The position numbers and the translations under genes are program-made. 64,000 nt of DNA from positions 1 to 64,000 of the forward strand of contig NZ_QRGP01000002.1 of the NCBI RefSeq assembly GCF_003367235.1, written 5' to 3'. Numbering within the stretch: the stretch's first letter is position 1; every line of letters starts with the position of its first letter. The notes below the pieces were generated by a model, which was not told where the DNA came from, ran no database searches, and saw only the letters and a program-made list of their open reading frames with translations. Origin of the DNA: Sphingorhabdus pulchriflava. Its GTDB lineage: Bacteria > Pseudomonadota > Alphaproteobacteria > Sphingomonadales > Sphingomonadaceae. This document shows positions 1-64,000 of the stretch, piece by piece.

Positions 1-270
1 ACGACCGGAGGCTGCTGCACGGGTGGTTGGAGCACCGGCACCTGTTGTGGGACCTGCGGTTGCGGCAGTGGCGGCTGCTGCATCGGCTGCACGACTGGCG
101 GTTGCTGCACCGGCGGTTGGAGCACTGGCACTTGCTGCGGGATCTGTGGTTGCGGCAGTGGCGGCTGCAGGATCGGCTGTACGACCGGAGGCTGCTGCAC
201 GGGCGGTTGAAGCACCGGCACCTGCTGCGGGATCTGCGGTTGCGGCAGTGGCGGTTGCTGCATGGGTTGT
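1..270. repeat. 90-bp tandem repeats (3 units seen, array continues left)
   Basis: Three units at 1-90, 91-180 and 181-270 share the period and most bases; for instance the same 20-mer begins at 1 and 181, and a variant of it begins at 91. A weaker fourth copy may start at 271. The period is 30 codons, so the array keeps frame in the minus-strand Pro/Gln-rich gene, and differences are mostly at third codon positions. Such arrays often vary in copy number between strains. Confidence 0.85.
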
Positions 271-737
271 AGGACAGGGGGCTGGACTACAGGCCCTTGC
301 TGTGGAGCCTGGGGGGATTGTTGCAGCAAAGGCGGGCTTTGCAGGGTGACGGGAGGCTGCACATTGGCCCCACCTGGAAAAATGATCGTTGGGGTTGGCT
401 CTGCAATCAGAGTGATCGTGGGTTGGCTAGTCGGCGGTTGCACAATGACCACCGGGTGCCGGCTATTTGGAGGGCGCTTGGGGACATAGGATATCGATGG
501 AACGGGTATTTGCGGCGGTGTTTGTGTGTCGGGCTTGGGCGGTAACTGTGTGACAACAGGGTGTGGGTCGGTTGGAGGCGTCCAGACCGGCGTGGATGAA
601 GAGCAACTGTTGCTGTTGTGCGGGTTGCCGACCCCAACACACCAGCCGTGATGTGGATTGGCGTTACTGACATAGGCGATGCCGACAGCAGAGACCGCTC
701 CCAACAACGTCCAGCGCATATTGCTGCCTATCCGCAT
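1..737 (-). CDS. Pro/Gln-rich repeat protein, exported or anchored, 3' end beyond the window
   Basis: Reading the minus strand from the ATG at 737 gives an open frame to the window edge (about 245 residues seen). Residues 7-26 look like a signal peptide or anchor (MRWTLLGAVSAVGIAYVSNA), so the second ATG at 719 is also possible. A Cys-containing stretch and a Pro-rich linker follow, then at least three 30-residue units rich in Pro, Gln and Val with core PLPQPQIPQQVPVLQPPVQQ. The start lies one base after the stop of the TpsB-type transporter gene (TGA, C, ATG), so the two are probably translationally coupled. No TPS haemagglutination domain is seen in the visible part. Function unknown; a surface or periplasm-spanning stalk, or the transporter's cargo, are inferences. 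Confidence 0.75.
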   Translation of the reverse strand, partial: MRIGSNMRWTLLGAVSAVGIAYVSNANPHHGWCVGVGNPHNSNSCSSSTPVWTPPTDPHPVVTQLPPKPDTQTPPQIPVPSISYVPKRPPNSRHPVVIVQPPTSQPTITLIAEPTPTIIFPGGANVQPPVTLQSPPLLQQSPQAPQQGPVVQPPVLQPMQQPPLPQPQIPQQVPVLQPPVQQPPVVQPILQPPLPQPQIPQQVPVLQPPVQQPPVVQPMQQPPLPQPQVPQQVPVLQPPVQQPPV

Positions 738-738
738 G

Positions 739-2319
739 TCACCACCCCACGGTCAGGCTGGCGCGAAAGGCAGGATTGGCGGAACGGGATTGCGGACCAT
801 CGCGCAATGGCATAGCGGCCCATCCTGACAGGCGAACTCCGCCCTTGATCGTGAAACTGCTACCCACGCCGATTGAGGCGACGGTGTTTTGAGTACGCTC
901 TGCCACGCGCGGTTTGAGGACATCGGTATAGCCCACCGCTCCGAACGCAAAGGGTGCGATTTCGGTCACGAACTTGCCCCCGGTCGAAATGTTATGCAGG
1001 ACTTCGACAGTGGCGGCATATCCCCGATCACCAGCGACTTCTGCGGGGGCATAACCGCGCATGAAAGGCGCATGTCCCAGCGCGATGCGCTCGACTTCGG
1101 GCAAACGGGACGATGCCCATTGTCCCCGAAACTCAACCCTCAGGCTGGTCAGTTGGTGCTTATCGAGCGGAACAGAAAGCCCGATTTCGCTGCGCACATG
1201 CCCGAAAGTCTTTGCACCGTCTGCCAAGTTTCCGGCCGGGGTTTCTGGCCGCGTTCCTCCGCTGAATGTGATCGCCGCCCTATACAGGCTGCCATCGGCA
1301 TAGTCCGCCCCTTTAAGCGCCCGCAGACGGATTGCATGGGCGCTGCTTTGCAATTTCTGCCCCAGAAAGCGCGATCGTGCATCGACAAATTCATATTCAG
1401 CCAGCAAATAGGTGAAGTCGGTCAAGCTCCGCTGCACCGGATGCCCGACAACGAATGCTGCATTCCATCCGGTCAGCCGACTATCCCCTGTGATGTTCGC
1501 AAAATCCCTGCGTGCGACGGTATTGCCGCCCATTGCCTCGATATAAGTGCCATCGAAACCAATTGGTGTCCGGTAATAGGCCAAGCCTGATATCGACCAG
1601 TCATCCCCTCGATCCAGCGTTGCCTGCCCTAGAAGGCGGACCATGTCACCACCCGTGGCAACGCCGTAAAATTCCTGCACGATGAACCCGCGTAAGGCCG
1701 ATCCGGGACGAATGGGGACGATTTCGATTCCCGCTGCACCGGATGATCTGTTTTCAGCCCCGCTTATCGCAAGGATCGATCCGGCACCTGAAGGGTCGGG
1801 CAAAACCTGGCTGGCCAAAGTGACCCCGCTCAGGTCGGACGATAGGGCCAAAGCGCGTTCCAGATCAGCTTGCTTGACCGGCTTTGTTGCCGTTAGCTGT
1901 TCGGTGTAATGGCGCACCCGCTTTTCGGTGCCAGACCGAAGCCCGCTAATCGAGATTGCGCTCAGCGACCCTTCATCTACGCGAAAGACAGGGTTGTTTT
2001 CCTGGCTATAGGCCAAGGAAACTTGTGCCAGTGAATAACCGTCTTCGCGGTAAATTTGCTCGATGGCGGCGGCGATTGCTTCCGGGCTGGCTTTGCCATC
2101 GGCTGCAACTGCATGGGCCGTTGCAAATTTCAACAGTTGTGCAGGATCATAAACCGTCACGCCGCTGACGATAGCATGCGCGGCCATTTCAAATTCAGAT
2201 GGCTGTTCAGAGCCAGCCTGTGCAACCGCCGGCGCAAAGCCCGCAGCAGCAACCGACGCCAGACCCGCAACAAAAAAATGGCGAAGCTTCAAGGGGTGTG
2301 TACCTAGCAGCTTCGCCAC
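739..2319 (-). CDS. TpsB-type (ShlB/FhaC/HecB family) outer-membrane transporter
   Basis: A 526-residue protein starting with GTG at 2319 (GAGAGAAG upstream) and a signal peptide ending near AVAQA. A POTRA-like segment (about residues 90-130, IYREDGYSLAQVSL) follows, then a long amphipathic beta-barrel region. Near residue 410 is the sequence FMRGYAPAEVAGDRGY, which matches the VRGY-type loop-6 signature of the Omp85/TpsB superfamily, and the protein ends in Trp as barrel proteins do. The family exports a large partner (TpsA) across the outer membrane. The next gene, one base downstream, is a Pro/Gln repeat protein rather than a recognisable TpsA. It probably shares the transcript that begins at the element at 3236-3270, 37 bases separating it from the gene upstream. 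Confidence 0.88.
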   Translation of the reverse strand: MAKLLGTHPLKLRHFFVAGLASVAAAGFAPAVAQAGSEQPSEFEMAAHAIVSGVTVYDPAQLLKFATAHAVAADGKASPEAIAAAIEQIYREDGYSLAQVSLAYSQENNPVFRVDEGSLSAISISGLRSGTEKRVRHYTEQLTATKPVKQADLERALALSSDLSGVTLASQVLPDPSGAGSILAISGAENRSSGAAGIEIVPIRPGSALRGFIVQEFYGVATGGDMVRLLGQATLDRGDDWSISGLAYYRTPIGFDGTYIEAMGGNTVARRDFANITGDSRLTGWNAAFVVGHPVQRSLTDFTYLLAEYEFVDARSRFLGQKLQSSAHAIRLRALKGADYADGSLYRAAITFSGGTRPETPAGNLADGAKTFGHVRSEIGLSVPLDKHQLTSLRVEFRGQWASSRLPEVERIALGHAPFMRGYAPAEVAGDRGYAATVEVLHNISTGGKFVTEIAPFAFGAVGYTDVLKPRVAERTQNTVASIGVGSSFTIKGGVRLSGWAAMPLRDGPQSRSANPAFRASLTVGW

Positions 2320-2356
2320 AGTCTACTTCTCTCGGGTACTGGAAGTTACCACGGGG

Positions 2357-3160
2357 TCAATCGCGGCATGTGCTTTTCGACACATGATCGAGAGAACTCA
2401 CATATCCATTGCGCGAAACCATCACGAGGCACTGTTTTGAGCTGCCGTTCCAGAAGGTACGGTAGCGGCCATCATCGGTGCGCTTGTCATCTCGCATCAT
2501 GAAACCGCGGCTCATCAGCTGTGATGTAGCATAATCCCGGGTCTGGCCATTGAGATCGCCCACATAGACATTGGCTGCATAGCCGCCGCTATAATGGTTG
2601 TTGTTGCGATAGCTCGTTTCATGCCCGCGCTGCTCGACACCTGCAGAAAAGCCATCTGAGTAAGCATCTGAGCGACCATAGTTGTGATAGGCATGGTTGT
2701 AGAGCCCGTCGCGATATCCACGCTCATATTCAGCTTCGCGCTGAGAGTCGTTATAATGGTTGCGGTCATTATGATGATCGGATTTGTGGCTGAGCGCGAT
2801 TGCTCCCAAAATTGCTGCTGCGCCAACGGCCACGGCAACGCCAGCATCGTTCTTGTTCGACCGCTGACCGCAATCCGATCCGCTGACCTTGTTGATCGAT
2901 TCAAACTTGCCGTCATAGGTCGTCACACTGACGCATTCCTTGGTATTGGGATTCCACCAATAGCCAATCTTGCTGTCATTTTTCGTGGTGCCATGGTGCA
3001 GGGTGAAGCCGCGATCTTCGAGGGTTGATTCCCCACCTGCCGCACGCGCGCCTACCAGATCACGCACCGAACCCGGCGTCTCCGCAAAAGCTACTGTCGA
3101 TTGCGCAATCAACGCAGCCGATGCCATCATCGTTACTGACAGTTTTCCAAAATATTTCAT
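2357..3160 (-). CDS. secreted protein with two copies of an unknown domain
   Basis: A 267-residue protein; the ATG at 3160 is preceded by GAGGGG and followed by a clear signal peptide ending AFAET. An N-terminal module (about residues 30-100) and a C-terminal module (about 205-267) resemble each other. Each has a DL-G start, an L--RGF segment, an aromatic-Asn pair (WWNPNTKEC, FWNGSSKQC) and a final Cys, so each may form one disulfide. Between them lie a short hydrophobic Ala/Gly-rich segment (VAVAVGAAAILGAIAL) and a His/Asn/Tyr-rich linker. I do not recognise the family. It is the first gene after the AraC-type element at 3236-3270, ahead of the TpsB-type transporter. Confidence 0.8.
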   Translation of the reverse strand: MKYFGKLSVTMMASAALIAQSTVAFAETPGSVRDLVGARAAGGESTLEDRGFTLHHGTTKNDSKIGYWWNPNTKECVSVTTYDGKFESINKVSGSDCGQRSNKNDAGVAVAVGAAAILGAIALSHKSDHHNDRNHYNDSQREAEYERGYRDGLYNHAYHNYGRSDAYSDGFSAGVEQRGHETSYRNNNHYSGGYAANVYVGDLNGQTRDYATSQLMSRGFMMRDDKRTDDGRYRTFWNGSSKQCLVMVSRNGYVSSLDHVSKSTCRD

Positions 3161-3235
3161 AAAATAACCCCTCAACTTTGAAACACTCGAATCTTCCCAA
3201 GCGCAGCATGGGCTGAAGCGCAATTTGTCTCAATT

Positions 3236-3270
3236 TACATTTGATGACATGGACTAGACAATTTGCGCCA
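3236..3270 (-). promoter_or_regulatory. AraC-type 21-bp direct-repeat element, site A
   Basis: Read on the + strand: TACATTTGATGACA, seven bases, then GACAATTTGCGCCA. The halves are direct repeats with a 21-bp period (two helical turns), as for araI1-araI2 type sites. The near edge is 76 bases upstream of the ATG at 3160. Sites B, C and D share sequence, orientation relative to the gene, and spacing. Confidence 0.75.
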
Positions 3271-3309
3271 TTTTTGTGCGGGAAGTGCGACAGTTGCGAA
3301 ATGTTGTAA

Positions 3310-3729
3310 CTATCTAGCGCTCACCGTCAGCGTGAAGGTCGACGCTTCGTTTCGGCGCGCAGCATTGCGCATCAGATATACGTCAATCTTATAGTCACCC
3401 GACGACGGCACTGCGCCACTATAGCTGTTGCCATCCGAAGAGCCGATGAAGAGGGCCTGATCCGCACCGGGGCCAGTTATGTTGAAGTAGTTGGATGCAT
3501 TGCTCGGGGTCAGCTTCACGGTCAGTTTCTGCCCTGCACGAATATTCACGACATAGAGTTTGGATTGGTCTCCGCGAATAGAACTCTTGATGGTCTTGGA
3601 ACTGGTTCCCTTGGCGAACTGGACGCGGGTGGGCGTTACCCCTGATTGCGCTGAAACGTTTGCTACCGGAAAGGTAACAACAGCAGCGCCTGCCAATGCA
3701 GCCAGTGCCCAAATCTTGATCTTTTTCAT
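3310..3729 (-). CDS. PliG-like inhibitor of g-type lysozyme
   Basis: A 139-residue exported protein with a signal peptide ending NVSAQ. The mature part has a KGTSSKTIKSSIRG start, RAGQKLTVKL in the middle, and SSGDYKIDVYLMRNAARR near the end. This follows the layout I remember for E. coli PliG (KGHSS..., KKGQKVHVS, ASGKYELRVLQTRNDARK), a periplasmic inhibitor of goose-type lysozyme. Length fits the family. It is the last gene of the operon led by the lipoprotein at 5282-5953, 31 bases after the CPBP protease. Assignment rests on remembered family sequence, so inhibitor activity is likely but unproven; it may bind another muramidase or another target. Confidence 0.72.
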   Translation of the reverse strand: MKKIKIWALAALAGAAVVTFPVANVSAQSGVTPTRVQFAKGTSSKTIKSSIRGDQSKLYVVNIRAGQKLTVKLTPSNASNYFNITGPGADQALFIGSSDGNSYSGAVPSSGDYKIDVYLMRNAARRNEASTFTLTVSAR

Positions 3730-3760
3730 TTCAGTCCTCCTTATGTTGATCTGCTAATTC

Positions 3761-4555
3761 TCAGACCGCATGCTGGGCGTCGCTGTCGTCGCGCCACCCC
3801 GATCGCACTTGCTCGTTACGCAACAGCCACAGTCCAAAGAGGAATATCGGGCCGATAAAGCCAATACCGCCCAGTACCGCCGATAACAGCGATGTGTGCG
3901 CCGAAGGGTCCTTCACTGCACCAAAACCAATCAGAAACACGCCAAAGTCCCATAGCCCGTGCAGAACCATCGCAACCCACAGCGATGCCGTTCGAATGCG
4001 AATGGCAAGGAATGTCAGCCCGCTCATCGTTGCAATCATTGCCTGGGTAATGGCTTCATTGAATTCGCCGGTTAGGAATGTGTTGGCGATATGGACCGAG
4101 CCGAAAAGGACGGAAACCAGGATCGCCGCTGGCCAGAAAGACATCGCCTTGCGGGCACCACCCCACAATATGCCGCGAAACGCCAGTTCCTCGCTGAAGC
4201 CGACAATCATCGTGTTGATGAACACGATTGTGATGACCGAAGCGGTCAAGCCTTCAGAATCTTTCGAAAATCCGTAAAAAACGAAACCGATTATATACAA
4301 AAGCGGCAGCCAGATAACTTTTAGCATTCCCGCGGTTTTTGGAGCTTTGAAGCCCAGATCGCGCCAGCCTGTGAACCAGACTATAATCAACAGGAATGCC
4401 GCTGCGGCGGGCGTCGCCCACAATATCTGGCTCGTCACCATTTCGGACAGGGTTACATTCCCGCTGGTCTGGATATTGCCCACGCCGATCGTGATCATCG
4501 CCCAGATCACAACGATGCCAATCGAAATCAGCAACCTGTTTGATGTTTGCTGCAT
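3761..4555 (-). CDS. CPBP-family intramembrane metalloprotease (copy 1)
   Basis: A 264-residue polytopic membrane protein. The ATG at 4555 is chosen because GGAGGGG sits just before it; an in-frame TTG four codons earlier overlaps that ribosome site. CPBP (CAAX protease and bacteriocin-processing, Abi) motif 1 is SEELAFRG near residue 121 (EExxxR). Motif 2 is FGSVHIANTF, and motif 3 is LHGLWDFG. Family members cleave substrates within the membrane, and some give bacteriocin immunity. It is only distantly like the three close paralogues at 9099, 9997 and 13179. It lies 13 bases after the membrane protein gene at 4569-5237. Confidence 0.9.
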   Translation of the reverse strand: MQQTSNRLLISIGIVVIWAMITIGVGNIQTSGNVTLSEMVTSQILWATPAAAAFLLIIVWFTGWRDLGFKAPKTAGMLKVIWLPLLYIIGFVFYGFSKDSEGLTASVITIVFINTMIVGFSEELAFRGILWGGARKAMSFWPAAILVSVLFGSVHIANTFLTGEFNEAITQAMIATMSGLTFLAIRIRTASLWVAMVLHGLWDFGVFLIGFGAVKDPSAHTSLLSAVLGGIGFIGPIFLFGLWLLRNEQVRSGWRDDSDAQHAV

Positions 4556-4568
4556 AAGCCCCTCCAAT

Positions 4569-5237
4569 TCAGATTCTTGTCAGCACGACCATCAAGGCCA
4601 AAGCCACGAAGATAAAGGCGGTGACTATGCCCATCCCGATACCCATCAGCCAGGACCGGAACATTCCGCGCTTCAGCTTTGCCTCGAACCAGAAGGCTTG
4701 TTGACGCAGATACCAATAGAGTGTGACAAACAGCAGGGCACTCGCCACATATCCACTATGCGGTGCCGCCATATGCCGGATTGTCTGGCTGAGCCCCACC
4801 ATCATCGCGACGGGTGCCGCAACAAAGCATTGGGCAAAAAAGGGCGGGCGCAGCGTATCGCGATCAAGTGGAATGTTTAATCCATTGAGCAATCGCAATG
4901 ACATCATCAACGGAAAGAGACTGAATACCAGCACCCGCAAAGCCAACAGATTTTCCGGGTTTTGCATGAAAGAAGGAAGCGCGCTCAAGTTTTCCGGCCC
5001 GGGTGCTGCGCGCTCTGCCAGATAGCTGATGCCCACGCACATCATCAGGAACAATGGTGGGCTCAGTGTATCCTTATACTGTTCCGATTGGACATCGCCC
5101 AGCTCGGTATCGGCATAGTCCATCATCCGCTGCGGATAGCGAAACGTCAGCCAGAGCGTTTTGGGAAAGAAAACCAGCGTGACGATGATTTCGTATAGAA
5201 GTTCTTCGAGCGACTTGAAGAGCTTCATAAAATCCAT
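4569..5237 (-). CDS. multi-pass membrane protein of unknown function
   Basis: A 222-residue protein with about five hydrophobic segments and an amphipathic N-terminus (MKLFKSLEELLYEIIVTLVF). The ATG at 5237 has AAGGA upstream; a second in-frame ATG three codons on is possible. The layout loosely recalls Yip1-like or DUF membrane proteins, but no signature is certain. Its position between a lipoprotein and a CPBP protease, with short gaps (44 and 13 bases), makes a shared envelope role likely, possibly as partner or substrate of the protease; this is inference. Confidence 0.75.
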   Translation of the reverse strand: MDFMKLFKSLEELLYEIIVTLVFFPKTLWLTFRYPQRMMDYADTELGDVQSEQYKDTLSPPLFLMMCVGISYLAERAAPGPENLSALPSFMQNPENLLALRVLVFSLFPLMMSLRLLNGLNIPLDRDTLRPPFFAQCFVAAPVAMMVGLSQTIRHMAAPHSGYVASALLFVTLYWYLRQQAFWFEAKLKRGMFRSWLMGIGMGIVTAFIFVALALMVVLTRI

Positions 5238-5281
5238 GCTGATACATCCTTTCCTTCAACCCATTTTTTGCGAATTCCGGA

Positions 5282-5953
5282 TCAATCCCCGATGACAAAC
5301 ACATCCGGAATTTCGTAGCGTTCCGAACCCAGCGTGGCGATTGTTGTGTCGCCGTCGCGCGTCGATCCAATTTTCATGGCGGCCGTACCATCGGCTTCGG
5401 CCGTCGAGAAAGAGAGGAACTTGCCCGACTTGTCGAACAGGATGGTGCGCTTGGTACCGTCTTTCAGTGTCACGTCGACATAGGTCCCCGTTTCGGTGTT
5501 GCGAACAACTCCGGCATCGCACATGCCCGAACCGGCACCTTTATAACCCGAACATTTGACCTGTGCGGTTGCGTTGTAATCCGTGCCAGCCACCTTGGCG
5601 TCGCCCTGGCCATCACCGTCGCCGGGTTTGGCTGCGCTCATCGGAACCGAAACGAGCGTTACGCCGTCAACCGTCCCAACGATTGCTCCACCCAATTTGG
5701 CCGCATCGTCGGCGGAAAGGCAGCCTGCCAATGTCGCACTGTCGTCGAGGTAGTTTACCGTCGCCTCGGTCTCGCCAATCTTGCGGCAAGCATCGCCCGG
5801 GTTGGGGAAGCCGTCGCCCACGACATTCAGGCTTGTCGGCCAACTCGTTGTGTCCGCCTCGGCAACTGCAGGGTTTTCCCCACCTTGCTGGCATGCCGTC
5901 AAGACCGATATAGACGTTAAAGTGGTCAAAACTGTTTTCATAGGAAGCTTCAT
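5282..5953 (-). CDS. lipoprotein of unknown function
   Basis: A 223-residue protein starting at the ATG at 5953, preceded by GGAGGG; an upstream extension of the frame lacks a ribosome site. The N-terminus has a type II signal with lipobox LTAC (residues 18-21). Mature sequence has further Cys residues (GDACRK, LAGCLS, VKCSGY, GMCDAG) that could form disulfides, and ends in a beta-rich region (TGTYVDVTLKDGTKRTILFD). No known domain is recognised. It is the first gene of the operon lipoprotein - membrane protein - CPBP protease - PliG-like, and lies about 86 bases downstream of site D. Confidence 0.8.
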   Translation of the reverse strand: MKLPMKTVLTTLTSISVLTACQQGGENPAVAEADTTSWPTSLNVVGDGFPNPGDACRKIGETEATVNYLDDSATLAGCLSADDAAKLGGAIVGTVDGVTLVSVPMSAAKPGDGDGQGDAKVAGTDYNATAQVKCSGYKGAGSGMCDAGVVRNTETGTYVDVTLKDGTKRTILFDKSGKFLSFSTAEADGTAAMKIGSTRDGDTTIATLGSERYEIPDVFVIGD

Positions 5954-6038
5954 TTTGTCACCCTCCGCGTTCGGGCTGCACGGTGCAGCGGGATATATCG
6001 CCAAGCGAACTTGCCCGATTGTAAAATCGCAGGACATC

Positions 6039-6073
6039 GACAAATGATGCCATCCGATGGACATTCGCGGCCA
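6039..6073 (-). promoter_or_regulatory. AraC-type 21-bp direct-repeat element, site D
   Basis: Read on the + strand: GACAAATGATGCCA, seven bases, GACATTCGCGGCCA. Both halves match the half-site consensus of sites A-C, and the first differs from the distal half of site B at one base. The near edge is 86 bases from the ATG at 5953. It lies between that operon and the divergent AraC-type gene at 6224. Confidence 0.65.
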
Positions 6074-6144
6074 AAGTCTGGCCAAAAAGGTCAAGTCGGT
6101 GATTGAATCCGGTTGGAAATTTCCTTGTCTGCGGAATGGCCGCC

Positions 6145-6158
6145 GATTATCAAATGTA
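6145..6158 (+). promoter_or_regulatory. lone AraC-type half-site upstream of the first regulator
   Basis: The reverse complement, TACATTTGATAATC, matches 11 of 14 bases of the proximal half of site A. It faces the regulator gene starting at 6224, 65 bases away. No second half at 21 bp is visible. It could mediate autoregulation. Confidence 0.35.
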
Positions 6159-6223
6159 AAAAACAAGGTCGCGTTCACGAGAAAACTCAAGCCCAAACTG
6201 GGCGTGGAAGCTTAGGGACGTAG

Positions 6224-7357
6224 ATGGGACTGCAGCAAAACAGAGCCGATTTTAACTCTGACCATGACGGCAGTCTTACGCCTGTAGGATCGCTTGTTGG
6301 ACATCGACCTTCGGTTGAAGCGCTGACCAATGCGTATTCGGCTATCAAAACTATGGGGCCAAAATCGCAAAGGCATGTCCCGCCTGGCGTGTTGACGCAA
6401 TTCGGAGAATGGCTCGATTGGCCCATTTGGTTCAAAAACTGTACAACGTTAGAGTCAGGGCCGGGATTGCCCGACAGAATTAGCGTAGCCGACGATCTGA
6501 TCCTTATCGCCAATGTAGTAGACCACGGCTGTGCCTTGGAATTATTGTCGCGGCTGGCAGGTGAAACAAAAATTGCCGGCGCTCCAGTGGTCGCACCGGC
6601 GCTGTATAATGCGCCCAGTTTGTTTGATGCCTTATTGCTCGCCAAAAGATCGACAGAGGCGAGCACGCCCTATGTTAAAATGCGATTCCAGACCGAAGAG
6701 CATCAATTTTCCATTGTGATCGAGAGCGAAATTGAAAATGGGCCGTTGTTGGAATTTGCCGCAACCGCCTATTTGTGCACTTTACAACGCTTTGTGGGTT
6801 TTTTCCTCCCCGACGCGGTTGGCGAAATCGAGTTTAGAACCGTGGCCAACAAACGGCAGAATCCTTCCAGTTTTTTACTCGGCTTGCCTGGCATCAAGTT
6901 GTTTGGCGCTGATGTTTATTCAATTGTGGGAAAGGCCGAGTGGCTTAAAGCCAAGAACTCTCAAACCGATCCGGCATTCTGGAATTTCGCGCTCGACCGC
7001 GTGGCGCTACTAGAACGTGATTGTGGCCGGTCGGAAGTTGTGGACCGAATTCGCGCCGTTATTCGCACGACGATGGAGGCCGAACACCGTGTGCCCCGAT
7101 TGAAACAGGTCGCAGCAGGCGAACGCGTCTCCGAAAGGACTTTGGTACGAATTCTGGCTGCCCACGGCACAAGCTTTCACAAGATTGTTGAAGAAGAGCG
7201 GCGGCTGATTGCGTCTCAGATTATTGGAAATACATCCATCAGCCTTGCCGAAGTCGCCAAATCGTTAGGGTTCACCGATATGTCAAGTTTTGGGCGGTCG
7301 TTCCGACAATGGTACGGTATGACTCCGAGGCAAGCCCGGCTTTGGCGAACGGATTGA
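6224..7357 (+). CDS. AraC-family transcriptional regulator (first of two paralogues)
   Basis: A 377-residue protein with an N-terminal region of the type found in AraC regulators of the Arabinose_bd group (LPDRISVADDLILIANVVDHG, about residues 82-102) and a C-terminal double HTH. The second HTH has the family signature VAKSLGFTDMSSFGRSFRQWYGMTP, seen in pieces near residues 340-365. Length and much of the sequence match the regulator at 15686-16819, for example LKQ.AA...VSERT.. in both. It is divergent from the operon behind site D and precedes the L,D-transpeptidase gene by 72 bases. I infer that it, its paralogue, or both read the 21-bp direct repeats at sites A-D. Confidence 0.92.
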   Translation: MGLQQNRADFNSDHDGSLTPVGSLVGHRPSVEALTNAYSAIKTMGPKSQRHVPPGVLTQFGEWLDWPIWFKNCTTLESGPGLPDRISVADDLILIANVVDHGCALELLSRLAGETKIAGAPVVAPALYNAPSLFDALLLAKRSTEASTPYVKMRFQTEEHQFSIVIESEIENGPLLEFAATAYLCTLQRFVGFFLPDAVGEIEFRTVANKRQNPSSFLLGLPGIKLFGADVYSIVGKAEWLKAKNSQTDPAFWNFALDRVALLERDCGRSEVVDRIRAVIRTTMEAEHRVPRLKQVAAGERVSERTLVRILAAHGTSFHKIVEEERRLIASQIIGNTSISLAEVAKSLGFTDMSSFGRSFRQWYGMTPRQARLWRTD

Positions 7358-7429
7358 TCAGATGGCCTCACATTGCGCGTGTTTTGTAGCAAGCAATTGG
7401 GCCAAATAATCGACCTAGGGAGGGTAGCA

Positions 7430-8425
7430 TTGAAACCACTGAAATTGGGTTTGGCGTTGCTCTTGGTTGCATCAACGCAACCCGTTCTCGCTCAAGGCTC
7501 CACCGTGAGTTCTGCTATCGAACTCGCGCGGCAGGCCGAAAAGTTGAAGCCCGGCCAATGGGTGTGGGCTCCGCAAATCGCACCAGTTGGTCCGATAACC
7601 GTTTATGTCGATCTGTCGCGACAGGCGGCAACGGTTTACCGCAATGGCGTGCGCATTGGCGTATCGACGGTATCATCGGGTAAGCCCGGGCATGAAACAC
7701 CAACGGGTGTATTCACCATCCTGCAAAAGGATGCGCATCACCGTTCCAGCACCTACAACAATGCTCCTATGCCGTATCAGGAGAGGCTGACCTGGGATGG
7801 CGTCGCGCTGCACGCCGGTGGCTTGCCGGGTTATCCCGAAAGCCATGGCTGCGTGCATCTGCCCTTCGAGTTCGCCAAATTGCTATTTGGTGAGACCCAT
7901 ATGGGCGGGACGGTGATTATGGCTGGTCGCGCAGGTAATCCGTCACTCACCCACGCGGCCGGGGTGCTAGCCGCGCAGGGCGAAAAAGGCACGGGCATCG
8001 AACATGTCCCGCTTGGCAGCGACGAAAGCTATCGCTGGACGCCGGAAGTTTCGCCAAGTGGACCAATGTCGATCATCATATCGCACAGCGACCAGAGGGT
8101 GGTGGTGCTGCGCAACGGGCAGGAAATTGGCCGCGCTCGGGCCGTGCTGCCGGACAATGATTTCGAGACGCATGTGCTGACCTATGCGAAGCTTCCTAAC
8201 GGCAACTCGCGCTGGGTGTTCGCCGGTGTTCCTGGCCATGATGGCGAAAAGGGGCAGCCGCTCGACTCTTCTATCTTGAACCAGTTGCGGCTGCCGGAAA
8301 AATTCCTGCATTCGCTCAATGCCGTCATCGAACCCGGCACCACGATATTGGTGACGCAAGCTCCCGTTTTGCCGCACAACAGCGGCAAGCAAATGACCGT
8401 ACTATCTGCGGTTAAAAAGCGCTGA
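7430..8425 (+). CDS. L,D-transpeptidase (YkuD domain) with a degenerate second copy
   Basis: A 331-residue exported protein starting at TTG 7430, nine bases after GGGAGGG, giving a signal peptide LGLALLLVASTQPVLAQ. No ATG gives a better start. The YkuD domain (about residues 45-165) has the catalytic motif HAGGLPGYPESHGCVHLP with His and Cys. Such enzymes form 3-3 peptidoglycan cross-links or attach proteins to the wall. The C-terminal half repeats the domain start (WTPEVSPSGP... VLRNGQEIG against WAPQIAPVGP... VYRNGVRIG) but has no SHGC motif. It lies 72 bases after the AraC-type gene and may be read through from it. The LprI-like gene follows after 11 bases. Confidence 0.9.
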   Translation: MKPLKLGLALLLVASTQPVLAQGSTVSSAIELARQAEKLKPGQWVWAPQIAPVGPITVYVDLSRQAATVYRNGVRIGVSTVSSGKPGHETPTGVFTILQKDAHHRSSTYNNAPMPYQERLTWDGVALHAGGLPGYPESHGCVHLPFEFAKLLFGETHMGGTVIMAGRAGNPSLTHAAGVLAAQGEKGTGIEHVPLGSDESYRWTPEVSPSGPMSIIISHSDQRVVVLRNGQEIGRARAVLPDNDFETHVLTYAKLPNGNSRWVFAGVPGHDGEKGQPLDSSILNQLRLPEKFLHSLNAVIEPGTTILVTQAPVLPHNSGKQMTVLSAVKKR

Positions 8426-8436
8426 GGAGCAAAGCC

Positions 8437-9045
8437 ATGAAACATGCCTTGGCAATTTGCACCGGAACTTTGGGACTTGTTCTTGGCGAGACAGCGGCGC
8501 TCCACGCCGTGCCGCCGCCGCCCGAACAATATAGTACCGATTGCGCACGATCGGTTTACGCTTCCGACCAGCTTGTATGCCAAACGCCGGAACTGAAGGC
8601 GCTAGACAGTGCGTTAGCTGCCCAGATTACAGCCGCAGATAGTGCGCCATTTGCGAGCGGCAACCGTTTCACCGAGGGCCATGGAGAATGGTTTCGCAGA
8701 CGCAGCATGTGTGCAATGCAGACCGACCATCTGTCCTGCCTGCGGGCGGCCTATGCCGATCGACAGCGATTGATCGAGCGGCTAGGCAAGCCATTACCGG
8801 CGGCTGACCAGAGATTCATTTGCCGCTTAACGAGCAATGGAACCAGTGTGCTGCTATCGTTTATGAGCCCGGCTGAGGTGATCATTGCCAATGAGGCCGG
8901 CCTGGTTGTCGGCGTCGCGTCGAACGCCAAGCCGATATCGGGATGGCGTCCGTTTCTGACCTTCCAGAAGAAACGCAGCAGCCTGATTCTGACTGACGCT
9001 CAAGATGCTTCGATCAGTTGCAAGCTGACTCGATTTAAGCCTTGA
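8437..9045 (+). CDS. exported LprI-like (DUF1311) protein
   Basis: A 202-residue protein with a signal peptide; the ATG at 8437 follows GAGGAGC. The N-terminal half has the DUF1311/LprI cysteine pattern: DCARS, LVCQTPELKALDSALAAQ, then MCAMQTDHLSCLRAAYADR. In Mycobacterium LprI this family is reported to inhibit lysozyme. The C-terminal half starts RFICRLTSNG and ends SCKL and might be a small beta barrel resembling MliC-type inhibitors; that is weak. It is 11 bases after the L,D-transpeptidase gene and convergent with the CPBP gene at 9099. A role in protecting or sensing peptidoglycan fits the context but is inferred. Confidence 0.75.
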   Translation: MKHALAICTGTLGLVLGETAALHAVPPPPEQYSTDCARSVYASDQLVCQTPELKALDSALAAQITAADSAPFASGNRFTEGHGEWFRRRSMCAMQTDHLSCLRAAYADRQRLIERLGKPLPAADQRFICRLTSNGTSVLLSFMSPAEVIIANEAGLVVGVASNAKPISGWRPFLTFQKKRSSLILTDAQDASISCKLTRFKP

Positions 9046-9055
9046 GCGTCAGTGT

Positions 9056-9089
9056 AGCGCCACATCTTGCAACGGCAGGATGTGGCGCT
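9056..9089. terminator. hairpin between convergent genes, probable bidirectional terminator
   Basis: Perfect 11-bp arms AGCGCCACATC (9056-9066) and GATGTGGCGCT (9079-9089) with a 12-base loop, between the ends of the LprI-like gene and the CPBP gene. There is no U-run on either side, so termination is inferred from position. Confidence 0.55.
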
Positions 9090-9098
9090 GTCATGCAA

Positions 9099-9968
9099 TC
9101 AGCTGGATGACTTCTGCCAGAAGGGCGGCACGATATTGCCTTTACGGACTGCCATCACCAACAGGATCACACCCGTAGTTGTGCACAGCAGAAACGCGGT
9201 CAGCGAGGCTTCGAGTCCGAACTGCCCTCCTGTCAACAGGTCGGGACCGTTGAGGATTGGTTTGATCAGACCAGGCTCGGCGATTCCGCCCGATACGATT
9301 CCCCCAAAGACTGCCGATTGCGTATAGTTCCAAGACACGTGGAAGCCGATGCTCATCCATAAGCGGCGCGTCACCATATAGGCCGCAGCAAGCAGTAAAC
9401 CTGCCTCAACGCTGATAAACAGCGCGCCTATGAGCGTCGCGTCAGGATTGGCGAGATGAACAAGGCCAAACACAGCTGAGGAAATGATAATCGAAATCCA
9501 GCTTCCCAGCCATTCCTCCACAATCCGGAATAAGGCGCCGCGGAACAACAATTCTTCGAGGAAGCCGGAGCTGAGTGCCGAAGCGATCGCCGGAACCAAG
9601 AAGGAAACCGGATTGAAACCGTCCATTCGGTAAATACCCATGGCCATCAAAATCAGCATGCAGCCCGTATATAAGCCTGACCCAATCAATATTCCGACAC
9701 CCATTTCTTTCACCATGCCGGGAAGCGCGAGCTCGCTGACTTCGCGGCGCTCTACCCATCGGGCAAAGCCGAAGTAAATTGCCATGGCCAAAGCGATCAT
9801 AGCCACTGCCGCGACTGTGGAGGGCAGCGTTGCCCCCTTATTCTCCGACATGAACAGGTTACTGAAACCGATGCAGTAGAATAACATCCCACCCAGCAGC
9901 AGCAATTTGACGGGTGGGAATTGCAGGATTCGTAGCCACAAAGGCGTTGTCGAGGCTTGTCCGTTCAT
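9099..9968 (-). CDS. CPBP-family intramembrane metalloprotease (copy 2)
   Basis: A 289-residue protein with about eight membrane segments. Motifs: EELLFRG near residue 138, FGLVHLANP near 166, and GFHVSWNYTQ near 207, supplying the Glu, His and His/Asn residues expected of CPBP proteases. The ATG at 9968 follows GGGAAGG. Very similar to the copies at 13179-14051 (shared VERR.VSEL, GVG, GSGLYT, LIKP..., CTTTGV) and 9997-10881, so these are recent paralogues. It is the third gene after the M1 aminopeptidase (28-base gap to copy 3). The C-terminus GNIVPPFWQ is shared with copy 3. Substrate unknown. Confidence 0.92.
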   Translation of the reverse strand: MNGQASTTPLWLRILQFPPVKLLLLGGMLFYCIGFSNLFMSENKGATLPSTVAAVAMIALAMAIYFGFARWVERREVSELALPGMVKEMGVGILIGSGLYTGCMLILMAMGIYRMDGFNPVSFLVPAIASALSSGFLEELLFRGALFRIVEEWLGSWISIIISSAVFGLVHLANPDATLIGALFISVEAGLLLAAAYMVTRRLWMSIGFHVSWNYTQSAVFGGIVSGGIAEPGLIKPILNGPDLLTGGQFGLEASLTAFLLCTTTGVILLVMAVRKGNIVPPFWQKSSS

Positions 9969-9996
9969 GTCTGTTTACCTTCCCCTTTGTTTGCCA

Positions 9997-10881
9997 TTAG
10001 GTTGAAGTCAGTTGCCAGAAGGGCGGCACGATATTGCCCTTCCGCTTCGCCATCACGATCATGATGATGCCGGCAGTCGAACACACCAAAAAGGCAACCA
10101 GCGAAGCTTCGACTCCGAAGCTGCCGCCTGTGAGGTAATCAGGCCCCTCCATCGACGATTTGGCAAATCCGCTCATTTCGCCATTGCCCGAAACGATGCC
10201 TGAATAGACAGTACCTTGTGTGTAGTTCCATGCCGAGTGCAGGCCAATCCCGAACCACAATCGGCCCGTCAGCATATAGGTTGCAGCAAGCAGGACGCCA
10301 GCCCAGATGGTGATCGAGATTATACCCTGCATGGTCGAACCCTCATTCCCCATATGGACGTAGCCGAACACCAACGCGTTGATGACAATCGCGATCCAGC
10401 TGCCGAACCATATTTGTGCAAGACGGAACACGCCGCCGCGAAAGAGCAGTTCTTCAAAGAAACCTGTGGCCAATGGCGCTGCAAGACCAACAAGGAGGAT
10501 TTTGGGATCGTTGAAACCCTCAAGGCGATAGACACCGAGCAGCATCAATATGATGATGCAAAGGCTATAGAGGCCGAAACCCAGGGCAAACCCCAATCCA
10601 AATTCGCTGAGCATCGGCCGCACCGCGACTTCGGGCACATCGCGTTTTTCGATATGCTCGGAAAGACTGCGGTAAACCAGCACCATCACGATGCAGCCTA
10701 AGGCGGATGCAAGAATGGGTGCGACGGGTCCGGGCGCGATTGCTTCCACATAGGACGTGCGCATGAAGTACAGACCGACATAGCAATAGGTCAGTATGAC
10801 GTAGAGGATGCCGTAAAAGACCAAGGGAAATTTCATGATCCTCTGCAGCAGCGAAAGACTTGATACAGTTTCCCCGTTCAT
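9997..10881 (-). CDS. CPBP-family intramembrane metalloprotease (copy 3)
   Basis: A 294-residue polytopic protein with EELLFRGG, FGYVHMGNEG and GLHSAWNYTQ motifs, intact for metal binding. It is a paralogue of copies 2 and 4 but has diverged more in its first 90 residues. The ATG at 10881 follows AAGGGAAAAAGC. It lies 31 bases after the M1 aminopeptidase gene and 28 before copy 2, so aminopeptidase and two proteases probably share the transcript starting near site C. This pairing suggests peptide products released by intramembrane cleavage are trimmed outside the cytoplasm; that is inference. Confidence 0.9.
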   Translation of the reverse strand: MNGETVSSLSLLQRIMKFPLVFYGILYVILTYCYVGLYFMRTSYVEAIAPGPVAPILASALGCIVMVLVYRSLSEHIEKRDVPEVAVRPMLSEFGLGFALGFGLYSLCIIILMLLGVYRLEGFNDPKILLVGLAAPLATGFFEELLFRGGVFRLAQIWFGSWIAIVINALVFGYVHMGNEGSTMQGIISITIWAGVLLAATYMLTGRLWFGIGLHSAWNYTQGTVYSGIVSGNGEMSGFAKSSMEGPDYLTGGSFGVEASLVAFLVCSTAGIIMIVMAKRKGNIVPPFWQLTST

Positions 10882-10912
10882 TGCTTTTTCCCTTGCTAAT
10901 CAATGATCCAAT

Positions 10913-12952
10913 TCATTTTCCGCTGGCAGATACTCCCTGCTTCCACACATTGTCTGACGGATAGAAATCGACAAAAATGCCGCTGTCGACCGACACCGAT
11001 TGCAGGGCTTTCGATGAGGAGACAGCCACTGTGGTTGAACGCGGTGTCTCTTTCCAGACCACGGGCGACCGGTGCACCTGTTCGTTGCTGCCATCGGCAT
11101 AGTTCAGCACGACATCGAACGGCATCGCCATGCCGCCTTTGTTGCGGACTTCCACGACATGCTGCCCGTTTTCGCTGCGCACCGAAGCTATGCCGATATC
11201 CATATGGTTGTAACTGAAAAACCAGTTGTTGAAGAACCAGTTATGGTTGCCGACACCAGCATTGTTGAAGCTGTTGAACATATCCCACGGCAATGGACGC
11301 TTGCCATGCCAGCGCCCCATAAATTCATGCAGTGCCTTTTTGAACGCCGCATTGCCCATTAAGTCTTTCAGCGCCAGATAGCCAAGCGCTGCCTTTCCAT
11401 ATTGGTTGAAGCCAAAGACCGGGGCTTGTCCGTACATCGTATCATGCGGTGTAATGATGGGCAGTTCGTTGCCCGATGTGGCGCTCGGCCAACCGGCCCG
11501 AACGACGCGCATATCCTTGAATAGTCGATCCGCGCTTTCCTTCCCAAGGACTTCGACATTTCGCAGATATTCAAAAGCTGTAGTCCAGCCTTCATCCATG
11601 AATGGATAGCGCTTCTCGTTGATACCCATGTAAAAGGGAAACCAACTATGCAGAATTTCGTGCGTTGCCACAAATCCGGTGAAGGCATTTTCCGGATATT
11701 CAGCGGCTTCCTTATTGCCGACGTTCGAGTCATCGTTGACCATCATCGGATATTCCTCATCCGCGCTGCCCAGCACGATTGTGGACTTGGGCCAAGGATA
11801 AGGAATTCCCGGGTATTTGGTCGAAGCGAATTGCATTGCTTGACGCCCGGTTTCGACCATCGGTTTGAAATCGGTCGCACTGTCTGGATAAGCTGCTTGA
11901 ACCGATGTACGGCGCCCCGTGGACGGGTCGACAACCACGCTGGAGGCCTGCCAGCGATAATGGTTGCTCACCGCAATGGCAAAGTCAGGCACATGTGAAG
12001 CTTGCCATTTCCAGCTAAGCCGTTCGGCGCGGGTGGTAATTCTGCCAGCCTGAACATCGGCTGCCTCTGCCAGCGTTACGACCTTGTCGCTGGATTGACT
12101 GGATTTCAGGCTCGCCGCAACTTTAGGTTGCAGCACCTCTGCGGGATTCTGCAAATCACCGGTAGCCCAAACGACAAAATCGCGCGGGGCGTTTACTTCG
12201 ACATTGAAGTCGGCAAAATCATTGTTGAATTCGCGGCCGGTTGTGAATGGGCTGTAGTCCCAACCGTTATAGTCGCTGTAATTGGTTATGCGGGGGTAAA
12301 AATAGGCCAGAAAATAGCTAGTTTCGTCAAGCGAGCCCTCCTTCCATCCGCCATCAGCTGTGAGTTCATAGTTCCAGCGCATCTTAATGCGCACACTGCC
12401 TTTCGGCGGCAACGGCTTTTCCAAGGCAATGCCGTGGACTGTGCTGCCTGGCTGGTTGATCGACGCTAACGGATTTGCCGGATCGTTCCATGGCATCGCT
12501 TTCCCGTCGATACTAAATTCTTCGACTGTAATACCTTTGTTGAGGAACTGGGTTGGATAAAGCCGGTCACGCATTGCCTCTGGCTGATGGGCGTTCAGAT
12601 ACATGCGAAAAATGAGGACCGGCAGCATGTCAGGGCTGTTGTTGGTATAAATGATTTCCTGCTCACCCTCGATACGCTTGCTCGGCGGCGACACAGTGAT
12701 ACGCATATTGTGCGTCGAATGGTTTTGCCAATAGTTAGGCCCAGGCTTGCCGTCGCGGCTGCGCGTGCCCTTGTCGTACGTCGCCTGAATGTCGCGAGGA
12801 ACATAAAGTTCGTCACTCGATTGCTCGTCAGAGATTTGCCAAGGTGGCGAGGAAGGCGATTGCGCGCTGTCATCGGCAGCTAATGCGCCCGACGATAATG
12901 CCAAGGCGCAAATCAAACCAGTAAGCCTGCCAGCCGTACGCACTGTCCGCAT
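10913..12952 (-). CDS. exported M1-family zinc aminopeptidase
   Basis: A 679-residue protein with a signal peptide ending SGALA. The ATG at 12952 is preceded by GGAGG five bases away; a GTG four codons upstream would overlap that site. Zinc motif HEILH at residues 431-435 with Glu454 (MDEGW) 19 residues on fits the HExxH-x18-E pattern of the M1 gluzincins, and the N-terminal beta domain (QEIIYTNNSPDMLPVL...) is typical. The exact GAMEN exopeptidase motif is not obvious, so endo- or exopeptidase action is open. First gene of the operon with CPBP copies 3 and 2, 81 bases downstream of site C. A decayed relative lies at 16880-17287. Confidence 0.9.
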   Translation of the reverse strand: MRTVRTAGRLTGLICALALSSGALAADDSAQSPSSPPWQISDEQSSDELYVPRDIQATYDKGTRSRDGKPGPNYWQNHSTHNMRITVSPPSKRIEGEQEIIYTNNSPDMLPVLIFRMYLNAHQPEAMRDRLYPTQFLNKGITVEEFSIDGKAMPWNDPANPLASINQPGSTVHGIALEKPLPPKGSVRIKMRWNYELTADGGWKEGSLDETSYFLAYFYPRITNYSDYNGWDYSPFTTGREFNNDFADFNVEVNAPRDFVVWATGDLQNPAEVLQPKVAASLKSSQSSDKVVTLAEAADVQAGRITTRAERLSWKWQASHVPDFAIAVSNHYRWQASSVVVDPSTGRRTSVQAAYPDSATDFKPMVETGRQAMQFASTKYPGIPYPWPKSTIVLGSADEEYPMMVNDDSNVGNKEAAEYPENAFTGFVATHEILHSWFPFYMGINEKRYPFMDEGWTTAFEYLRNVEVLGKESADRLFKDMRVVRAGWPSATSGNELPIITPHDTMYGQAPVFGFNQYGKAALGYLALKDLMGNAAFKKALHEFMGRWHGKRPLPWDMFNSFNNAGVGNHNWFFNNWFFSYNHMDIGIASVRSENGQHVVEVRNKGGMAMPFDVVLNYADGSNEQVHRSPVVWKETPRSTTVAVSSSKALQSVSVDSGIFVDFYPSDNVWKQGVSASGK

Positions 12953-13032
12953 AAAGTCCTCCACCCCAAACAGAGTCCTAAGTTACAATTCGATACGCGA
13001 ACTATGGGTGATGCCGTGCAGCGCGACCATAG

Positions 13033-13067
13033 TACATTTGGCGACAAGCTTTGGACATTAGATGCCA
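13033..13067 (-). promoter_or_regulatory. AraC-type 21-bp direct-repeat element, site C
   Basis: Read on the + strand: TACATTTGGCGACA, seven bases, GACATTAGATGCCA. The near edge is 81 bases upstream of the M1 aminopeptidase ATG at 12952. Eleven of the first 14 bases are identical in sites A, B and C. Confidence 0.72.
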
Positions 13068-13178
13068 AAAATGCCGGATTTTGACCAACTCACAGCGCGC
13101 TTCACCCAAATAAAGACTGCGGAATGTGACGATCAATTTGGCGCTTGCCTGCTTGCAAGTTTGATCGCGCGTCGAGTC

Positions 13179-14051
13179 CTAGTCCGACCTATTGCGGCCG
13201 AGTAATGGCACCAAATTGCCGCGCCGGATTGCCAATAACAGCAGCACAACGCCTGTGGTCGTGCATAAAAGGAATGCGATGAACGAGGATTCAAGCCCAA
13301 AGCTGCCACCAGTCAACCATTCAGGCCCCTCGATAACCGGTTTGATCAGCCCGGGGTCGCTTTCGCCGCCCGAAACAATACCGGAAAAAATCCCTTCCTG
13401 CGTGTAATTCCAGGAAAAATGGAATCCGATGCTCATCCACAGGCGGCGCGTGACCATATAGGCGGCGGCCAGCAGGACACCTGCCTCGATCGTAATGAAT
13501 ATTGCCCCCTGGAGCGTTCCCTGCGGGTTTAACAGGTGCATGAAACCGAAGAGAAGCGAGGAGATGGCAAGCGCCAACCAGCTGCCCAATGCTTCCTCTG
13601 TGATGCGGAACAGCACGCCGCGAAAAAGCAACTCTTCAAAAATGCTCGAACTGATGGCCATGGGCAGTGCAGTCAGCATGAACAAGGCAGGATTGAACCC
13701 CTCTATCCTATAGATACCGAGCAGCATGAGTATGAGGACGCATGTGGTATACAGGCCGGAGCCGACCAGTACGCCAACCCCCAATTCCTTACCCATGCCC
13801 GATAGCGACAATTCGCTGACCTTGCGCCGTTCGACAAAGCGGACAAAGCCGACATAGATTAAGGCCGCCAACCCGGCCATGCCGATGACAACGCCGAGCG
13901 ATTTCAACAGATCATCCGCAACACGCGCGCGAAAGCCATTGGTCACGCCCATCAAAACAAAGATGATGCCGCCCAATATAATCAGGCGGACCAGCGGAAA
14001 TTGCGCAATGCGAAGCAGAATTGACGGTTTCTGGTAGGCAGCTTGGTCCAT
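13179..14051 (-). CDS. CPBP-family intramembrane metalloprotease (copy 4)
   Basis: A 290-residue polytopic protein closest to copy 2. Motifs EELLFRGVLFR, FGFMHLLNP and GFHFSWNYTQ are intact. The ATG at 14051 follows AAAGGATTGAAC; an in-frame TTG at 14057 lies inside that site. It is the last gene of the operon behind site B, after the CPBP-like protein at 14692 and the secreted protein at 14137. The C-terminus differs from copies 2 and 3 (GNLVPLLGRNRSD), suggesting the tail is not essential for catalysis. Confidence 0.92.
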   Translation of the reverse strand: MDQAAYQKPSILLRIAQFPLVRLIILGGIIFVLMGVTNGFRARVADDLLKSLGVVIGMAGLAALIYVGFVRFVERRKVSELSLSGMGKELGVGVLVGSGLYTTCVLILMLLGIYRIEGFNPALFMLTALPMAISSSIFEELLFRGVLFRITEEALGSWLALAISSLLFGFMHLLNPQGTLQGAIFITIEAGVLLAAAYMVTRRLWMSIGFHFSWNYTQEGIFSGIVSGGESDPGLIKPVIEGPEWLTGGSFGLESSFIAFLLCTTTGVVLLLLAIRRGNLVPLLGRNRSD

Positions 14052-14136
14052 GTTCAATCCTTTGCTGGCTGCGCAAGGGCGGCCTGATCACTCACCCGGT
14101 AAGTCGCACCCGGCGCCCGGCGCCGGGTGCTGAAGG

Positions 14137-14661
14137 TCAAAACCGGTTGCGGACATCGCCCCATTCGCCCGCGTCACATTCGCCGCGGAATTTTTCGATG
14201 CCATCGATCTTAATCCGGCCCGTGCGGCGATTGATCTCGACCTTTGGCTTGTTCGCGCCGTTCAGGCGATAGCGGGCAGTGATCCGATCGCTGGTGAAGC
14301 GCACGTTGGTCAAATCCCACCAACCTCTGCGACCTCCACTATGAATCGGCGGAATCATGCGACCGGTAAGATGGATGCGACCCAATCCGTCATGAAATTC
14401 GAGCTGAACCTCTGAATCAAACTCTTGTGTGCCCGATTCAATCCGTCCGCGATACTCATAACGATCTCGGCGCGGGTTCCATTCATAGCCGTTGCGATAT
14501 TGCGTTCCGGGTTTGCGCCCTTCGCCCCAGCAAATCAGTGTCAGATTGGTGTCGCCATTGTCATCGCCATAATATTGCGACTGCGCCGCGCTCGGCAGGC
14601 CGACGGCAACCGCAGTTGCCAACACTGAAACGATCCCCAGCATCGTCCGTTTGATCATCAT
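14137..14661 (-). CDS. secreted basic beta-rich protein of unknown function
   Basis: A 174-residue protein with tandem start codons at 14661 and 14658 after GGAAGGAAA, and a signal peptide ending SAAQS. The mature part is rich in Arg, Gly and aromatic residues (TLICWGEGRKP, GGRRGWWDLTNV, RRTGRIKIDGIEKFRGEC) with two Cys residues near its ends that could pair. No family is recognised. It sits between two CPBP genes in the operon behind site B, so it is a candidate secreted effector, inhibitor or protease partner; that is inference from position. Confidence 0.72.
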   Translation of the reverse strand: MMIKRTMLGIVSVLATAVAVGLPSAAQSQYYGDDNGDTNLTLICWGEGRKPGTQYRNGYEWNPRRDRYEYRGRIESGTQEFDSEVQLEFHDGLGRIHLTGRMIPPIHSGGRRGWWDLTNVRFTSDRITARYRLNGANKPKVEINRRTGRIKIDGIEKFRGECDAGEWGDVRNRF

Positions 14662-14691
14662 CCATTTCCTTCCGTGTTTAGTGAGACTTGG

Positions 14692-15450
14692 TTATTGCGC
14701 TGTCGCCAGTCCGGCGCCGAGCACATTCATGGTGAACAGTGTCCAGTCGTTGAGCACATGTGCGCCTGTGCTCACCCAGATATTCTTGCTGCGGATATAG
14801 GCGAGTGTCAGCACCAACCGAGCGCCTCCAATAACCACAAGGCACTGGATCCAGTTCCATTGATAGGTCGGCAAATGCACCAGCGCGAAGGGGATTGCCG
14901 ACAAAATCCATGCGGCGATGATCGCTTTGTTCCGCGATAATTTGCCATGGCGAAAAAGCAGATACAGGATTGCAAGGAAGGGAAGGATGGAAATCAATTC
15001 TTCGCCGAAAAGTTGCAGCCCAGTTTTCAGATAGTAGAGGAAGGCGTCGGCCTGGCTGAGGTTGGCAATATCGGCCACTGCGCTATTGGAGACGACGCCG
15101 AAAAACTTCATGACAAGCATGCCGATCGCCATCGAAACCAAAATGTTCAGCGCAGCGTAGCCGAACATCTGCTTGATCTCGCGACCGCCAACTTTACGGA
15201 AAATCGCCTTCCAGTCTTGCGGTGCGACGATCGCAAGTCCGGCCAATGGAAGGGCAAAAAACAATATGGCCGGTACAAACTGTCCCCATGTGCCGCCAGG
15301 CCATGCTATTTTGGCGGTCAGCAGCGCAAAGCCTGCGGCCGCCATAGCGATGACAAACAGCCATTTGACACCTGAAATCGTGATTGGCAGGCCGTTGTAA
15401 TAGGGAAAATCATCGTCGCCGCGCTCAAAAACCGGAATTCGGTCGCTCAT
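14692..15450 (-). CDS. CPBP-like membrane protein lacking the motif-1 arginine (copy 5)
   Basis: A 252-residue polytopic protein. The CPBP pattern is recognisable: GEELISILPFL (about residue 157), ALVHLPTYQW (about 197) and GAHVLNDW (about 233). The usual Arg of EExxxR is missing, because EELISI replaces EELxFR, while both Glu and the His residues remain. It is either a divergent active subgroup or a non-catalytic member. The ATG at 15450 is preceded by a G-rich site. First gene of the operon behind site B (70 bases) and divergent from the AraC-type gene at 15686. Confidence 0.78.
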   Translation of the reverse strand: MSDRIPVFERGDDDFPYYNGLPITISGVKWLFVIAMAAAGFALLTAKIAWPGGTWGQFVPAILFFALPLAGLAIVAPQDWKAIFRKVGGREIKQMFGYAALNILVSMAIGMLVMKFFGVVSNSAVADIANLSQADAFLYYLKTGLQLFGEELISILPFLAILYLLFRHGKLSRNKAIIAAWILSAIPFALVHLPTYQWNWIQCLVVIGGARLVLTLAYIRSKNIWVSTGAHVLNDWTLFTMNVLGAGLATAQ

Positions 15451-15519
15451 AAATGCCCCCCGGAACCGTCCTGTTCAGTTCTGACAATGAGTGGGGTCAT
15501 TCAACGTAGAAACACAATT

Positions 15520-15554
15520 TACATTTGCTGACACATAGTGGACAAATGGTGCCA
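15520..15554 (-). promoter_or_regulatory. AraC-type 21-bp direct-repeat element, site B
   Basis: Read on the + strand: TACATTTGCTGACA, seven bases, GACAAATGGTGCCA. The first half, with five bases before it (CAATT), is identical to site A except at one position. The near edge is 70 bases upstream of the ATG at 15450, and the element lies 131 bases upstream of the divergent AraC-type gene at 15686. Confidence 0.75.
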
Positions 15555-15685
15555 ATCACGAGTGTCGCCAGCATCCACGGTCTTTCCAAGATGTCCCGAG
15601 TGACTATTTGGATCGTCAAAGTTGCATAGAATATTTGTCGCCAAAACTTTGATGCAAATTTTGCAGGTGCAAGGGCTAATTTTGG

Positions 15686-16819
15686 ATGGAGCACATTGAG
15701 GTTGAAAGAGCTGTCTCAACCATTGGCAACCGGACTTTAGCCGGCAGCAATGTAGAAGGCTTAGCAGACGGACGAAGTTCGGCTCGGGATGATGCAAGAG
15801 CAACGATTATCGCTCTTGGCCATGCTGCCAAAAAGATGGTGTTGACTGGACAACTGAGACATTTTGCAGAGTTGTGCGATAGGGCGGATTGGCTGTTTGA
15901 CGGCACTTCGTTTCAAAATACCGAGCTGCTTCCTGATCGCATCAGCGTGGAAGCCGACCTCACAATAATGGCGAATATGCTGGATCATGGATATTCAGCC
16001 ACAATGATTTCGCAGTTGGTCAGCCTTTTCGGTGTAATCAACGGGCCGATAAGCGCGATGGGTCTCGTGACCGCACCAACGCTGGCAGACGCGCTGCATA
16101 TATTAAGAAGGATAATTGTGGTAAATAATCCACATGTAGAAATAGATATAAATCCAATAGATGATGAATTCGAAATTATTTTCAGATCATGTGCACCACC
16201 GGGAATTTTTCGTGAATTTTATACATTATCAATTTTTGCTGTAATGGCGCATGTTATCATTCGTTTTGTTCCGAAATCACAAAATGTTTTGCGGTTCGAA
16301 CTCGATTTTGAACCTGAATCTGGAATCGTCGAAGCAATAGGGATATTGTCCCGGGATATTAAATCGGGCGTGGCATCGACCCGGATAATTGGCCAAAGCA
16401 ACTGGCTCAGCCTGCCTAACGTCACCTTCGATCGTTCATTTTGGGAGCTATCTCTCGACCGCGTCCAAAACCTGGAGTCTGACAGTGAAGTCCCAAATAT
16501 CGAGCAACGGGTCCGCCGATACATAAAAACCGCGCTGGTTCAGGAAAAACGCGTTCCGAGATTGAAACAAATTGCGGCGTTGGAAGGCGTTTCCGAACGG
16601 ACCATGTTGCGCATGCTAGCGGAAAACGACCTTAGCTTTCACATCATTTCCGAAGATGTAAGGCGGGTAATGGCGACGGAGATGATCAGCCTGCCGTCAG
16701 TTCCGCTGTCAGAGATTTCCGAATCCCTCGGCTTTACCGATCTTTCGAGCTTCAGTCGTTCATTCCGGAAATGGTTTGGCGCAACCCCGGGCCAGTATCG
16801 GAAATCTCAGGAACGTTAG
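15686..16819 (+). CDS. AraC-family transcriptional regulator (second paralogue)
   Basis: A 377-residue protein, the same length as the regulator at 6224, with matching blocks: LPDRISVEADLTIMANMLDHG in the N-terminal region, RVPRLKQIAALEGVSERT, and SLGFTDLSSFSRSFRKWFGA in the C-terminal HTH. The ATG at 15686 has AAGGG nine bases upstream. Bases 16100-16270 are AT-richer than the surroundings. It is divergent from the operon behind site B, mirroring the arrangement of the first regulator and site D. The N-terminal ligand region differs more between the two than the DNA-binding part, so they may respond to different signals at the same sites (inference). Confidence 0.92.
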   Translation: MEHIEVERAVSTIGNRTLAGSNVEGLADGRSSARDDARATIIALGHAAKKMVLTGQLRHFAELCDRADWLFDGTSFQNTELLPDRISVEADLTIMANMLDHGYSATMISQLVSLFGVINGPISAMGLVTAPTLADALHILRRIIVVNNPHVEIDINPIDDEFEIIFRSCAPPGIFREFYTLSIFAVMAHVIIRFVPKSQNVLRFELDFEPESGIVEAIGILSRDIKSGVASTRIIGQSNWLSLPNVTFDRSFWELSLDRVQNLESDSEVPNIEQRVRRYIKTALVQEKRVPRLKQIAALEGVSERTMLRMLAENDLSFHIISEDVRRVMATEMISLPSVPLSEISESLGFTDLSSFSRSFRKWFGATPGQYRKSQER

Positions 16820-16879
16820 GCTTGCAACTGCTGCAATCAGCTAGTCCAGATGGCTTGGGTTTGGCATGGCCATTCCGTC

Positions 16880-17287
16880 TTAGTTATTGATCTGGATAGT
16901 TTGAACGCCACCTTTGTTGTGACCCTCATCTAGCCCGACGCCTGCATCGTTGCAGCGGTTGAATATACCTCATTGCAAAGGCTACATTCCGTGCTGGCGT
17001 TCCATGAAGGTGTGCAGCACCTTCTTGAATGTGGCACCGCCTATCACGTGCCTGAGTATCAGATGGCTGGGTATTGCTCTGCCATATTGGTTGAATGGGA
17101 ATGCCGGAGTCTGACCATACAGCGAACCACAGGGTACAATGTCATGCTTGTGAGCCTCGCTGTCAGTCCCCAACGTCGTGAATGTCTCGGATACTTCCTT
17201 AGCCACTGGACTTCCCCACCAAACGAAGCATTGGTTGCAACGCGCATAGCGTTGTCGATGACGCGCCGCACACCTGACCATCCCCAA
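16880..17287 (-). pseudogene. decayed M1 aminopeptidase fragment
   Basis: Minus-strand translation of about 16980-17170 (SLYGQTPAFPFNQYGRAIP and FKKVLHTFMERQHG) aligns with the M1 enzyme at 10913 (TMYGQAPVFGFNQYGKAAL, FKKALHEFMGRWHG). In the same frame, past a TAG and a TGA, GIFN.CNDAGVG and HNKGG match DMFNSFNNAGVG and RNKGG of the intact protein with the intervening residues deleted. The zinc-site region is absent. The fragment ends close to the recombinase module that starts at 17352. The limits are approximate. Confidence 0.8.
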
Positions 17288-17351
17288 TGGTCAGGCCTTG
17301 GTCGGTAGGGGCGGCAATGTGCTGCTCCTCTCGAACCAGGAAACACCAATC

Positions 17352-17600
17352 ATGACAAAATCAGCAAATGGCGCGGGAGCGAATGTCACAGTAGACACTC
17401 CGCGCGTGACCAAAGCAGCCCAGCTTCTGACCCTCCTGCAGACCGGAACCGGCGCGAGCTTGGAGGAGATGGTCGAGGCAACCGGCTGGCAATCGCACAC
17501 CGTGCGCGCTGCGATGACGGGCCTCCGCAAGAAAGGCCATGTTGTCGAAAAGCATGTTGAGGGAAACACTACCATTTGGTCGGTGAAGCCTACCGCATGA
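17352..17600 (+). CDS. DUF3489 protein (recombinase-associated)
   Basis: An 82-residue protein starting at ATG 17352 (AGGAA upstream). The core LLQTGTGASLEEMVEATGWQ followed by SHTVRAAMTGLRKKGH is the winged-helix-like DUF3489 pattern. Its stop overlaps the next start as ATGA. In alphaproteobacteria DUF3489, DUF2924 and a serine recombinase commonly occur together, and it may act as accessory or directionality factor; its real role is not known to me. Confidence 0.85.
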   Translation: MTKSANGAGANVTVDTPRVTKAAQLLTLLQTGTGASLEEMVEATGWQSHTVRAAMTGLRKKGHVVEKHVEGNTTIWSVKPTA

Positions 17601-18019
17601 TCAAGGCTAAGAAACAGGCTGCTGTCCGTGACGAGGTCGCCAGCCTTCAATCGATGACCTTGTCTGAACTTCGGATGCTGTGGGCGGCCCGCTTCGGTGC
17701 GCCGCCCAAACAGCGTTCGGTCGAACTGTTGCGCCGAGTGCTGGCGTGGCGATTGCAAGCGGAGGCCTTTGGCGGACTCGATGCAGTTACGGTTCGATTG
17801 CTGGGTAGCGAGCGGCCGCTGGTGATGGTTGCCGAACAACCAGGAACCAGACTGGCGCGCGACTATGCGGGCAAGCGTCATGAGGTCGTGATGCTTGTGG
17901 AGGGCGTCCTCTATGATGGCGCGACCTATGGCAGCCTGTCGGAGGTAGCGAGACTGATCACCGGCCAGCGTTGGAATGGCCCGCGCTTCTTTGGCCTGCG
18001 CCGCGAGAATGTCCGATGA
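17597..18019 (+). CDS. DUF2924 protein (recombinase-associated)
   Basis: A 140-residue protein. The ATG at 17597 overlaps the previous stop by four bases (ATGA), and its own stop overlaps the recombinase start the same way. It shows the DUF2924 pattern: ELRMLWAARFGAPPKQRSVE near the N-terminus and DGATYGSLSEVARLITGQRW at the C-terminus, the latter a small DNA-binding-like fold. Always seen next to large serine recombinases, so a helper in recombination is likely. Confidence 0.88.
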   Translation: MIKAKKQAAVRDEVASLQSMTLSELRMLWAARFGAPPKQRSVELLRRVLAWRLQAEAFGGLDAVTVRLLGSERPLVMVAEQPGTRLARDYAGKRHEVVMLVEGVLYDGATYGSLSEVARLITGQRWNGPRFFGLRRENVR

Positions 18020-19632
18020 AACAACTGCGCTGTGCTATCTACACAAGGAAGTCGACCGAGGAAGGCCTGGAGCAGGAGTTCAACAGCATCGATGCCCAGA
18101 GAGCGGCGTGCGAAGCGTACATATTGAGCCAGGCCGGTGAACGCTGGACTCTCCTTCCCCAATATTATGATGATGGGGGCTGGTCGGGCGGCAATATGGA
18201 GCGCCCTGCCCTTAAAAGCCTTCTTAAAGCCATTTCAGAAGGGCGTATCGATGTAGTGGTTGTCTATAAGGTGGACAGGCTTACCCGAAGCCTGATGGAC
18301 TTCGCCCGCATCGTTGAAAAGTTCGATGCGCATCAAGTCTCGTTTGTCAGTGTGACACAGGCGTTCAATACCACCAGCAGCATGGGACGCCTCACCTTGA
18401 TCGTGCTGCTGTCCTTTGCACAGTTTGAGCGTGAGGTGACGGGAGAACGTATACGCGACAAGATCGCCGCTTCCAAGGCGCGCGGGATCTGGATGGGTGG
18501 CAATTTACCGCTCGGCTATGATGTGAAGGACAGGAAGCTGTTCATCGTCGAAGACGAGGCCGAACTCGTTCGGTACATTTACAGCCGCTATCTCGAACTG
18601 GGCTCGGTCCTTCCGTTGGCGAAGGAGCTCGATGCGAGGGGCCACCGGACCAAACGTTGGACGTCCGCCAAAGGCAATGTGCTGGGTGGCTACCGGTTCA
18701 GCTGCGGAGCCATCTATCATATACTGGGCAACCGCATCTATCTCGGAGAGATCGTCCATAAGGGCAAAGCCTATGAAGGCGAGCATCCGGCAATCATCAC
18801 AAATGAACTGTTCGATGCCGTACAAACAAAGCTCGCGGCCAATCGCGTCAAGCGCACAAAGCGCAAGGAGAAGGCCACAGCCTCACCGCTTACGGGCAAA
18901 TTGTTCGATAGCGATAATCTCCCGATGCGTCCGACGTTCGGGCATGGGCGAGGTAAGAAGATCTACCGCTATTATGTGAGCGAGACGCTGCTTCCCATCG
19001 GCCAGTCCGCCAACGGTCATAATCGCAGCGGGATACGCCTATCTGCACCGCGGCTGGAACGCGTTATCGGTGCGACGCTCCTGTCGCTCTTGCCAGCACA
19101 CCCACCAGGAACCGATGCCGAAGCGGTGTTCAAAGCCATAGCGCGTGTTCGCGTCAAAGATACCAAGCTCAGGGTGCGGCTTGAGCTGGCCGCTCTGCTT
19201 GGCGCGGACGAGATTGATGAGGATGTGCTCGACCGCGCGCAACAGATCGATCCTACCGCTTTAATCGATGGACATCATCTGATCGTTACCATCAACGGCA
19301 CAGCAGCCCGGCGTGGCAGTACGCAATCCGCGCCAGACCACATTATCGACGATAGCGAGCGGCGGCGACTGCTGGTCGATCTCATTCGCAAGTCGCATCG
19401 GCAGCTTCAAAAGCTCAATGCTTCACCGCTCCATCCCGACGACCATATACATATGACGGCGCCCATCAATGAATGGGGACGGCAGCGGGTGGCGATCGGC
19501 CTGCTCGCGCCGGATATTCAGAAGATGTTGCTGCAAGGCAAGGCACCGCCGCATATCACGCCAGATCTGTTGCTCAACTCAGGCATTCCGATGGATTGGG
19601 AGGAGCAACGGCGGATGTTTGGTATGGGGTGA
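18016..19632 (+). CDS. large serine recombinase
   Basis: A 538-residue recombinase starting at ATG 18016, in an ATGA overlap with the DUF2924 gene. The resolvase domain (residues 1-150) has Ser13 in YTRKSTEEG, then DRLTRSLMDFARIVEKF and SFAQFEREVTGERIRDK; a recombinase domain and zinc-ribbon-like region follow to about residue 350, and the C-terminal part is typical of this subgroup. It probably moves or once moved the small DUF3489-DUF2924-recombinase element. No cargo and no convincing direct repeat is seen at its edges. It sits beside the decayed M1 copy, at the end of the AraC/CPBP region. Confidence 0.93.
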   Translation: MKQLRCAIYTRKSTEEGLEQEFNSIDAQRAACEAYILSQAGERWTLLPQYYDDGGWSGGNMERPALKSLLKAISEGRIDVVVVYKVDRLTRSLMDFARIVEKFDAHQVSFVSVTQAFNTTSSMGRLTLIVLLSFAQFEREVTGERIRDKIAASKARGIWMGGNLPLGYDVKDRKLFIVEDEAELVRYIYSRYLELGSVLPLAKELDARGHRTKRWTSAKGNVLGGYRFSCGAIYHILGNRIYLGEIVHKGKAYEGEHPAIITNELFDAVQTKLAANRVKRTKRKEKATASPLTGKLFDSDNLPMRPTFGHGRGKKIYRYYVSETLLPIGQSANGHNRSGIRLSAPRLERVIGATLLSLLPAHPPGTDAEAVFKAIARVRVKDTKLRVRLELAALLGADEIDEDVLDRAQQIDPTALIDGHHLIVTINGTAARRGSTQSAPDHIIDDSERRRLLVDLIRKSHRQLQKLNASPLHPDDHIHMTAPINEWGRQRVAIGLLAPDIQKMLLQGKAPPHITPDLLLNSGIPMDWEEQRRMFGMG

Positions 19633-19852
19633 ATGTCGGCTTTCGAGACATTTGCGACGTTCGTCGGCCGTGATGACTTTCTCAAAACCCGACATTCGTC
19701 TCGGCTACTGTCGCTAACTTTGTGAACCTTCGGTTAAACCAAATTGCCTCATGCTAGATACCGTCCATTCACCTGCTAATCCAGTTGGCGGGACGCTATT
19801 CCACGTAAATCCCCTCATGCTCGATTAGGCACTCGCCGATGGATTCCGATTC

Positions 19853-19886
19853 ATAACTTAATTGAGTTATGACTCAATTAAGTTAT
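19853..19886. promoter_or_regulatory. perfect 15+4+15 inverted repeat, probable TetR operator
   Basis: Arms ATAACTTAATTGAGT (19853-19867) and ACTCAATTAAGTTAT (19872-19886) are exact reverse complements around TATG. The element ends 34 bases before the ATG of the TetR gene, so it likely overlaps that gene's promoter and gives autorepression. A similar full site was not found directly upstream of the receptor gene at 20645. Confidence 0.75.
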
Positions 19887-19920
19887 TGCTCAGTTGGGTT
19901 GCTTGTGGCATGTGTGCATC

Positions 19921-20568
19921 ATGGGAAAAGCTGACAAACTCGAATCGACTCCAAATCCGCCTGCAAAAGCGCGGGTTCGTGGCGTTTCCAAAAATTCTGC
20001 TGAGGCGCGGCGCAAGATTCTTGATTCGGCGACACTGATCTTTGGCAAGCAGGGCTTTGCCCGCACCAAGACCGATGAGATCGCTGAACACGCAGGCTAT
20101 GGTCAGGCCACATTATTCTTCCATTTCAAAACCAAGGCAGGTTTGCTGGAGGCGTGTCTCGAGGAAGCATTGGAGCGCGCCAAAGCAAATCTGGTGCCTG
20201 CCGAAAATTCCGGGACTATTGATCTGATCCAACGCCTTGACCGCGCGTTTGACAATTCAACAACGGCCGACTTTTTCGCAAGAATGTTGGTTGAGTTTGG
20301 CGATAACTCGACCATCGGTCCTGTTTATGCCGATTTTCACGAACATCTGCGTCAGATGATCGCGGCGGAGTTAACGCGGGAAACAGGATCCGAGGGACGG
20401 CGCGCATATATCGCCGCTGCATCGATCCTTGTCATGATGGTCGGTGTCCACGCCGAGCAAAGGCTGGAAAACACGCGTTTTAGCCGTGCGGATTTCAGAG
20501 AAATGTTGATTGAGGTTACGCGGCTGGTGCTGCGTGACCTGGAAAAGCCCGTAGGGACCGGGCCATGA
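19921..20568 (+). CDS. TetR-family transcriptional regulator
   Basis: A 215-residue regulator. The ATG at 19921 is chosen; an in-frame TTG at 19894 is possible, and no strong ribosome site favours either. The N-terminal TetR HTH spans about residues 28-75 (ARRKILDSATLIFGKQGF, TKTDEIAEHAGYGQATLFFH) and an all-helical ligand domain follows. It is preceded by a perfect inverted repeat at 19853-19886 and followed, 76 bases later, by the TonB receptor gene. It probably controls itself and the catabolic run 20645-28635, with a ligand related to the imported substrate. Confidence 0.9.
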   Translation: MGKADKLESTPNPPAKARVRGVSKNSAEARRKILDSATLIFGKQGFARTKTDEIAEHAGYGQATLFFHFKTKAGLLEACLEEALERAKANLVPAENSGTIDLIQRLDRAFDNSTTADFFARMLVEFGDNSTIGPVYADFHEHLRQMIAAELTRETGSEGRRAYIAAASILVMMVGVHAEQRLENTRFSRADFREMLIEVTRLVLRDLEKPVGTGP

Positions 20569-20644
20569 TTTAAGTCCTTAATTTAAAATACAAAAAGGAT
20601 GTTCAATTCACTCGCTGCTTCAGCGGGATAGGGAGGTTTTGTCT

Positions 20645-23068
20645 ATGGCACAGGGTAATTTCAGGCTTGCATGCGCAAGCAGCATTTCAATTGCAGTTGC
20701 GTTGATGGCGGCACCTGCAATGGCGCAGGATTCGAATGCCGATGAAGCTGGCTTGGAGGAAATTGTTGTTACAGCGCAGCGTCGCGAACAGTCACTACAG
20801 GATGTGCCGATGGCCATCTCGGCTGTTTCCGGCGAAACGCTGCGCGATGCCGGTGCAATCGGGATCGACGGCCTCGCCAACCTAGTCCCCTCACTGGCCA
20901 CAGTTTCCAACAACCAGCCGCTTGCACAAAGCTACCGCATCCGCGGCCTCGGCACCGATCCGAACATCCCGACCTTCGAACCAAGCGTCGCGCTGTTCAT
21001 CGATGGCGTTTATCTGCCGCGCACCGGTCTGGGCGTAGAAGATTTGGTCGACATCGCGCGGATCGAAGTACTCAAGGGACCGCAATCCACCCTCTACGGC
21101 AAGAATGCCACGGCGGGGGTGATCAGCGTTGTTTCGGCTCGTCCATCCGACGAATTTGGCGGCAGCGTCGAAGCGTCGCTGTCGAATATCGAGGGTGGCC
21201 GGAATGCTACTGCCATGCGCTTCGCTGGCTCGCTGACGGGTCCACTTTCGGACCATGTGCGGGTGCGTTTGACCGGGGTCTATTATGATGCGGGGGCGAG
21301 CTTCCGCAATCTTGCGCCAGGCGCCGAGCAGGCCAACGAAGTGAAGCGCTACGCCCTGCGCGGGCAGGCCGAGTTTGACCTGAGCGATGCTGTCACCCTC
21401 AACCTGACAGCGGCGCGCAGCGAAGTTTTAGACAGCAACGGCATCAATCCCGATCTCTATCGCGGCGTTGCGCCTGAGCCCAGCTTCGTGCTCGACAACA
21501 ACGCGGCACTGAATGCGCTTTTCGGCGTGACGGCCTGCCCGGACAATAACCCTTCGAACCGGATTATCTGCACCACCGACCCGAACCGGTCGAACAGCAG
21601 CTTCGATATGGCCTCGGCAACGATCACGGCCGATCTCGGAATGGCGACACTTACCTCGATCACCGCTTGGTCGCAGTATGAGAGCGGACTGTTGGCGACT
21701 GACATCGATCAGGTCTCGCTGCCGCTGTTCACTTTCCGCGATACTCAAAAAGGCGATTCCTTCTCACAGGAAGTGCGCCTGGTTTCGCCGACCGGAGACA
21801 CCTTCGAATGGCTGGTGGGTGGCTATTATCTCGACACCAGCTTTGAGCGTGGTGATCGCGGCCAGACGCCAATGTTCGAAGTACAGGCCGCCGCGCCCCG
21901 CTTCTCCATCCCAGGTGCGCCGTCGCCGCTAATTGTCTACGGCCAGAATGGCGACAAGGGTTTCCTGGATTCCCGTGCAAGCTCGAAATATTTCGCGCTG
22001 TTCGGGCAGGCGACCTATCGATTCAGCGACATGTTCGCATTGACCGGCGGGCTGCGCTGGCAGACCGAGACCAAGAAGGCCTCAATCAATAACAGAGCGA
22101 CTTTCACCCCCAACCCCAACCTGCCCGCAGGCCACCCGCTGGCAGGCGTGAATTTCCTGACCGCAGTGTTGGTGCCCGCGGCAACCTTCCCAGCAGGCGT
22201 CAGGATCAATGGCGCCTTGCCCGAGGTGAAGGACGACAATGTTACCTGGAACGTTATCGCCAATTTCACGCCGAATGACGATACGCTGATCTATGCAAGC
22301 TTTGCCCGCGGCACCAAGTCGGGCGGGCACAATATCGGCTTCGGTAACGCCGTTCCTGCCCAGCGTGGGTTCGGTGCCGAAAAGGTCGATAACTGGGAAC
22401 TGGGCGGCAAGTTCGACCTGGCCGATCGCCGGGCGCGTCTGGCAGTGAGCCTGTTCCGGTCTGACTACACCAACTACCAGAACGCCGGTTTTGTTGGCTT
22501 GCAATATCTGGTCAACAATGCGGACAAGGTACGGGTCACTGGCATGGAGGCTGAAGGAACCTTCCGACTTGCGGATGGCCTCACCATGAATCTGGGCGGT
22601 GCATATATCGATGCCAAGTTCCGCCAATATACGGGCGGTGCCTGCTGGTTTGGGCGTGCGCCCAATGCCAATCCAACTCCGACAGGGGTATTCACCAGCT
22701 GTGATCTGTCCGGTTCTCAATTGCCGCTGGCACCCAAGTGGCGAATGACCGGCGCACTGCAATATGAGCATCAGTTGTCGGTGGGAGAGCTTTACGCCCG
22801 CACCGATCTGAACTGGCAGAGCAAAGCAAACGTCAACAGCGCCAGCCTTGATCCGCGCCATGTTCAAAAAGCCTTCGCACTTGTGAACGCACGGATGGGC
22901 ATGCGCTTTGACAATGGGCTGGACCTGGCATTCTGGGCGAGCAATCTGTTTGACAAAACCATCGTGCAGCAATCGGGCGTGTTGAGTTTCTTTGGAACAA
23001 CATCCGGCTATCAGAGCTTCCTTGGCGCACCGCGTCAGGTGGGCGTGACTGCCCGGTTCGGGTTTTGA
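20645..23068 (+). CDS. TonB-dependent outer-membrane receptor
   Basis: An 807-residue protein starting at ATG 20645 (GGGAGG upstream), with a signal peptide ending APAMAQ. A TonB-box-like segment LEEIVVTAQRRE is followed by the plug (DVPMAISAVSGETLRDAG ... VLKGPQSTLYGKNATAGV) and a 22-strand barrel ending ARFGF. This CirA/FecA-like subgroup is expanded in sphingomonads and often imports organic nutrients rather than iron. It leads the run of catabolic genes, and the hydrolase gene starts three bases after its stop, so it likely imports the compound they break down. Confidence 0.93.
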   Translation: MAQGNFRLACASSISIAVALMAAPAMAQDSNADEAGLEEIVVTAQRREQSLQDVPMAISAVSGETLRDAGAIGIDGLANLVPSLATVSNNQPLAQSYRIRGLGTDPNIPTFEPSVALFIDGVYLPRTGLGVEDLVDIARIEVLKGPQSTLYGKNATAGVISVVSARPSDEFGGSVEASLSNIEGGRNATAMRFAGSLTGPLSDHVRVRLTGVYYDAGASFRNLAPGAEQANEVKRYALRGQAEFDLSDAVTLNLTAARSEVLDSNGINPDLYRGVAPEPSFVLDNNAALNALFGVTACPDNNPSNRIICTTDPNRSNSSFDMASATITADLGMATLTSITAWSQYESGLLATDIDQVSLPLFTFRDTQKGDSFSQEVRLVSPTGDTFEWLVGGYYLDTSFERGDRGQTPMFEVQAAAPRFSIPGAPSPLIVYGQNGDKGFLDSRASSKYFALFGQATYRFSDMFALTGGLRWQTETKKASINNRATFTPNPNLPAGHPLAGVNFLTAVLVPAATFPAGVRINGALPEVKDDNVTWNVIANFTPNDDTLIYASFARGTKSGGHNIGFGNAVPAQRGFGAEKVDNWELGGKFDLADRRARLAVSLFRSDYTNYQNAGFVGLQYLVNNADKVRVTGMEAEGTFRLADGLTMNLGGAYIDAKFRQYTGGACWFGRAPNANPTPTGVFTSCDLSGSQLPLAPKWRMTGALQYEHQLSVGELYARTDLNWQSKANVNSASLDPRHVQKAFALVNARMGMRFDNGLDLAFWASNLFDKTIVQQSGVLSFFGTTSGYQSFLGAPRQVGVTARFGF

Positions 23069-23071
23069 TCG

Positions 23072-24061
23072 ATGCGCGGCGGAGGGGGACGATTTTCAAG
23101 TGCAGCGCTTCTTGCGACACTAGGCGTTCTGTTCTCCGCCGCAGTCATGGCGGGTCCGGGCAGAGCCGACGCGAGAGAAGCGCCGCCTGAGATTGTCACG
23201 CTTGGCACCATGGCTGGACCGATGGCGAACCCGTTACGCGGCCAGCCTGCAACACTACTCCACTGGGCAGGCGGTATGATCTTGGTCGATGCTGGCGACG
23301 GCACAGTCGAGCAAATGGCACGCGCCGGTTTTGATTCAGTACCGCTCAAAACTGTGGTGATCACCCATATCCATGCCGATCATATCGGCGGGCTGTTTGC
23401 GCTGCTTTCCCGTCGGTATCAGTTGATGGATCCGCCGATTACCATCTATGGGCCACCCGGGACGCAGGCGTTGGTTGCGGGGCTAGTCGCCGCGATGGAG
23501 CCGCTAAAGCTTACCAGTCCCGCTTTGCCGGGCGCGCCGCTGCGGCCGCCGGCTGATGGAGTGAAAGTGGTCGAGATTGGCGACGGTGCCGAGCTGACCA
23601 TTGAAGGCGTGTCGGTGCGCGCGGTCGCCAATAAGCATTATCTCACCGACAGCAACGCACCCGATTCGGCACAGGCACAATCGCTTTCACTGCGTTTCGA
23701 GCTTCCCGGGCGCAGTGTGGTTCTGACCGGCGATACTGGTCCGAGCGAGCCTGTAATCGCACTGGCGCGCGGTGCGGATGTGCTGGTTTCTTCGATTCTT
23801 GACCTTGACGCCGCAGTCGCAGCAATTCGCGCCAGTCGGCCCAATGCGCCAGCCGCCTTTTATAATGCGGCACGCGCGCATTTTGCCCAGCATCATTTGA
23901 GCCCAGAAGCTGCCGGTCAACTGGCCCAGTCGGCAGGCGTGAAGCGGGTGGTCTTCACGCATATCGGTATCACGCCTGACCGGATGAAAGCGGCGAAGGC
24001 GGAGCTTAAGAAAACATGGAAAGGGCCGGTTGTGTTTGCACATGATCTTGGCCGCTATTGA
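23072..24061 (+). CDS. exported metallo-beta-lactamase-fold hydrolase
   Basis: A 329-residue protein with a signal peptide (LATLGVLFSAAVMAGPGRADA) and the zinc motif HIHADH at residues 99-104, plus a GDTG metal ligand near 215 and a C-terminal HIG. The fold covers lactonases, arylsulfatases, RNases and others; a periplasmic lactonase or esterase acting on the imported substrate fits the neighbours. The start lies three bases after the receptor stop, implying co-expression. Substrate not inferable. Confidence 0.88.
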   Translation: MRGGGGRFSSAALLATLGVLFSAAVMAGPGRADAREAPPEIVTLGTMAGPMANPLRGQPATLLHWAGGMILVDAGDGTVEQMARAGFDSVPLKTVVITHIHADHIGGLFALLSRRYQLMDPPITIYGPPGTQALVAGLVAAMEPLKLTSPALPGAPLRPPADGVKVVEIGDGAELTIEGVSVRAVANKHYLTDSNAPDSAQAQSLSLRFELPGRSVVLTGDTGPSEPVIALARGADVLVSSILDLDAAVAAIRASRPNAPAAFYNAARAHFAQHHLSPEAAGQLAQSAGVKRVVFTHIGITPDRMKAAKAELKKTWKGPVVFAHDLGRY

Positions 24062-24100
24062 GAGAGACCGAGCGATGGCCCATTTGAGGAAAAGCAAAAG

Positions 24101-25342
24101 ATGACCACCATCCATATCGCAGGCGTCGCGATGACGAAGTTCGGCCCCAACCTAGGCGCCACGGTCAAATCGCTCACCGCAGAGGCCGTCGCGGCCTGTC
24201 TGGCCGATGCCGGCGTCACGCCTGATGCCGTGCAGGCCGCCTATTTCTCCAACACGCTGCAGGGTCTGCTTGAAGGCCAGTTGTCGATCCCCGGCCAGAT
24301 CGCGCTCCGCAACGCAGGCGTTGAAGGCGTGCCGATCGTCAATGTCGAAAACGCCTGTGCGTCGGGATCGACCGCGCTGTGGCTGGCCTGCCAGCACCTG
24401 CGTTCCGGTGCCGCCGATATCGTGCTCGCCGTGGGCGTGGAAAAGATGGTCTTCGACGGCGAGGCGCAGCGCGCCACCGTCGTACGCGCCTTTGAAGGCG
24501 GCATGGACGTCAGCGCCGGGGACGAAGCGCTTAATGATCTGCTGCGGCTGGGCGCCGGCGTCGATGGCCGATCCGGCGACGGCCACCGCACCCGCTTCAT
24601 GGATATCTATGCAGCGCTGTGCCGCGCCCACATGGCGCGCTTCGGCACCACGCAACGCCAGCTGGCGATCGTGGCGGCCAAGAACCATGATCATTCGGTC
24701 CACAATGAAAAATGCCATTTCCGCAAAGCTATGACGGTTGATGAGGTGCTGGCCTCACGGCCGTTGGGCTATCCGCTCACAGTAGCGATGTGCTCGCCGC
24801 TGTCTGACGGCGCGGCGGCTGTGCTACTGTGCACCGATGCCGGACTGAAAAAGTTGCAGGGACAGGCGCCATCCATCCTGATCAAGGCGTGCGAGCTGAC
24901 CTCGGCCACCACGCGCGACTTTGCCGATTTCGAAGCGCATGTGGCCCGGCGCGCGGCGCTGACCGCCTATGACCGTGCCGGGCTGGGCCCAGACGATATC
25001 GATGTCGCCGAAGTCCATGATGCGGCCGCGTTTGGCGAGATCTTCATGACCGAGCTGCTGGGCTTCTGTGCAATGGGTGACGGCGGCCCGTTGGCCGAGC
25101 GCGGCGAGACACGGATCGGCGGGCGCATCCCGGTCAACCCGTCGGGCGGACTTGAATCCAAGGGCCACCCCATCGGTGCCACCGGCCTCGGCCAGATATA
25201 TGAGTTAACCCAGCAGCTGCGCGGCACCGCCGGCGCCCGCCAGGTCAGCGGCGCGCGCACCGCGCTGCAGGAAAATAGCGGCGGCCTGCTCGGCATCGAA
25301 GAAGGCGCGGCCGTCGTCACCATTCTCCAACGCCAATATTGA
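24101..25342 (+). CDS. thiolase / SCP-x-like acyl-CoA thiolase family protein
   Basis: A 413-residue protein with nucleophilic Cys86 in ENACASGS, EVHDAAAFGE for the second catalytic region, and SKGHPIGATGLGQ near residue 350. This is the lipid-transfer/thiolase branch used in side-chain or ring-product beta-oxidation, for example of steroids and terpenoids. It probably cleaves a 3-ketoacyl-CoA. It lies 39 bases after the hydrolase gene; from here to 28635 the sequence is visibly richer in G and C than the flanks, so the module may have been acquired. Confidence 0.9.
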   Translation: MTTIHIAGVAMTKFGPNLGATVKSLTAEAVAACLADAGVTPDAVQAAYFSNTLQGLLEGQLSIPGQIALRNAGVEGVPIVNVENACASGSTALWLACQHLRSGAADIVLAVGVEKMVFDGEAQRATVVRAFEGGMDVSAGDEALNDLLRLGAGVDGRSGDGHRTRFMDIYAALCRAHMARFGTTQRQLAIVAAKNHDHSVHNEKCHFRKAMTVDEVLASRPLGYPLTVAMCSPLSDGAAAVLLCTDAGLKKLQGQAPSILIKACELTSATTRDFADFEAHVARRAALTAYDRAGLGPDDIDVAEVHDAAAFGEIFMTELLGFCAMGDGGPLAERGETRIGGRIPVNPSGGLESKGHPIGATGLGQIYELTQQLRGTAGARQVSGARTALQENSGGLLGIEEGAAVVTILQRQY

Positions 25343-25353
25343 GGAACGTCATC

Positions 25354-26235
25354 ATGAAGCATACCCCCGTCTTGTTTGCCGAAGGCTTCCTCTTTCCTGA
25401 AGCGCCGCGCTGGCACGCCGGCCGCGGGCAATTCATCGTGAGCGATATCGATCGCGGCCAGGTGTTTGCGGTCTCCGCCGATGGCCAGCGCCAGCAGGTC
25501 TATCAAGGGCCTGATTGGGTTTCAGGCACGGCATTTGAGAACGACAAGACGCTGCTGGTCACCAATGCGCGTAGCCGGGGCTTGGTGCGGGTCCAGCTCG
25601 ATCAGCCCGATGCTGTGCCCGAAATGATTGCCTCGCTCGCCGAAATCGCGCCCTATGGCATCAATGACATGGTGCGCACGGCATCGGGCGTCTGCTTCAT
25701 CGATACGGTCAGTTTCGATTTCGTCGCCTATGCCCGCGGTGAGGGCACAGCCCAGCCCAGCGCGCTGGCCCGCGTCGATGCCGATGGTCGCGTTTCCGTG
25801 GCCACGACGGAGGTGAATTTCCCCAACGGCATGGTGATCACGCCCGACGGCAAGCGCCTGCTGGTGGCAGACTCGCTCGATCAATGCATCCACGCCTTCG
25901 CGCTCGCCGCCGATGGTACGCTCAGCCAACGCACCTGCTTTGCCGCACTGCCGGGCGAGATGCCGGACGGCATGTGCCTGGATGCCAGCGGTGCCGTCTG
26001 GGTCGCTGGCCATGGCCGGGTGGTGCGGGTCGCCGAAGGCGGTGCTGTGCTGGAGGAGGTCGACATGGGCACCACCTTGGCCACTGCCGTTGCCCTGGGC
26101 GGAGCCGATGGCCGCACGTTGCTGATCACCGCCTCGGACAGCTATGACCGCTCGGTGATGGCGGGCAATCCAACCGGGCGACTGTTTACGGTGCATGTGG
26201 ATGTACCGGGCGCCGGCCTTCCGTCGGTTTATTGA
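25354..26235 (+). CDS. SMP-30/gluconolactonase family protein
   Basis: A 293-residue beta-propeller protein. The ATG at 25354 follows GAGGAACGTC; an upstream in-frame TTG overlaps the thiolase stop. Signature pieces: EGFLFPEAPRWH (metal Glu), GINDMVRT, NFPNGMVITPDGKRLLVADS (Asn and Asp ligands) and PDGMCLDASGAVWVAGHG. The family hydrolyses lactones with a divalent metal. No signal peptide, so it acts in the cytoplasm. It lies between thiolase and SDR genes in one run, which suggests a lactone intermediate. Confidence 0.9.
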   Translation: MKHTPVLFAEGFLFPEAPRWHAGRGQFIVSDIDRGQVFAVSADGQRQQVYQGPDWVSGTAFENDKTLLVTNARSRGLVRVQLDQPDAVPEMIASLAEIAPYGINDMVRTASGVCFIDTVSFDFVAYARGEGTAQPSALARVDADGRVSVATTEVNFPNGMVITPDGKRLLVADSLDQCIHAFALAADGTLSQRTCFAALPGEMPDGMCLDASGAVWVAGHGRVVRVAEGGAVLEEVDMGTTLATAVALGGADGRTLLITASDSYDRSVMAGNPTGRLFTVHVDVPGAGLPSVY

Positions 26236-26249
26236 AGGGAACGGGTATC

Positions 26250-27095
26250 ATGACACAGCGACTGGCAGGCAAGACGGCCCTCATCACCGGGGCGACATCG
26301 GGCATGGGCGTCGACGTCGTCCGGCGCTTTGTCGCCGAAGGCGCAAAAGTGCTATTCTGCGGCCGCTCCAGCGAAGCTGGCGCAGCTGTCGCCGCCGAGA
26401 TCGGCCCGGGCGCCCGCTTCCTGCGCGCCGATGTGACCGATGAGACCGACGTCATCGCGCTGGTCAAAGCCGCGGAGGACCTCGGCGGCGGGCGGATCGA
26501 TTTTCTGTTCAACAACGCCGCCCCGGCCTTGCGCGACACCCCGGTCACGGCGCTGCCGGCCGAGGAGATTGCCAGCGCGTCCATGGCAATCTTTGGTAGT
26601 GTTGTGCTAGTCACCAAGCACGTTGCCACGGTGATGGAGGCGCAGGGCGGCGGCTCCATTCTCAACAACGGCTCGACGGCGGCACACCGCGCCAACAGTT
26701 CGCCTTCGCTGTACAGCGCATTGAAGGCAGCGGTTTGCCATTTCACCCGCTGCATGGCGCTGGAACTGGCTGATTACGGCATCCGTGTGAACACGGTATC
26801 GCCGGGCGCCATCCCCACACCAATCTTCCTGCAATCGCTGGGCATCCAGCCCGCCCACCAGGACCGCGCGCTGGCCGCGTTGCAGGGCGTTTTTGCGAAG
26901 GCCATGCCCGTCGGCCGCGCCGGCAACGGGGATGATATCGCCGCCGCCGCCGTTTTCTTCGCCAGTGATGAATCCTCCTATGTCACCGGGCAGGATCTGG
27001 TCGTCGATGGCGGCCTCACTGCCGGGCTATCGAACGCTGCCAAACGGGGCCAGGCCGACATGATGCGCACCGTCCTCGCCAACCTCGGGAACTAA
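26250..27095 (+). CDS. short-chain dehydrogenase/reductase
   Basis: A 281-residue classical SDR starting at ATG 26250 with GAAGGG upstream. Cofactor motif TGATSGMG (residues 13-20), NNAAP near 91, catalytic Ser in NNGSTAAH and YSALK (Tyr-x3-Lys), then SPGAIPTPIF and the C-terminal YVTGQDLVVDGG. It would oxidise an alcohol or reduce a ketone of the pathway. It is 14 bases after the SMP-30 gene and four before the synthetase gene. Confidence 0.93.
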   Translation: MTQRLAGKTALITGATSGMGVDVVRRFVAEGAKVLFCGRSSEAGAAVAAEIGPGARFLRADVTDETDVIALVKAAEDLGGGRIDFLFNNAAPALRDTPVTALPAEEIASASMAIFGSVVLVTKHVATVMEAQGGGSILNNGSTAAHRANSSPSLYSALKAAVCHFTRCMALELADYGIRVNTVSPGAIPTPIFLQSLGIQPAHQDRALAALQGVFAKAMPVGRAGNGDDIAAAAVFFASDESSYVTGQDLVVDGGLTAGLSNAAKRGQADMMRTVLANLGN

Positions 27096-27099
27096 AGCC

Positions 27100-28635
27100 A
27101 TGTCCATCTTCACCCTGCTCGAACGCGGCGCAAAGCGCTGCGATGGCCGCCCGTTCGCGGTGTTTGACGGTGTCGAAACCAGCTATGCACAGGCGCTCGG
27201 CCTGGCGCAGCGCATCGCTGCCGCCCTGGGCACCGCTGGCTTCGGCCCGGGCAGCCATGCCGCCGTGCTCAGCCCCAATGACCCGGTCGCTTTTACCGCT
27301 GCCTTCGGCATTTTCGGCGCCGGCATGGCCTATGTGCCGGCCAATCCGCACAACCCGGCACCGGCGATCGCCAGCGCGCTCAACCTCGTCGATGTCCGCG
27401 TGCTGTTCTATCACAGCGCAATGGCGGCCGTGGTGGCGGAGATCCGCGATTCGCTGCCCAAGGTGGCGTTGTTCGTTGCATTGGGCACGCCGTGCAGCGG
27501 TGATCCCACGCTGGAACAGTTCATCGCCGGGCACGAAGCCCAGCCGCCGCGCGCCCTGGCCGCGCTCACCGATGCCGCCTATGTCGGCCAGACCGGCGGC
27601 ACCACGGGTGAGCCCAAGGGCGTACTGCTCAGCCATCGCGCCGTGTTTGCCTTTGTCGAGAAATATCTCGCCGAAATGCCCCACCCGGCACCGGTGCTGC
27701 TCGCCGCCACGCCGCTTACGCATGCGGCGGGAATGCTCGCCATGCCTATCGTCGCGCAAGGCGGCACCATCGTGATGATGGCCCGCCCCGATCTGCCACG
27801 CTTCATCGACCTGATCGCCGAACAGCGTGTGACAACGACCTTCCTGCCACCCACCGTCATCTATCGCCTACTCGATCTGCCAGGTGCCGAGACTCGCGAC
27901 TTCTCCAGCCTGCGCCACTTCATCTACGGCGCCGCGCCGATGTCGGTCAGCCGGCTGAAACAGGCCCTTACCCTGTTCGGCCCGGTGATGGCGCAATGCT
28001 ATGGCCAGACTGAGTGCCACAGCTTCATCACATTTATGCGGCCGGAAGACCATTTCGTCGATGGCCGCCTGGCCGATGATGCCCGCCTGTCGGCCTGCGG
28101 CCGGCCCTCGATTGGCACGCGGGTGGTGATCAAGGGCGACGATGGCGCCATCCTGCCAGACGGCATCCCCGGCGAGATCTGCGTGCAGAGTGATCTGGCC
28201 ATGACCGGCTATTACCGCAACGACAGCGCCACCGCCGAAGTGCTGCGCGATGGCCTGATCCACACGGGCGACATTGGTTTTGTCGATGGCGATGGCTTCC
28301 TGCACATCGTCGATCGCAAGAAGGACCTGATCATCACCGGCGGCTTCAACGTCTATCCGGCCGAAGTCGAACAGGTGGTCAACAGCCACCCCACCGTGGC
28401 CGATTGCGGCGTGATCGGCCTGTCCGACGCCGATTGGGGCGAAGCGGTGACCGTCGTGGTCGAACTCAAACCCGGCGCCGCTGTTTCGGAACAGGATCTG
28501 ATCGATTATTGTCGGCCCCGGCTGGGCGGCGTGAAAACGCCCAAGCACGTTTTCTTCTGGCCCGAACTGCCCCGCAGCCCGGTCGGCAAGGTGCTGCGCA
28601 AGGAAATTCGTGCGCGGATCAGTGTGCCGGTTTAG
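27100..28635 (+). CDS. acyl-CoA synthetase (AMP-forming ligase)
   Basis: A 511-residue ANL-family enzyme. P-loop QTGGTTGEPKGVLLSH near residue 166, YGQTE (A5), HTGDIGFVDGDGF and DRKKDLIITGGFNVYP, and the C-terminal lysine in SPVGKVLRKE. It activates a carboxylic acid as CoA thioester, feeding the thiolase encoded upstream. Last gene of the run. The pathway lacks a visible acyl-CoA dehydrogenase and enoyl-CoA hydratase, so those must come from elsewhere. Confidence 0.93.
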   Translation: MSIFTLLERGAKRCDGRPFAVFDGVETSYAQALGLAQRIAAALGTAGFGPGSHAAVLSPNDPVAFTAAFGIFGAGMAYVPANPHNPAPAIASALNLVDVRVLFYHSAMAAVVAEIRDSLPKVALFVALGTPCSGDPTLEQFIAGHEAQPPRALAALTDAAYVGQTGGTTGEPKGVLLSHRAVFAFVEKYLAEMPHPAPVLLAATPLTHAAGMLAMPIVAQGGTIVMMARPDLPRFIDLIAEQRVTTTFLPPTVIYRLLDLPGAETRDFSSLRHFIYGAAPMSVSRLKQALTLFGPVMAQCYGQTECHSFITFMRPEDHFVDGRLADDARLSACGRPSIGTRVVIKGDDGAILPDGIPGEICVQSDLAMTGYYRNDSATAEVLRDGLIHTGDIGFVDGDGFLHIVDRKKDLIITGGFNVYPAEVEQVVNSHPTVADCGVIGLSDADWGEAVTVVVELKPGAAVSEQDLIDYCRPRLGGVKTPKHVFFWPELPRSPVGKVLRKEIRARISVPV

Positions 28636-29157
28636 GATAACGAATTGGAGAAAGTGGCAGAGAGGTAAGCATCCTGCACTGGCTTACAGATACGTGATTA
28701 TCAATGACCCGTATTGGGCGCAAAGCGGACTTGGTCCGGTGCCGTGAACGTATTGCGGCTTATCCCAGCTGTGCTCCGAAACCGGACTGTTGGCACTGTC
28801 CAATGAAGCTGCCTTTCGCTGACGTTCGAATGTCACGATTCTCAATCGGGACGGGCTCGTTCTCAATAAATCGAATGCCGCCAACCGGCCAATAGCTGTC
28901 ATGGCATTCACGTTGACAAATGACAGCTTCTGACGGTTCGCCCCCCAAACTTCAAAATATCTGCAACTGCTACCAACGCCTCTACCGAAACCGTCACAGC
29001 CAAATTCCGCGCAGAGACTCTGGCCAATTCTGGCCGGTTTTCACCCCTGTTTTTGCCGGCTAGAGACCAAATAAATGCAGAACTGGATGCAGATACTCGC
29101 CGAAACCCGCGGCATTCCAGCCGGAGACCCAATTCCGCAATTTAGAGACAATATGCT
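28636..29157. other. 522-base stretch without a recognisable gene
   Basis: No frame with a ribosome site and plausible protein was found on either strand. It contains an inverted repeat at 28894-28928 and its base composition is closer to the left half of the window than to the GC-rich synthetase gene. It could be relict DNA between the acquired catabolic run and the tRNA-Cys gene. Confidence 0.5.
28894..28928. repeat. inverted repeat, 9-bp arms
   Basis: AGCTGTCAT (28894-28902) and ATGACAGCT (28920-28928) pair perfectly around 17 bases. There is no gene nearby within 200 bases, so its role is unclear. Confidence 0.45.
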
Positions 29158-29231
29158 TGGAGGCCCGAGCCGGAATCGAACCGGCGTGCAAGGATTTGCA
29201 GTCCTCTGCGTCACCACTCCGCCATCGGGCC
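29158..29231 (-). tRNA. tRNA-Cys (GCA anticodon)
   Basis: On the minus strand a 74-base cloverleaf: acceptor GGCCCGA pairing with TCGGGCC, T8, D-arm GCGGAGTGGTGACGC, anticodon stem AGAGGA/TCCTT with loop CTGCAAA (anticodon GCA), T-arm GCCGGTTCGATTCCGGC, and an encoded TCCA end. Confidence 0.95.
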
Positions 29232-29499
29232 TCGCGCTGCGACAGAAAAACGTCACATGTGGTGCAGGAGCGCGTCCCTAGCCGCTGAAATTGTGCTTTG
29301 CAATCCGATTCGCGACCTATTGGCAACAGGCGGGAAACAAAGCGAAGTTGCCTGCATGGCAAAATCGGCCGTTTGTCCGAAAGCGGCTTGGACTTTGCGT
29401 TCGCGCTGACTAGAAGGGAAATGAAAGGCTGTATTGCATTGGCAACACAGCTGTGCCAAAACCCATCGAGCCAAGAATATAGCGGCAGCGGAAAGTCTT

Positions 29500-30144
29500 A
29501 TGCAGTCAGCGCAATCGGAAACCAACCGTCGGCACATGATCGACAGCCAGCTTCGTACAAACGGTATTACCGCCGCGTGGATCTTGAAAGCGATGGGTGA
29601 ATTGCCGCGCGAAAATTTCCTGCCTGCGGGCAAAGAGGCCTTTGCCTATCTCGACCGTTCGGTTCCGCTTAGCAATGGCCGCATGCTCAACCCTCCGCTT
29701 GCAACCGCAGAGATGTTGCAGGCGGCCGATGTTGCCGGAGACGACACCGTCCTGCTGATCGGCGCGGGGACGGGTTATATGGCGGCTTTGCTATCGGGTC
29801 GCGCCGGAAAGCTGGTTGCGGTCGAATCGGATGCCGACCTGGCAAAGACCGCCCGCGCGAATGTCGCAGGGCTCAACCTCGTTGAAGGCAGCCTCGACGA
29901 AGGTGCCCGCAAGGACGCGCCTTTTAATGTTATCATCATCGATGGGGCGATCGAGCAGCTGCCCGCCGCCATCGAAGCCCAGTTGGCAGAAGGTGGCCGG
30001 ATCGTCTCCGGTTTGGCAGAAGGGCCGGTTCGTCGCCTTGCCAGCGGCACCAAACATGGCGGACATGTTGCCTTGCGCGCTTTGGCCGACATTGAAATTA
30101 CCGCATTGCCCGGCTTTGAACGCGCTAAGGAATTCGTGTTTTGA
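29500..30144 (+). CDS. protein-L-isoaspartate O-methyltransferase family protein
   Basis: A 214-residue SAM-dependent methyltransferase starting at ATG 29500 (GGAAAG upstream), which gives the usual N-terminus (RRHMIDSQLRTNGI). SAM motif VLLIGAGTGYMAALLSG near residue 85 and VESDADLAKTARANV after it. Pcm repairs isoaspartyl residues; this short alphaproteobacterial type lies next to tolC. Its stop overlaps the TTG start of the TolC gene by four bases. Confidence 0.88.
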   Translation: MQSAQSETNRRHMIDSQLRTNGITAAWILKAMGELPRENFLPAGKEAFAYLDRSVPLSNGRMLNPPLATAEMLQAADVAGDDTVLLIGAGTGYMAALLSGRAGKLVAVESDADLAKTARANVAGLNLVEGSLDEGARKDAPFNVIIIDGAIEQLPAAIEAQLAEGGRIVSGLAEGPVRRLASGTKHGGHVALRALADIEITALPGFERAKEFVF

Positions 30145-31604
30145 TTAACAACAAGGGCACAGTTCGTGCGCTCATGCTCGCTGCGACCGCTGCGCTAGCA
30201 ATGGCTACGCCTGCCAATGCAGACACTTTGCGTGAGGCGTTGGCCGAGGCTTATCAGAGCAATCCGACGCTGACGGGTGCGCGCGAGGGCCAGAAGGCGG
30301 TGAACGAGGCGGTTCCGATTGCCAAGGCCAATGGTCGTCCTGATGTGCTCACCAGCGCCACTTATACCGAGCTGTTTCCGCGTTCGGATGGCACCAACTT
30401 CACCCCAGACCGGACGCTGAACGGGCGGGCTGACGTGACGGTGCCGCTGTATCTGGGCGGCGCTGTCAAAAATGCGGTGCGCGCAGCCGAGAACCGGGTC
30501 GAGGCCGGGATTGCCGGATTGCGCGCAACCGAGAGCGCGATTTTCTCGGCGGTGGTCGGCACCTATATGGATGTGATCCGCGACGAGGCGATTGTTGAGC
30601 TCAACCGCGCGCAGGTCGGTGTACTGCAGGTCAATCTGGAAGCCACGCGCGACCGGTTCGAAATTGGCGATCTAACCCGCACCGATGTAGCGCAGTCCGA
30701 GGCCAGGCTAGCGCTCGCTACCAGCAGCATGGAAGCCGCGCGCGCGAATCTTATTCGTTCGAAGGAAATCTATATCCAATTGGTCGGCAAGGCTCCGGAA
30801 AATCTCGAAGCGCCGCCGCCGCTTCCCAATTTGCCCGAATCGCCCGATGCGGCAGTTTCGGTGGCGCTGGAGAATAATCCGGACCTGATTGCATCGAAAG
30901 AATTGCGCGAAGCCGCGCGCTTTGACCGCAAGGGAGCCGAAGCCAGCCGCCTGCCGCAGGTGACCGGTTTTGGCTCGGGCAGCTATTCGAACAATTTCGG
31001 CACCATTGATTCGGGGACTTTGGCTCCATTCGACAAGACATCGACCTCGGCACAGGTCGGCGTGCGTGCAACATTGCCGCTCTATCAGGGTGGCCAGCCT
31101 GCAGCCCAGATCCGCCAGGCACAGGCACGGATGGGGCAGGCAATCGAGCAGGAAATAGCCGCCGAACGCGAAGCGATAGCCCAGACCCGCGCGGCCTATG
31201 CAAGCTGGAAGGCTTCACAAGATGTGATTGCCGCATCTGAACGCGCAGTGTCGGCAAACGAGCTGTCGCTCGAAGGCACGCGCGCCGAGAATAGCGTTGG
31301 AAACCGGACCATTCTCGACATTTTGAACGCCGAGCAGGAGCTGCTCAACAGCAAGGTCCAGCTCGTCACTGCACGCCGCAACGCCTATGTTGCAGGCTTC
31401 TCACTACTAGCCGCGATGGGCCGGGCGGAAGCGCGCGATCTGGGCCTTGAAGGTGGCCCGCTCTATGACCCGGTTGCCGAATATAACTCGGTCAAAGGCA
31501 GCTGGTTCGATTGGAACTCCAAACCAGACCCCACCGCCAAGGCCACTCGCACGGTTGACACGCAAGCCCAAAAGGCAGAAATAGAACCGCTTCCCAAATA
31601 TTAA
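30141..31604 (+). CDS. TolC-family outer-membrane channel
   Basis: A 487-residue protein with a signal peptide ending TPANA and the TolC start TLREALAEAYQSNPTL. Two homologous coiled-coil/barrel halves are seen (TDVAQSEARLALATSSMEAA and TILDILNAEQELLNSKVQL). The start is TTG at 30141, overlapping the Pcm stop (TTGA) with AAGGA upstream; ATG 30174 would cut the signal peptide n-region. It is the exit duct for type I secretion and tripartite efflux. Confidence 0.93.
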   Translation: MINNKGTVRALMLAATAALAMATPANADTLREALAEAYQSNPTLTGAREGQKAVNEAVPIAKANGRPDVLTSATYTELFPRSDGTNFTPDRTLNGRADVTVPLYLGGAVKNAVRAAENRVEAGIAGLRATESAIFSAVVGTYMDVIRDEAIVELNRAQVGVLQVNLEATRDRFEIGDLTRTDVAQSEARLALATSSMEAARANLIRSKEIYIQLVGKAPENLEAPPPLPNLPESPDAAVSVALENNPDLIASKELREAARFDRKGAEASRLPQVTGFGSGSYSNNFGTIDSGTLAPFDKTSTSAQVGVRATLPLYQGGQPAAQIRQAQARMGQAIEQEIAAEREAIAQTRAAYASWKASQDVIAASERAVSANELSLEGTRAENSVGNRTILDILNAEQELLNSKVQLVTARRNAYVAGFSLLAAMGRAEARDLGLEGGPLYDPVAEYNSVKGSWFDWNSKPDPTAKATRTVDTQAQKAEIEPLPKY

Positions 31605-31637
31605 GGGAATCAGTGGGGCATTTAGGGGCGTTGGCAC

Positions 31638-32057
31638 ATGGCGACTGATCGGAACGAACCATCGATGGAAGCGATCCTGTCTTCGATCAAGAAGATCATC
31701 GCCGATGAAGACCGTTCGCGCGCCATCAACTCGCGCCGTCCTGCTCGCGATACAAGCCGCGACGAAAGCGAAGGCGAAGATGTCCTCGAACTGACCGAGG
31801 CCGCTTCCGATGAGCGCGACGAAGAACTGCTCGATGACAGCAAGGCGCAGAGCCTGCGCCAGAGCTTTTCGGTGCTGCAGACGCTTTCCGAACCCGGCGT
31901 AGCGCCGCAGATCGTCCGCTCGGGCGAGACTTCGCTTGAAGGCCTGACCCGCGAATTGATGAAGCCGATGCTCAAGGAATGGCTTGACACCAATCTGCCC
32001 GGTATCGTCGAGGCAATGGTTGCGCGCGAAATCGAACGCATCACCAAGAAGGGCTGA
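31638..32057 (+). CDS. popZ: PopZ-like polar organizing protein (DUF2497)
   Basis: A 139-residue acidic protein with the conserved N-terminus EPSMEAILSSIKKIIADED, an acidic, disordered middle, and C-terminal helices (LKPMLKEWLDTNLPGIVEAMVAREIERIT, read in pieces). This is the layout of Caulobacter PopZ, which self-assembles at cell poles and anchors centromere-bound ParB and signalling proteins. It follows the TolC gene by 33 bases, and its stop overlaps the amidohydrolase start (TGATG). DivK is encoded four kilobases away. Confidence 0.88.
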   Translation: MATDRNEPSMEAILSSIKKIIADEDRSRAINSRRPARDTSRDESEGEDVLELTEAASDERDEELLDDSKAQSLRQSFSVLQTLSEPGVAPQIVRSGETSLEGLTRELMKPMLKEWLDTNLPGIVEAMVAREIERITKKG

Positions 32058-33352
32058 TGCGCCTTCCTGCATTGCTGGCGCTGGCCGCCACAGCCGCAAT
32101 TCTTACTTTACCCGTTAGCGCACAGGATGCGCCTGCCGTTGATCGATATGTAATCGCGGGCCGCATTGTCGATGTTGCCGGTGGTAAATTGCTAACCGGC
32201 CATTGCATCGCCATTGCGGGCGAGAAGATTTCGGCCGTCGAGCCGTGCAAGCCGCAACCCGACAGCATCCGGACGATCGACTGGACTGCCTATACCGTGC
32301 TTCCCGGCCTGATGGACTTGCACACCCACCTTGCCGATGCAGGACAAAGCGCTGATCTGGCGTTGCCGCTCAAAACTTCCCCTGCAGCCACTGCGCTGAT
32401 TGGCGCTAAAAATGCGCACGACACGCTTATGGCGGGATTCACCACAGTCCGCGATGTCGGCACCTATCGCGGGCTTGCCGATGTTGCGTTGAAGGACGCG
32501 ATCAACCTTCGCCGCGTGCCGGGACCGCGCATGTTTGTCGCCGGTGGCTATATCACCAAGCCCGGCGGCGGTGGCGAACTCAACGGCGTCATCGACAATG
32601 AAAAACTGCCCGAGGATATGCGCTATGGCGTCTCGATCGGGCCCGAGCAGGCGGCGACCAATGCCGAATATTTCATCGAGGAGGGTGCCGATTTCCTGAA
32701 GCTCATTGCGACCGGCGCGGTCCTCGCCATCGGCACCGAACCCGGTGAACCCGAATTGAGTGTCGCAGAAATGAAGGCAGTGGTCGATACCGCCGCCAAG
32801 CGTGGCGTCTATGTGACCGCCCATGCCCATGGCGCTCAAGGAATCAAAAATGCGATTGCCGCCGGAGTCCGCTCGATCGAGCATGCCAGCCTTATCGACG
32901 ATGCAGCGCTCAAGCTCGCCAAGGCCAAGGGCACATGGCTGGTGATGGATATCTATAATGGCGACTATATCGACGATATCGGCACCAAAGAGGGCTGGCC
33001 CGAGGAATATCTGCGCAAGAATCGCGAAACCACCGACGTCCAGCGCGCAGGCTTTGCCAAAGCGGTAAAAATGGGCGTCAAAATTGCTTATGGCACCGAC
33101 AGCGGTGTCTATCCGCACGGGGTCAACGGGCGGCAATTCCGCTATATGGTGCGCTACGGGATGACGCCAATGCAGGCGATCCAATCGGCCACCATCCGCG
33201 CCGCCGAGCTGTTGGGCAAGGAGCATGAGCTGGGCAGCATATCCCCGGGCCGCTTCGCTGATCTGGTGGCGGTGAAGGCGGATCCGCTCGCCGACATTGC
33301 CGCACTGGAGGCAGTCGACCATGTTATGAAGGGCGGCGAGCTAATCCGCTAA
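32057..33352 (+). CDS. exported amidohydrolase-superfamily metal-dependent hydrolase
   Basis: A 431-residue protein with a signal peptide ending LPVSAQ. Metal motifs: LPGLMDLHTHL (HxH near residue 90), FLKLIATGAV with the bridging Lys, VTAHAHG, SIEHASLID, and YGTDSGVYPHG. It resembles exported imidazolonepropionase-like or Xaa-Pro/Xaa-Arg dipeptidases of this superfamily, so peptide or amide hydrolysis in the periplasm is likely. It overlaps the popZ stop by one base and the convergent FemAB-like gene by four. Confidence 0.9.
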   Translation: MRLPALLALAATAAILTLPVSAQDAPAVDRYVIAGRIVDVAGGKLLTGHCIAIAGEKISAVEPCKPQPDSIRTIDWTAYTVLPGLMDLHTHLADAGQSADLALPLKTSPAATALIGAKNAHDTLMAGFTTVRDVGTYRGLADVALKDAINLRRVPGPRMFVAGGYITKPGGGGELNGVIDNEKLPEDMRYGVSIGPEQAATNAEYFIEEGADFLKLIATGAVLAIGTEPGEPELSVAEMKAVVDTAAKRGVYVTAHAHGAQGIKNAIAAGVRSIEHASLIDDAALKLAKAKGTWLVMDIYNGDYIDDIGTKEGWPEEYLRKNRETTDVQRAGFAKAVKMGVKIAYGTDSGVYPHGVNGRQFRYMVRYGMTPMQAIQSATIRAAELLGKEHELGSISPGRFADLVAVKADPLADIAALEAVDHVMKGGELIR

Positions 33353-34500
33353 CCGCGCTTGAACGGCCCCAGTTCGGCCAGAAATTCCTGCTCTCGATCC
33401 ACAGCGCGACGTTCACGTACCAGAAAATCCTCGATAGCTGAGCGGAAGCCCGGATCGGCGATAAAATGCGCCGACCATGTTGTCACCGGCAAATAGCCGC
33501 GCGCCAGTTTATGCTCACCCTGCGCGCCCGCTTCGACCCTGGCCAAGCCATGGGCAATCGCGAAGTCGATTGCCTGATAATAGCACAGCTCGAAATGCAG
33601 GAAGGGGATGTCTTCGACACATCCCCAATAGCGGCCATAGAGGCAATCAGGGCCGAGCAGGTTGAGCGCACCTGCAACTGGCTGGCCGCCCCGATGTGCA
33701 AGGAAAAGGACGATGCTGTCGCTCATGCTTTCAGCGATCAAATCGAAAAAGGCCCGCGTCAGATAAGGCCGCCCCCATTTGCGCGCACCAGTATCCTGAT
33801 AGAAGACCCAGAACATATCCCAATGGGCGGGCAACATCTGGTCACCGCGCAATATCTGAATGTCGACCGCCAATTGCGCCGCTGCCCTTTCCTTGCGGAT
33901 CGCCCGCCGCTTGCGCGAAGCAAGCGTCGCCATGAAATCATCGACACTTGAATAGCCGTCATTCGCCCAATGGAATTGGGTTCCCGACCGGATCAGCCAC
34001 CCTGCCTTGCGGAACAGATCGAGCTGGCTTTCATCGACAAATGTGGCGTGCGCCGACGACAGGCCATTTTGCACCACCACGCTTTCGGCGGCTCGAAGAA
34101 GTTTGAGCGCCGTTTGATCATCGCGCGCGAGCAGGCGCGGGCCAGGAACTGGTGAAAAGGGTGCCGCTATCTGCAGCTTCGGATAATAGCGTCCGCCTGC
34201 CCTTTCATAAGCGTCGGCCCAGGCATGATCGAACACATATTCGCCCTGGCTGTGCGACTTCAGATAGGCAGGAAGCGCGCCGCAAAGGTCGCCCGCTGCA
34301 TCGCGCATTGTGATAGGAGCTGGCGACCAGCCGGTTCCCGCGCCGACGCTGCCTGATTCCTCAAGTGCTGCAAGGAAGGCATGGCTTACAAAAGGGTTGG
34401 CGGATATGTTCAGCCTATCCCATTGCGCGGCATCCAGCGCAGACACGCCCTCAGCAATCTGGGCTATGATCGGGTCGTCGGGCGTATCGCCTTCCGCCAT
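33349..34500 (-). CDS. FemAB-like / peptidogalycan biosynthesis N-acyltransferase (GNAT fold)
   Basis: A 383-residue protein starting at ATG 34500 (AGGAAAAGGAT upstream). NISANPFVSHAFLAALEESG at the N-terminus, HFIADPGF near the C-terminus and WGRPYLTRAFFDLI in the middle match the FemAB_like (DUF482) group. Members are GNAT-fold acyltransferases with unclear substrates, possibly tRNA-dependent aminoacyl transfer. Last gene of the operon DUF3572 - HAD - RidA - FemAB-like, 10 bases after the RidA gene. Confidence 0.85.
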   Translation of the reverse strand: MAEGDTPDDPIIAQIAEGVSALDAAQWDRLNISANPFVSHAFLAALEESGSVGAGTGWSPAPITMRDAAGDLCGALPAYLKSHSQGEYVFDHAWADAYERAGGRYYPKLQIAAPFSPVPGPRLLARDDQTALKLLRAAESVVVQNGLSSAHATFVDESQLDLFRKAGWLIRSGTQFHWANDGYSSVDDFMATLASRKRRAIRKERAAAQLAVDIQILRGDQMLPAHWDMFWVFYQDTGARKWGRPYLTRAFFDLIAESMSDSIVLFLAHRGGQPVAGALNLLGPDCLYGRYWGCVEDIPFLHFELCYYQAIDFAIAHGLARVEAGAQGEHKLARGYLPVTTWSAHFIADPGFRSAIEDFLVRERRAVDREQEFLAELGPFKRG

Positions 34501-34510
34501 ATCCTTTTCC

Positions 34511-34969
34511 TCAGGCGGGCTTTACCGCCACTATGGCATCAATCTCCACCGTCGAATCGAGTGGCAGGACGGGAACGCCCACGGCACTGCGCGCATGTTT
34601 GCCGGCGTCGCCGAAGACGGCCTCCATCAGGTCCGACGCGCCATTTGCGACCTTGGGTTGGCCGGTAAAGTCAGGGGTGGAGGCGACAAAGGCGCCGAGT
34701 TTGACGATGCGTTCGACGCGGTCAAGCGAACCCAGCGCTTTTTTCATCTGCGCGATAAGCATCAGACCACAACCTTGCGCCGCCAATATGCCCTCTTCCT
34801 CACTGCGGCTGTCGCCAACTTTACCGGTCATCAGCTTGCCATCAACGAACGAGACCTGCCCGGAAATATAGAGCAACCCGCCTGTCTCGACGGTCGGCAC
34901 ATAGGAGGCAACCGGTGCGGCGGGCTCGGGAAGGGTGATGCCGAGTTCGGCAAGGCGGGCTTCGATCAT
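34511..34969 (-). CDS. RidA/YjgF family protein
   Basis: A 152-residue protein: LLYISGQVSFVDGKL, GCGLMLIAQMKKALGSLDRV and a C-terminal DSTVEIDAIVAV. The family deaminates reactive enamines or imines. This longer form lacks the exact Arg-containing C-terminal motif of classic RidA, so enzymatic role is not certain. The start overlaps the HAD gene stop (ATGA). Confidence 0.9.
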   Translation of the reverse strand: MIEARLAELGITLPEPAAPVASYVPTVETGGLLYISGQVSFVDGKLMTGKVGDSRSEEEGILAAQGCGLMLIAQMKKALGSLDRVERIVKLGAFVASTPDFTGQPKVANGASDLMEAVFGDAGKHARSAVGVPVLPLDSTVEIDAIVAVKPA

Positions 34970-35613
34970 ACGGGTTCTTTCTGAATATTAGGGGCGGGGC
35001 TCCCCGCAAGCAGTTTATCGGTAATCCAATGCTCAGCCTCATGCCACAGATCAATGCGGGCATGCGCCAATTGCGATGATTGGACACGCTGCCATAATAT
35101 CGGTTCGCCAACAAATTGCAGCCGCCAGACATCGGGCAGGGTTTCAGCCACCGATTCATGCTGATGGCCAAGATCGTCAACGAAAACAGCCACGCTGGGA
35201 TTATAGCGTTCGACAATGCGTGCCAACGCCTCACCCTTGCCGCCCTGGTTGGTATAGACCGGTGCATCGATACCGACCGCACGCAATTGTTCGACACGCG
35301 ATTCATTGTGGTGATCCATCAAATTGGTCAGGATCACGACATCGGCATGTTCGGCTATCCGGTTGATGGCCTCAACGGCGCCGTCGATTGGCTGCTGCCG
35401 GTGCATTTCGGTCAGGAAAAAGCCGTTCAACAGGTTCCAGACATGGCCGCGCTCGACCTGCGTGCCATCATGTTTGTGACGCAGCGCCTCTCCCCAGTCG
35501 CCATGAACCAGATCGAAATGGATGTGGTGCGCTTCGTCGAGCCAGTCACGGAACGGCACCACCATGTGCAGCAGCACCTCGTCACAATCGGAAATCAGCA
35601 AAGGGCGGCTCAT
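34966..35613 (-). CDS. HAD-superfamily hydrolase
   Basis: A 215-residue protein; the ATG at 35613 overlaps the DUF3572 stop (ATGA) with GGAG upstream, so the eight extra codons before it are unlikely. Motif I ISDCDEVLL (Asp-x-Asp), motif II VVILTNL, and the acidic pair FVDDLGHQ are visible. It is a phosphatase-type hydrolase of unknown substrate. Second gene in a tightly overlapping four-gene operon. Confidence 0.88.
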   Translation of the reverse strand: MSRPLLISDCDEVLLHMVVPFRDWLDEAHHIHFDLVHGDWGEALRHKHDGTQVERGHVWNLLNGFFLTEMHRQQPIDGAVEAINRIAEHADVVILTNLMDHHNESRVEQLRAVGIDAPVYTNQGGKGEALARIVERYNPSVAVFVDDLGHQHESVAETLPDVWRLQFVGEPILWQRVQSSQLAHARIDLWHEAEHWITDKLLAGSPAPNIQKEPV

Positions 35614-35897
35614 GCTTCCAGCTCCATTCGGGCGCATACCAGCGCTTGCGGGGTTGCGCCGATATGTTCGGCGGCGGCAATCAGATCAGGCTCATGCGCC
35701 TCAAGAAACGCCAATATTGCGGCAAGGGTCGCTTTTTCCGAAATATCGTGGCGCAATATATTCGGCGTGAGCCCGGTGAGCGCGAGCATCCTCGAGGCAC
35801 GATCGGTATCGGTCAGGATCCAGCCCAAAGCCCGCAAAGCAAGCATTGCCGGATCGGCTTGAATTTGGCCCAAGCTTTTCGCATTTGTTTCGAGCAT
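35610..35897 (-). CDS. DUF3572 family protein
   Basis: A 95-residue helical protein: LRALGWILTDTDRASRMLAL followed by TGLTPNILRHDISE and AILAFLEAHEPDLIAAAEHI match the DUF3572 pattern of alphaproteobacteria. First gene of the operon and divergent from divK (68 bases between starts). Function unknown. Confidence 0.85.
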   Translation of the reverse strand: MLETNAKSLGQIQADPAMLALRALGWILTDTDRASRMLALTGLTPNILRHDISEKATLAAILAFLEAHEPDLIAAAEHIGATPQALVCARMELEA

Positions 35898-35965
35898 GGC
35901 TTTCGCTTAAGCGAAAGCGACGGCGCTGCCTAGGCAGCAAAATAGCCAATGCTAAAGGGAATGTT

Positions 35966-36331
35966 GTGGGCAAAAAGGTTCTGATCGTCGAAGACAATGA
36001 GCTGAACCTCAAACTGTTCACCGACCTGCTGCGCGCGAGCCAGTACGAGGTTGAAGGACTGCGTGACGGCCGCGACGCCTTTGCGCGGATGCGCGAATTT
36101 GCGCCCGACCTTGTGATCATGGATATCCAGATGCCGCACATTAGCGGGCTCGAGCTGATCGAAGCGATGCAAAGCGAGGCTGACCTGAAGCTTATCCCCG
36201 TTCTGGCGGTGACCGCCTATGCCGGCAAGGGCGACGAAGAGCGCATACTGGGCGCAGGCGCGCGCGCCTATCTTTCCAAACCGGTCGGGATGGTGCCCTT
36301 TCTTGGTGCCGTAAAGGCGATTACCGGTTGA
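35966..36331 (+). CDS. divK: single-domain response regulator DivK
   Basis: A 121-residue receiver domain with KKVLIVEDNELNLKLF at the start, phosphoacceptor Asp53 (LVIMDIQMPH), Thr in VTAYAG and Lys in LSKPVG. The start is GTG at 35966 with AAAGGGA upstream; this matches DivK length (about 124). It governs polar cell-cycle signalling with DivJ/PleC; the popZ-like gene lies nearby. Its stop overlaps the next start (TGATG). Confidence 0.92.
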   Translation: MGKKVLIVEDNELNLKLFTDLLRASQYEVEGLRDGRDAFARMREFAPDLVIMDIQMPHISGLELIEAMQSEADLKLIPVLAVTAYAGKGDEERILGAGARAYLSKPVGMVPFLGAVKAITG

Positions 36332-38388
36332 TGCCTGCCCTGATCCGTTGGCTGCTACTGTGCCTTGCGCTGCTGGCCGCGCAAGCGTCGATCGCGCAGG
36401 AACTGAATGTTCCCGGCAGGTTGGTGGCCGAAACCGAAACGCCGAAACCGGGAAGCAATGTCACCCTCGCTTTCGTTTTTGAACCCAAGCCAGGCTGGCA
36501 TGGCTATTGGGAAAATCCCGGCGATGCGGGGCTTGGGCTGCAACTCGAATGGAATCTTCCTGCAGGGGTCAGTGCAGGCAAGCTGCACTTTCCTGTGCCG
36601 AAACCGCTACTGATCGGCGGGTTGATGAACCATGTTTATGAAGCGCCACATGCAGTGCTGGTTGATCTTAGCATCCCGAGCACAGCCCAATTGGGCGACT
36701 CTTTGCCGATAGAGGTTGCAGCCAACTGGCTCGCCTGCACCGATAAAATTTGTGTGCCTCAGCAGGGTCGTTTCACATTGCGGCTCAAAGTTGGCGACGG
36801 CGTGGTCGATCGGGCGAGCCGCACACAGTTCGATCAATGGCGCGCGGCTATACCGGTGCCACTCGATCAACCAGCGCGCTATGCCATTGACGGCAAGAAC
36901 TATCTTATCGCCATACCCTATCCGGAAAGCGCCCCACTCGACCGGCCTTATTTCTTTGCCTTGACCGCAGATCGAGTCCGCTACGCAGCCCCGCAAACCG
37001 CACGACGGATCGGCAACTGGCTGGTGATTGAGACAGAAGCGCAAGGTCAAGCCGGTCCAGCTGAAGGACTTTTGCGCATAGGGAATGAACAGGGTTTACT
37101 GATAAGCTCGGTTGCGGGAAACATTCCCGCAGGCGGCTTAGACGTTCCGACGCTGGGCGCGACTGACAAGCTAGCGCTCTCGGCGCCCCAACTTCCCGGC
37201 TTGCCCTGGCTGTTGCTCGGCGCACTGCTTGGCGGGATGCTTCTCAACCTGATGCCCTGCGTTTTCCCGATACTTGGCCTCAAGGCGCTCGCAATGGCAA
37301 AAGCCGGGGGTGAGGAAAGCGAAGCACGTCGCGATGCGCTTGCCTACACGGCAGGTGTGGGCGCAAGCTGCCTGGCGTTGGGCGCGATCATGCTATCGCT
37401 CCGCGCGGCGGGCGAAGAAATTGGCTGGGCCTTCCAGCTGCAGGAACCGATTGTCGTCCTCGGCCTGTTGCTTCTGATGGTTGCGATAACTGCGAACCTT
37501 GCGGGCCTGTTTGAGCTGAACGGTGTGGCTATAGGGGACGGTCTGACCCGTAGCGCCGGCCTCTCAGGCTCTTTCTGGACCGGTGTGTTAGCGGCTGTGG
37601 TCGCGACGCCGTGCACCGGACCATTTATGGCGGCAGCAATGGGTGCGGCGATCCTGTTACCAGCATCGGAAGCCATGTTGCTATTTACAGCACTTGGGTT
37701 CGGGATAGCCGCGCCCTTTCTGCTGATTGCCTATGTCCCGCCTGTCCGGCGTTTGTTGCCAGGACCCGGAGCCTGGTTGAGTCGGTTTCGTATGATCATG
37801 GCTATACCCATGGGGCTGACTGCCCTCGCCCTGCTGTGGCTTATGTGGCGTCTGTCCGACCAAAACGGTTTGCTGGTCGGGATCGCTTCGCTGTTGGCGA
37901 TGCTGGTGGTGATTGCTGGCTATCGCTGGGCTCAGTTCCGCTTGCGTCTTGCCCCGCTCATTCTGCTTTTGGGGGGTGCCGCAATTTTGCTTGCGGCTAC
38001 ACGATGTCTGCCGGACGCGGATAGAACTTCTTCTGGTAAAGAGACTGCCTTTCCGGGCGCTGTCACATTTGATGCAGACCGGTTGTCGGGTTTGCGCAAC
38101 GCCGGCAAACCCGTCTTCCTCTACTTTACCGCCGATTGGTGTGTGACTTGCAAGGTCAATGAGGCCGCAGCCATCAATCGCGAAGAGACGGTCCGGTTGT
38201 TCAGGAAAAAAAGCATCCAAGTGATGGTGGGCGATTTCACGCGCCGCGATCCGGCTATAGCACGCTTTCTCGCCGACCGCGGGCGGTCGGGCGTACCGCT
38301 TTATCTGTTCTATCCGGCACAGGGGGAGCCGCGCGAACTGCCCCAGCTGCTGACTCCTGCAACGATTGCGGACGCAATAGCGGAGTGA
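36331..38388 (+). CDS. DsbD/ScsB-like thiol:disulfide interchange protein
   Basis: A 685-residue protein with a signal peptide (ALLAAQASIAQ), an N-terminal periplasmic domain with Cys pair WLACTDKICVPQQG, an eight-helix membrane part with the two catalytic Cys (LNLMPCVFPILG and VVATPCTGPFMAA), and a C-terminal thioredoxin domain with YFTADWCVTCKVNE. It carries electrons from cytosolic thioredoxin to periplasmic thiols. The start overlaps the divK stop. Confidence 0.93.
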   Translation: MPALIRWLLLCLALLAAQASIAQELNVPGRLVAETETPKPGSNVTLAFVFEPKPGWHGYWENPGDAGLGLQLEWNLPAGVSAGKLHFPVPKPLLIGGLMNHVYEAPHAVLVDLSIPSTAQLGDSLPIEVAANWLACTDKICVPQQGRFTLRLKVGDGVVDRASRTQFDQWRAAIPVPLDQPARYAIDGKNYLIAIPYPESAPLDRPYFFALTADRVRYAAPQTARRIGNWLVIETEAQGQAGPAEGLLRIGNEQGLLISSVAGNIPAGGLDVPTLGATDKLALSAPQLPGLPWLLLGALLGGMLLNLMPCVFPILGLKALAMAKAGGEESEARRDALAYTAGVGASCLALGAIMLSLRAAGEEIGWAFQLQEPIVVLGLLLLMVAITANLAGLFELNGVAIGDGLTRSAGLSGSFWTGVLAAVVATPCTGPFMAAAMGAAILLPASEAMLLFTALGFGIAAPFLLIAYVPPVRRLLPGPGAWLSRFRMIMAIPMGLTALALLWLMWRLSDQNGLLVGIASLLAMLVVIAGYRWAQFRLRLAPLILLLGGAAILLAATRCLPDADRTSSGKETAFPGAVTFDADRLSGLRNAGKPVFLYFTADWCVTCKVNEAAAINREETVRLFRKKSIQVMVGDFTRRDPAIARFLADRGRSGVPLYLFYPAQGEPRELPQLLTPATIADAIAE

Positions 38389-38478
38389 GGGGTTTGGGAG
38401 CAGGCCGTTGTTGAGGAGTTGCCTTGCACGCAAGGCAAACCGGCCTGCCCCCGCCCCATATCCGACGGTTTTGCGACC

Positions 38479-38844
38479 CTAAACGGACTCGTCGGAAATT
38501 TCGATTTGTTTGACCCGATTCGCGCCGATCACGGTGATCCCACGGATGCCCGTGATGCCCGCCAGCGGTACCGAGCGCTCAAATTCGAGCGCAGTATCAC
38601 TATCGGTCACGTCATTGGCTGGGGCCGGGATTGTAACCGCCGCCACTTCGATATCCCAATAATCGGGGCGCCCGTAATAATAGCGCGGCGCCAGTTTCAC
38701 TTCGAAACCGGGCCCGGGAAGCTTGCCGCTCACCCAAAGATACAGCGAATCCTGAAAGGGGACGCGCCGCAACTCGGCACGTTCGAAATCGATGATCTGT
38801 CCGTTGGACGCGCCTGAAAGCGAGCTGCCAGCGATGCCGCTCAT
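38479..38844 (-). CDS. conserved-looking small protein of unknown function
   Basis: A 121-residue soluble protein with GGAG before the ATG at 38844. It is beta-rich (DSLYLWVSGKLPGPGFEVKL, RYYYGRPDYWDIEVAAV) without signal peptide or membrane segment. Family not recognised. It is divergent from the heme A synthase gene. Confidence 0.7.
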   Translation of the reverse strand: MSGIAGSSLSGASNGQIIDFERAELRRVPFQDSLYLWVSGKLPGPGFEVKLAPRYYYGRPDYWDIEVAAVTIPAPANDVTDSDTALEFERSVPLAGITGIRGITVIGANRVKQIEISDESV

Positions 38845-38936
38845 AAATCACTCCAAAGAAAGCGAAATTGCAAACGCCACCGCGAAATTATTCAACATTT
38901 AGGCGTTATTTAATTGCGTATATGGCATATATTATG

Positions 38937-38981
38937 CCTTTTGGCTACCAAAAGGTGCGGAAAACGCGGCTCTTCCCGCGT
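38937..38981 (+). other. two tandem hairpins in the ctaA upstream region
   Basis: CCTTTTGG-CTA-CCAAAAGG (38937-38955) is a perfect 8-bp stem, and ACGCGG-CTCTTC-CCGCGT (38964-38981) follows nine bases on. They lie 90-130 bases before the ctaA ATG, with no U-run. A leader structure is possible. Confidence 0.4.
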
Positions 38982-39069
38982 AAGACGCTGTGTGAAAGGT
39001 GAAAAATTTGCAACTGCATGTGCACAGCGCAGACTTGCGTTGCAGCCGCCACACCATCATATCGCCGCC

Positions 39070-40131
39070 ATGCTTTCAGTCGATCCTATTGTCGCTCGAA
39101 CAACTGCCACCCCCCAAAAATTGGCCAACTGGTTGATGTCCGTAGCCTTTCTGGTGTTTCTGATGGTGATCGTCGGTGGCATTACACGCCTGACCGAATC
39201 GGGACTGTCGATTACCGAATGGAAACCGGTGACCGGGGCACTACCGCCGCTGAACGAGGCGCAATGGATTTCGGAGTTTGAGAAGTATAAAAGAATTCCA
39301 GAATATCTGGAAATCAACGGCCCTGCCGGAATGACGCTGGCCGAATTCAAGTTCATCTATTTCTGGGAATGGGTGCACCGGCTGTTGGGGCGGGTGATCG
39401 GCCTTGCCTTTGCGCTGCCGCTGGCATGGTACTGGATCAAGCGCCAGATCCCCACAGGCTATCACGCCCGTTTTTTGGCGCTGCTCGCACTGGGCGGACT
39501 GCAGGGAACCATTGGCTGGTGGATGGTGTCGTCAGGATTAAGCGCGCGGACCGATGTCAGCCACTACCGCCTCGCCGTGCACCTGCTGACCGCTTTGTTC
39601 ATCATGGGCGGCCTGATCTGGACGGCGCTTGATTTGAAGGCACAGGCCGCTCGGCCAGCCACTGGCAATGCGCGGCTCGCCGGTTTTTCGCTGATTGTAT
39701 TAGTTATCCTGTTTATCCAGCTGCTGTTCGGCGCCTGGGTTGCGGGGTTGAATGCAGGCTATGTTTCGAACAGCTGGCCGCTGATGAATGGGAAGTTCTA
39801 TCCCGAGGGGGTCGACTGTTCCAATGGCCTTTGGTTCGCACTCACGCATGATCCATTCCTGACCCATTTCATCCACCGATGGTGGGCGTGGATCGCCGTC
39901 GGGGCCCTTATTCTAATGGCACGACGGCTGAAACACATCGGAGCGCAGCCGGTATCTATTGCGATCCATTCAGCATTTGGCACACAGATTTTGTTAGGAA
40001 TCGCCACGGTAATGACCGGGATGAACATCATATTGGCGGTCCTGCATCAGGCGGTCGGCGCGATTGTCGTTGCCACCACCGTCTGGGGTGCTCACCGCCT
40101 TTCGGTTCAACAGGGTGGTAGGAATGAATGA
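39070..40131 (+). CDS. ctaA: heme A synthase (COX15/CtaA)
   Basis: A 353-residue eight-helix membrane protein. The ATG at 39070 gives the usual N-terminus; the longer frame upstream is basic and lacks a ribosome site. Family signatures: VGGITRLTESGLSITEWKP, FIYFWEWVHRLLGR (heme His), GTIGWWMVSSGL, SHYRLAVHL (His), and C-terminal FIHRWWAW and LHQAVGA. It oxidises heme O to heme A for cytochrome oxidase. The last eight bases overlap the CutA gene. Confidence 0.95.
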   Translation: MLSVDPIVARTTATPQKLANWLMSVAFLVFLMVIVGGITRLTESGLSITEWKPVTGALPPLNEAQWISEFEKYKRIPEYLEINGPAGMTLAEFKFIYFWEWVHRLLGRVIGLAFALPLAWYWIKRQIPTGYHARFLALLALGGLQGTIGWWMVSSGLSARTDVSHYRLAVHLLTALFIMGGLIWTALDLKAQAARPATGNARLAGFSLIVLVILFIQLLFGAWVAGLNAGYVSNSWPLMNGKFYPEGVDCSNGLWFALTHDPFLTHFIHRWWAWIAVGALILMARRLKHIGAQPVSIAIHSAFGTQILLGIATVMTGMNIILAVLHQAVGAIVVATTVWGAHRLSVQQGGRNE

Positions 40132-40444
40132 AATTGTCATGGTCTATTCGCTTTTCCCGAGCGCTGGCGAAGCACATGATGCCTGTCGCAAGCTGCTCGA
40201 CGAACGGCTGATTGCGTGCGCAAACCGTCTTTCTCCTGCAATCTCCCATTATAGCTGGGATGGCGACATCGAAACCAGCGAAGAGCATCCGGTGATTTTC
40301 AAGACGACCGCAGACATGGCCGAGCGCACGATCGAACGGATCGCTCAACTACACAGCTATAAGACACCAGCCATCTTGTCTTGGCCGGTCGACAAGGTGA
40401 GCATGCCTTTCTTGCAATGGGTGCAGACACAATGTACCGACTAG
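40124..40444 (+). CDS. cutA: CutA-type divalent-cation tolerance protein
   Basis: A 106-residue protein starting at ATG 40124, overlapping the ctaA stop, with GGTAGG upstream. The pattern LLDERLIACANRLSPAISHY, WDGDIETSEEHPVIFKTT and Y-TPAILSWPV is that of CutA1, a trimeric ferredoxin-like protein linked to metal tolerance, role unsettled. Confidence 0.92.
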   Translation: MNEIVMVYSLFPSAGEAHDACRKLLDERLIACANRLSPAISHYSWDGDIETSEEHPVIFKTTADMAERTIERIAQLHSYKTPAILSWPVDKVSMPFLQWVQTQCTD

Positions 40445-40579
40445 GGTATTATTTTACCCGCCTCGAAACACCCGCATTTGCTTGACTATTCATGGCTGCC
40501 GCGCCAATAGCGCCCGTCCGCTGATGAGGAATCGATTCTCTTCAGCACCCCATCCCTATCGGAGGTTCGAACAGCAGCC

Positions 40580-41059
40580 ATGAAAACGCTGTCCAAAGTC
40601 ACGAAGTCGATCCGCCCGCAGGACGTCCAGAAGGATTGGCATATTATTGATGCCGACGGTCTGGTTGTCGGTCGCGTCGCGTCGATTATCGCCAACATCC
40701 TGCGCGGCAAGCACAAGCCGAGCTTCACCCCGCACGTCGATTGCGGTGACCATGTCATTGTCATCAACGCCGACAAGGTAAGGTTCACCGGCAAGAAACT
40801 GGGCGACAAGGTTTATTATCGCCACACCGGTTATGCCGGCGGCATCAAGGGCGTTACCGCTGCCAAGGTTCTCGAAGGCCGTTTCCCAGAGCGCGTGCTC
40901 GAAAAGGCTGTCGAGCGCATGGTTCCGCGCGGCCCGCTGGGTCGTCAGCAGATGCGTGCCCTGCACCTCTACAACGGTACCGAACACCCACATGACGGCC
41001 AGCAGCCCAAGGTGCTCGATATCGCTTCCATGAATCGCAAGAACAAGGTGGGTGCATAA
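40580..41059 (+). CDS. rplM: 50S ribosomal protein L13
   Basis: A 159-residue protein: [40 protein letters not shown], and [20 protein letters not shown] identify L13. GGAGG lies 14 bases before the ATG at 40580. It forms the usual operon with rpsI, whose ATG overlaps its stop (TAATG). A TTGACT at 40481 may be a -35 box. Confidence 0.97.
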
Positions 41060-41550
41060 TGTCCGACACCGCTAATTCTCTCTCCGATCTCGAAACGCTG
41101 GGTGCTGAAACCGTGGCTCCTGCCGCGCCTGCCGCGACTTTGCGTGAGAAAATCATAGACGCACAGGGCCGCAGCTATGCAACCGGCCGTCGTAAGGACG
41201 CTGTTGCCCGCGTCTGGCTGAAGCCCGGCACCGGCAAGATCGTGGTCAATGGCCGCGACCAGACTGTTTATTTCGCACGTCCGACTTTGCGTCTTGTCAT
41301 CAACCAGCCGTTCGACATCACGGACCGCGTTGGCCAGTATGACATCATCGCTACCGTCAAGGGCGGCGGTCTTTCGGGCCAGGCCGGTGCAGTCAAGCAT
41401 GGTATCGCCCAGGCATTGACCCGTTTCGAACCTGCGCTGCGCAGCGCGGTCAAGGCAGAAGGCTTCCTCACCCGCGACAGCCGTGCGGTCGAGCGTAAGA
41501 AATACGGCAAGGCTAAGGCACGCAAGAGCTTCCAGTTCTCGAAGCGTTAA
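41059..41550 (+). CDS. rpsI: 30S ribosomal protein S9
   Basis: A 163-residue protein with an acidic Ala-rich N-terminal extension of about 35 residues typical of alphaproteobacteria, then [48 protein letters not shown], and the C-terminal [11 protein letters not shown] that reaches the decoding centre. A strong terminator follows. Confidence 0.97.
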
Positions 41551-41577
41551 TCGCTACTGCGTCCTTGCAGGGTTTCG

Positions 41578-41610
41578 AAAGGGCGGCCTTCGGGTCGCCC
41601 TTTTTCTTTT
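41578..41610 (+). terminator. rho-independent terminator of rplM-rpsI
   Basis: GGGCGGCC-TTCG-GGTCGCCC (41581-41600) forms an 8-bp stem with one G-T pair and a TTCG tetraloop, followed by TTTTTCTTTT. It begins 27 bases after the rpsI stop. Confidence 0.93.
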
Positions 41611-41635
41611 GGGAATGCACCGCTACAGTCACCGC

Positions 41636-42550
41636 ATGGGGAAAATCCTACTTGCGGTTCTGTTGCTCGCGGTGCTCGCCTTTGGCATCTGGTTCTACCG
41701 ACTGGGCGGGCCTGCACAGCTGGATCTTGCCGACCGCTGGTATTGGGGCAAAGGCGATTCTGCGCAGCCAATGGTCGAAACCGATATTGCCTATGGATCA
41801 GGCGACGATCCGCGTCAGCGTTATGATGTCTACCATCCGGCAAACGCGGATGGAATGGAATCGGACTGCGAAGGGCGCCGGTATCCTACGCTGATTTTCT
41901 TTCACGGTGGCTCTTGGCGGGATGGCGACAAGAACAGCTATGCCTTTGTCGGGCGTGCCTTTGCCGAGCAAGGCTTTTATGTCGTGGTCGCTGACTATCG
42001 CAAAAGCCCGCAATGGCGATTCCCCAGTTTTGTGGAGGATGCGGCACGCGTTATCGCCGATGTTCACCGCAATCCGGGCCGCTGCGCCGACCCATCGCGC
42101 CTTTACCTGATCGGGCACAGCGCGGGTGCACACATCGCCATGCTGGCGACCCTAGATCGCAAATGGTTGAGGGCGGAGGGACTGGACCCGTCAATATTGG
42201 CTGGCGTCATCGGGCTGGCAGGGCCTTATGATTTCTATCCCTTTACCAGCGATGCCGCAAGGATCGCGCTAGGACAATGGCCGAAGCCGAACGACACCCA
42301 ACCCATCCAATTCGCGCGAGGAGATGCCCCGCCGCTGCTATTGCTGACTGGCGATGCCGATACGACAGTCAAGCCACGGAATAGTGAAAGGCTGATGGCC
42401 AAAGTCGAATCGTTACGCGGTGTTGTCGTGAAGAAACTCTATCCCGGAATTGGGCATAGCGGGATTATCATGGCGATCTCTAGACCATTCCGGAGCTTGG
42501 CACCTGTCGTCAAAGACGTAGTTGATTTCACCCAAACAGGAAACATATAG
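41636..42550 (+). CDS. alpha/beta hydrolase (esterase/lipase, BD-FAE-like)
   Basis: A 304-residue protein with an N-terminal membrane anchor (ILLAVLLLAVLAFGIWFY). ATG 41636 is taken; ATG 41615 is close to the terminator and also in frame. Oxyanion hole FFHGGSWRDGDKN, nucleophile GHSAGAH, acid GDADTTV and C-terminal His in GIGHSG are all present, so it should be an active carboxylesterase facing the periplasm. Substrate unknown. Confidence 0.88.
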   Translation: MGKILLAVLLLAVLAFGIWFYRLGGPAQLDLADRWYWGKGDSAQPMVETDIAYGSGDDPRQRYDVYHPANADGMESDCEGRRYPTLIFFHGGSWRDGDKNSYAFVGRAFAEQGFYVVVADYRKSPQWRFPSFVEDAARVIADVHRNPGRCADPSRLYLIGHSAGAHIAMLATLDRKWLRAEGLDPSILAGVIGLAGPYDFYPFTSDAARIALGQWPKPNDTQPIQFARGDAPPLLLLTGDADTTVKPRNSERLMAKVESLRGVVVKKLYPGIGHSGIIMAISRPFRSLAPVVKDVVDFTQTGNI

Positions 42551-42626
42551 TCGCCCGTTCATAGTTAACATCTGCTTTACACATTGCTGCGATAGAATGT
42601 CGCAGAACTGGGTGTGAGGCGCTTTC

Positions 42627-44270
42627 ATGGTGCAATTCGGCAATTTCCGCGATCTGTTTGCAATCTTGCTCGATCTGAAAGGCGAGGTGCAAATGCTGCG
42701 TCGCAGCGCGAGCGGCGAAAATCGTAACATTTTGCAGGCGCAGCTGCAGGCCGCTGTCGGTGCCAATGTCGCCATCATGCTGACCGCCGTTCTGTTCTAT
42801 ATTGGAACCGGAGCCCTGATGCTGTCGGTGACGACCCCCTATTTCGCCATCGTGGGTGCACCGATGGTGTTGCTGTCGCAGTTCCTGATTTTCCGCCTGC
42901 ATGTGGCGTTGAAGGTCTATAATCCCGATACAGACGAAGACAGCCTGCGACTGCTCAAGCTGCGCAACCGCTTTGTCGAATATGTTGCCATCGGTTCGGT
43001 CGCTTGGGCGGGGCTTATCTGTGATCTTTGGACCATTCCCGGAACGATCAATCATGTATTGGCGGGGATCACCGCCTTTGGCTTGATCGGCGTTGGCGCG
43101 CTGACCTTTTTGTGCCTGCCCCGATCCATGTTCGCTTGGCTGCTGATCGTGACTGCAGGCGGGGTGATGGGCCCCTTGCTGTCGGACGAACAACTGCCGT
43201 GGTATTTCTATGTCGCCACGGCAATTTACGGCTTCGCGCTGCACCGCGTCGCAATGCGGCAATGGCGGTCATTCCTGTCCTCCATCGACGATGCGCATGC
43301 CTTTGCCCATGCCCGAGCCGACTTTTACGAACAGGAACAGCAGCGCCGGATCGAAATAGAGGCCGAACGCAAAAGATCTGAATCACTTGAAGCCGAAGCC
43401 CGCGCCAAAGCCGACGCGCAGCGCCAGGCGGAAATGGACCAGTTGGCAGTAGAATTCGAAAGGTCTGTGGTTATGACAGTCGACGCCATCGGTAATGCGA
43501 TCGAATCAGTGGGTGAATCCGCTCAACAGCTCGTACAAATCGGCGCGCAGACCCGAACCCGAGCAGACTCAATGGCAGTTATGGCTGAAAATATGAGCGT
43601 CGCCATTCAGATGGTCGCAGGTGCAGCCCGGCAATTGGGCGATGCCACCCATGCGATCTCTGATCAGATCAGCGATCAGGTCGATGCGGCAACCGCAGCC
43701 ACTGGCAGTAGCCGTGACGGCAGCACTGCCATCGATGCCTTGGCCCGCGATGCCGACAAGGTCGGTGAAATTGCTGCCATCATTGAGGATGTCGCCAGCC
43801 GGACCAACCTTCTCGCCCTCAATGCGACCATCGAAGCTGCGCGTGCGGGTGAGGCTGGGCGTGGCTTTGCCGTCGTTGCGCAAGAGGTGAAATCGCTCGC
43901 CAACCAGACGCATCAGGCCATCGCCTCGGTCACCGGCACGGTCGAAAATATCCGCAATCAGATGGCATCGACCGCGCAAACGGTTGAGTCAGTGGTCGAC
44001 AAGATTGATCGCGTCCAACAGGGTGCGGGCAATATCGCCGTTGCCATCACCCAGCAGCAAGCGGCCACCCGCGAAATCGGTGACAATGCAGAGCATGCCG
44101 CGCGCGATGCCGAAGAAGTGCGCACGCAAAGCCGCGAAGTGAATCAAGACGCCCTGCGCGTTGGCGAAGTGGCCGATGAAATGCATCAGGTCATGCGTGA
44201 AATGGAGTCGCGCGCGCAAACCTTGCGTGATGCAAGTGCCGCATTCTTGCAGCGACTGCGAACCGCCTGA
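42627..44270 (+). CDS. methyl-accepting chemotaxis protein with polytopic membrane sensor
   Basis: A 547-residue protein. Residues 45-215 hold about five or six membrane helices with no periplasmic ligand domain or clear HAMP. A charged coiled coil ([20 protein letters not shown]) comes next, then the signalling domain with the hairpin tip region [20 protein letters not shown] and [15 protein letters not shown]. It may sense membrane state or respiration. No che or fla genes are nearby. Confidence 0.92.
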
Positions 44271-44272
44271 TT

Positions 44273-45724
44273 CTAATCCAGACGGGGCTGGAGCGCGCCC
44301 GCAATCCGGTCCATCGAACTTTGCAGCCAGGCGGCCATTTCGGCATCGCCTAAGCCATCTAGGCGAACGACCTGTGGCATCGACAGGCCAACGCGCAGAG
44401 TCGCGCCCCAGCGCCCGTCGGGCAGCTTGACGCAGCGCACCGGTTGGCCAAGACGCACTCCGTCGGAGGTCATCGCCTTGTGGATTGCAACCGCGCTGTC
44501 AAAGTCGAGCGTACGGCTGACTGCTCCATTCTCGTTGTGGCAAAGATCAAGCGTCACCAGCGTCTGCATCTCGATGGGGTGTTGTATCTCTTCGTCGGCA
44601 TCCTCGGCAGGGGTGGCAGCCACCTTGCGCGCGCGCAACTGATCAGCCAGCGCTCCGGCCGCCTGATTGAATGCAGACACGACCCGGGTTACCCGATTGA
44701 TGCTCAATTTCTGAAACCGCTCCAGCTCAAACAGTGAGGCCGAAAGCCGGAGCGCCAGCCCTGCATTGCCACTGTCAGGAAGAGCCTCTGCGCCCGCCCA
44801 CCCAGTTGGCACTTCTGCGCGACGGAACACCGTTGCCATCCCCGAAGCAAGCCGTGCGGCTGCGTTTACGGCACCTGCGGGCAGCAAAGCAAAACCGCTG
44901 AACGGCGGGCCACCCATGAACTTAGATCCGGTAAGGAAAACGATAATGCCGCGCGCTAGATAATCATGGATCGCCTGCGTCGTGATCCGCGCCTGACAGG
45001 CATCGACGACGAAGGCGACATCGCCTGCAAAGCGTGCTTTCAATCGATCGATGTCGTCGAGGTGCGGCAGCACCAGGCCGGTTTTCGAGCCGTGAACCAC
45101 ATGGACAAGCGGAAAACGACCATCGGCCAGCGCGTTGGCGATTGCCATTTCCATGTGGCCAACCAAAGTCTCGCTGTCGAAGGCCTCGCCCTCCGGATTG
45201 CGTACCGGAAAGTCGCCCATCTCAATTGGCGGAAAGCCAGCTATGCTGTCGCCCGGCTTGACCCCATTAACCAGCGCGGTTTCATTGGCGAAGTAGCGTC
45301 CGGCGGCGCTGTGGATACAGCCCGAACCGACCTCGTCGGCACCAAGCAACAGGTTGGCAATGCCATTGGGCTTGCGATCCGCAACAGCTAGCAACGCAAC
45401 ATATTCAAGATCGGTGCCCGAAGGCGCGAAGAAAATATCGGCTCCCTCTGGGAGGCTGTACGCCGCCGATATCCGAACACGCATCTTATCCAGATAAGAG
45501 GCATAAGCATCGCCAGCTTCGAGCGCGCCTGCGCCTTCAGCAAACTCGGTCTCCAGGAAGGCCATGGCATCGGCGCTTAGATCGTTCGCGGTCGAGGACG
45601 CAAAAGACAGGACATCGCGCGGATAGGGGGCGCTGTGATAGCGGTTCAGCGCGGTGGCTGGATCGAGCACGATGCGCGCGTCGCCGCCTCTGGTCATCCA
45701 GTCGGCCAGTTCGGAAATATTCAT
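44273..45724 (-). CDS. PLP-dependent aminotransferase-fold protein of unknown substrate
   Basis: A 483-residue protein with the fold type I layout: SGTDLEYVALLAV (phosphate site) near residue 105, VVDACQARI (Asp-x-x-Gln, pyridine N) near 243, and TGSKFMGGPPFSG with the Schiff-base Lys near 268. Substrate-binding segments do not match a class I know; the VDACQ and GSK pattern recalls class V aminotransferases and decarboxylases. It is divergent from the ATP-grasp gene at 45854 (129 bases between starts), suggesting a shared task such as making a modified amino acid and ligating it. Confidence 0.82.
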   Translation of the reverse strand: MNISELADWMTRGGDARIVLDPATALNRYHSAPYPRDVLSFASSTANDLSADAMAFLETEFAEGAGALEAGDAYASYLDKMRVRISAAYSLPEGADIFFAPSGTDLEYVALLAVADRKPNGIANLLLGADEVGSGCIHSAAGRYFANETALVNGVKPGDSIAGFPPIEMGDFPVRNPEGEAFDSETLVGHMEMAIANALADGRFPLVHVVHGSKTGLVLPHLDDIDRLKARFAGDVAFVVDACQARITTQAIHDYLARGIIVFLTGSKFMGGPPFSGFALLPAGAVNAAARLASGMATVFRRAEVPTGWAGAEALPDSGNAGLALRLSASLFELERFQKLSINRVTRVVSAFNQAAGALADQLRARKVAATPAEDADEEIQHPIEMQTLVTLDLCHNENGAVSRTLDFDSAVAIHKAMTSDGVRLGQPVRCVKLPDGRWGATLRVGLSMPQVVRLDGLGDAEMAAWLQSSMDRIAGALQPRLD

Positions 45725-45853
45725 AAGCGCGTAACTGGCCCTTTGTTTCCCTTGATGGCCCCGGCGTATAGCCGCCGCACCGCAATTAGGAAATTGCGAA
45801 ATTCGGCAAAGCGACTATGAGCGGCGGCAAATTTGAAAGCCGAAGGACGACTT

Positions 45854-46858
45854 ATGGCAAACCCCACACGCCTTACCGCCGATGCCCGCAAAAATCTGCG
45901 CATCCTTTTCATCGCCAAGCATGCGCTGGGTGATGGCAGCCTGCACGGCACCGATGGCAATCACTCGCCCTATCATTATGAGATGAAGACGATCCTCACC
46001 GGGCTTTTCGAAAAATTGAGCGTGGCCAACAATTATGAAACGCTCTTTACCGATCCGGGCGTCGATTTCGTCTGGCCAATGCTCAATCGCGGCGGCTTCT
46101 TCAATTCGGAGATGCTGTGCCCGTTGCTCTGCGAGCGCCTCGGCGTTCCCTATCTCGGCGCCAATCCGATCCTGCGCGGACTGGCTGACGACAAGCACCT
46201 CACCAAGCTGGAAGGCAAGGCACGCGGCGTTCCGACTTGCGACTGGGCTGTCTACCGCGCGGGCGCGCCTGTCGAGGAAGCCCGCTGCCCGAAAGGCAAC
46301 CGTTTCGTGATCAAGCCCAATAACAGCTCGGCCAGTTGGGGCATTGGTGACGCGCATGATTGGGAAGGCGTCAAGGAGGCTGTGCTGCGCATCCATGCCG
46401 AGGGCCATGATGCCATTGTCGAACCGTTCATGAATGGCAGCGATGTCGAGGTGCCGGTCATCACCAAGGACGACGCCCCCTTCGTGATGCCGCCGATGCT
46501 GTTCAAGCAGAATGACCCGTCGCACCTGCGCACCCACGCCGAAAAGCGCGATCTTGTAGAGCGCGAGCATAAATATACGCTGGTGCCGTTCGAAGGCGAT
46601 GAAGCCTGGGAAAAGATCAAGGCGATGACGCTGACGCTCGCGGAGATTTTCCGGCCGTTTGATTTTGGTCGCTTCGAATTCCGCTTCAACGAGGCGACGG
46701 GCGAGATCAATCTTCTCGAGGTCAACCTGCAATGCAACCTCTGGTCGGAAAAGGTCTATGGCCGCTCTGCGGTGCTGATGGGCTGGAAACAGGAAGACCT
46801 GATCGAAACCATCGTCGCCGAAAGCCTCATCCGTCGCGGTTTGATGCCTAGGATATAA
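45854..46858 (+). CDS. ATP-grasp ligase (D-Ala-D-Ala ligase-like)
   Basis: A 334-residue protein; the ATG at 45854 follows GAAGGA. ATP-grasp signatures: [52 protein letters not shown], and [19 protein letters not shown] with the Glu-Asn metal ligands. It belongs near D-alanine-D-alanine ligases but lacks their usual N-terminal HG-GEDG motif, so a different acid-amine or amino-acid ligation is likely. It is divergent from the PLP enzyme gene. Confidence 0.85.
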
Positions 46859-46949
46859 ACCCGCATTCAACTGCGCGGTTAAAAATTGCATTTGCTTGGG
46901 GGTGCCCGCTTGGTTAGGGCGTTCACAGATTCAGTATCGGGATAGAAAC

Positions 46950-47729
46950 ATGGCCGAATTTACTTTGCCCAAGAACAGCAAGGTCCAGAAGGGCAAGACC
47001 CACGCAGCAACCAGCAATGGCACAGCGCGCAAATTCAAGGTCTATCGCTACGATCCCGACAGCGGCGAAAATCCCCGTTATGACACGTTCGAGATCGATA
47101 CTGACAATTGCGGCCCGATGGTGCTCGACGCACTGATCAAGATGAAGTCGGAGCAGGACAGCTCGCTCACCTTCCGCCGCTCTTGCCGCGAAGGCATTTG
47201 CGGTTCTTGTGCGATGAACATGAACGGCAAAAACGGCCTCGCCTGCACCACCGCGATTGAAGATTGCAAGGGCGACGTCACCATCACTCCGTTGCCGCAT
47301 ATGGAAGTGGTCAAGGATCTGGTTCCCGACCTCACGCATTTCTACGCGCAATATGCCTCGATCAAACCCTGGCTGCAGACCGTAACCCCGACCCCTTCGG
47401 GCAAGGAACGACTGCAATCGCCCGAAGATCGCGCCAAGCTTGATGGGCTTTACGAATGCATCCTGTGTGCCTGCTGCTCGACCAGCTGCCCGTCTTACTG
47501 GTGGAACAGCGACAAGTTCCTCGGCCCCGCAATCCTTTTGCAAGCCTATCGCTGGCTCGCCGACAGCCGCGACGAAATGACTGGCGAACGTCTGGATGAT
47601 CTGGAAGATCCGTTCCGCCTTTATCGCTGCCACACGATCATGAACTGCGCCAATGCCTGCCCCAAGGGCCTGAACCCGGCCAAGGCGATTGCCGAAACCA
47701 AGAAGCTGATGGCGGAGCGCCAGATTTGA
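46950..47729 (+). CDS. sdhB: succinate dehydrogenase iron-sulfur subunit
   Basis: A 259-residue protein starting at ATG 46950 (GGGATAG upstream). [2Fe-2S] ligands in [13 protein letters not shown] and the following C; [4Fe-4S] and [3Fe-4S] ligands in [12 protein letters not shown] and [17 protein letters not shown]. It is the electron-transfer subunit of complex II. sdhC, sdhD and sdhA are not in the window, so sdhB is split from them. The thioesterase gene starts within its stop codon. Confidence 0.96.
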
Positions 47730-48223
47730 ACGACGGCATAGAGGCGCCGCTTCCAGCCGGACATTTTGACGCGCAGGCGCAGGACGGCGGCTGGCTCAGC
47801 TGGAATCTGAACGACAAGACCCGGTTCAACGCCTTTATAGAGCCTTTGGCTGTTCGGCCAGAGGCGCCCCTACCCGATGGCCGCCCACGCGCACGCATCC
47901 GGATGCACCCGACGCGCAAACACAGCAATCTGGGCGATAATGTCCATGGCGCAGTTACGCTGGCGCTGATTGATGTGTCGCTGTTTGCTGCCGCCCATCA
48001 ATTCGGTTCATTGAACGCGGGTTTTTCAGTGACATTGGATCTGGGCACACAATTTATCGGCGGGGGCAGGCTGAACGAACCGCTCGACGCGGTCGTGGAA
48101 CAGGTACGCGAAACCGGTCGCCTCATCTTCCTGCGTGGCATGGTGGTGCAGGGGCCGAATGACGAACATATCGTCGCTTCTTTCTCCGGAACAATCCGCA
48201 AGGCGTCCCAAGACAAGAGATGA
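47726..48223 (+). CDS. PaaI-type hotdog thioesterase family protein
   Basis: A 165-residue protein starting with TTG at 47726 (TTGA overlap with sdhB, GGAG upstream). Hotdog pattern: [20 protein letters not shown] (catalytic helix region), [20 protein letters not shown], and [12 protein letters not shown]. Acyl-CoA thioesterase activity is likely; the exact substrate is unknown. It overlaps the zapE start by four bases. Confidence 0.85.
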
Positions 48224-49332
48224 CCGGACTGCTCGCTGCCTATCAAGCATTGGTCGCGGCGGACGAACTCAAGCCGGATACCGATCAGGCACGGGCTGCC
48301 GCCAAATTGGCAGATATTCAGCAGCAGCTAGAAGCCGTTCCCCCGCGCGGCAGCACCTTGTGGCGCTTCCTCGGAAAAAAGCCTGATCCGGTGCGGGGGC
48401 TCTATCTTTGGGGCGGGGTCGGACGCGGCAAATCAATGCTGATGGACCTGTTTTTTGACCAAGTTCAGGTGAACCGCAAACGGCGTGCGCATTTCCACGA
48501 ATTCATGCTCGATATCCATGCCCGACTGAAGGTTGAGCGCGAGAAGGAAAAGGGCGACCCGATTCCGCCTGTGGTTGCCGCACTCGCCGACGAAGCACGA
48601 TTGCTTTGCTTTGACGAAATGGTGGTCAACAATATGGCCGACGCCGCCATCATGTCGCGGCTGTTCGCCGGACTGTTCGACGCGGGCGTCACGGTCATCA
48701 CAACATCGAACCGCCACCCCGACGATTTGTACAAGGATGGTCTCAATCGCCAGCTTTTCTTGCCTTTTATCAAATTGGTGAAGGAGCGGCTTGACGTCAT
48801 GGCGCTCGATGGGCCGACCGATTATCGCCGCGACAGGCTGGGGAAGGCACGGACCTGGCTAGTACCCAATGGACCCGAAGCGACCAAAGAACTGTCGGAG
48901 ACATTCTTCCATCTTACTGACTATCCGCCCGAAGACAGGGCGCATGTGCCGTCGACCGATATCGATGTTGGTACGGGACGGACGATGCATGTGCCCAAGG
49001 CGCTGAAAGGTGTCGCGGTTTTCTCGTTCAAACGGCTGTGTGCGGAGGCACGCGGCGCCGCCGACTATCTGGCAATCGCGCGCCGGTTCCACAGCGTCAT
49101 CATTGTCGGCATTCCGGTACTCGGGCCGCACAACCGCAACGAAGCTGCCCGCTTTGTCACGCTGATTGACGCCCTGTATGAATATCGGGTCAAACTGCTC
49201 GCGGCGGCCGATGCGGCACCGGATGCGCTTTACCCGGAAGGTGATGGCAGGTTTGAATTTGAACGCACAGTATCACGACTGATGGAAATGCAGTCCGAAG
49301 AATATCTGGCCGAAGGGCATGGGTCGCGTTAG
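48220..49332 (+). CDS. zapE: AFG1-like ATPase ZapE
   Basis: A 370-residue AAA-type ATPase: Walker A LWGGVGRGKSMLMD, Walker B LLCFDEMVV, sensor ITTSNRHPDDLYKDGLNR, and VFSFKRLCAEARGAADYLAI. ZapE associates with FtsZ in E. coli and its mitochondrial relative is involved in protein quality control. In alphaproteobacteria it commonly sits between sdhB and mdh, as here. The start overlaps the thioesterase stop (ATGA). Confidence 0.93.
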   Translation: MTGLLAAYQALVAADELKPDTDQARAAAKLADIQQQLEAVPPRGSTLWRFLGKKPDPVRGLYLWGGVGRGKSMLMDLFFDQVQVNRKRRAHFHEFMLDIHARLKVEREKEKGDPIPPVVAALADEARLLCFDEMVVNNMADAAIMSRLFAGLFDAGVTVITTSNRHPDDLYKDGLNRQLFLPFIKLVKERLDVMALDGPTDYRRDRLGKARTWLVPNGPEATKELSETFFHLTDYPPEDRAHVPSTDIDVGTGRTMHVPKALKGVAVFSFKRLCAEARGAADYLAIARRFHSVIIVGIPVLGPHNRNEAARFVTLIDALYEYRVKLLAAADAAPDALYPEGDGRFEFERTVSRLMEMQSEEYLAEGHGSR

Positions 49333-49353
49333 GCTGACACAAGGGAGAGTCTT

Positions 49354-50742
49354 ATGAGAAAGAGTGTTTCAGCGATGGCAGCGGCTTTACTGGCCTGCGT
49401 GGCATCGCAGGCAATCGCTGCAGAAAGACCAAACCGTCAGGCGGAACGCGATCTGTTTGCCAAGATTGTTGAAATCCCGACCGTCGAAGGACGAACCGCC
49501 GAGTTCAAGAAACTTACAGCACTGCTTACGGCCGAGTTCCGCAAGGCTGGTATCACCAATGTCGTCGTCAAAGATCATGACGGAACGCAAACGCTGATCG
49601 CGCGCTGGTCGGCAGCCAAACCGAGCGGCAAAAAGCCGATCCTTCTGATGGCACATATGGATGTGGTTGAAGCGAAGGACAGCGATTGGAAAAATCCACC
49701 CTTCAAATTCCGCGAGGAAGGCGGCTGGTATCTCGGGCGCGGCGCCAATGATAACAAAGCGGGGCTGACCGGCATATTGATTGCGCTGCAATATCTGAAG
49801 GCCGAAGGCTTTCAACCGACACGCGACCTTATTGTACTCTTTACCGGCGACGAGGAAACCACTGGCAATGGCGCAAGGCGGGCAGCAACCGAATGGCGCT
49901 CACTTATCGATGCCGAATATGGTCTCAACAGCGATGCGGGCGGCGGTTCGGTTTACAAAGACGGGCGCCCTGAGTTGTTCGCGATGCAGATCGCCGAGAA
50001 GACCTATGCCGATTTCAAGCTGACCGCGACCAATCGGGGCGGGCATAGCAGTGCGCCGCGCCAAGACAATGCCATCTACGCGTTGTCGAATGCGCTGTCC
50101 GCGCTCGAAGCGCATCGCTTTCCGCCGATGATCAACGATGCGACCCGTGCCGGCTTTTCCTTGCTCGCCGAGAAGGACGGCGGGCAATATGGCGAACTGA
50201 TCAAACGCTACCTCGCCGATCCCACAGACCGGGAGACGGCGGATCTGGTGGAGGCCAATGATCCAGGAAGCACGCGCACCCGTTGTGTCGCGACGATGCT
50301 GTCGGGGGGGCATGCGCCCAATGCTTTGCCCCAAAAGGCCGAAGCAAATGTCAACTGCCGTATCTTCCCGGGCGTGAAGGTGGAGGAGGTAAGGCAGCAA
50401 TTGCAGGCGCTGGCTGGCCCCGATGTGGCAGTTGCGGCGGTCGAAGGATCGCAAACTCCCGAAACCGCACCCACCCCGATCCGGCAAGACGTGCTCGATG
50501 CCTATAAGGCCGCAGTTGCGACGCGCTTCAAGGGCGCGCCCGTTGTTCCCTATCAGTCGGCAGGGGCCACCGATGGGGCGTTCCTTCGGGCCAATGGGAT
50601 ACCGGTATACGGTTTTGGCGGGTTGTGGGGCATCGTGGGCGAGCGCGAAGGCGCGCACGGGCTTGACGAGCGTGTTTATGCCGACGGGTTTCACGACCAG
50701 ATACCGATCTGGATGGACATGCTGAAGCGCGTAGCGGGCTGA
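49354..50742 (+). CDS. exported M20-family metallopeptidase
   Basis: A 462-residue protein with a signal peptide ending SQAIAA and GGGAGAG before the ATG. Zinc ligands: LLMAHMDVVEAKDSDW (His), GRGANDNKAG (Asp bridging), FTGDEETTG (catalytic Glu and ligand Glu) and a C-terminal HGLDERV His. Dimerisation domain between. It likely acts as carboxypeptidase or dipeptidase in the periplasm. It is inserted between zapE and mdh, with own spacing of 21 bases from zapE. Confidence 0.92.
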   Translation: MRKSVSAMAAALLACVASQAIAAERPNRQAERDLFAKIVEIPTVEGRTAEFKKLTALLTAEFRKAGITNVVVKDHDGTQTLIARWSAAKPSGKKPILLMAHMDVVEAKDSDWKNPPFKFREEGGWYLGRGANDNKAGLTGILIALQYLKAEGFQPTRDLIVLFTGDEETTGNGARRAATEWRSLIDAEYGLNSDAGGGSVYKDGRPELFAMQIAEKTYADFKLTATNRGGHSSAPRQDNAIYALSNALSALEAHRFPPMINDATRAGFSLLAEKDGGQYGELIKRYLADPTDRETADLVEANDPGSTRTRCVATMLSGGHAPNALPQKAEANVNCRIFPGVKVEEVRQQLQALAGPDVAVAAVEGSQTPETAPTPIRQDVLDAYKAAVATRFKGAPVVPYQSAGATDGAFLRANGIPVYGFGGLWGIVGEREGAHGLDERVYADGFHDQIPIWMDMLKRVAG

Positions 50743-50867
50743 AAATATACAAAGTCGACACCAAGGAGCGTGCCGGCCATACTTCTTATGGCTATTGCGA
50801 ACTAATATCAAAAAAAGCATTAACTTAGGCCTTTTATAGGGTTGCCGTAAGGTTCGAATCGGCCTAA

Positions 50868-52473
<1,606 letters not shown>

Positions 52474-53358
52474 ATGTCGATTTTAATCAACAAGAATACA
52501 AAGGTCATCACCCAAGGTATGACGGGCGCGACCGGCCTGTTCCACACCGAAGCGGCGCTTGCCTATGGCACGCAGATGGTCGCAGGCGTCACCCCCGGCA
52601 AGGGCGGTGAAACGGCTCTTGGCCTCCCCATCTATGATACCGTCGCCGAAGCCAAGGCTTTGACCGGTGCGACTGCCAGCTGCATCTATGTTCCGCCGCC
52701 ATTTGCAGCCGACTCGATCCTGGAGGCGATCGACGCCGAGATGGAACTGATCGTCTGCATCACCGAAGGCATTCCGGTGCTCGACATGGTCAAGGTGAAG
52801 CGCGCGCTTTCCGGTTCCAAATCGCGCCTGATCGGCCCGAACTGCCCGGGCGTTCTCACCCCCGATGAATGCAAGATCGGCATCATGCCGGGCAGCATCT
52901 TCAAAAAGGGATCGGTCGGCGTCGTCTCGCGTTCGGGTACGCTGACTTATGAAGCCGTGTTCCAGACCACCAATGAAGGCTTAGGCCAGACCACGGCTGT
53001 CGGCATTGGCGGCGATCCGGTCAATGGCACCAACTTCATCGACGTGCTTGAGCTGTTCCTTGCTGACGAAGAAACCAAGTCGATCATCATGATCGGTGAA
53101 ATCGGCGGCGACGCCGAGGAGCAGGCCGCACAGTTCCTGATCGACGAAGCGAAGAAGGGCCGCAAGAAGCCGATGGCCGGCTTCATCGCCGGGCGCACAG
53201 CGCCTCCGGGCCGTCGCATGGGCCACGCCGGTGCAATCGTTTCGGGCGGCAAGGGTGATGCTGAATCGAAGATCGCTGCGATGGAAGCTGCAGGTATCCG
53301 CGTGGCCGCTTCTCCCAGCGAACTTGGCACCACGCTCGTCGAGGCGCTGAAAGGCTAA
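52474..53358 (+). CDS. sucD: succinyl-CoA synthetase alpha subunit
   Basis: A 294-residue protein: [20 protein letters not shown], CoA-binding start, [20 protein letters not shown], and the phospho-His loop [16 protein letters not shown] with His near 250. It catalyses succinyl-CoA to succinate with NTP formation, with SucC. sucC is absent from the window. Confidence 0.97.
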
Positions 53359-53401
53359 AATAGGGACGGCATTTTCCTCCTCCCCGGGAAAGGCAAGACC
53401 A

Positions 53402-56212
53402 ATGGGTTTTGAAAATCACGAATTTGAAGCGGAGCGCGGCCCCAGCTGGCAGCGCCCCAACTGGCGCTTCGGCGAAACCGACGAGCTGACCGGCGCACTT
53501 GACCCCACGCAGATGGCGGTCGAGATCAAGGCGGCTGCAAAGGCGGCGGGCAAACCGATGGCGCAGGGCGATGCTGTGGCCGCCGCGGGCGATTCGATTC
53601 GCGCGATGATGCTGGTGCGCACTTATCGTGTGCGCGGACATCTTGCGGCCAATCTTGATCCCCTTGGTCTTTCCAAACAGGAAATCCCGGCGGACCTTGA
53701 CCCTGCCTATCACGGCTTCACAGAGGCTGATCTGGACCGTCAGGTCTATGTCGGCGGCACGCTGGGCTTTGAATGGGTCAGCATGCGCGAGCTCGTCGCC
53801 ACGTTGCGCGCCAATTATTGCGGGCCGGTCGGCCTTGAATATATGCACATCGCCGATGTCGAGGAACGCCGCTTCCTGCAGGAACGCCTCGAAGGCCGCG
53901 ATGCCGCGATCAGCTTCACCCCCGAAGGCAAGAAAGCCATATTGGGCAAGGTGATCGAGGCCGAGCAGTACGAAAAATTCCTCGCCAAAAAATATGTCGG
54001 CACCAAGCGCTTCGGCCTTGATGGCGGAGAGGCGATGATCCCGGCGCTCGAAGCGATCATCAAATATGGCGGCCATCTGGGCGTGCGCGAAATCGTCTAT
54101 GGCATGCCGCATCGCGGCCGCCTGAACGTGCTCGCCAATGTGATGGCCAAACCCTATCGAATCATCTTCCACGAATTTTCGGGTGGCTCGGCCAACCCCG
54201 AAGATGTCGGCGGGTCCGGCGACGTGAAATACCATCTCGGTACCTCGACCGACCGTGAGTTTGACGGCGTCAAAGTCCATATGTCGCTGGTCCCCAACCC
54301 CTCACACCTCGAGGCGGTAAACCCGGTTGTGCTCGGCAAGGTCCGCGCCAACCAGACGATCCGCGACGACCTCAGCAAGCATGAGCAAGTGCTTCCCGTG
54401 CTGTTGCACGGCGATGCCGCCTTTGCCGGCCAGGGCATCGTCTGGGAATGCCTCGGCTTTTCCGGCATCCGCGGGTATAATACCGGCGGCTGCATCCATT
54501 TCATCGTCAACAACCAGGTCGGCTTCACCACCAGCCCGCAATTTGCGCGCTCTTCACCCTATCCGAGCGACGTCGCCAAGGGCGTGCAGGCACCAATTTT
54601 CCACGTCAATGGTGACGATCCGGAGGCCGTGACCTTTGCCTGCAAGATGGCGATCGAATTCAGGCAGACTTTCCACCGCGACGTTGTGATCGACATGTGG
54701 TGCTATCGCCGCTTCGGCCATAATGAAGGCGATGAGCCCGGCTTCACCCAGCCACTGATGTACAAGGTGATCAAGGGCAAACCGGGCGTGAGCGAAGTCT
54801 ATGCAGCACGGCTGCAGGCTGAAGGCGTGATCGACGCCAATTGGGCTGCTGAACACACCATGCGCTTCACCCAGATCCTCGAACAGGAATTTGAAGCAGG
54901 CCAGACCTACAAGGCCAATGATGCTGACTGGTTCGGCGGACGTTGGGCTGGCTTCAACAAGCCTGCCGATCCGGAAACGTCGCGGCGCAACGTGCCCACC
55001 GGCATTTCCAAGAAACTGATGGACGGTCTTGGCCGCATCCTGACCAATGTTCCCGAAGGCCATAGCATCCACCCGACACTGGGCCGCGTGCTGGAGGCCA
55101 AGAAAAACATGTTCGCCAGCGGCGAAAATTTCGACTGGGCGACGGGTGAGGCTCTTGCCTTCGGATCGCTGCTTTCCGAAGGTTTTGGCGTGCGCTTGTC
55201 GGGTCAGGATTCGGGTCGCGGCACATTCAGCCAGCGCCACGCCGTCTGGGTCGACCAGACCAATGAAGCCAAATATATACCGCTGTCGACCGTCCCGCAT
55301 GGCCGGTTCGAAGTCTATGATAGCCCGCTCTCCGAATTCGGTGTGCTCGGCTATGAATATGGCTTTGCGGGAGCCGATCCCAAGACGCTGGTGATGTGGG
55401 AAGGCCAGTTTGGCGATTTCGTCAACGGCGCGCAGACCATTATCGACCAGTTTATTGCCTCGGGCGAATCCAAATGGCTGCGTGCAAATGGCCTCGTCAT
55501 GCTGTTGCCGCATGGCTTTGAGGGTCAGGGGCCGGAGCATAGCTCGGCACGCCTCGAACGCTTCCTGCAACTGTGCGCCGAGGACAATATCCAGGTCGCC
55601 AACTGCACCACACCGGCCAATTTCTTCCACCTTCTGCGTCGCCAGATGCACCGTACTTTCCGCAAGCCGCTTGTCGTCATGACGCCAAAATCGCTGCTGC
55701 GGCACAAGCTTGCGGTCTCAAAAGCCGAGGATTTCCAAGGCGAAAGCCATTTCATGCGAATCCTTTCGGACCCATGGGCGCCGGCAGACAAGGATGTGAA
55801 ACGGCTCGTGCTCTGCACGGGCAAGGTCGCCTATGATTTGATGGAGGCGCGCAACGCAGCGGGCGATTCCAACACCGCAATCGTCCGGCTTGAGCAACTT
55901 TATCCCTTCCCGGGTGAGCCGCTGATTGTCCGCCTAAAGCGTATGACGAACCTCGAAGAGGTCGTCTGGGCGCAGGAAGAACCGCAAAACAACGGCAGTT
56001 GGTTCTTTGTCGAACCCTTCATCGAAGCCTGTCTGGCTGAGGCCAAGGTTGGTCCGGCACGCGCCCGCTATGCTGGTCGCAAGGCAAGTGCATCGCCAGC
56101 TACGGGCCTTATGAAGCGCCACCAGGCCGAGCAAGCGGCGCTGATCGCGCACGCACTCGGCCACGGCGTCCGCGACGAAATCCGCCGCCAGCGCACTTCT
56201 AAAAAGAAATAA
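53402..56212 (+). CDS. sucA: 2-oxoglutarate dehydrogenase E1 component
   Basis: A 936-residue ThDP enzyme: [37 protein letters not shown] for ThDP and metal, [20 protein letters not shown], then the transketolase-like domain [15 protein letters not shown] and C-terminal [23 protein letters not shown]. It decarboxylates 2-oxoglutarate and passes succinyl to the E2. 43 bases after sucD. Confidence 0.97.
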
Positions 56213-56235
56213 TCTCCGCCCAAGGAGCGAATGAT

Positions 56236-57462
56236 ATGAGCACCGAAGTCAAAGTCCCCACCCTCGGCGAATCGATCACCGAAGCGACGCTCGGCCAGTG
56301 GTTGAAAAAGCCCGGCGAGGCCGTGGCCGCTGACGAACCCATTGCCAGCCTTGAAACCGACAAGGTTGCGGTCGAGGTTCCTGCACCTGCCGCTGGCGTG
56401 ATGGGCCAGTATCTGGTTCAGGAAGGCGATACGGTCAATGTCGGCGCCGTGATTGGCAGCATCGAGGCTGGTTCCGGCGCGCCAGCCGCCACCCCGGCTC
56501 CTGCGGCTGCCCCTGCGGCAACGCCTGCACCGGCAGCACCGGTCGTCGAAACGTCACCCGCTGCCACGGCAGACCTGACGCTGTCTCCTGCCGTGCGCCG
56601 CTTGGTCCTTGAACTTGGCATTGATCCGACCAAGGTCAAAGGGAGTGGCAAGGATGGCCGCTTGACCAAGGAAGATGTGCTGGCAGCTGCCAAGGGCGGC
56701 GCTCCTGCTGCACCGGCTGCTGCTCTTGCTGTATCGGCACCTGTCGCAACCGCTGCTGGCGAACGCCGCGAAGAACGCGTCAAGATGACCCGCCTGCGCC
56801 AGACGATCGCCAAGCGTCTGAAGGATGCGCAAAACACCGCGGCCTTGCTGACGACCTTCAACGATGTCGACATGTCGGCGGTGATGGAAGCGCGCAACCG
56901 CTATAAGGACAGCTTTGAAAAGAAGCATGGCGTGAAGCTGGGTTTCATGAGCTTCTTTGCCAAGGCCGCTTGCCTCGCGCTCAAGGATTTCCCGGCGGTC
57001 AACGCGCAGATCCAGGGCGAAGAGATCGTTTATCACGACTATGTCGACCTGTCGGTTGCGGTTTCCGCCCCCAATGGCCTGGTCGTCCCGGTCGTCCGCA
57101 ATGTCGATCAGCTCGGCTTTGCCGATATTGAAAAGGCGATTGGCGACCTCGGCAAGCGCGCCAAGGACGGCGCTCTCACCATGGAGGACATGGCTGGCGG
57201 TACCTTCACCATCTCCAACGGCGGTATTTTCGGTGGCCTGATGTCGACACCGATCATCAATCCCCCGCAATCCGCCGTGCTCGGCCTGCACCGCATCGAA
57301 GATCGCCCGGTCGTGCGCGACGGCCAGATCGTCATCCGCCCGATGATGTATCTCGCACTCAGCTATGACCACCGCATCATCGACGGCCGCGAAGCGGTGA
57401 CCGCGCTCAAGACGATCAAGGAAGCGATCGAAGATCCGACACGCTTGCTCATTGATTTGTAA
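56236..57462 (+). CDS. sucB: dihydrolipoyl succinyltransferase E2 of 2-oxoglutarate dehydrogenase
   Basis: A 408-residue protein. Lipoyl domain with Lys in [15 protein letters not shown] (near 43), Ala/Pro hinge, E3-binding domain [20 protein letters not shown], and a catalytic domain with [15 protein letters not shown] (HxxxDG). The start has AAGGAG upstream, 23 bases after sucA. Its stop overlaps the next small gene (TAATG). Confidence 0.97.
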
Positions 57463-57764
57463 TGCTGCGCTTAGCTCTTTCGCTTTTCATAGCCATTTTG
57501 GGAGGGTGTTCCGACCTTGGGGGATTTGAGCAGGACCTTGATGGCGCTGAAGCAAGAGCTTGGAAACTATGTGAAGAGAGATTTGATGGTCGCGTTTATT
57601 CAGCGCCTGTATATGGCGAGACCAACGACCAACATATTCTCTTTTCGTGGAATATTGATGAAGCTGAGCGAGAAGGCGGCCCGCTATTTTGCAGAACCAA
57701 CGCCGAAGGCACAAATCTGATCGAAATGCAAATGAGCAGAACAGCTACAGACGAGAGTAAGTAA
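57462..57764 (+). CDS. small lipoprotein between sucB and lpd
   Basis: A 100-residue protein with a lipoprotein signal LRLALSLFIAILGGC (lipobox LGGC, Cys16). Two further Cys residues (WKLCEERF, LFCRTNAEG) may pair. The base composition is lower in GC than sucB and lpd. The start overlaps the sucB stop and the lpd start is two bases on, so it is co-translated with the complex. No family recognised. Confidence 0.72.
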   Translation: MLRLALSLFIAILGGCSDLGGFEQDLDGAEARAWKLCEERFDGRVYSAPVYGETNDQHILFSWNIDEAEREGGPLFCRTNAEGTNLIEMQMSRTATDESK

Positions 57765-57765
57765 C

Positions 57766-59172
57766 ATGGCAGACGACAATTACGACTATGACCTGATCGT
57801 TATCGGTGCCGGCCCCGGCGGCTATGTTGCGGCCATCCGTGCCGCACAGCTCGGCCTGAAGACCGCGTGCGTTGAAAGCCGCGAGACTTTGGGCGGGACC
57901 TGCCTCAATGTTGGCTGCATCCCGTCCAAGGCGATGCTACACGCGTCCGAGCTGTACAACGAGGCCGCCAGCGGTGCGCTCGCAAAGCTCGGCGTCAAAA
58001 TCGACAAGATGAGCCTCGACCTCGAAACCATGCACGGCCAGCGCCGCGATGCGGTGAAGGGGCTGACCGGCGGGATCGAGTTCCTGTTCAAGAAGAACAA
58101 GGTCGAATGGATCAAGGGCCATGCCGCCTTCACCTCGGCTAATGCCATCGAGGTCGCGGGCAAGAGCTATACCGCCGACAATTTCATCATCGCCACTGGT
58201 TCATCGGTTACGCCGCTGCCTGGCGTTGAAGTCGACAATGCCAAGGGCATCGTCGTCGATTCAACCGGCGCGCTCGAACTTCCCAAGGTGCCCGACCATC
58301 TGGTTGTGATCGGAGGCGGCGTGATCGGGCTGGAACTCGGCTCAGTATGGCGCCGCTTGGGCGCGAAGGTCACCGTCGTCGAATATCTCGACCAGATCCT
58401 GCCCGGCATGGACGGCGACGTTCGCAAGGAAGCGAACAAGATCTTCAAGAAGCAGGGTTTTGAATTCAAGCTGTCGACCAAGGTTACCGGCGTACAGGTG
58501 AAAGGCAAGAAGGCGACCCTAACCGTCGAACCCGCCGCAGGTGGCGCGAGCGAAACCATCGAAGCCGATTGCGTCCTCGTTTCGATCGGTCGTCGTCCCA
58601 ATACCGATGGCCTTGCGCTCGACAAGGCAGGTCTGACGGTCAACAAGCGCGGCCAGATCGACATTGATCATGAATTCGGTACCTCGGTCCCCGGAATCTG
58701 GGCCGTCGGCGATGTTGTCCCGGGCCCGATGCTTGCGCACAAGGCCGAAGATGAGGGCATTGCCTGCGCCGAATATGTCGCGGGACTGACCGGCATCATA
58801 AATCATGACGTCATCCCCTCTGTTGTCTACACATGGCCCGAAATAGCCGGTGTCGGGCTGACCGAAGAGGCAGCCAAGGCCAAAGGCGAAATCAAGGTTG
58901 GCAAATTCCCGATGATGGCGAACAGCCGCGCCAAGACCAACCATGAGCCCGACGGATTCGTCAAAGTGATCTCCGACGCCGCGACCGACCGCGTGCTCGG
59001 CGTGTGGTGCATTGCGAGCGTCGCGGGCACGATGATCGCCGAAGCGGCTTTGGCGATGGAATTTGGCGCAACGTCCGAAGACATCGCCTACACCTGCCAC
59101 GCGCACCCGACCCATTCGGAAGCGCTGAAAGAAGCCGCAATGGCGGTGCAGGGCAAACCGATCCACATGTGA
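57766..59172 (+). CDS. lpdA: dihydrolipoyl dehydrogenase E3
   Basis: A 468-residue flavoprotein: VIGAGPGGYVAAIRAAQLG, redox pair GGTCLNVGCIPSKA, NAD site VVIGGGVIGLELGSVW, IWAVGDVVPGPMLAHKAEDEG, and catalytic HAHPTHSEAL. It re-oxidises the E2 lipoamide of 2-oxoglutarate dehydrogenase. Last enzyme gene of the block; its stop overlaps the next start (TGATG). Confidence 0.96.
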   Translation: MADDNYDYDLIVIGAGPGGYVAAIRAAQLGLKTACVESRETLGGTCLNVGCIPSKAMLHASELYNEAASGALAKLGVKIDKMSLDLETMHGQRRDAVKGLTGGIEFLFKKNKVEWIKGHAAFTSANAIEVAGKSYTADNFIIATGSSVTPLPGVEVDNAKGIVVDSTGALELPKVPDHLVVIGGGVIGLELGSVWRRLGAKVTVVEYLDQILPGMDGDVRKEANKIFKKQGFEFKLSTKVTGVQVKGKKATLTVEPAAGGASETIEADCVLVSIGRRPNTDGLALDKAGLTVNKRGQIDIDHEFGTSVPGIWAVGDVVPGPMLAHKAEDEGIACAEYVAGLTGIINHDVIPSVVYTWPEIAGVGLTEEAAKAKGEIKVGKFPMMANSRAKTNHEPDGFVKVISDAATDRVLGVWCIASVAGTMIAEAALAMEFGATSEDIAYTCHAHPTHSEALKEAAMAVQGKPIHM

Positions 59173-59798
59173 TGGAAGACGGTGTCGCCGAGATCGCGCC
59201 TGCACTGATCGCTGCGCTCGATCTGTTCGGCATAGCTGTCTTTGCCGCTTCTGGTGCGCTCGCCGCAGCACGGCTCAAGCAAACGCTGGTCACATTTGCC
59301 TTTTTCGCGCTGCTCACCGGAGTAGGTGGAGGCACGGTGCGCGACCTGCTGATCGGTGCGCCGGTTTTCTGGGTGCAGGACTGGCGCTTTCCAGCGACCT
59401 GCCTAGCCACTGCCCTTTTGGTTTGGCTGACCCCCGTCCGCATCTGGAGCCCGCGCGCGCTTGACTGGTTCGACGCGGTGGGGCTCGCGGTCTATTCGGT
59501 CTTTGGTGCCTGGAAGGCGGCGAGTCTTGGGATCGGACCGCTGCCTGCGATGATGATGGGCGTGATTACCGCCTGCGTCGGCGGCGTCATACGCGACATG
59601 CTGGCGGGTGTTCCGTCAATCATCTTGCGCCCCGAACTCTATGTGACGGCGTCAGCATTGGCGGCAGGCCTTTATGTTCTGCTCTTCTGGCTCGGTATGC
59701 CTATAATATTGGCCGCCGCCATAAGTGCGGCCGCAGGCTTCGCATTACGAGCCGCCGCCATTCAAAAGGGATTGGCCATTCCGGCCTATAAAGGATGA
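59172..59798 (+). CDS. TRIC-family (UPF0126) membrane channel protein
   Basis: A 208-residue, seven-helix protein starting at ATG 59172 within the lpd stop. The two-fold repeat signatures GIAVFAASGALAAARLKQT with GGGTVRDLLIG, and GLAVYSVFGAWKAASLG with GGVIRDMLAG, are those of prokaryotic TRIC (YadS-type) cation or glycine-linked channels. Monovalent cation flow is the reported function of homologues. Confidence 0.92.
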   Translation: MEDGVAEIAPALIAALDLFGIAVFAASGALAAARLKQTLVTFAFFALLTGVGGGTVRDLLIGAPVFWVQDWRFPATCLATALLVWLTPVRIWSPRALDWFDAVGLAVYSVFGAWKAASLGIGPLPAMMMGVITACVGGVIRDMLAGVPSIILRPELYVTASALAAGLYVLLFWLGMPIILAAAISAAAGFALRAAAIQKGLAIPAYKG

Positions 59799-59802
59799 GC
59801 GC

Positions 59803-60483
59803 ATGAAATATGGCACGCTGCACAAATGGCATGTCTGGCTCGGCTGGCTGGTCGGCGTGCCGCTGATCTTTTGGACTGCATCGGGACTGTTCATGGTTGC
59901 TCGTCCGATCGAGGAAGTTCGCGGCGAACATTTGCGAGCCAAGCCAGCACCGATAGCAGCAATCGCACCGACAGCTCCATTCCTCGGCGGACGTACTGTC
60001 GAGAAACTCACGCTAGAACAGCGCGCAGACGGTCCGGTCTGGCTCATTCGCTATACCGATGGCGGTGAACGGCGTGCAGATCCCGCAACGGGTAAGTTGC
60101 TGCCTCGGCCCGGTGCGCGCGAGGTGCGGGCGCTCGCCGAAAGCTATTATCGCGGGAAGTCAGCGATAGCGTCTGTCCAGCTCTTTCCTGCCGATAGGGA
60201 GCCGATGGAACTGCGCCGCGGGCGTCCAGCATGGCAGGTGGCGCTAAAAGATGGAACCAACCTTTACGTTGATGCGGAAAGCGGCAGCCTGCTTGCGGTG
60301 CGTACTCCACAATGGCGTGTCTTCGATTTTATGTGGGGGTTGCACATCATGGACCTGCAAACACGCGAGGATACGAGTCATCCGATTCTCATCGGCTTTG
60401 CGGGACTTTCATTGTTAAGCCTGCTGATGGCATTCGGGCTTTTGATTGCACGCCAGCGGCGTAAATCAGCGGCAGCATCATAA
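59803..60483 (+). CDS. PepSY-domain membrane protein
   Basis: A 226-residue protein starting at ATG 59803. An N-terminal helix (WHVWLGWLVGVPLIFWTASGLFM) and a C-terminal one flank a periplasmic region with two PepSY-like segments; YVDAESGSLLAVRTPQWRVF and DFMWGLHIMDLQTR are typical. Such proteins occur with ferric-siderophore reductases and peptidase regulators. It is four bases after the TRIC gene. Confidence 0.85.
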   Translation: MKYGTLHKWHVWLGWLVGVPLIFWTASGLFMVARPIEEVRGEHLRAKPAPIAAIAPTAPFLGGRTVEKLTLEQRADGPVWLIRYTDGGERRADPATGKLLPRPGAREVRALAESYYRGKSAIASVQLFPADREPMELRRGRPAWQVALKDGTNLYVDAESGSLLAVRTPQWRVFDFMWGLHIMDLQTREDTSHPILIGFAGLSLLSLLMAFGLLIARQRRKSAAAS

Positions 60484-60488
60484 AGAAA

Positions 60489-60518
60489 CGCCCGCGCCGG
60501 AAATGCCGGTCGCGGGCG
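60489..60518 (+). terminator. GC-rich hairpin after the PepSY gene
   Basis: CGCCCGCG(C)CGG and CCGG(T)CGCGGGCG form a strong stem with an AAATG loop six bases after the stop at 60483. No U-run follows, so it may be a rho-assisted or weak terminator. Confidence 0.5.
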
Positions 60519-60737
60519 AAGCAGCAGCAGGTTTCGGGTCGCAGAAAGCCTACTGCTTGGGGAAATTTGAGGCGGAACCAACTGCCCTAACCCCCAACGA
60601 ATCGCATTTTACAACGACTCATAGATGCGACAAAGCGATTCCCTACTGACGATGCCTGCCTTCATGCATGTCACGGGATTCAAACAAATATATCTATATG
60701 TAATTCGTTAATTTCCCGGCTTTTCCGGGACCGAAAG

Positions 60738-60908
60738 TCAGTTTGTCGAAACGAACGACAGCGACTCGATAACGACAGCCTTGCCCTCATAACCCTCTGT
60801 CTCGGCGCTTGCCGGACGAACCAGTGCAATACCTGCGATGCCCAAAGCGAAACCGCCAGCAAGGCTCAAGAACAGGTCAGAGCGAAAAAAGGCAATCATG
60901 CGAGTCAT
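60738..60908 (-). CDS. 56-residue single-pass membrane protein
   Basis: Minus-strand frame from ATG 60908 to TGA at 60738. It begins MTRMIAFFRSDLFLSLAGGF, has a Gly/Ala-rich membrane helix (LSLAGGFALGIAGIALV), then RPASAETEGYEGKAVVIE. A second ATG three codons in is possible. No strong ribosome site. The pattern of basic start, helix and short polar tail makes it a believable small membrane protein; function unknown. Confidence 0.6.
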   Translation of the reverse strand: MTRMIAFFRSDLFLSLAGGFALGIAGIALVRPASAETEGYEGKAVVIESLSFVSTN

Positions 60909-60936
60909 CAAAAGAGCTTCTGGCTGGAGTCGTGCT

Positions 60937-60965
60937 GTCGACGCTGCCGCTAGAGCAGCATCGAC
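60937..60965 (-). terminator. hairpin downstream of the aspartate aminotransferase gene
   Basis: GTCGACGCTGC and GCAGCATCGAC pair with one mismatch around CGCTAGA, 55 bases after the stop of the gene at 61020. It has no U-run. Confidence 0.35.
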
Positions 60966-61019
60966 GCTTTCTCAACCATGACGCTGGTTAAGCCCGACTT
61001 AACAACCGGCAAATTGCGG

Positions 61020-62228
<1,209 letters not shown>

Positions 62229-62292
62229 TTATTCCCGAAGCTAGTTTGGACGAAGCAAGATTGCGCGCCCGCCCCTAGAGCGAGCGTGGAAA

Positions 62293-64000
62293 TTACGCAA
62301 CCCTTCTGGCCGGGATCAGACCGCGCAAACTGTTGCCCAGCAGAAATTGGCCTGTCACATCAGCGACCTTCAGATCCGCTTCGATGGCGCGCCCGCTTTC
62401 GATCAGTTCACGACGCAGCACAGAAGGCAGCAACCCGCGCGACAATGGGGGGGTGCAAAGCTGGCCATCGCGCTCGATATAAATACAGGTGAAGCTGCCT
62501 TCGGTAAGATTACCATCCCGGTCGATGAACAGCACCTCATCCACCGGAGCGGCATTTCGCGCGTCATCGTAGAAAGCCCTGTCCGTCGTCTTATGTCGTA
62601 GGCGAAAATCGGTGCCATCAACGGGAAGAGGGAGTATGGCCACGCGGAACGGCTCATCGGTTATCGCCGGAGCAATGCCTATCTCAATCGACAGGCTGCC
62701 GCTGCGCGAAGCCAGCAGACGTATCTTGGCGTCATGATCGAGATGGAAGGTGGCGGCGTGCAGCCGGTTGCGTGCCTCGTGCCGGTCAAATTCGAAATCG
62801 AGCGCCTGCGCACTCGCCTTTATCCGCTCTAGATGCAGTTCCAGGCGCAGTATCCCGGAGGCGGGTTCGAACCGCATGGTTTCAATCAGATCAAAGTCGC
62901 GTCGCTGCACCCGCGCAAATTCCCCCTTGGCCAGGCACTCTGCCCATTCAGTTGCAACTTCGGAATCTGCAACCACCCCCGAACCAAGCCCCAAGCTTGC
63001 CTGCTTGTCCGCTTCGTTCAAGTGAAATGTGCGAATGGCAACGTTGAAGGCGGCATCGCCATGGGGATCGATGCGCCCGATTGAACCGCAATAGATGCCG
63101 CGGGGGCTGGTCTCCACCTCATCGATAATCTCCATCGCGCGGATCTTTGGTGCCCCGGTGATCGAGCCGCAGGGATAGATAGCGCGAAGCAAATCGACTG
63201 CATCCTTGCCATTGTCCAACTCCGCCGTAACCGTTGAGGTCATCTGGTGAACCGTGGGGTAGCTTTCCACCGCAAAAAGGTGCGGTACTTCCACCGAAGC
63301 GGCCTTGGCGATGCGCGACAGATCATTGCGCAGCAGATCGACGATCATCAAATTCTCGGCACGCTGCTTGGGATCGGTGCGCAATTCGTCTGCCAAAGTC
63401 TTGTCAGTAATCGCATCTGCTCCGCGTATGGCGGTTCCCTTCATCGGCTTTGCCGTAACCCGGCCGTCACGCAGCGCGAAGAACAGCTCGGGTGAGAAGG
63501 AGAGAAACCAGTCCTGCCCTGTCCAGATCACGCCACCATAGCCCGCCGCCGCTCGCGGCCGGATTGCGGCATAAAGCGCCAGCGGATTGCCCGCATAACG
63601 CGCGCTTGCCCTGAAAGTCAGGTTTGCCTGGTAGATATCGCCTGCCTCGATATAGTCTTCGACCGCATCAAACGCGTCGCCATAGGCTGCACGACTGATA
63701 GAGGGCCGCACCGCACCCAACCAGCTGCCATCGGATGCGGGTAGCTGGCTTGGAATTATGTCCGCCCCGATTTCTTCATAGCCGTCGAAAATCCCAAACC
63801 AGCAAAGCGGCTTCGGCATTTGCCGCCCTGCCAGCTTAGCCGACAATTTCGGTTCAAGTGCAAATCCGGCTTCGTAGGACAGAAATCCTGCGACGTGCCT
63901 CCCGGCCTGCTGAGCCAACTTTAGCTCGTCGAAAGCATGTTCCAGTTCAACTGCATCGGTTGCGACAATCGTTCTTTGTGGCCTCGTGTACAACCGGGCA
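62293..64000 (-). CDS. pabB: PabB-PabC fusion: aminodeoxychorismate synthase component I and lyase, 5' end beyond the window
   Basis: About 569 residues seen, open at the right edge; the TTG at 63993 lies within the frame and the frame continues upstream, so the true start is outside. The N-terminal part is the chorismate-binding domain (DIYQANLTFRASARYAGNPL, KPMKGTAIRG, GSITGAPKIRAMEIIDEVE, GLGSGVVADS). From about residue 370 a class IV aminotransferase fold follows (FEPASGILRLELHLERIKA, EVLFIDRDGNLTEGSFTCIY, GLLPSVLRREL) as in 4-amino-4-deoxychorismate lyase. The fusion makes p-aminobenzoate for folate with a separate glutaminase. Confidence 0.93.
   Translation of the reverse strand, partial: ARLYTRPQRTIVATDAVELEHAFDELKLAQQAGRHVAGFLSYEAGFALEPKLSAKLAGRQMPKPLCWFGIFDGYEEIGADIIPSQLPASDGSWLGAVRPSISRAAYGDAFDAVEDYIEAGDIYQANLTFRASARYAGNPLALYAAIRPRAAAGYGGVIWTGQDWFLSFSPELFFALRDGRVTAKPMKGTAIRGADAITDKTLADELRTDPKQRAENLMIVDLLRNDLSRIAKAASVEVPHLFAVESYPTVHQMTSTVTAELDNGKDAVDLLRAIYPCGSITGAPKIRAMEIIDEVETSPRGIYCGSIGRIDPHGDAAFNVAIRTFHLNEADKQASLGLGSGVVADSEVATEWAECLAKGEFARVQRRDFDLIETMRFEPASGILRLELHLERIKASAQALDFEFDRHEARNRLHAATFHLDHDAKIRLLASRSGSLSIEIGIAPAITDEPFRVAILPLPVDGTDFRLRHKTTDRAFYDDARNAAPVDEVLFIDRDGNLTEGSFTCIYIERDGQLCTPPLSRGLLPSVLRRELIESGRAIEADLKVADVTGQFLLGNSLRGLIPARRVA

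Follow-up and report, generated by a model that had tools for sequence, protein, structure and literature searches.

Four neighbouring operons in a 64,000-nucleotide stretch of Sphingorhabdus pulchriflava DNA (the window, here always meaning this whole stretch) are preceded by similar 35-bp repeated elements, which raises the question of whether these operons are controlled together, and by what. The reading that we consider quite likely is that the elements are putative operators of AraC-type activators and that the operons form an AraC-activated envelope-protection regulon. What is new is this AraC-type regulon; the mechanism itself is not. The four elements are as follows.

Site A, 3236-3270, minus strand: two half-sites with a period of 21 bp, precedes operon A
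Site D, 6039-6073, minus strand: precedes operon D, divergent from the regulator gene AraC1
Site C, 13033-13067, minus strand: precedes operon C
Site B, 15520-15554, minus strand: precedes operon B, divergent from the regulator gene AraC2

The repeated element and its occurrence

The original prediction had placed 35-bp elements of shared orientation at these positions, and all four were found there, each 35 bp long and on the minus strand. Their near edges had been put at 70–86 bases before a start codon, in agreement with the distances measured up to the A of the ATG: 76 (A), 70 (B), 81 (C), and 86 (D). Each element had also been described as two 14-bp half-sites around a 7-base spacer. The paired repeat stands, but the repeat unit is longer: aligning 29 promoters gives a half-site of ~16 bp, TGKCRNSAWWTGTCNA, because the second base of the spacer is A in 29/29 aligned sites and the equivalent base past the second half is A in 25/29. 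These 29 sites were picked from matches before cassette genes, a choice that in part produces the half-site conservation among them but does not affect the −10 box or the invariant spacer A.

The pattern TGKCNNMNWWTGTM-N7-TGKCNNMNWWTGTM has four matches in the window even with up to three mismatches (shuffle mean 0.10; no shuffle reached four). In the whole genome of the organism, the exact pattern occurs at exactly six places, namely sites A–D and, on contig C1, two sites (A′ and D′) that precede paralogues of operons A and D and lie beside a third AraC gene. Thus, of the proposed local regulon, the element shared by four window operons is confirmed, while its restriction to this locus is not. 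Random matches, had they been equally frequent, would have spoken against the element; exact matches fall at the six cassette promoters only, and there are none in the 297 other sampled genomes of the family. With up to one mismatch across all 298 genomes, the reversed pattern has two matches, none of them in the organism’s own genome, and the true pattern has 12 without counting that genome. At up to three mismatches, the own genome holds 12 true versus five reversed matches, and loose matches therefore carry little meaning. A plasmid collection searched with positions 2300–7400 gave one short match, covering 4%.

Candidate regulators and promoter layout

Two regulator genes lie beside the elements.

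AraC1, 6224-7357, plus strand: AraC-type regulator, candidate activator (Pfam HTH_18, E = 2.5e-15; structure model)
AraC2, 15686-16819, plus strand: AraC-type regulator, candidate activator (Pfam HTH_18, E = 1.2e-14)

As anticipated, AraC1 is divergent from site D and AraC2 from site B, with 132–151 bp between the element and the divergent regulator gene. Both proteins carry an AraC-type C-terminal DNA-binding domain (HTH_18 scores of 57 and 54.7 bits, cut-off 33.6) with very similar second HTH helices, and AraC1 is 73% identical to its C1 copy. The label PF12625 (Arabinose_bd) for the N-terminal domain was dropped (17.8 and 18.2 bits, cut-off 27.6). The fold of the AraC1 model resembles CdpR and VirS: CdpR from Pseudomonas aeruginosa is the best structural match (E = 2.8e-11), and an N-terminal fragment of VirS from Mycobacterium tuberculosis matches at E = 2.1e-3, although whole-chain TM-scores are low (0.36). 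The best-scoring NCBIfam profile for both regulators is QhpR (E = 1.2e-28 and 1.5e-33), with 100.2 and 116.2 bits against an equivalog cut-off of 250; a literature search on QhpR together with AraC found nothing. Against the GliR profile, AraC1 gives E = 1.3e-17, and the two regulators score 64.2 and 61.8 bits against an equivalog cut-off of 570.

The promoters have a fixed geometry. A −10-like box (xAnnnT) begins 26 bp past the element in 23/29 promoters (maximum of nine in 5000 shuffles), and the bases past the element include A at +2 in 25/29 and G at +5 in 24/29. In the organism’s own genome, the box stands exactly at +26 in only 4/6 promoters; that of C is at +27, and B has none that is clear. 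This phase implies that the element abuts the −35 region, the place of an AraC-type activator. With the first base of the −10 box set at −12, the element would run from about −72 to −38. The −10 box is conserved but poor (CANNNT), and the proximal half-site, next to −35 and in fixed phase to −10 at these predicted start sites, is placed as in activator-dependent promoters.

In Escherichia coli, AraC binds two direct half-sites of ~17 bp at araBAD, araI1 and araI2, spaced 21 bp. The proximal araI site recruits RNA polymerase, and the arrangement here is alike in having two direct half-sites at 21-bp spacing with the proximal one by −35. Unlike in E. coli, there are several paralogous regulators, half-site sequence and N-terminal domain differ, the element would end a few bp further upstream, and no distal looping operator is seen within the window. 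A second comparison is GliR (PA3027) of P. aeruginosa, an AraC-type regulator divergent from its target operon, with ChIP-seq motif A YYGGCGHTDTYSGMC and one motif at −35. That motif resembles our half-site TGGCGYSAWWTGTC, and the divergent AraC-type gene is a further likeness; GliR differs in having two motifs and glycerolipid genes as targets, and a direct repeat goes unmentioned in its description. The HTH domains of both regulators, their similar second helices, and the GliR-like half-site support the predicted AraC reading of the 21-bp repeat.

We propose that the operators of A–D are most likely served by three paralogues (AraC1, AraC2, and the C1 copy), which would share sites. A regulator dimer would sit on the two 16-bp direct half-sites along one face of the DNA, and its promoter-proximal subunit, lying against the −35 hexamer, would recruit RNA polymerase to a weak promoter, so that the six promoters of this genome would be switched on jointly.

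Cassette genes and conservation in relatives

The predicted operons downstream of the elements encode the following products.

Slp268, 2360-3160, minus strand: first gene of operon A, secreted, function unassigned, two related domains
ShlB/FhaC-type outer-membrane protein, 739-2319, minus strand: second gene of operon A (Pfam ShlB, E = 6e-09)
LP223, 5282-5953, minus strand: first gene of operon D, two-module lipoprotein whose N-terminal module matches PDB 9lti chain T (‘Secreted protein’)
TM222, 4569-5237, minus strand: operon D, membrane protein, no family found in domain/profile searches
CPBPa, 3761-4555, minus strand: operon D, CPBP/Rce1-like intramembrane protease (Pfam Rce1-like, E = 2.3e-17)
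PliG-type inhibitor of g-type lysozyme, 3310-3729, minus strand: last gene of operon D (PDB 4dzg PliG, E = 4e-18, and three further such chains)
Peptidase family M1 protein, 10913-12952, minus strand: first gene of operon C (Pfam Peptidase_M1, E = 6.6e-10)
CPBPc, 9997-10881, minus strand: operon C, CPBP/Rce1-like protease (Pfam, E = 2.3e-18)
CPBPb, 9099-9968, minus strand: operon C, CPBP/Rce1-like protease (Pfam, E = 1.8e-20)
CPBPe, 14692-15450, minus strand: first gene of operon B, CPBP/Rce1-like protein (Pfam, E = 4.3e-10)
S174, 14137-14661, minus strand: operon B, secreted protein, no family found in domain/profile searches
CPBPd, 13179-14051, minus strand: operon B, CPBP/Rce1-like protease (Pfam, E = 1.6e-19)

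All five CPBP proteins score above the Pfam PF02517 cut-off. EExxFR, the motif of CPBP/Rce1-like intramembrane proteases, is present in four of them, and a search for it in CPBPe found none. The PliG homologue is a predicted lysozyme inhibitor by its sequence match to four solved PliG chains; unlike known PliG, a periplasmic g-type lysozyme inhibitor, it stands last in an operon preceded by an AraC-type element, and no AraC-controlled PliG was among the papers that the literature searches listed. The Slp268 model is of low confidence (pLDDT 64), and at E 0.001 it matched no known structure. Faint PASTA similarity (PknB, E = 0.027) was not used. For the gene at 8437-9045, a tentative LprI-like label had no support in any search.

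Relatives were collected with an alignment query (at least 14 long relatives of the AraC protein), a single-protein look-up in genome contigs having given no match. Applied to 15 relative loci, a matrix built solely from the four window sites finds 28 paired matches at period 21 and 0–6 at each of 17 other periods (15 to 32); of the 28, 22 stand before cassette genes. The half-sites are direct, not inverted, and ~21 bp apart, as in AraC-type operators. Thirteen of the 15 relative loci with an AraC of this type carry the element before a cassette gene (counting L054, where the gene is off the contig). By contrast, no site scores in the range of real ones in 40 loci of the family that have a homologue of a cassette gene but no such AraC (best 17.3, next 10.9, versus 27.2–42.2 for the 29 sites), a control made weaker by Slp268 homologues in AraC-less genomes that may be paralogues. 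A mild period-21 excess (18 versus 5–8) also occurs in 65 control loci that contain other AraC genes, and low-scoring matches to the matrix may therefore reflect AraC sites in general.

The element is kept in Blastomonas, Sphingomonas, Novosphingobium, Erythrobacter, Porphyrobacter, and Sandarakinorhabdus loci. A Slp268 homologue occurs in 13/15 relative loci, the other two (L054 and L060) being short or cut contigs. Orthologous sites precede the first genes of operons A and D, and in L049 a site also precedes a CPBPe homologue, while no orthologous site was seen in relatives for site C. L041 (genome G227), despite having an AraC homologue, lacks the element in front of its Slp268 and LP223 homologues, and in three Novosphingobium loci with a Slp268 homologue the site stands 228–338 bp before the Slp268 start instead of the usual 50–110 bp. 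The proposed test in relatives with diverged upstream DNA came out in favour of the element, which is kept before orthologous operons.

Competing explanations and the possible role of the regulon

Could the elements be operators of some regulator encoded elsewhere, with the AraC genes as bystanders? Slp268 and TM222 homologues also occur without these AraC genes, and other regulators may control them there. Nevertheless, we regard this as very unlikely: the element tracks the AraC gene (13/15 loci with it versus 0/40 without), the tandem half-sites at 21 bp beside −35 reproduce the araI1-araI2 layout, and the half-site resembles the motif of the AraC relative GliR. That the promoters are alike through recent duplication only, without regulatory meaning, is extremely improbable. 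The cassette was indeed duplicated, as the AraC1 copy attests, CPBPb, CPBPc, and CPBPd are 43–59% alike, and D and D′ have flanking DNA in common as well; however, A and A′ keep 26/28 half-site bases against 13/40 upstream bases, ten promoter pairs keep 251/280 (90%) against 160/400 (40%) in the 40 bases upstream, and the first genes that follow the element are dissimilar (Slp268, LP223, M1 peptidase, and CPBPe), while the element itself is kept in other genera. We also think it improbable, if less so, that the regulators act as repressors instead of activators, or repress in the ligand-free state through looping like AraC. AraC itself both activates and represses, and the element lies close to the divergent regulator gene; yet an element upstream of and adjoining −35, a free start site, and a poor −10 box form an activation layout, and no second operator was found in the window, where no single half-site beyond the eight scores >12.6.

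The AraC-activated regulon might instead serve peptide bacteriocin immunity or peptide processing, not defence against lysozyme and wall hydrolases, a role that is possible, though we lean against it. CPBP proteins can act as bacteriocin self-immunity factors, and the cassettes hold five CPBP/Rce1-like genes and one M1-type peptidase. PliG is absent from 7/14 other loci scanned, and lysozyme defence is therefore not the whole story. On the other side, PliG is present in operon D and in the remaining 7/14 loci (the C1 copy among them), and LP223-type modules occur in fusion proteins, joined with a PliG-like domain in L049 and with META in three Novosphingobium loci.

Four envelope operons with the same AraC-like element, kept in relatives, are thus probably one jointly switched gene set. 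What it encodes suggests envelope protection against wall-degrading enzymes or peptides: a predicted lysozyme inhibitor, an M1-type peptidase, and five CPBP-type membrane proteins, together with lipoproteins and further secreted proteins. More speculatively, and with rather low confidence, an AraC activator might use a CdpR/VirS-like sensor domain to detect damage by wall enzymes, or a lipid or wall fragment so released, and turn on lysozyme inhibitors, membrane proteases, and lipoproteins as a dedicated inducible anti-lysozyme or anti-predation response, patchy across the order.

The locus offers a whole testable regulatory unit in environmental Sphingomonadales, with an operator, a promoter layout, candidate activators, and the six promoters that they would control, and the alignment yields a usable predicted binding model for an uncharacterised AraC subgroup. 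Through common putative control, several CPBP proteins and lipoproteins that are still uncharacterised become linked to a gene for a lysozyme inhibitor.

Operons, elements and a second cassette copy

The genome of Sphingorhabdus pulchriflava measures 3.22 Mb, and the window, which covers the initial 64 kb of contig NZ_QRGP01000002.1, carries, within its first 17 kb, four operons on the minus strand and two AraC-type genes on the plus strand. The operons are predicted, with limits read from gene order and spacing.

Predicted operons, AraC-type genes and the second cassette copy
5953 to 3310, minus: operon D; LP223 lipoprotein, TM222 membrane protein, CPBP/Rce1-like protease, PliG-type lysozyme inhibitor
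From 3160, minus: operon A; Slp268 secreted protein, ShlB-type outer-membrane protein, Pro/Gln-rich repeat protein
12952 to 9099, minus: operon C; M1-type peptidase and two CPBP proteases
15450 to 13179, minus: operon B; two CPBP proteins flanking a secreted protein
6224-7357, plus: AraC1, candidate regulator
15686-16819, plus: AraC2, candidate regulator
L013 7908-16851, contig C1: second cassette copy; own AraC, LP223, TM222, CPBP, PliG, Slp268, ShlB and repeat-protein genes, two exact elements

The original prediction had placed a 35-bp direct repeat with a 21-bp period upstream of each operon (A, 3236-3270; B, 15520-15554; C, 13033-13067; D, 6039-6073), and all four elements were found there in the window sequence. 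Written as two half-sites separated by N7, the pattern has four matches in the window at up to three mismatches (shuffle mean, 0.10). Genome-wide, six matches are exact and the next best have two mismatches. The pattern outnumbers its reversed control by 6 to 0 at up to one mismatch and by 12 to 5 at up to three. The two additional exact sites, separated by 2.8 kb, are on C1, another contig of the same genome, where they precede the duplicate operons D and A and are adjoined by a third AraC gene (73% identity to AraC1).

The Pro/Gln-rich tandem repeat protein of operon A (1-720) is truncated by the contig end, and an open frame on C1 (L013 15268-16851) is similar to it. A minus-strand fragment at 16982-17287 shares 53% identity over 51 residues with the operon C M1-type peptidase and, judged by this match, is a remnant of a second copy; the large ORF nearby (17971-19632) presumably encodes a serine recombinase, a hint that mobile elements have been active at this edge of the cassette. 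The G+C content of AraC2 is 47.9%, versus 53-60% in the eight other window stretches compared.

The element in the family and in control loci

Across 298 evenly sampled Sphingomonadaceae genomes, including that of S. pulchriflava, the only exact matches are the latter's six. One-mismatch matches number 12, in 11 other genomes (reversed control, 2). Four of the 11 were inspected: G255 and G003 each have a distant AraC homologue no more than ~1 kb from the site, and none was found near it in G180 and G196. In G255 the element (L044 4785-4819) directly adjoins the AraC homologue, which aligns at 31% over 190 residues, and is oriented toward a different gene; this suggests that operators of this type may serve other AraC proteins as well.

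Six of the 298 genomes, own included, encode an AraC1 homologue at E 1e-30 or better. A profile search of genome contigs yielded at least 14 relatives (L048-L061), partly from the same genomes; among the matches listed, 13 align over most of their length and L060 is cut by the contig end, the sources being Sphingomonas, Blastomonas, Novosphingobium, Porphyrobacter, Erythrobacter and Sandarakinorhabdus records and two MAGs labelled otherwise. LP223-like and Slp268-like genes are present at all 14 loci scanned (the 13 relatives among the matches listed plus the C1 copy), TM222 at 9 and PliG at 7. At L041, from family genome G227, some kilobases separate the AraC gene from the LP223-like and Slp268-like genes.

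Fifteen relative loci (L048-L061, among the matches listed, and L041; 272 kb) were scanned with a matrix derived solely from the four window sites, at thresholds of at least 2 bits per half and a sum of at least 15. Period 21 gave 28 matches, against 0 to 6 at 17 other periods. Of these, 22 precede a cassette gene, and a further one, in L054, sits at a point where the contig stops short of the gene; the remaining five are one true site read in a shifted register, three without assignment and one in L041. The element is present at 13 of these 15 loci; of the other two, L060 begins inside the AraC gene, and at L041 the scan found no element upstream of the cassette genes. At three Novosphingobium loci (L056, L058, L059), the site lies 228-338 bp before the Slp268 start, farther than is usual elsewhere.

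Control loci carrying other AraC genes (65 loci, 1.19 Mb) gave 18 matches at period 21, versus 5-8 at four other periods. Homologues of Slp268 (60 of 298 genomes) and TM222 (46 of 298) are far commoner than the AraC, and DNA upstream of the better-scoring Slp268 homologues was taken from 40 of the 54 genomes with a homologue but without an AraC match at E 1e-30. With a matrix trained on the 29 aligned sites themselves, which score 27.2 to 42.2, no pair at these 40 loci fell in that range; the best reached 17.3 (L196, perhaps a decayed site) and the next 10.9. Rescored with the window-only matrix, the best place so found per locus reached at most 12.9. This control is suggestive rather than strict, because most stretches cover 900 bp and paralogues may be numerous among these homologues.

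Promoter geometry and candidate regulators

Twenty-nine elements were aligned: six own and 23 from relatives among the matches listed (22 before cassette genes, plus L054). Position 16, inside the spacer originally proposed, is A in 29/29, and 25/29 also have A at the equivalent base following the second half, which extends the half-site to ~16 bp, TGKCRNSAWWTGTCNA. Downstream, C26-A27-nnn-T31 is conspicuous: xAnnnT starts 26 bp after the element in 23/29 (own 4/6, relatives 19/23; maximum of 9 in 5000 shuffles), and T/A-K-G is enriched at +3 to +8, the predicted -35 location given a 17-bp spacer. Counting the first base of this predicted -10 as -12, the element occupies about -72 to -38. In ten promoter pairs of our choosing, some from one locus, half-sites are identical at 251/280 positions versus 160/400 in 40 upstream bases.

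AraC1 and AraC2 share 35% identity, and both contain AraC-type HTH domains. Their second HTH regions, DMSSFGRSFRQW and DLSSFSRSFRKW, make overlapping DNA specificity likely. In a tree, AraC2 is set apart on a long branch without support. An AraC1 model (pLDDT 80) best matches CdpR, and its N-terminal part also VirS. According to PMC8151288, ChIP-seq of the distantly related P. aeruginosa regulator GliR yields the motif YYGGCGHTDTYSGMC, exemplified by sites like CTGGCGCTATTCGCC; this motif is close to the half-site of the present element. PMC4760080 and PMC7499043 offer further comparison on AraC.

A putative envelope-protection regulon

The protein encoded at 3310-3729 matches four PliG-type chains of solved structure. 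A module of the LP223 C-terminal type occurs fused with a PliG-like domain in a single species (L049 6136-6879, DNA also designated L038); in three further species its fusion partner is a META domain (L056 6958-7752, L058 6775-7641, L059 6553-7425). The set also comprises five CPBP genes and the M1-type peptidase, and we infer an inducible envelope-protection response. The absence of PliG from half of the scanned loci counts against this role, and the main rival is peptide immunity. Separately, the LP223 (5285-5953) N-terminal module matches PDB 9lti chain T, 'Secreted protein' (E 1.3e-21).

The AraC reading of the original prediction is borne out as far as sequence can tell, with good comparative support. 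Among the papers listed from the openly licensed PMC literature, titles and abstract openings revealed no description of such an AraC/CPBP/PliG regulon; the regulon is new, and its kind (AraC-type) is known. The lack of PliG at half of the loci scanned, together with the more distant upstream position of the Novosphingobium sites, slightly lowers confidence: we consider it quite probable that the elements are operators of AraC-type activators governing an envelope-protection regulon and, much more tentatively, that an AraC activator would sense wall-enzyme damage and switch on lysozyme inhibitors, membrane proteases and lipoproteins.
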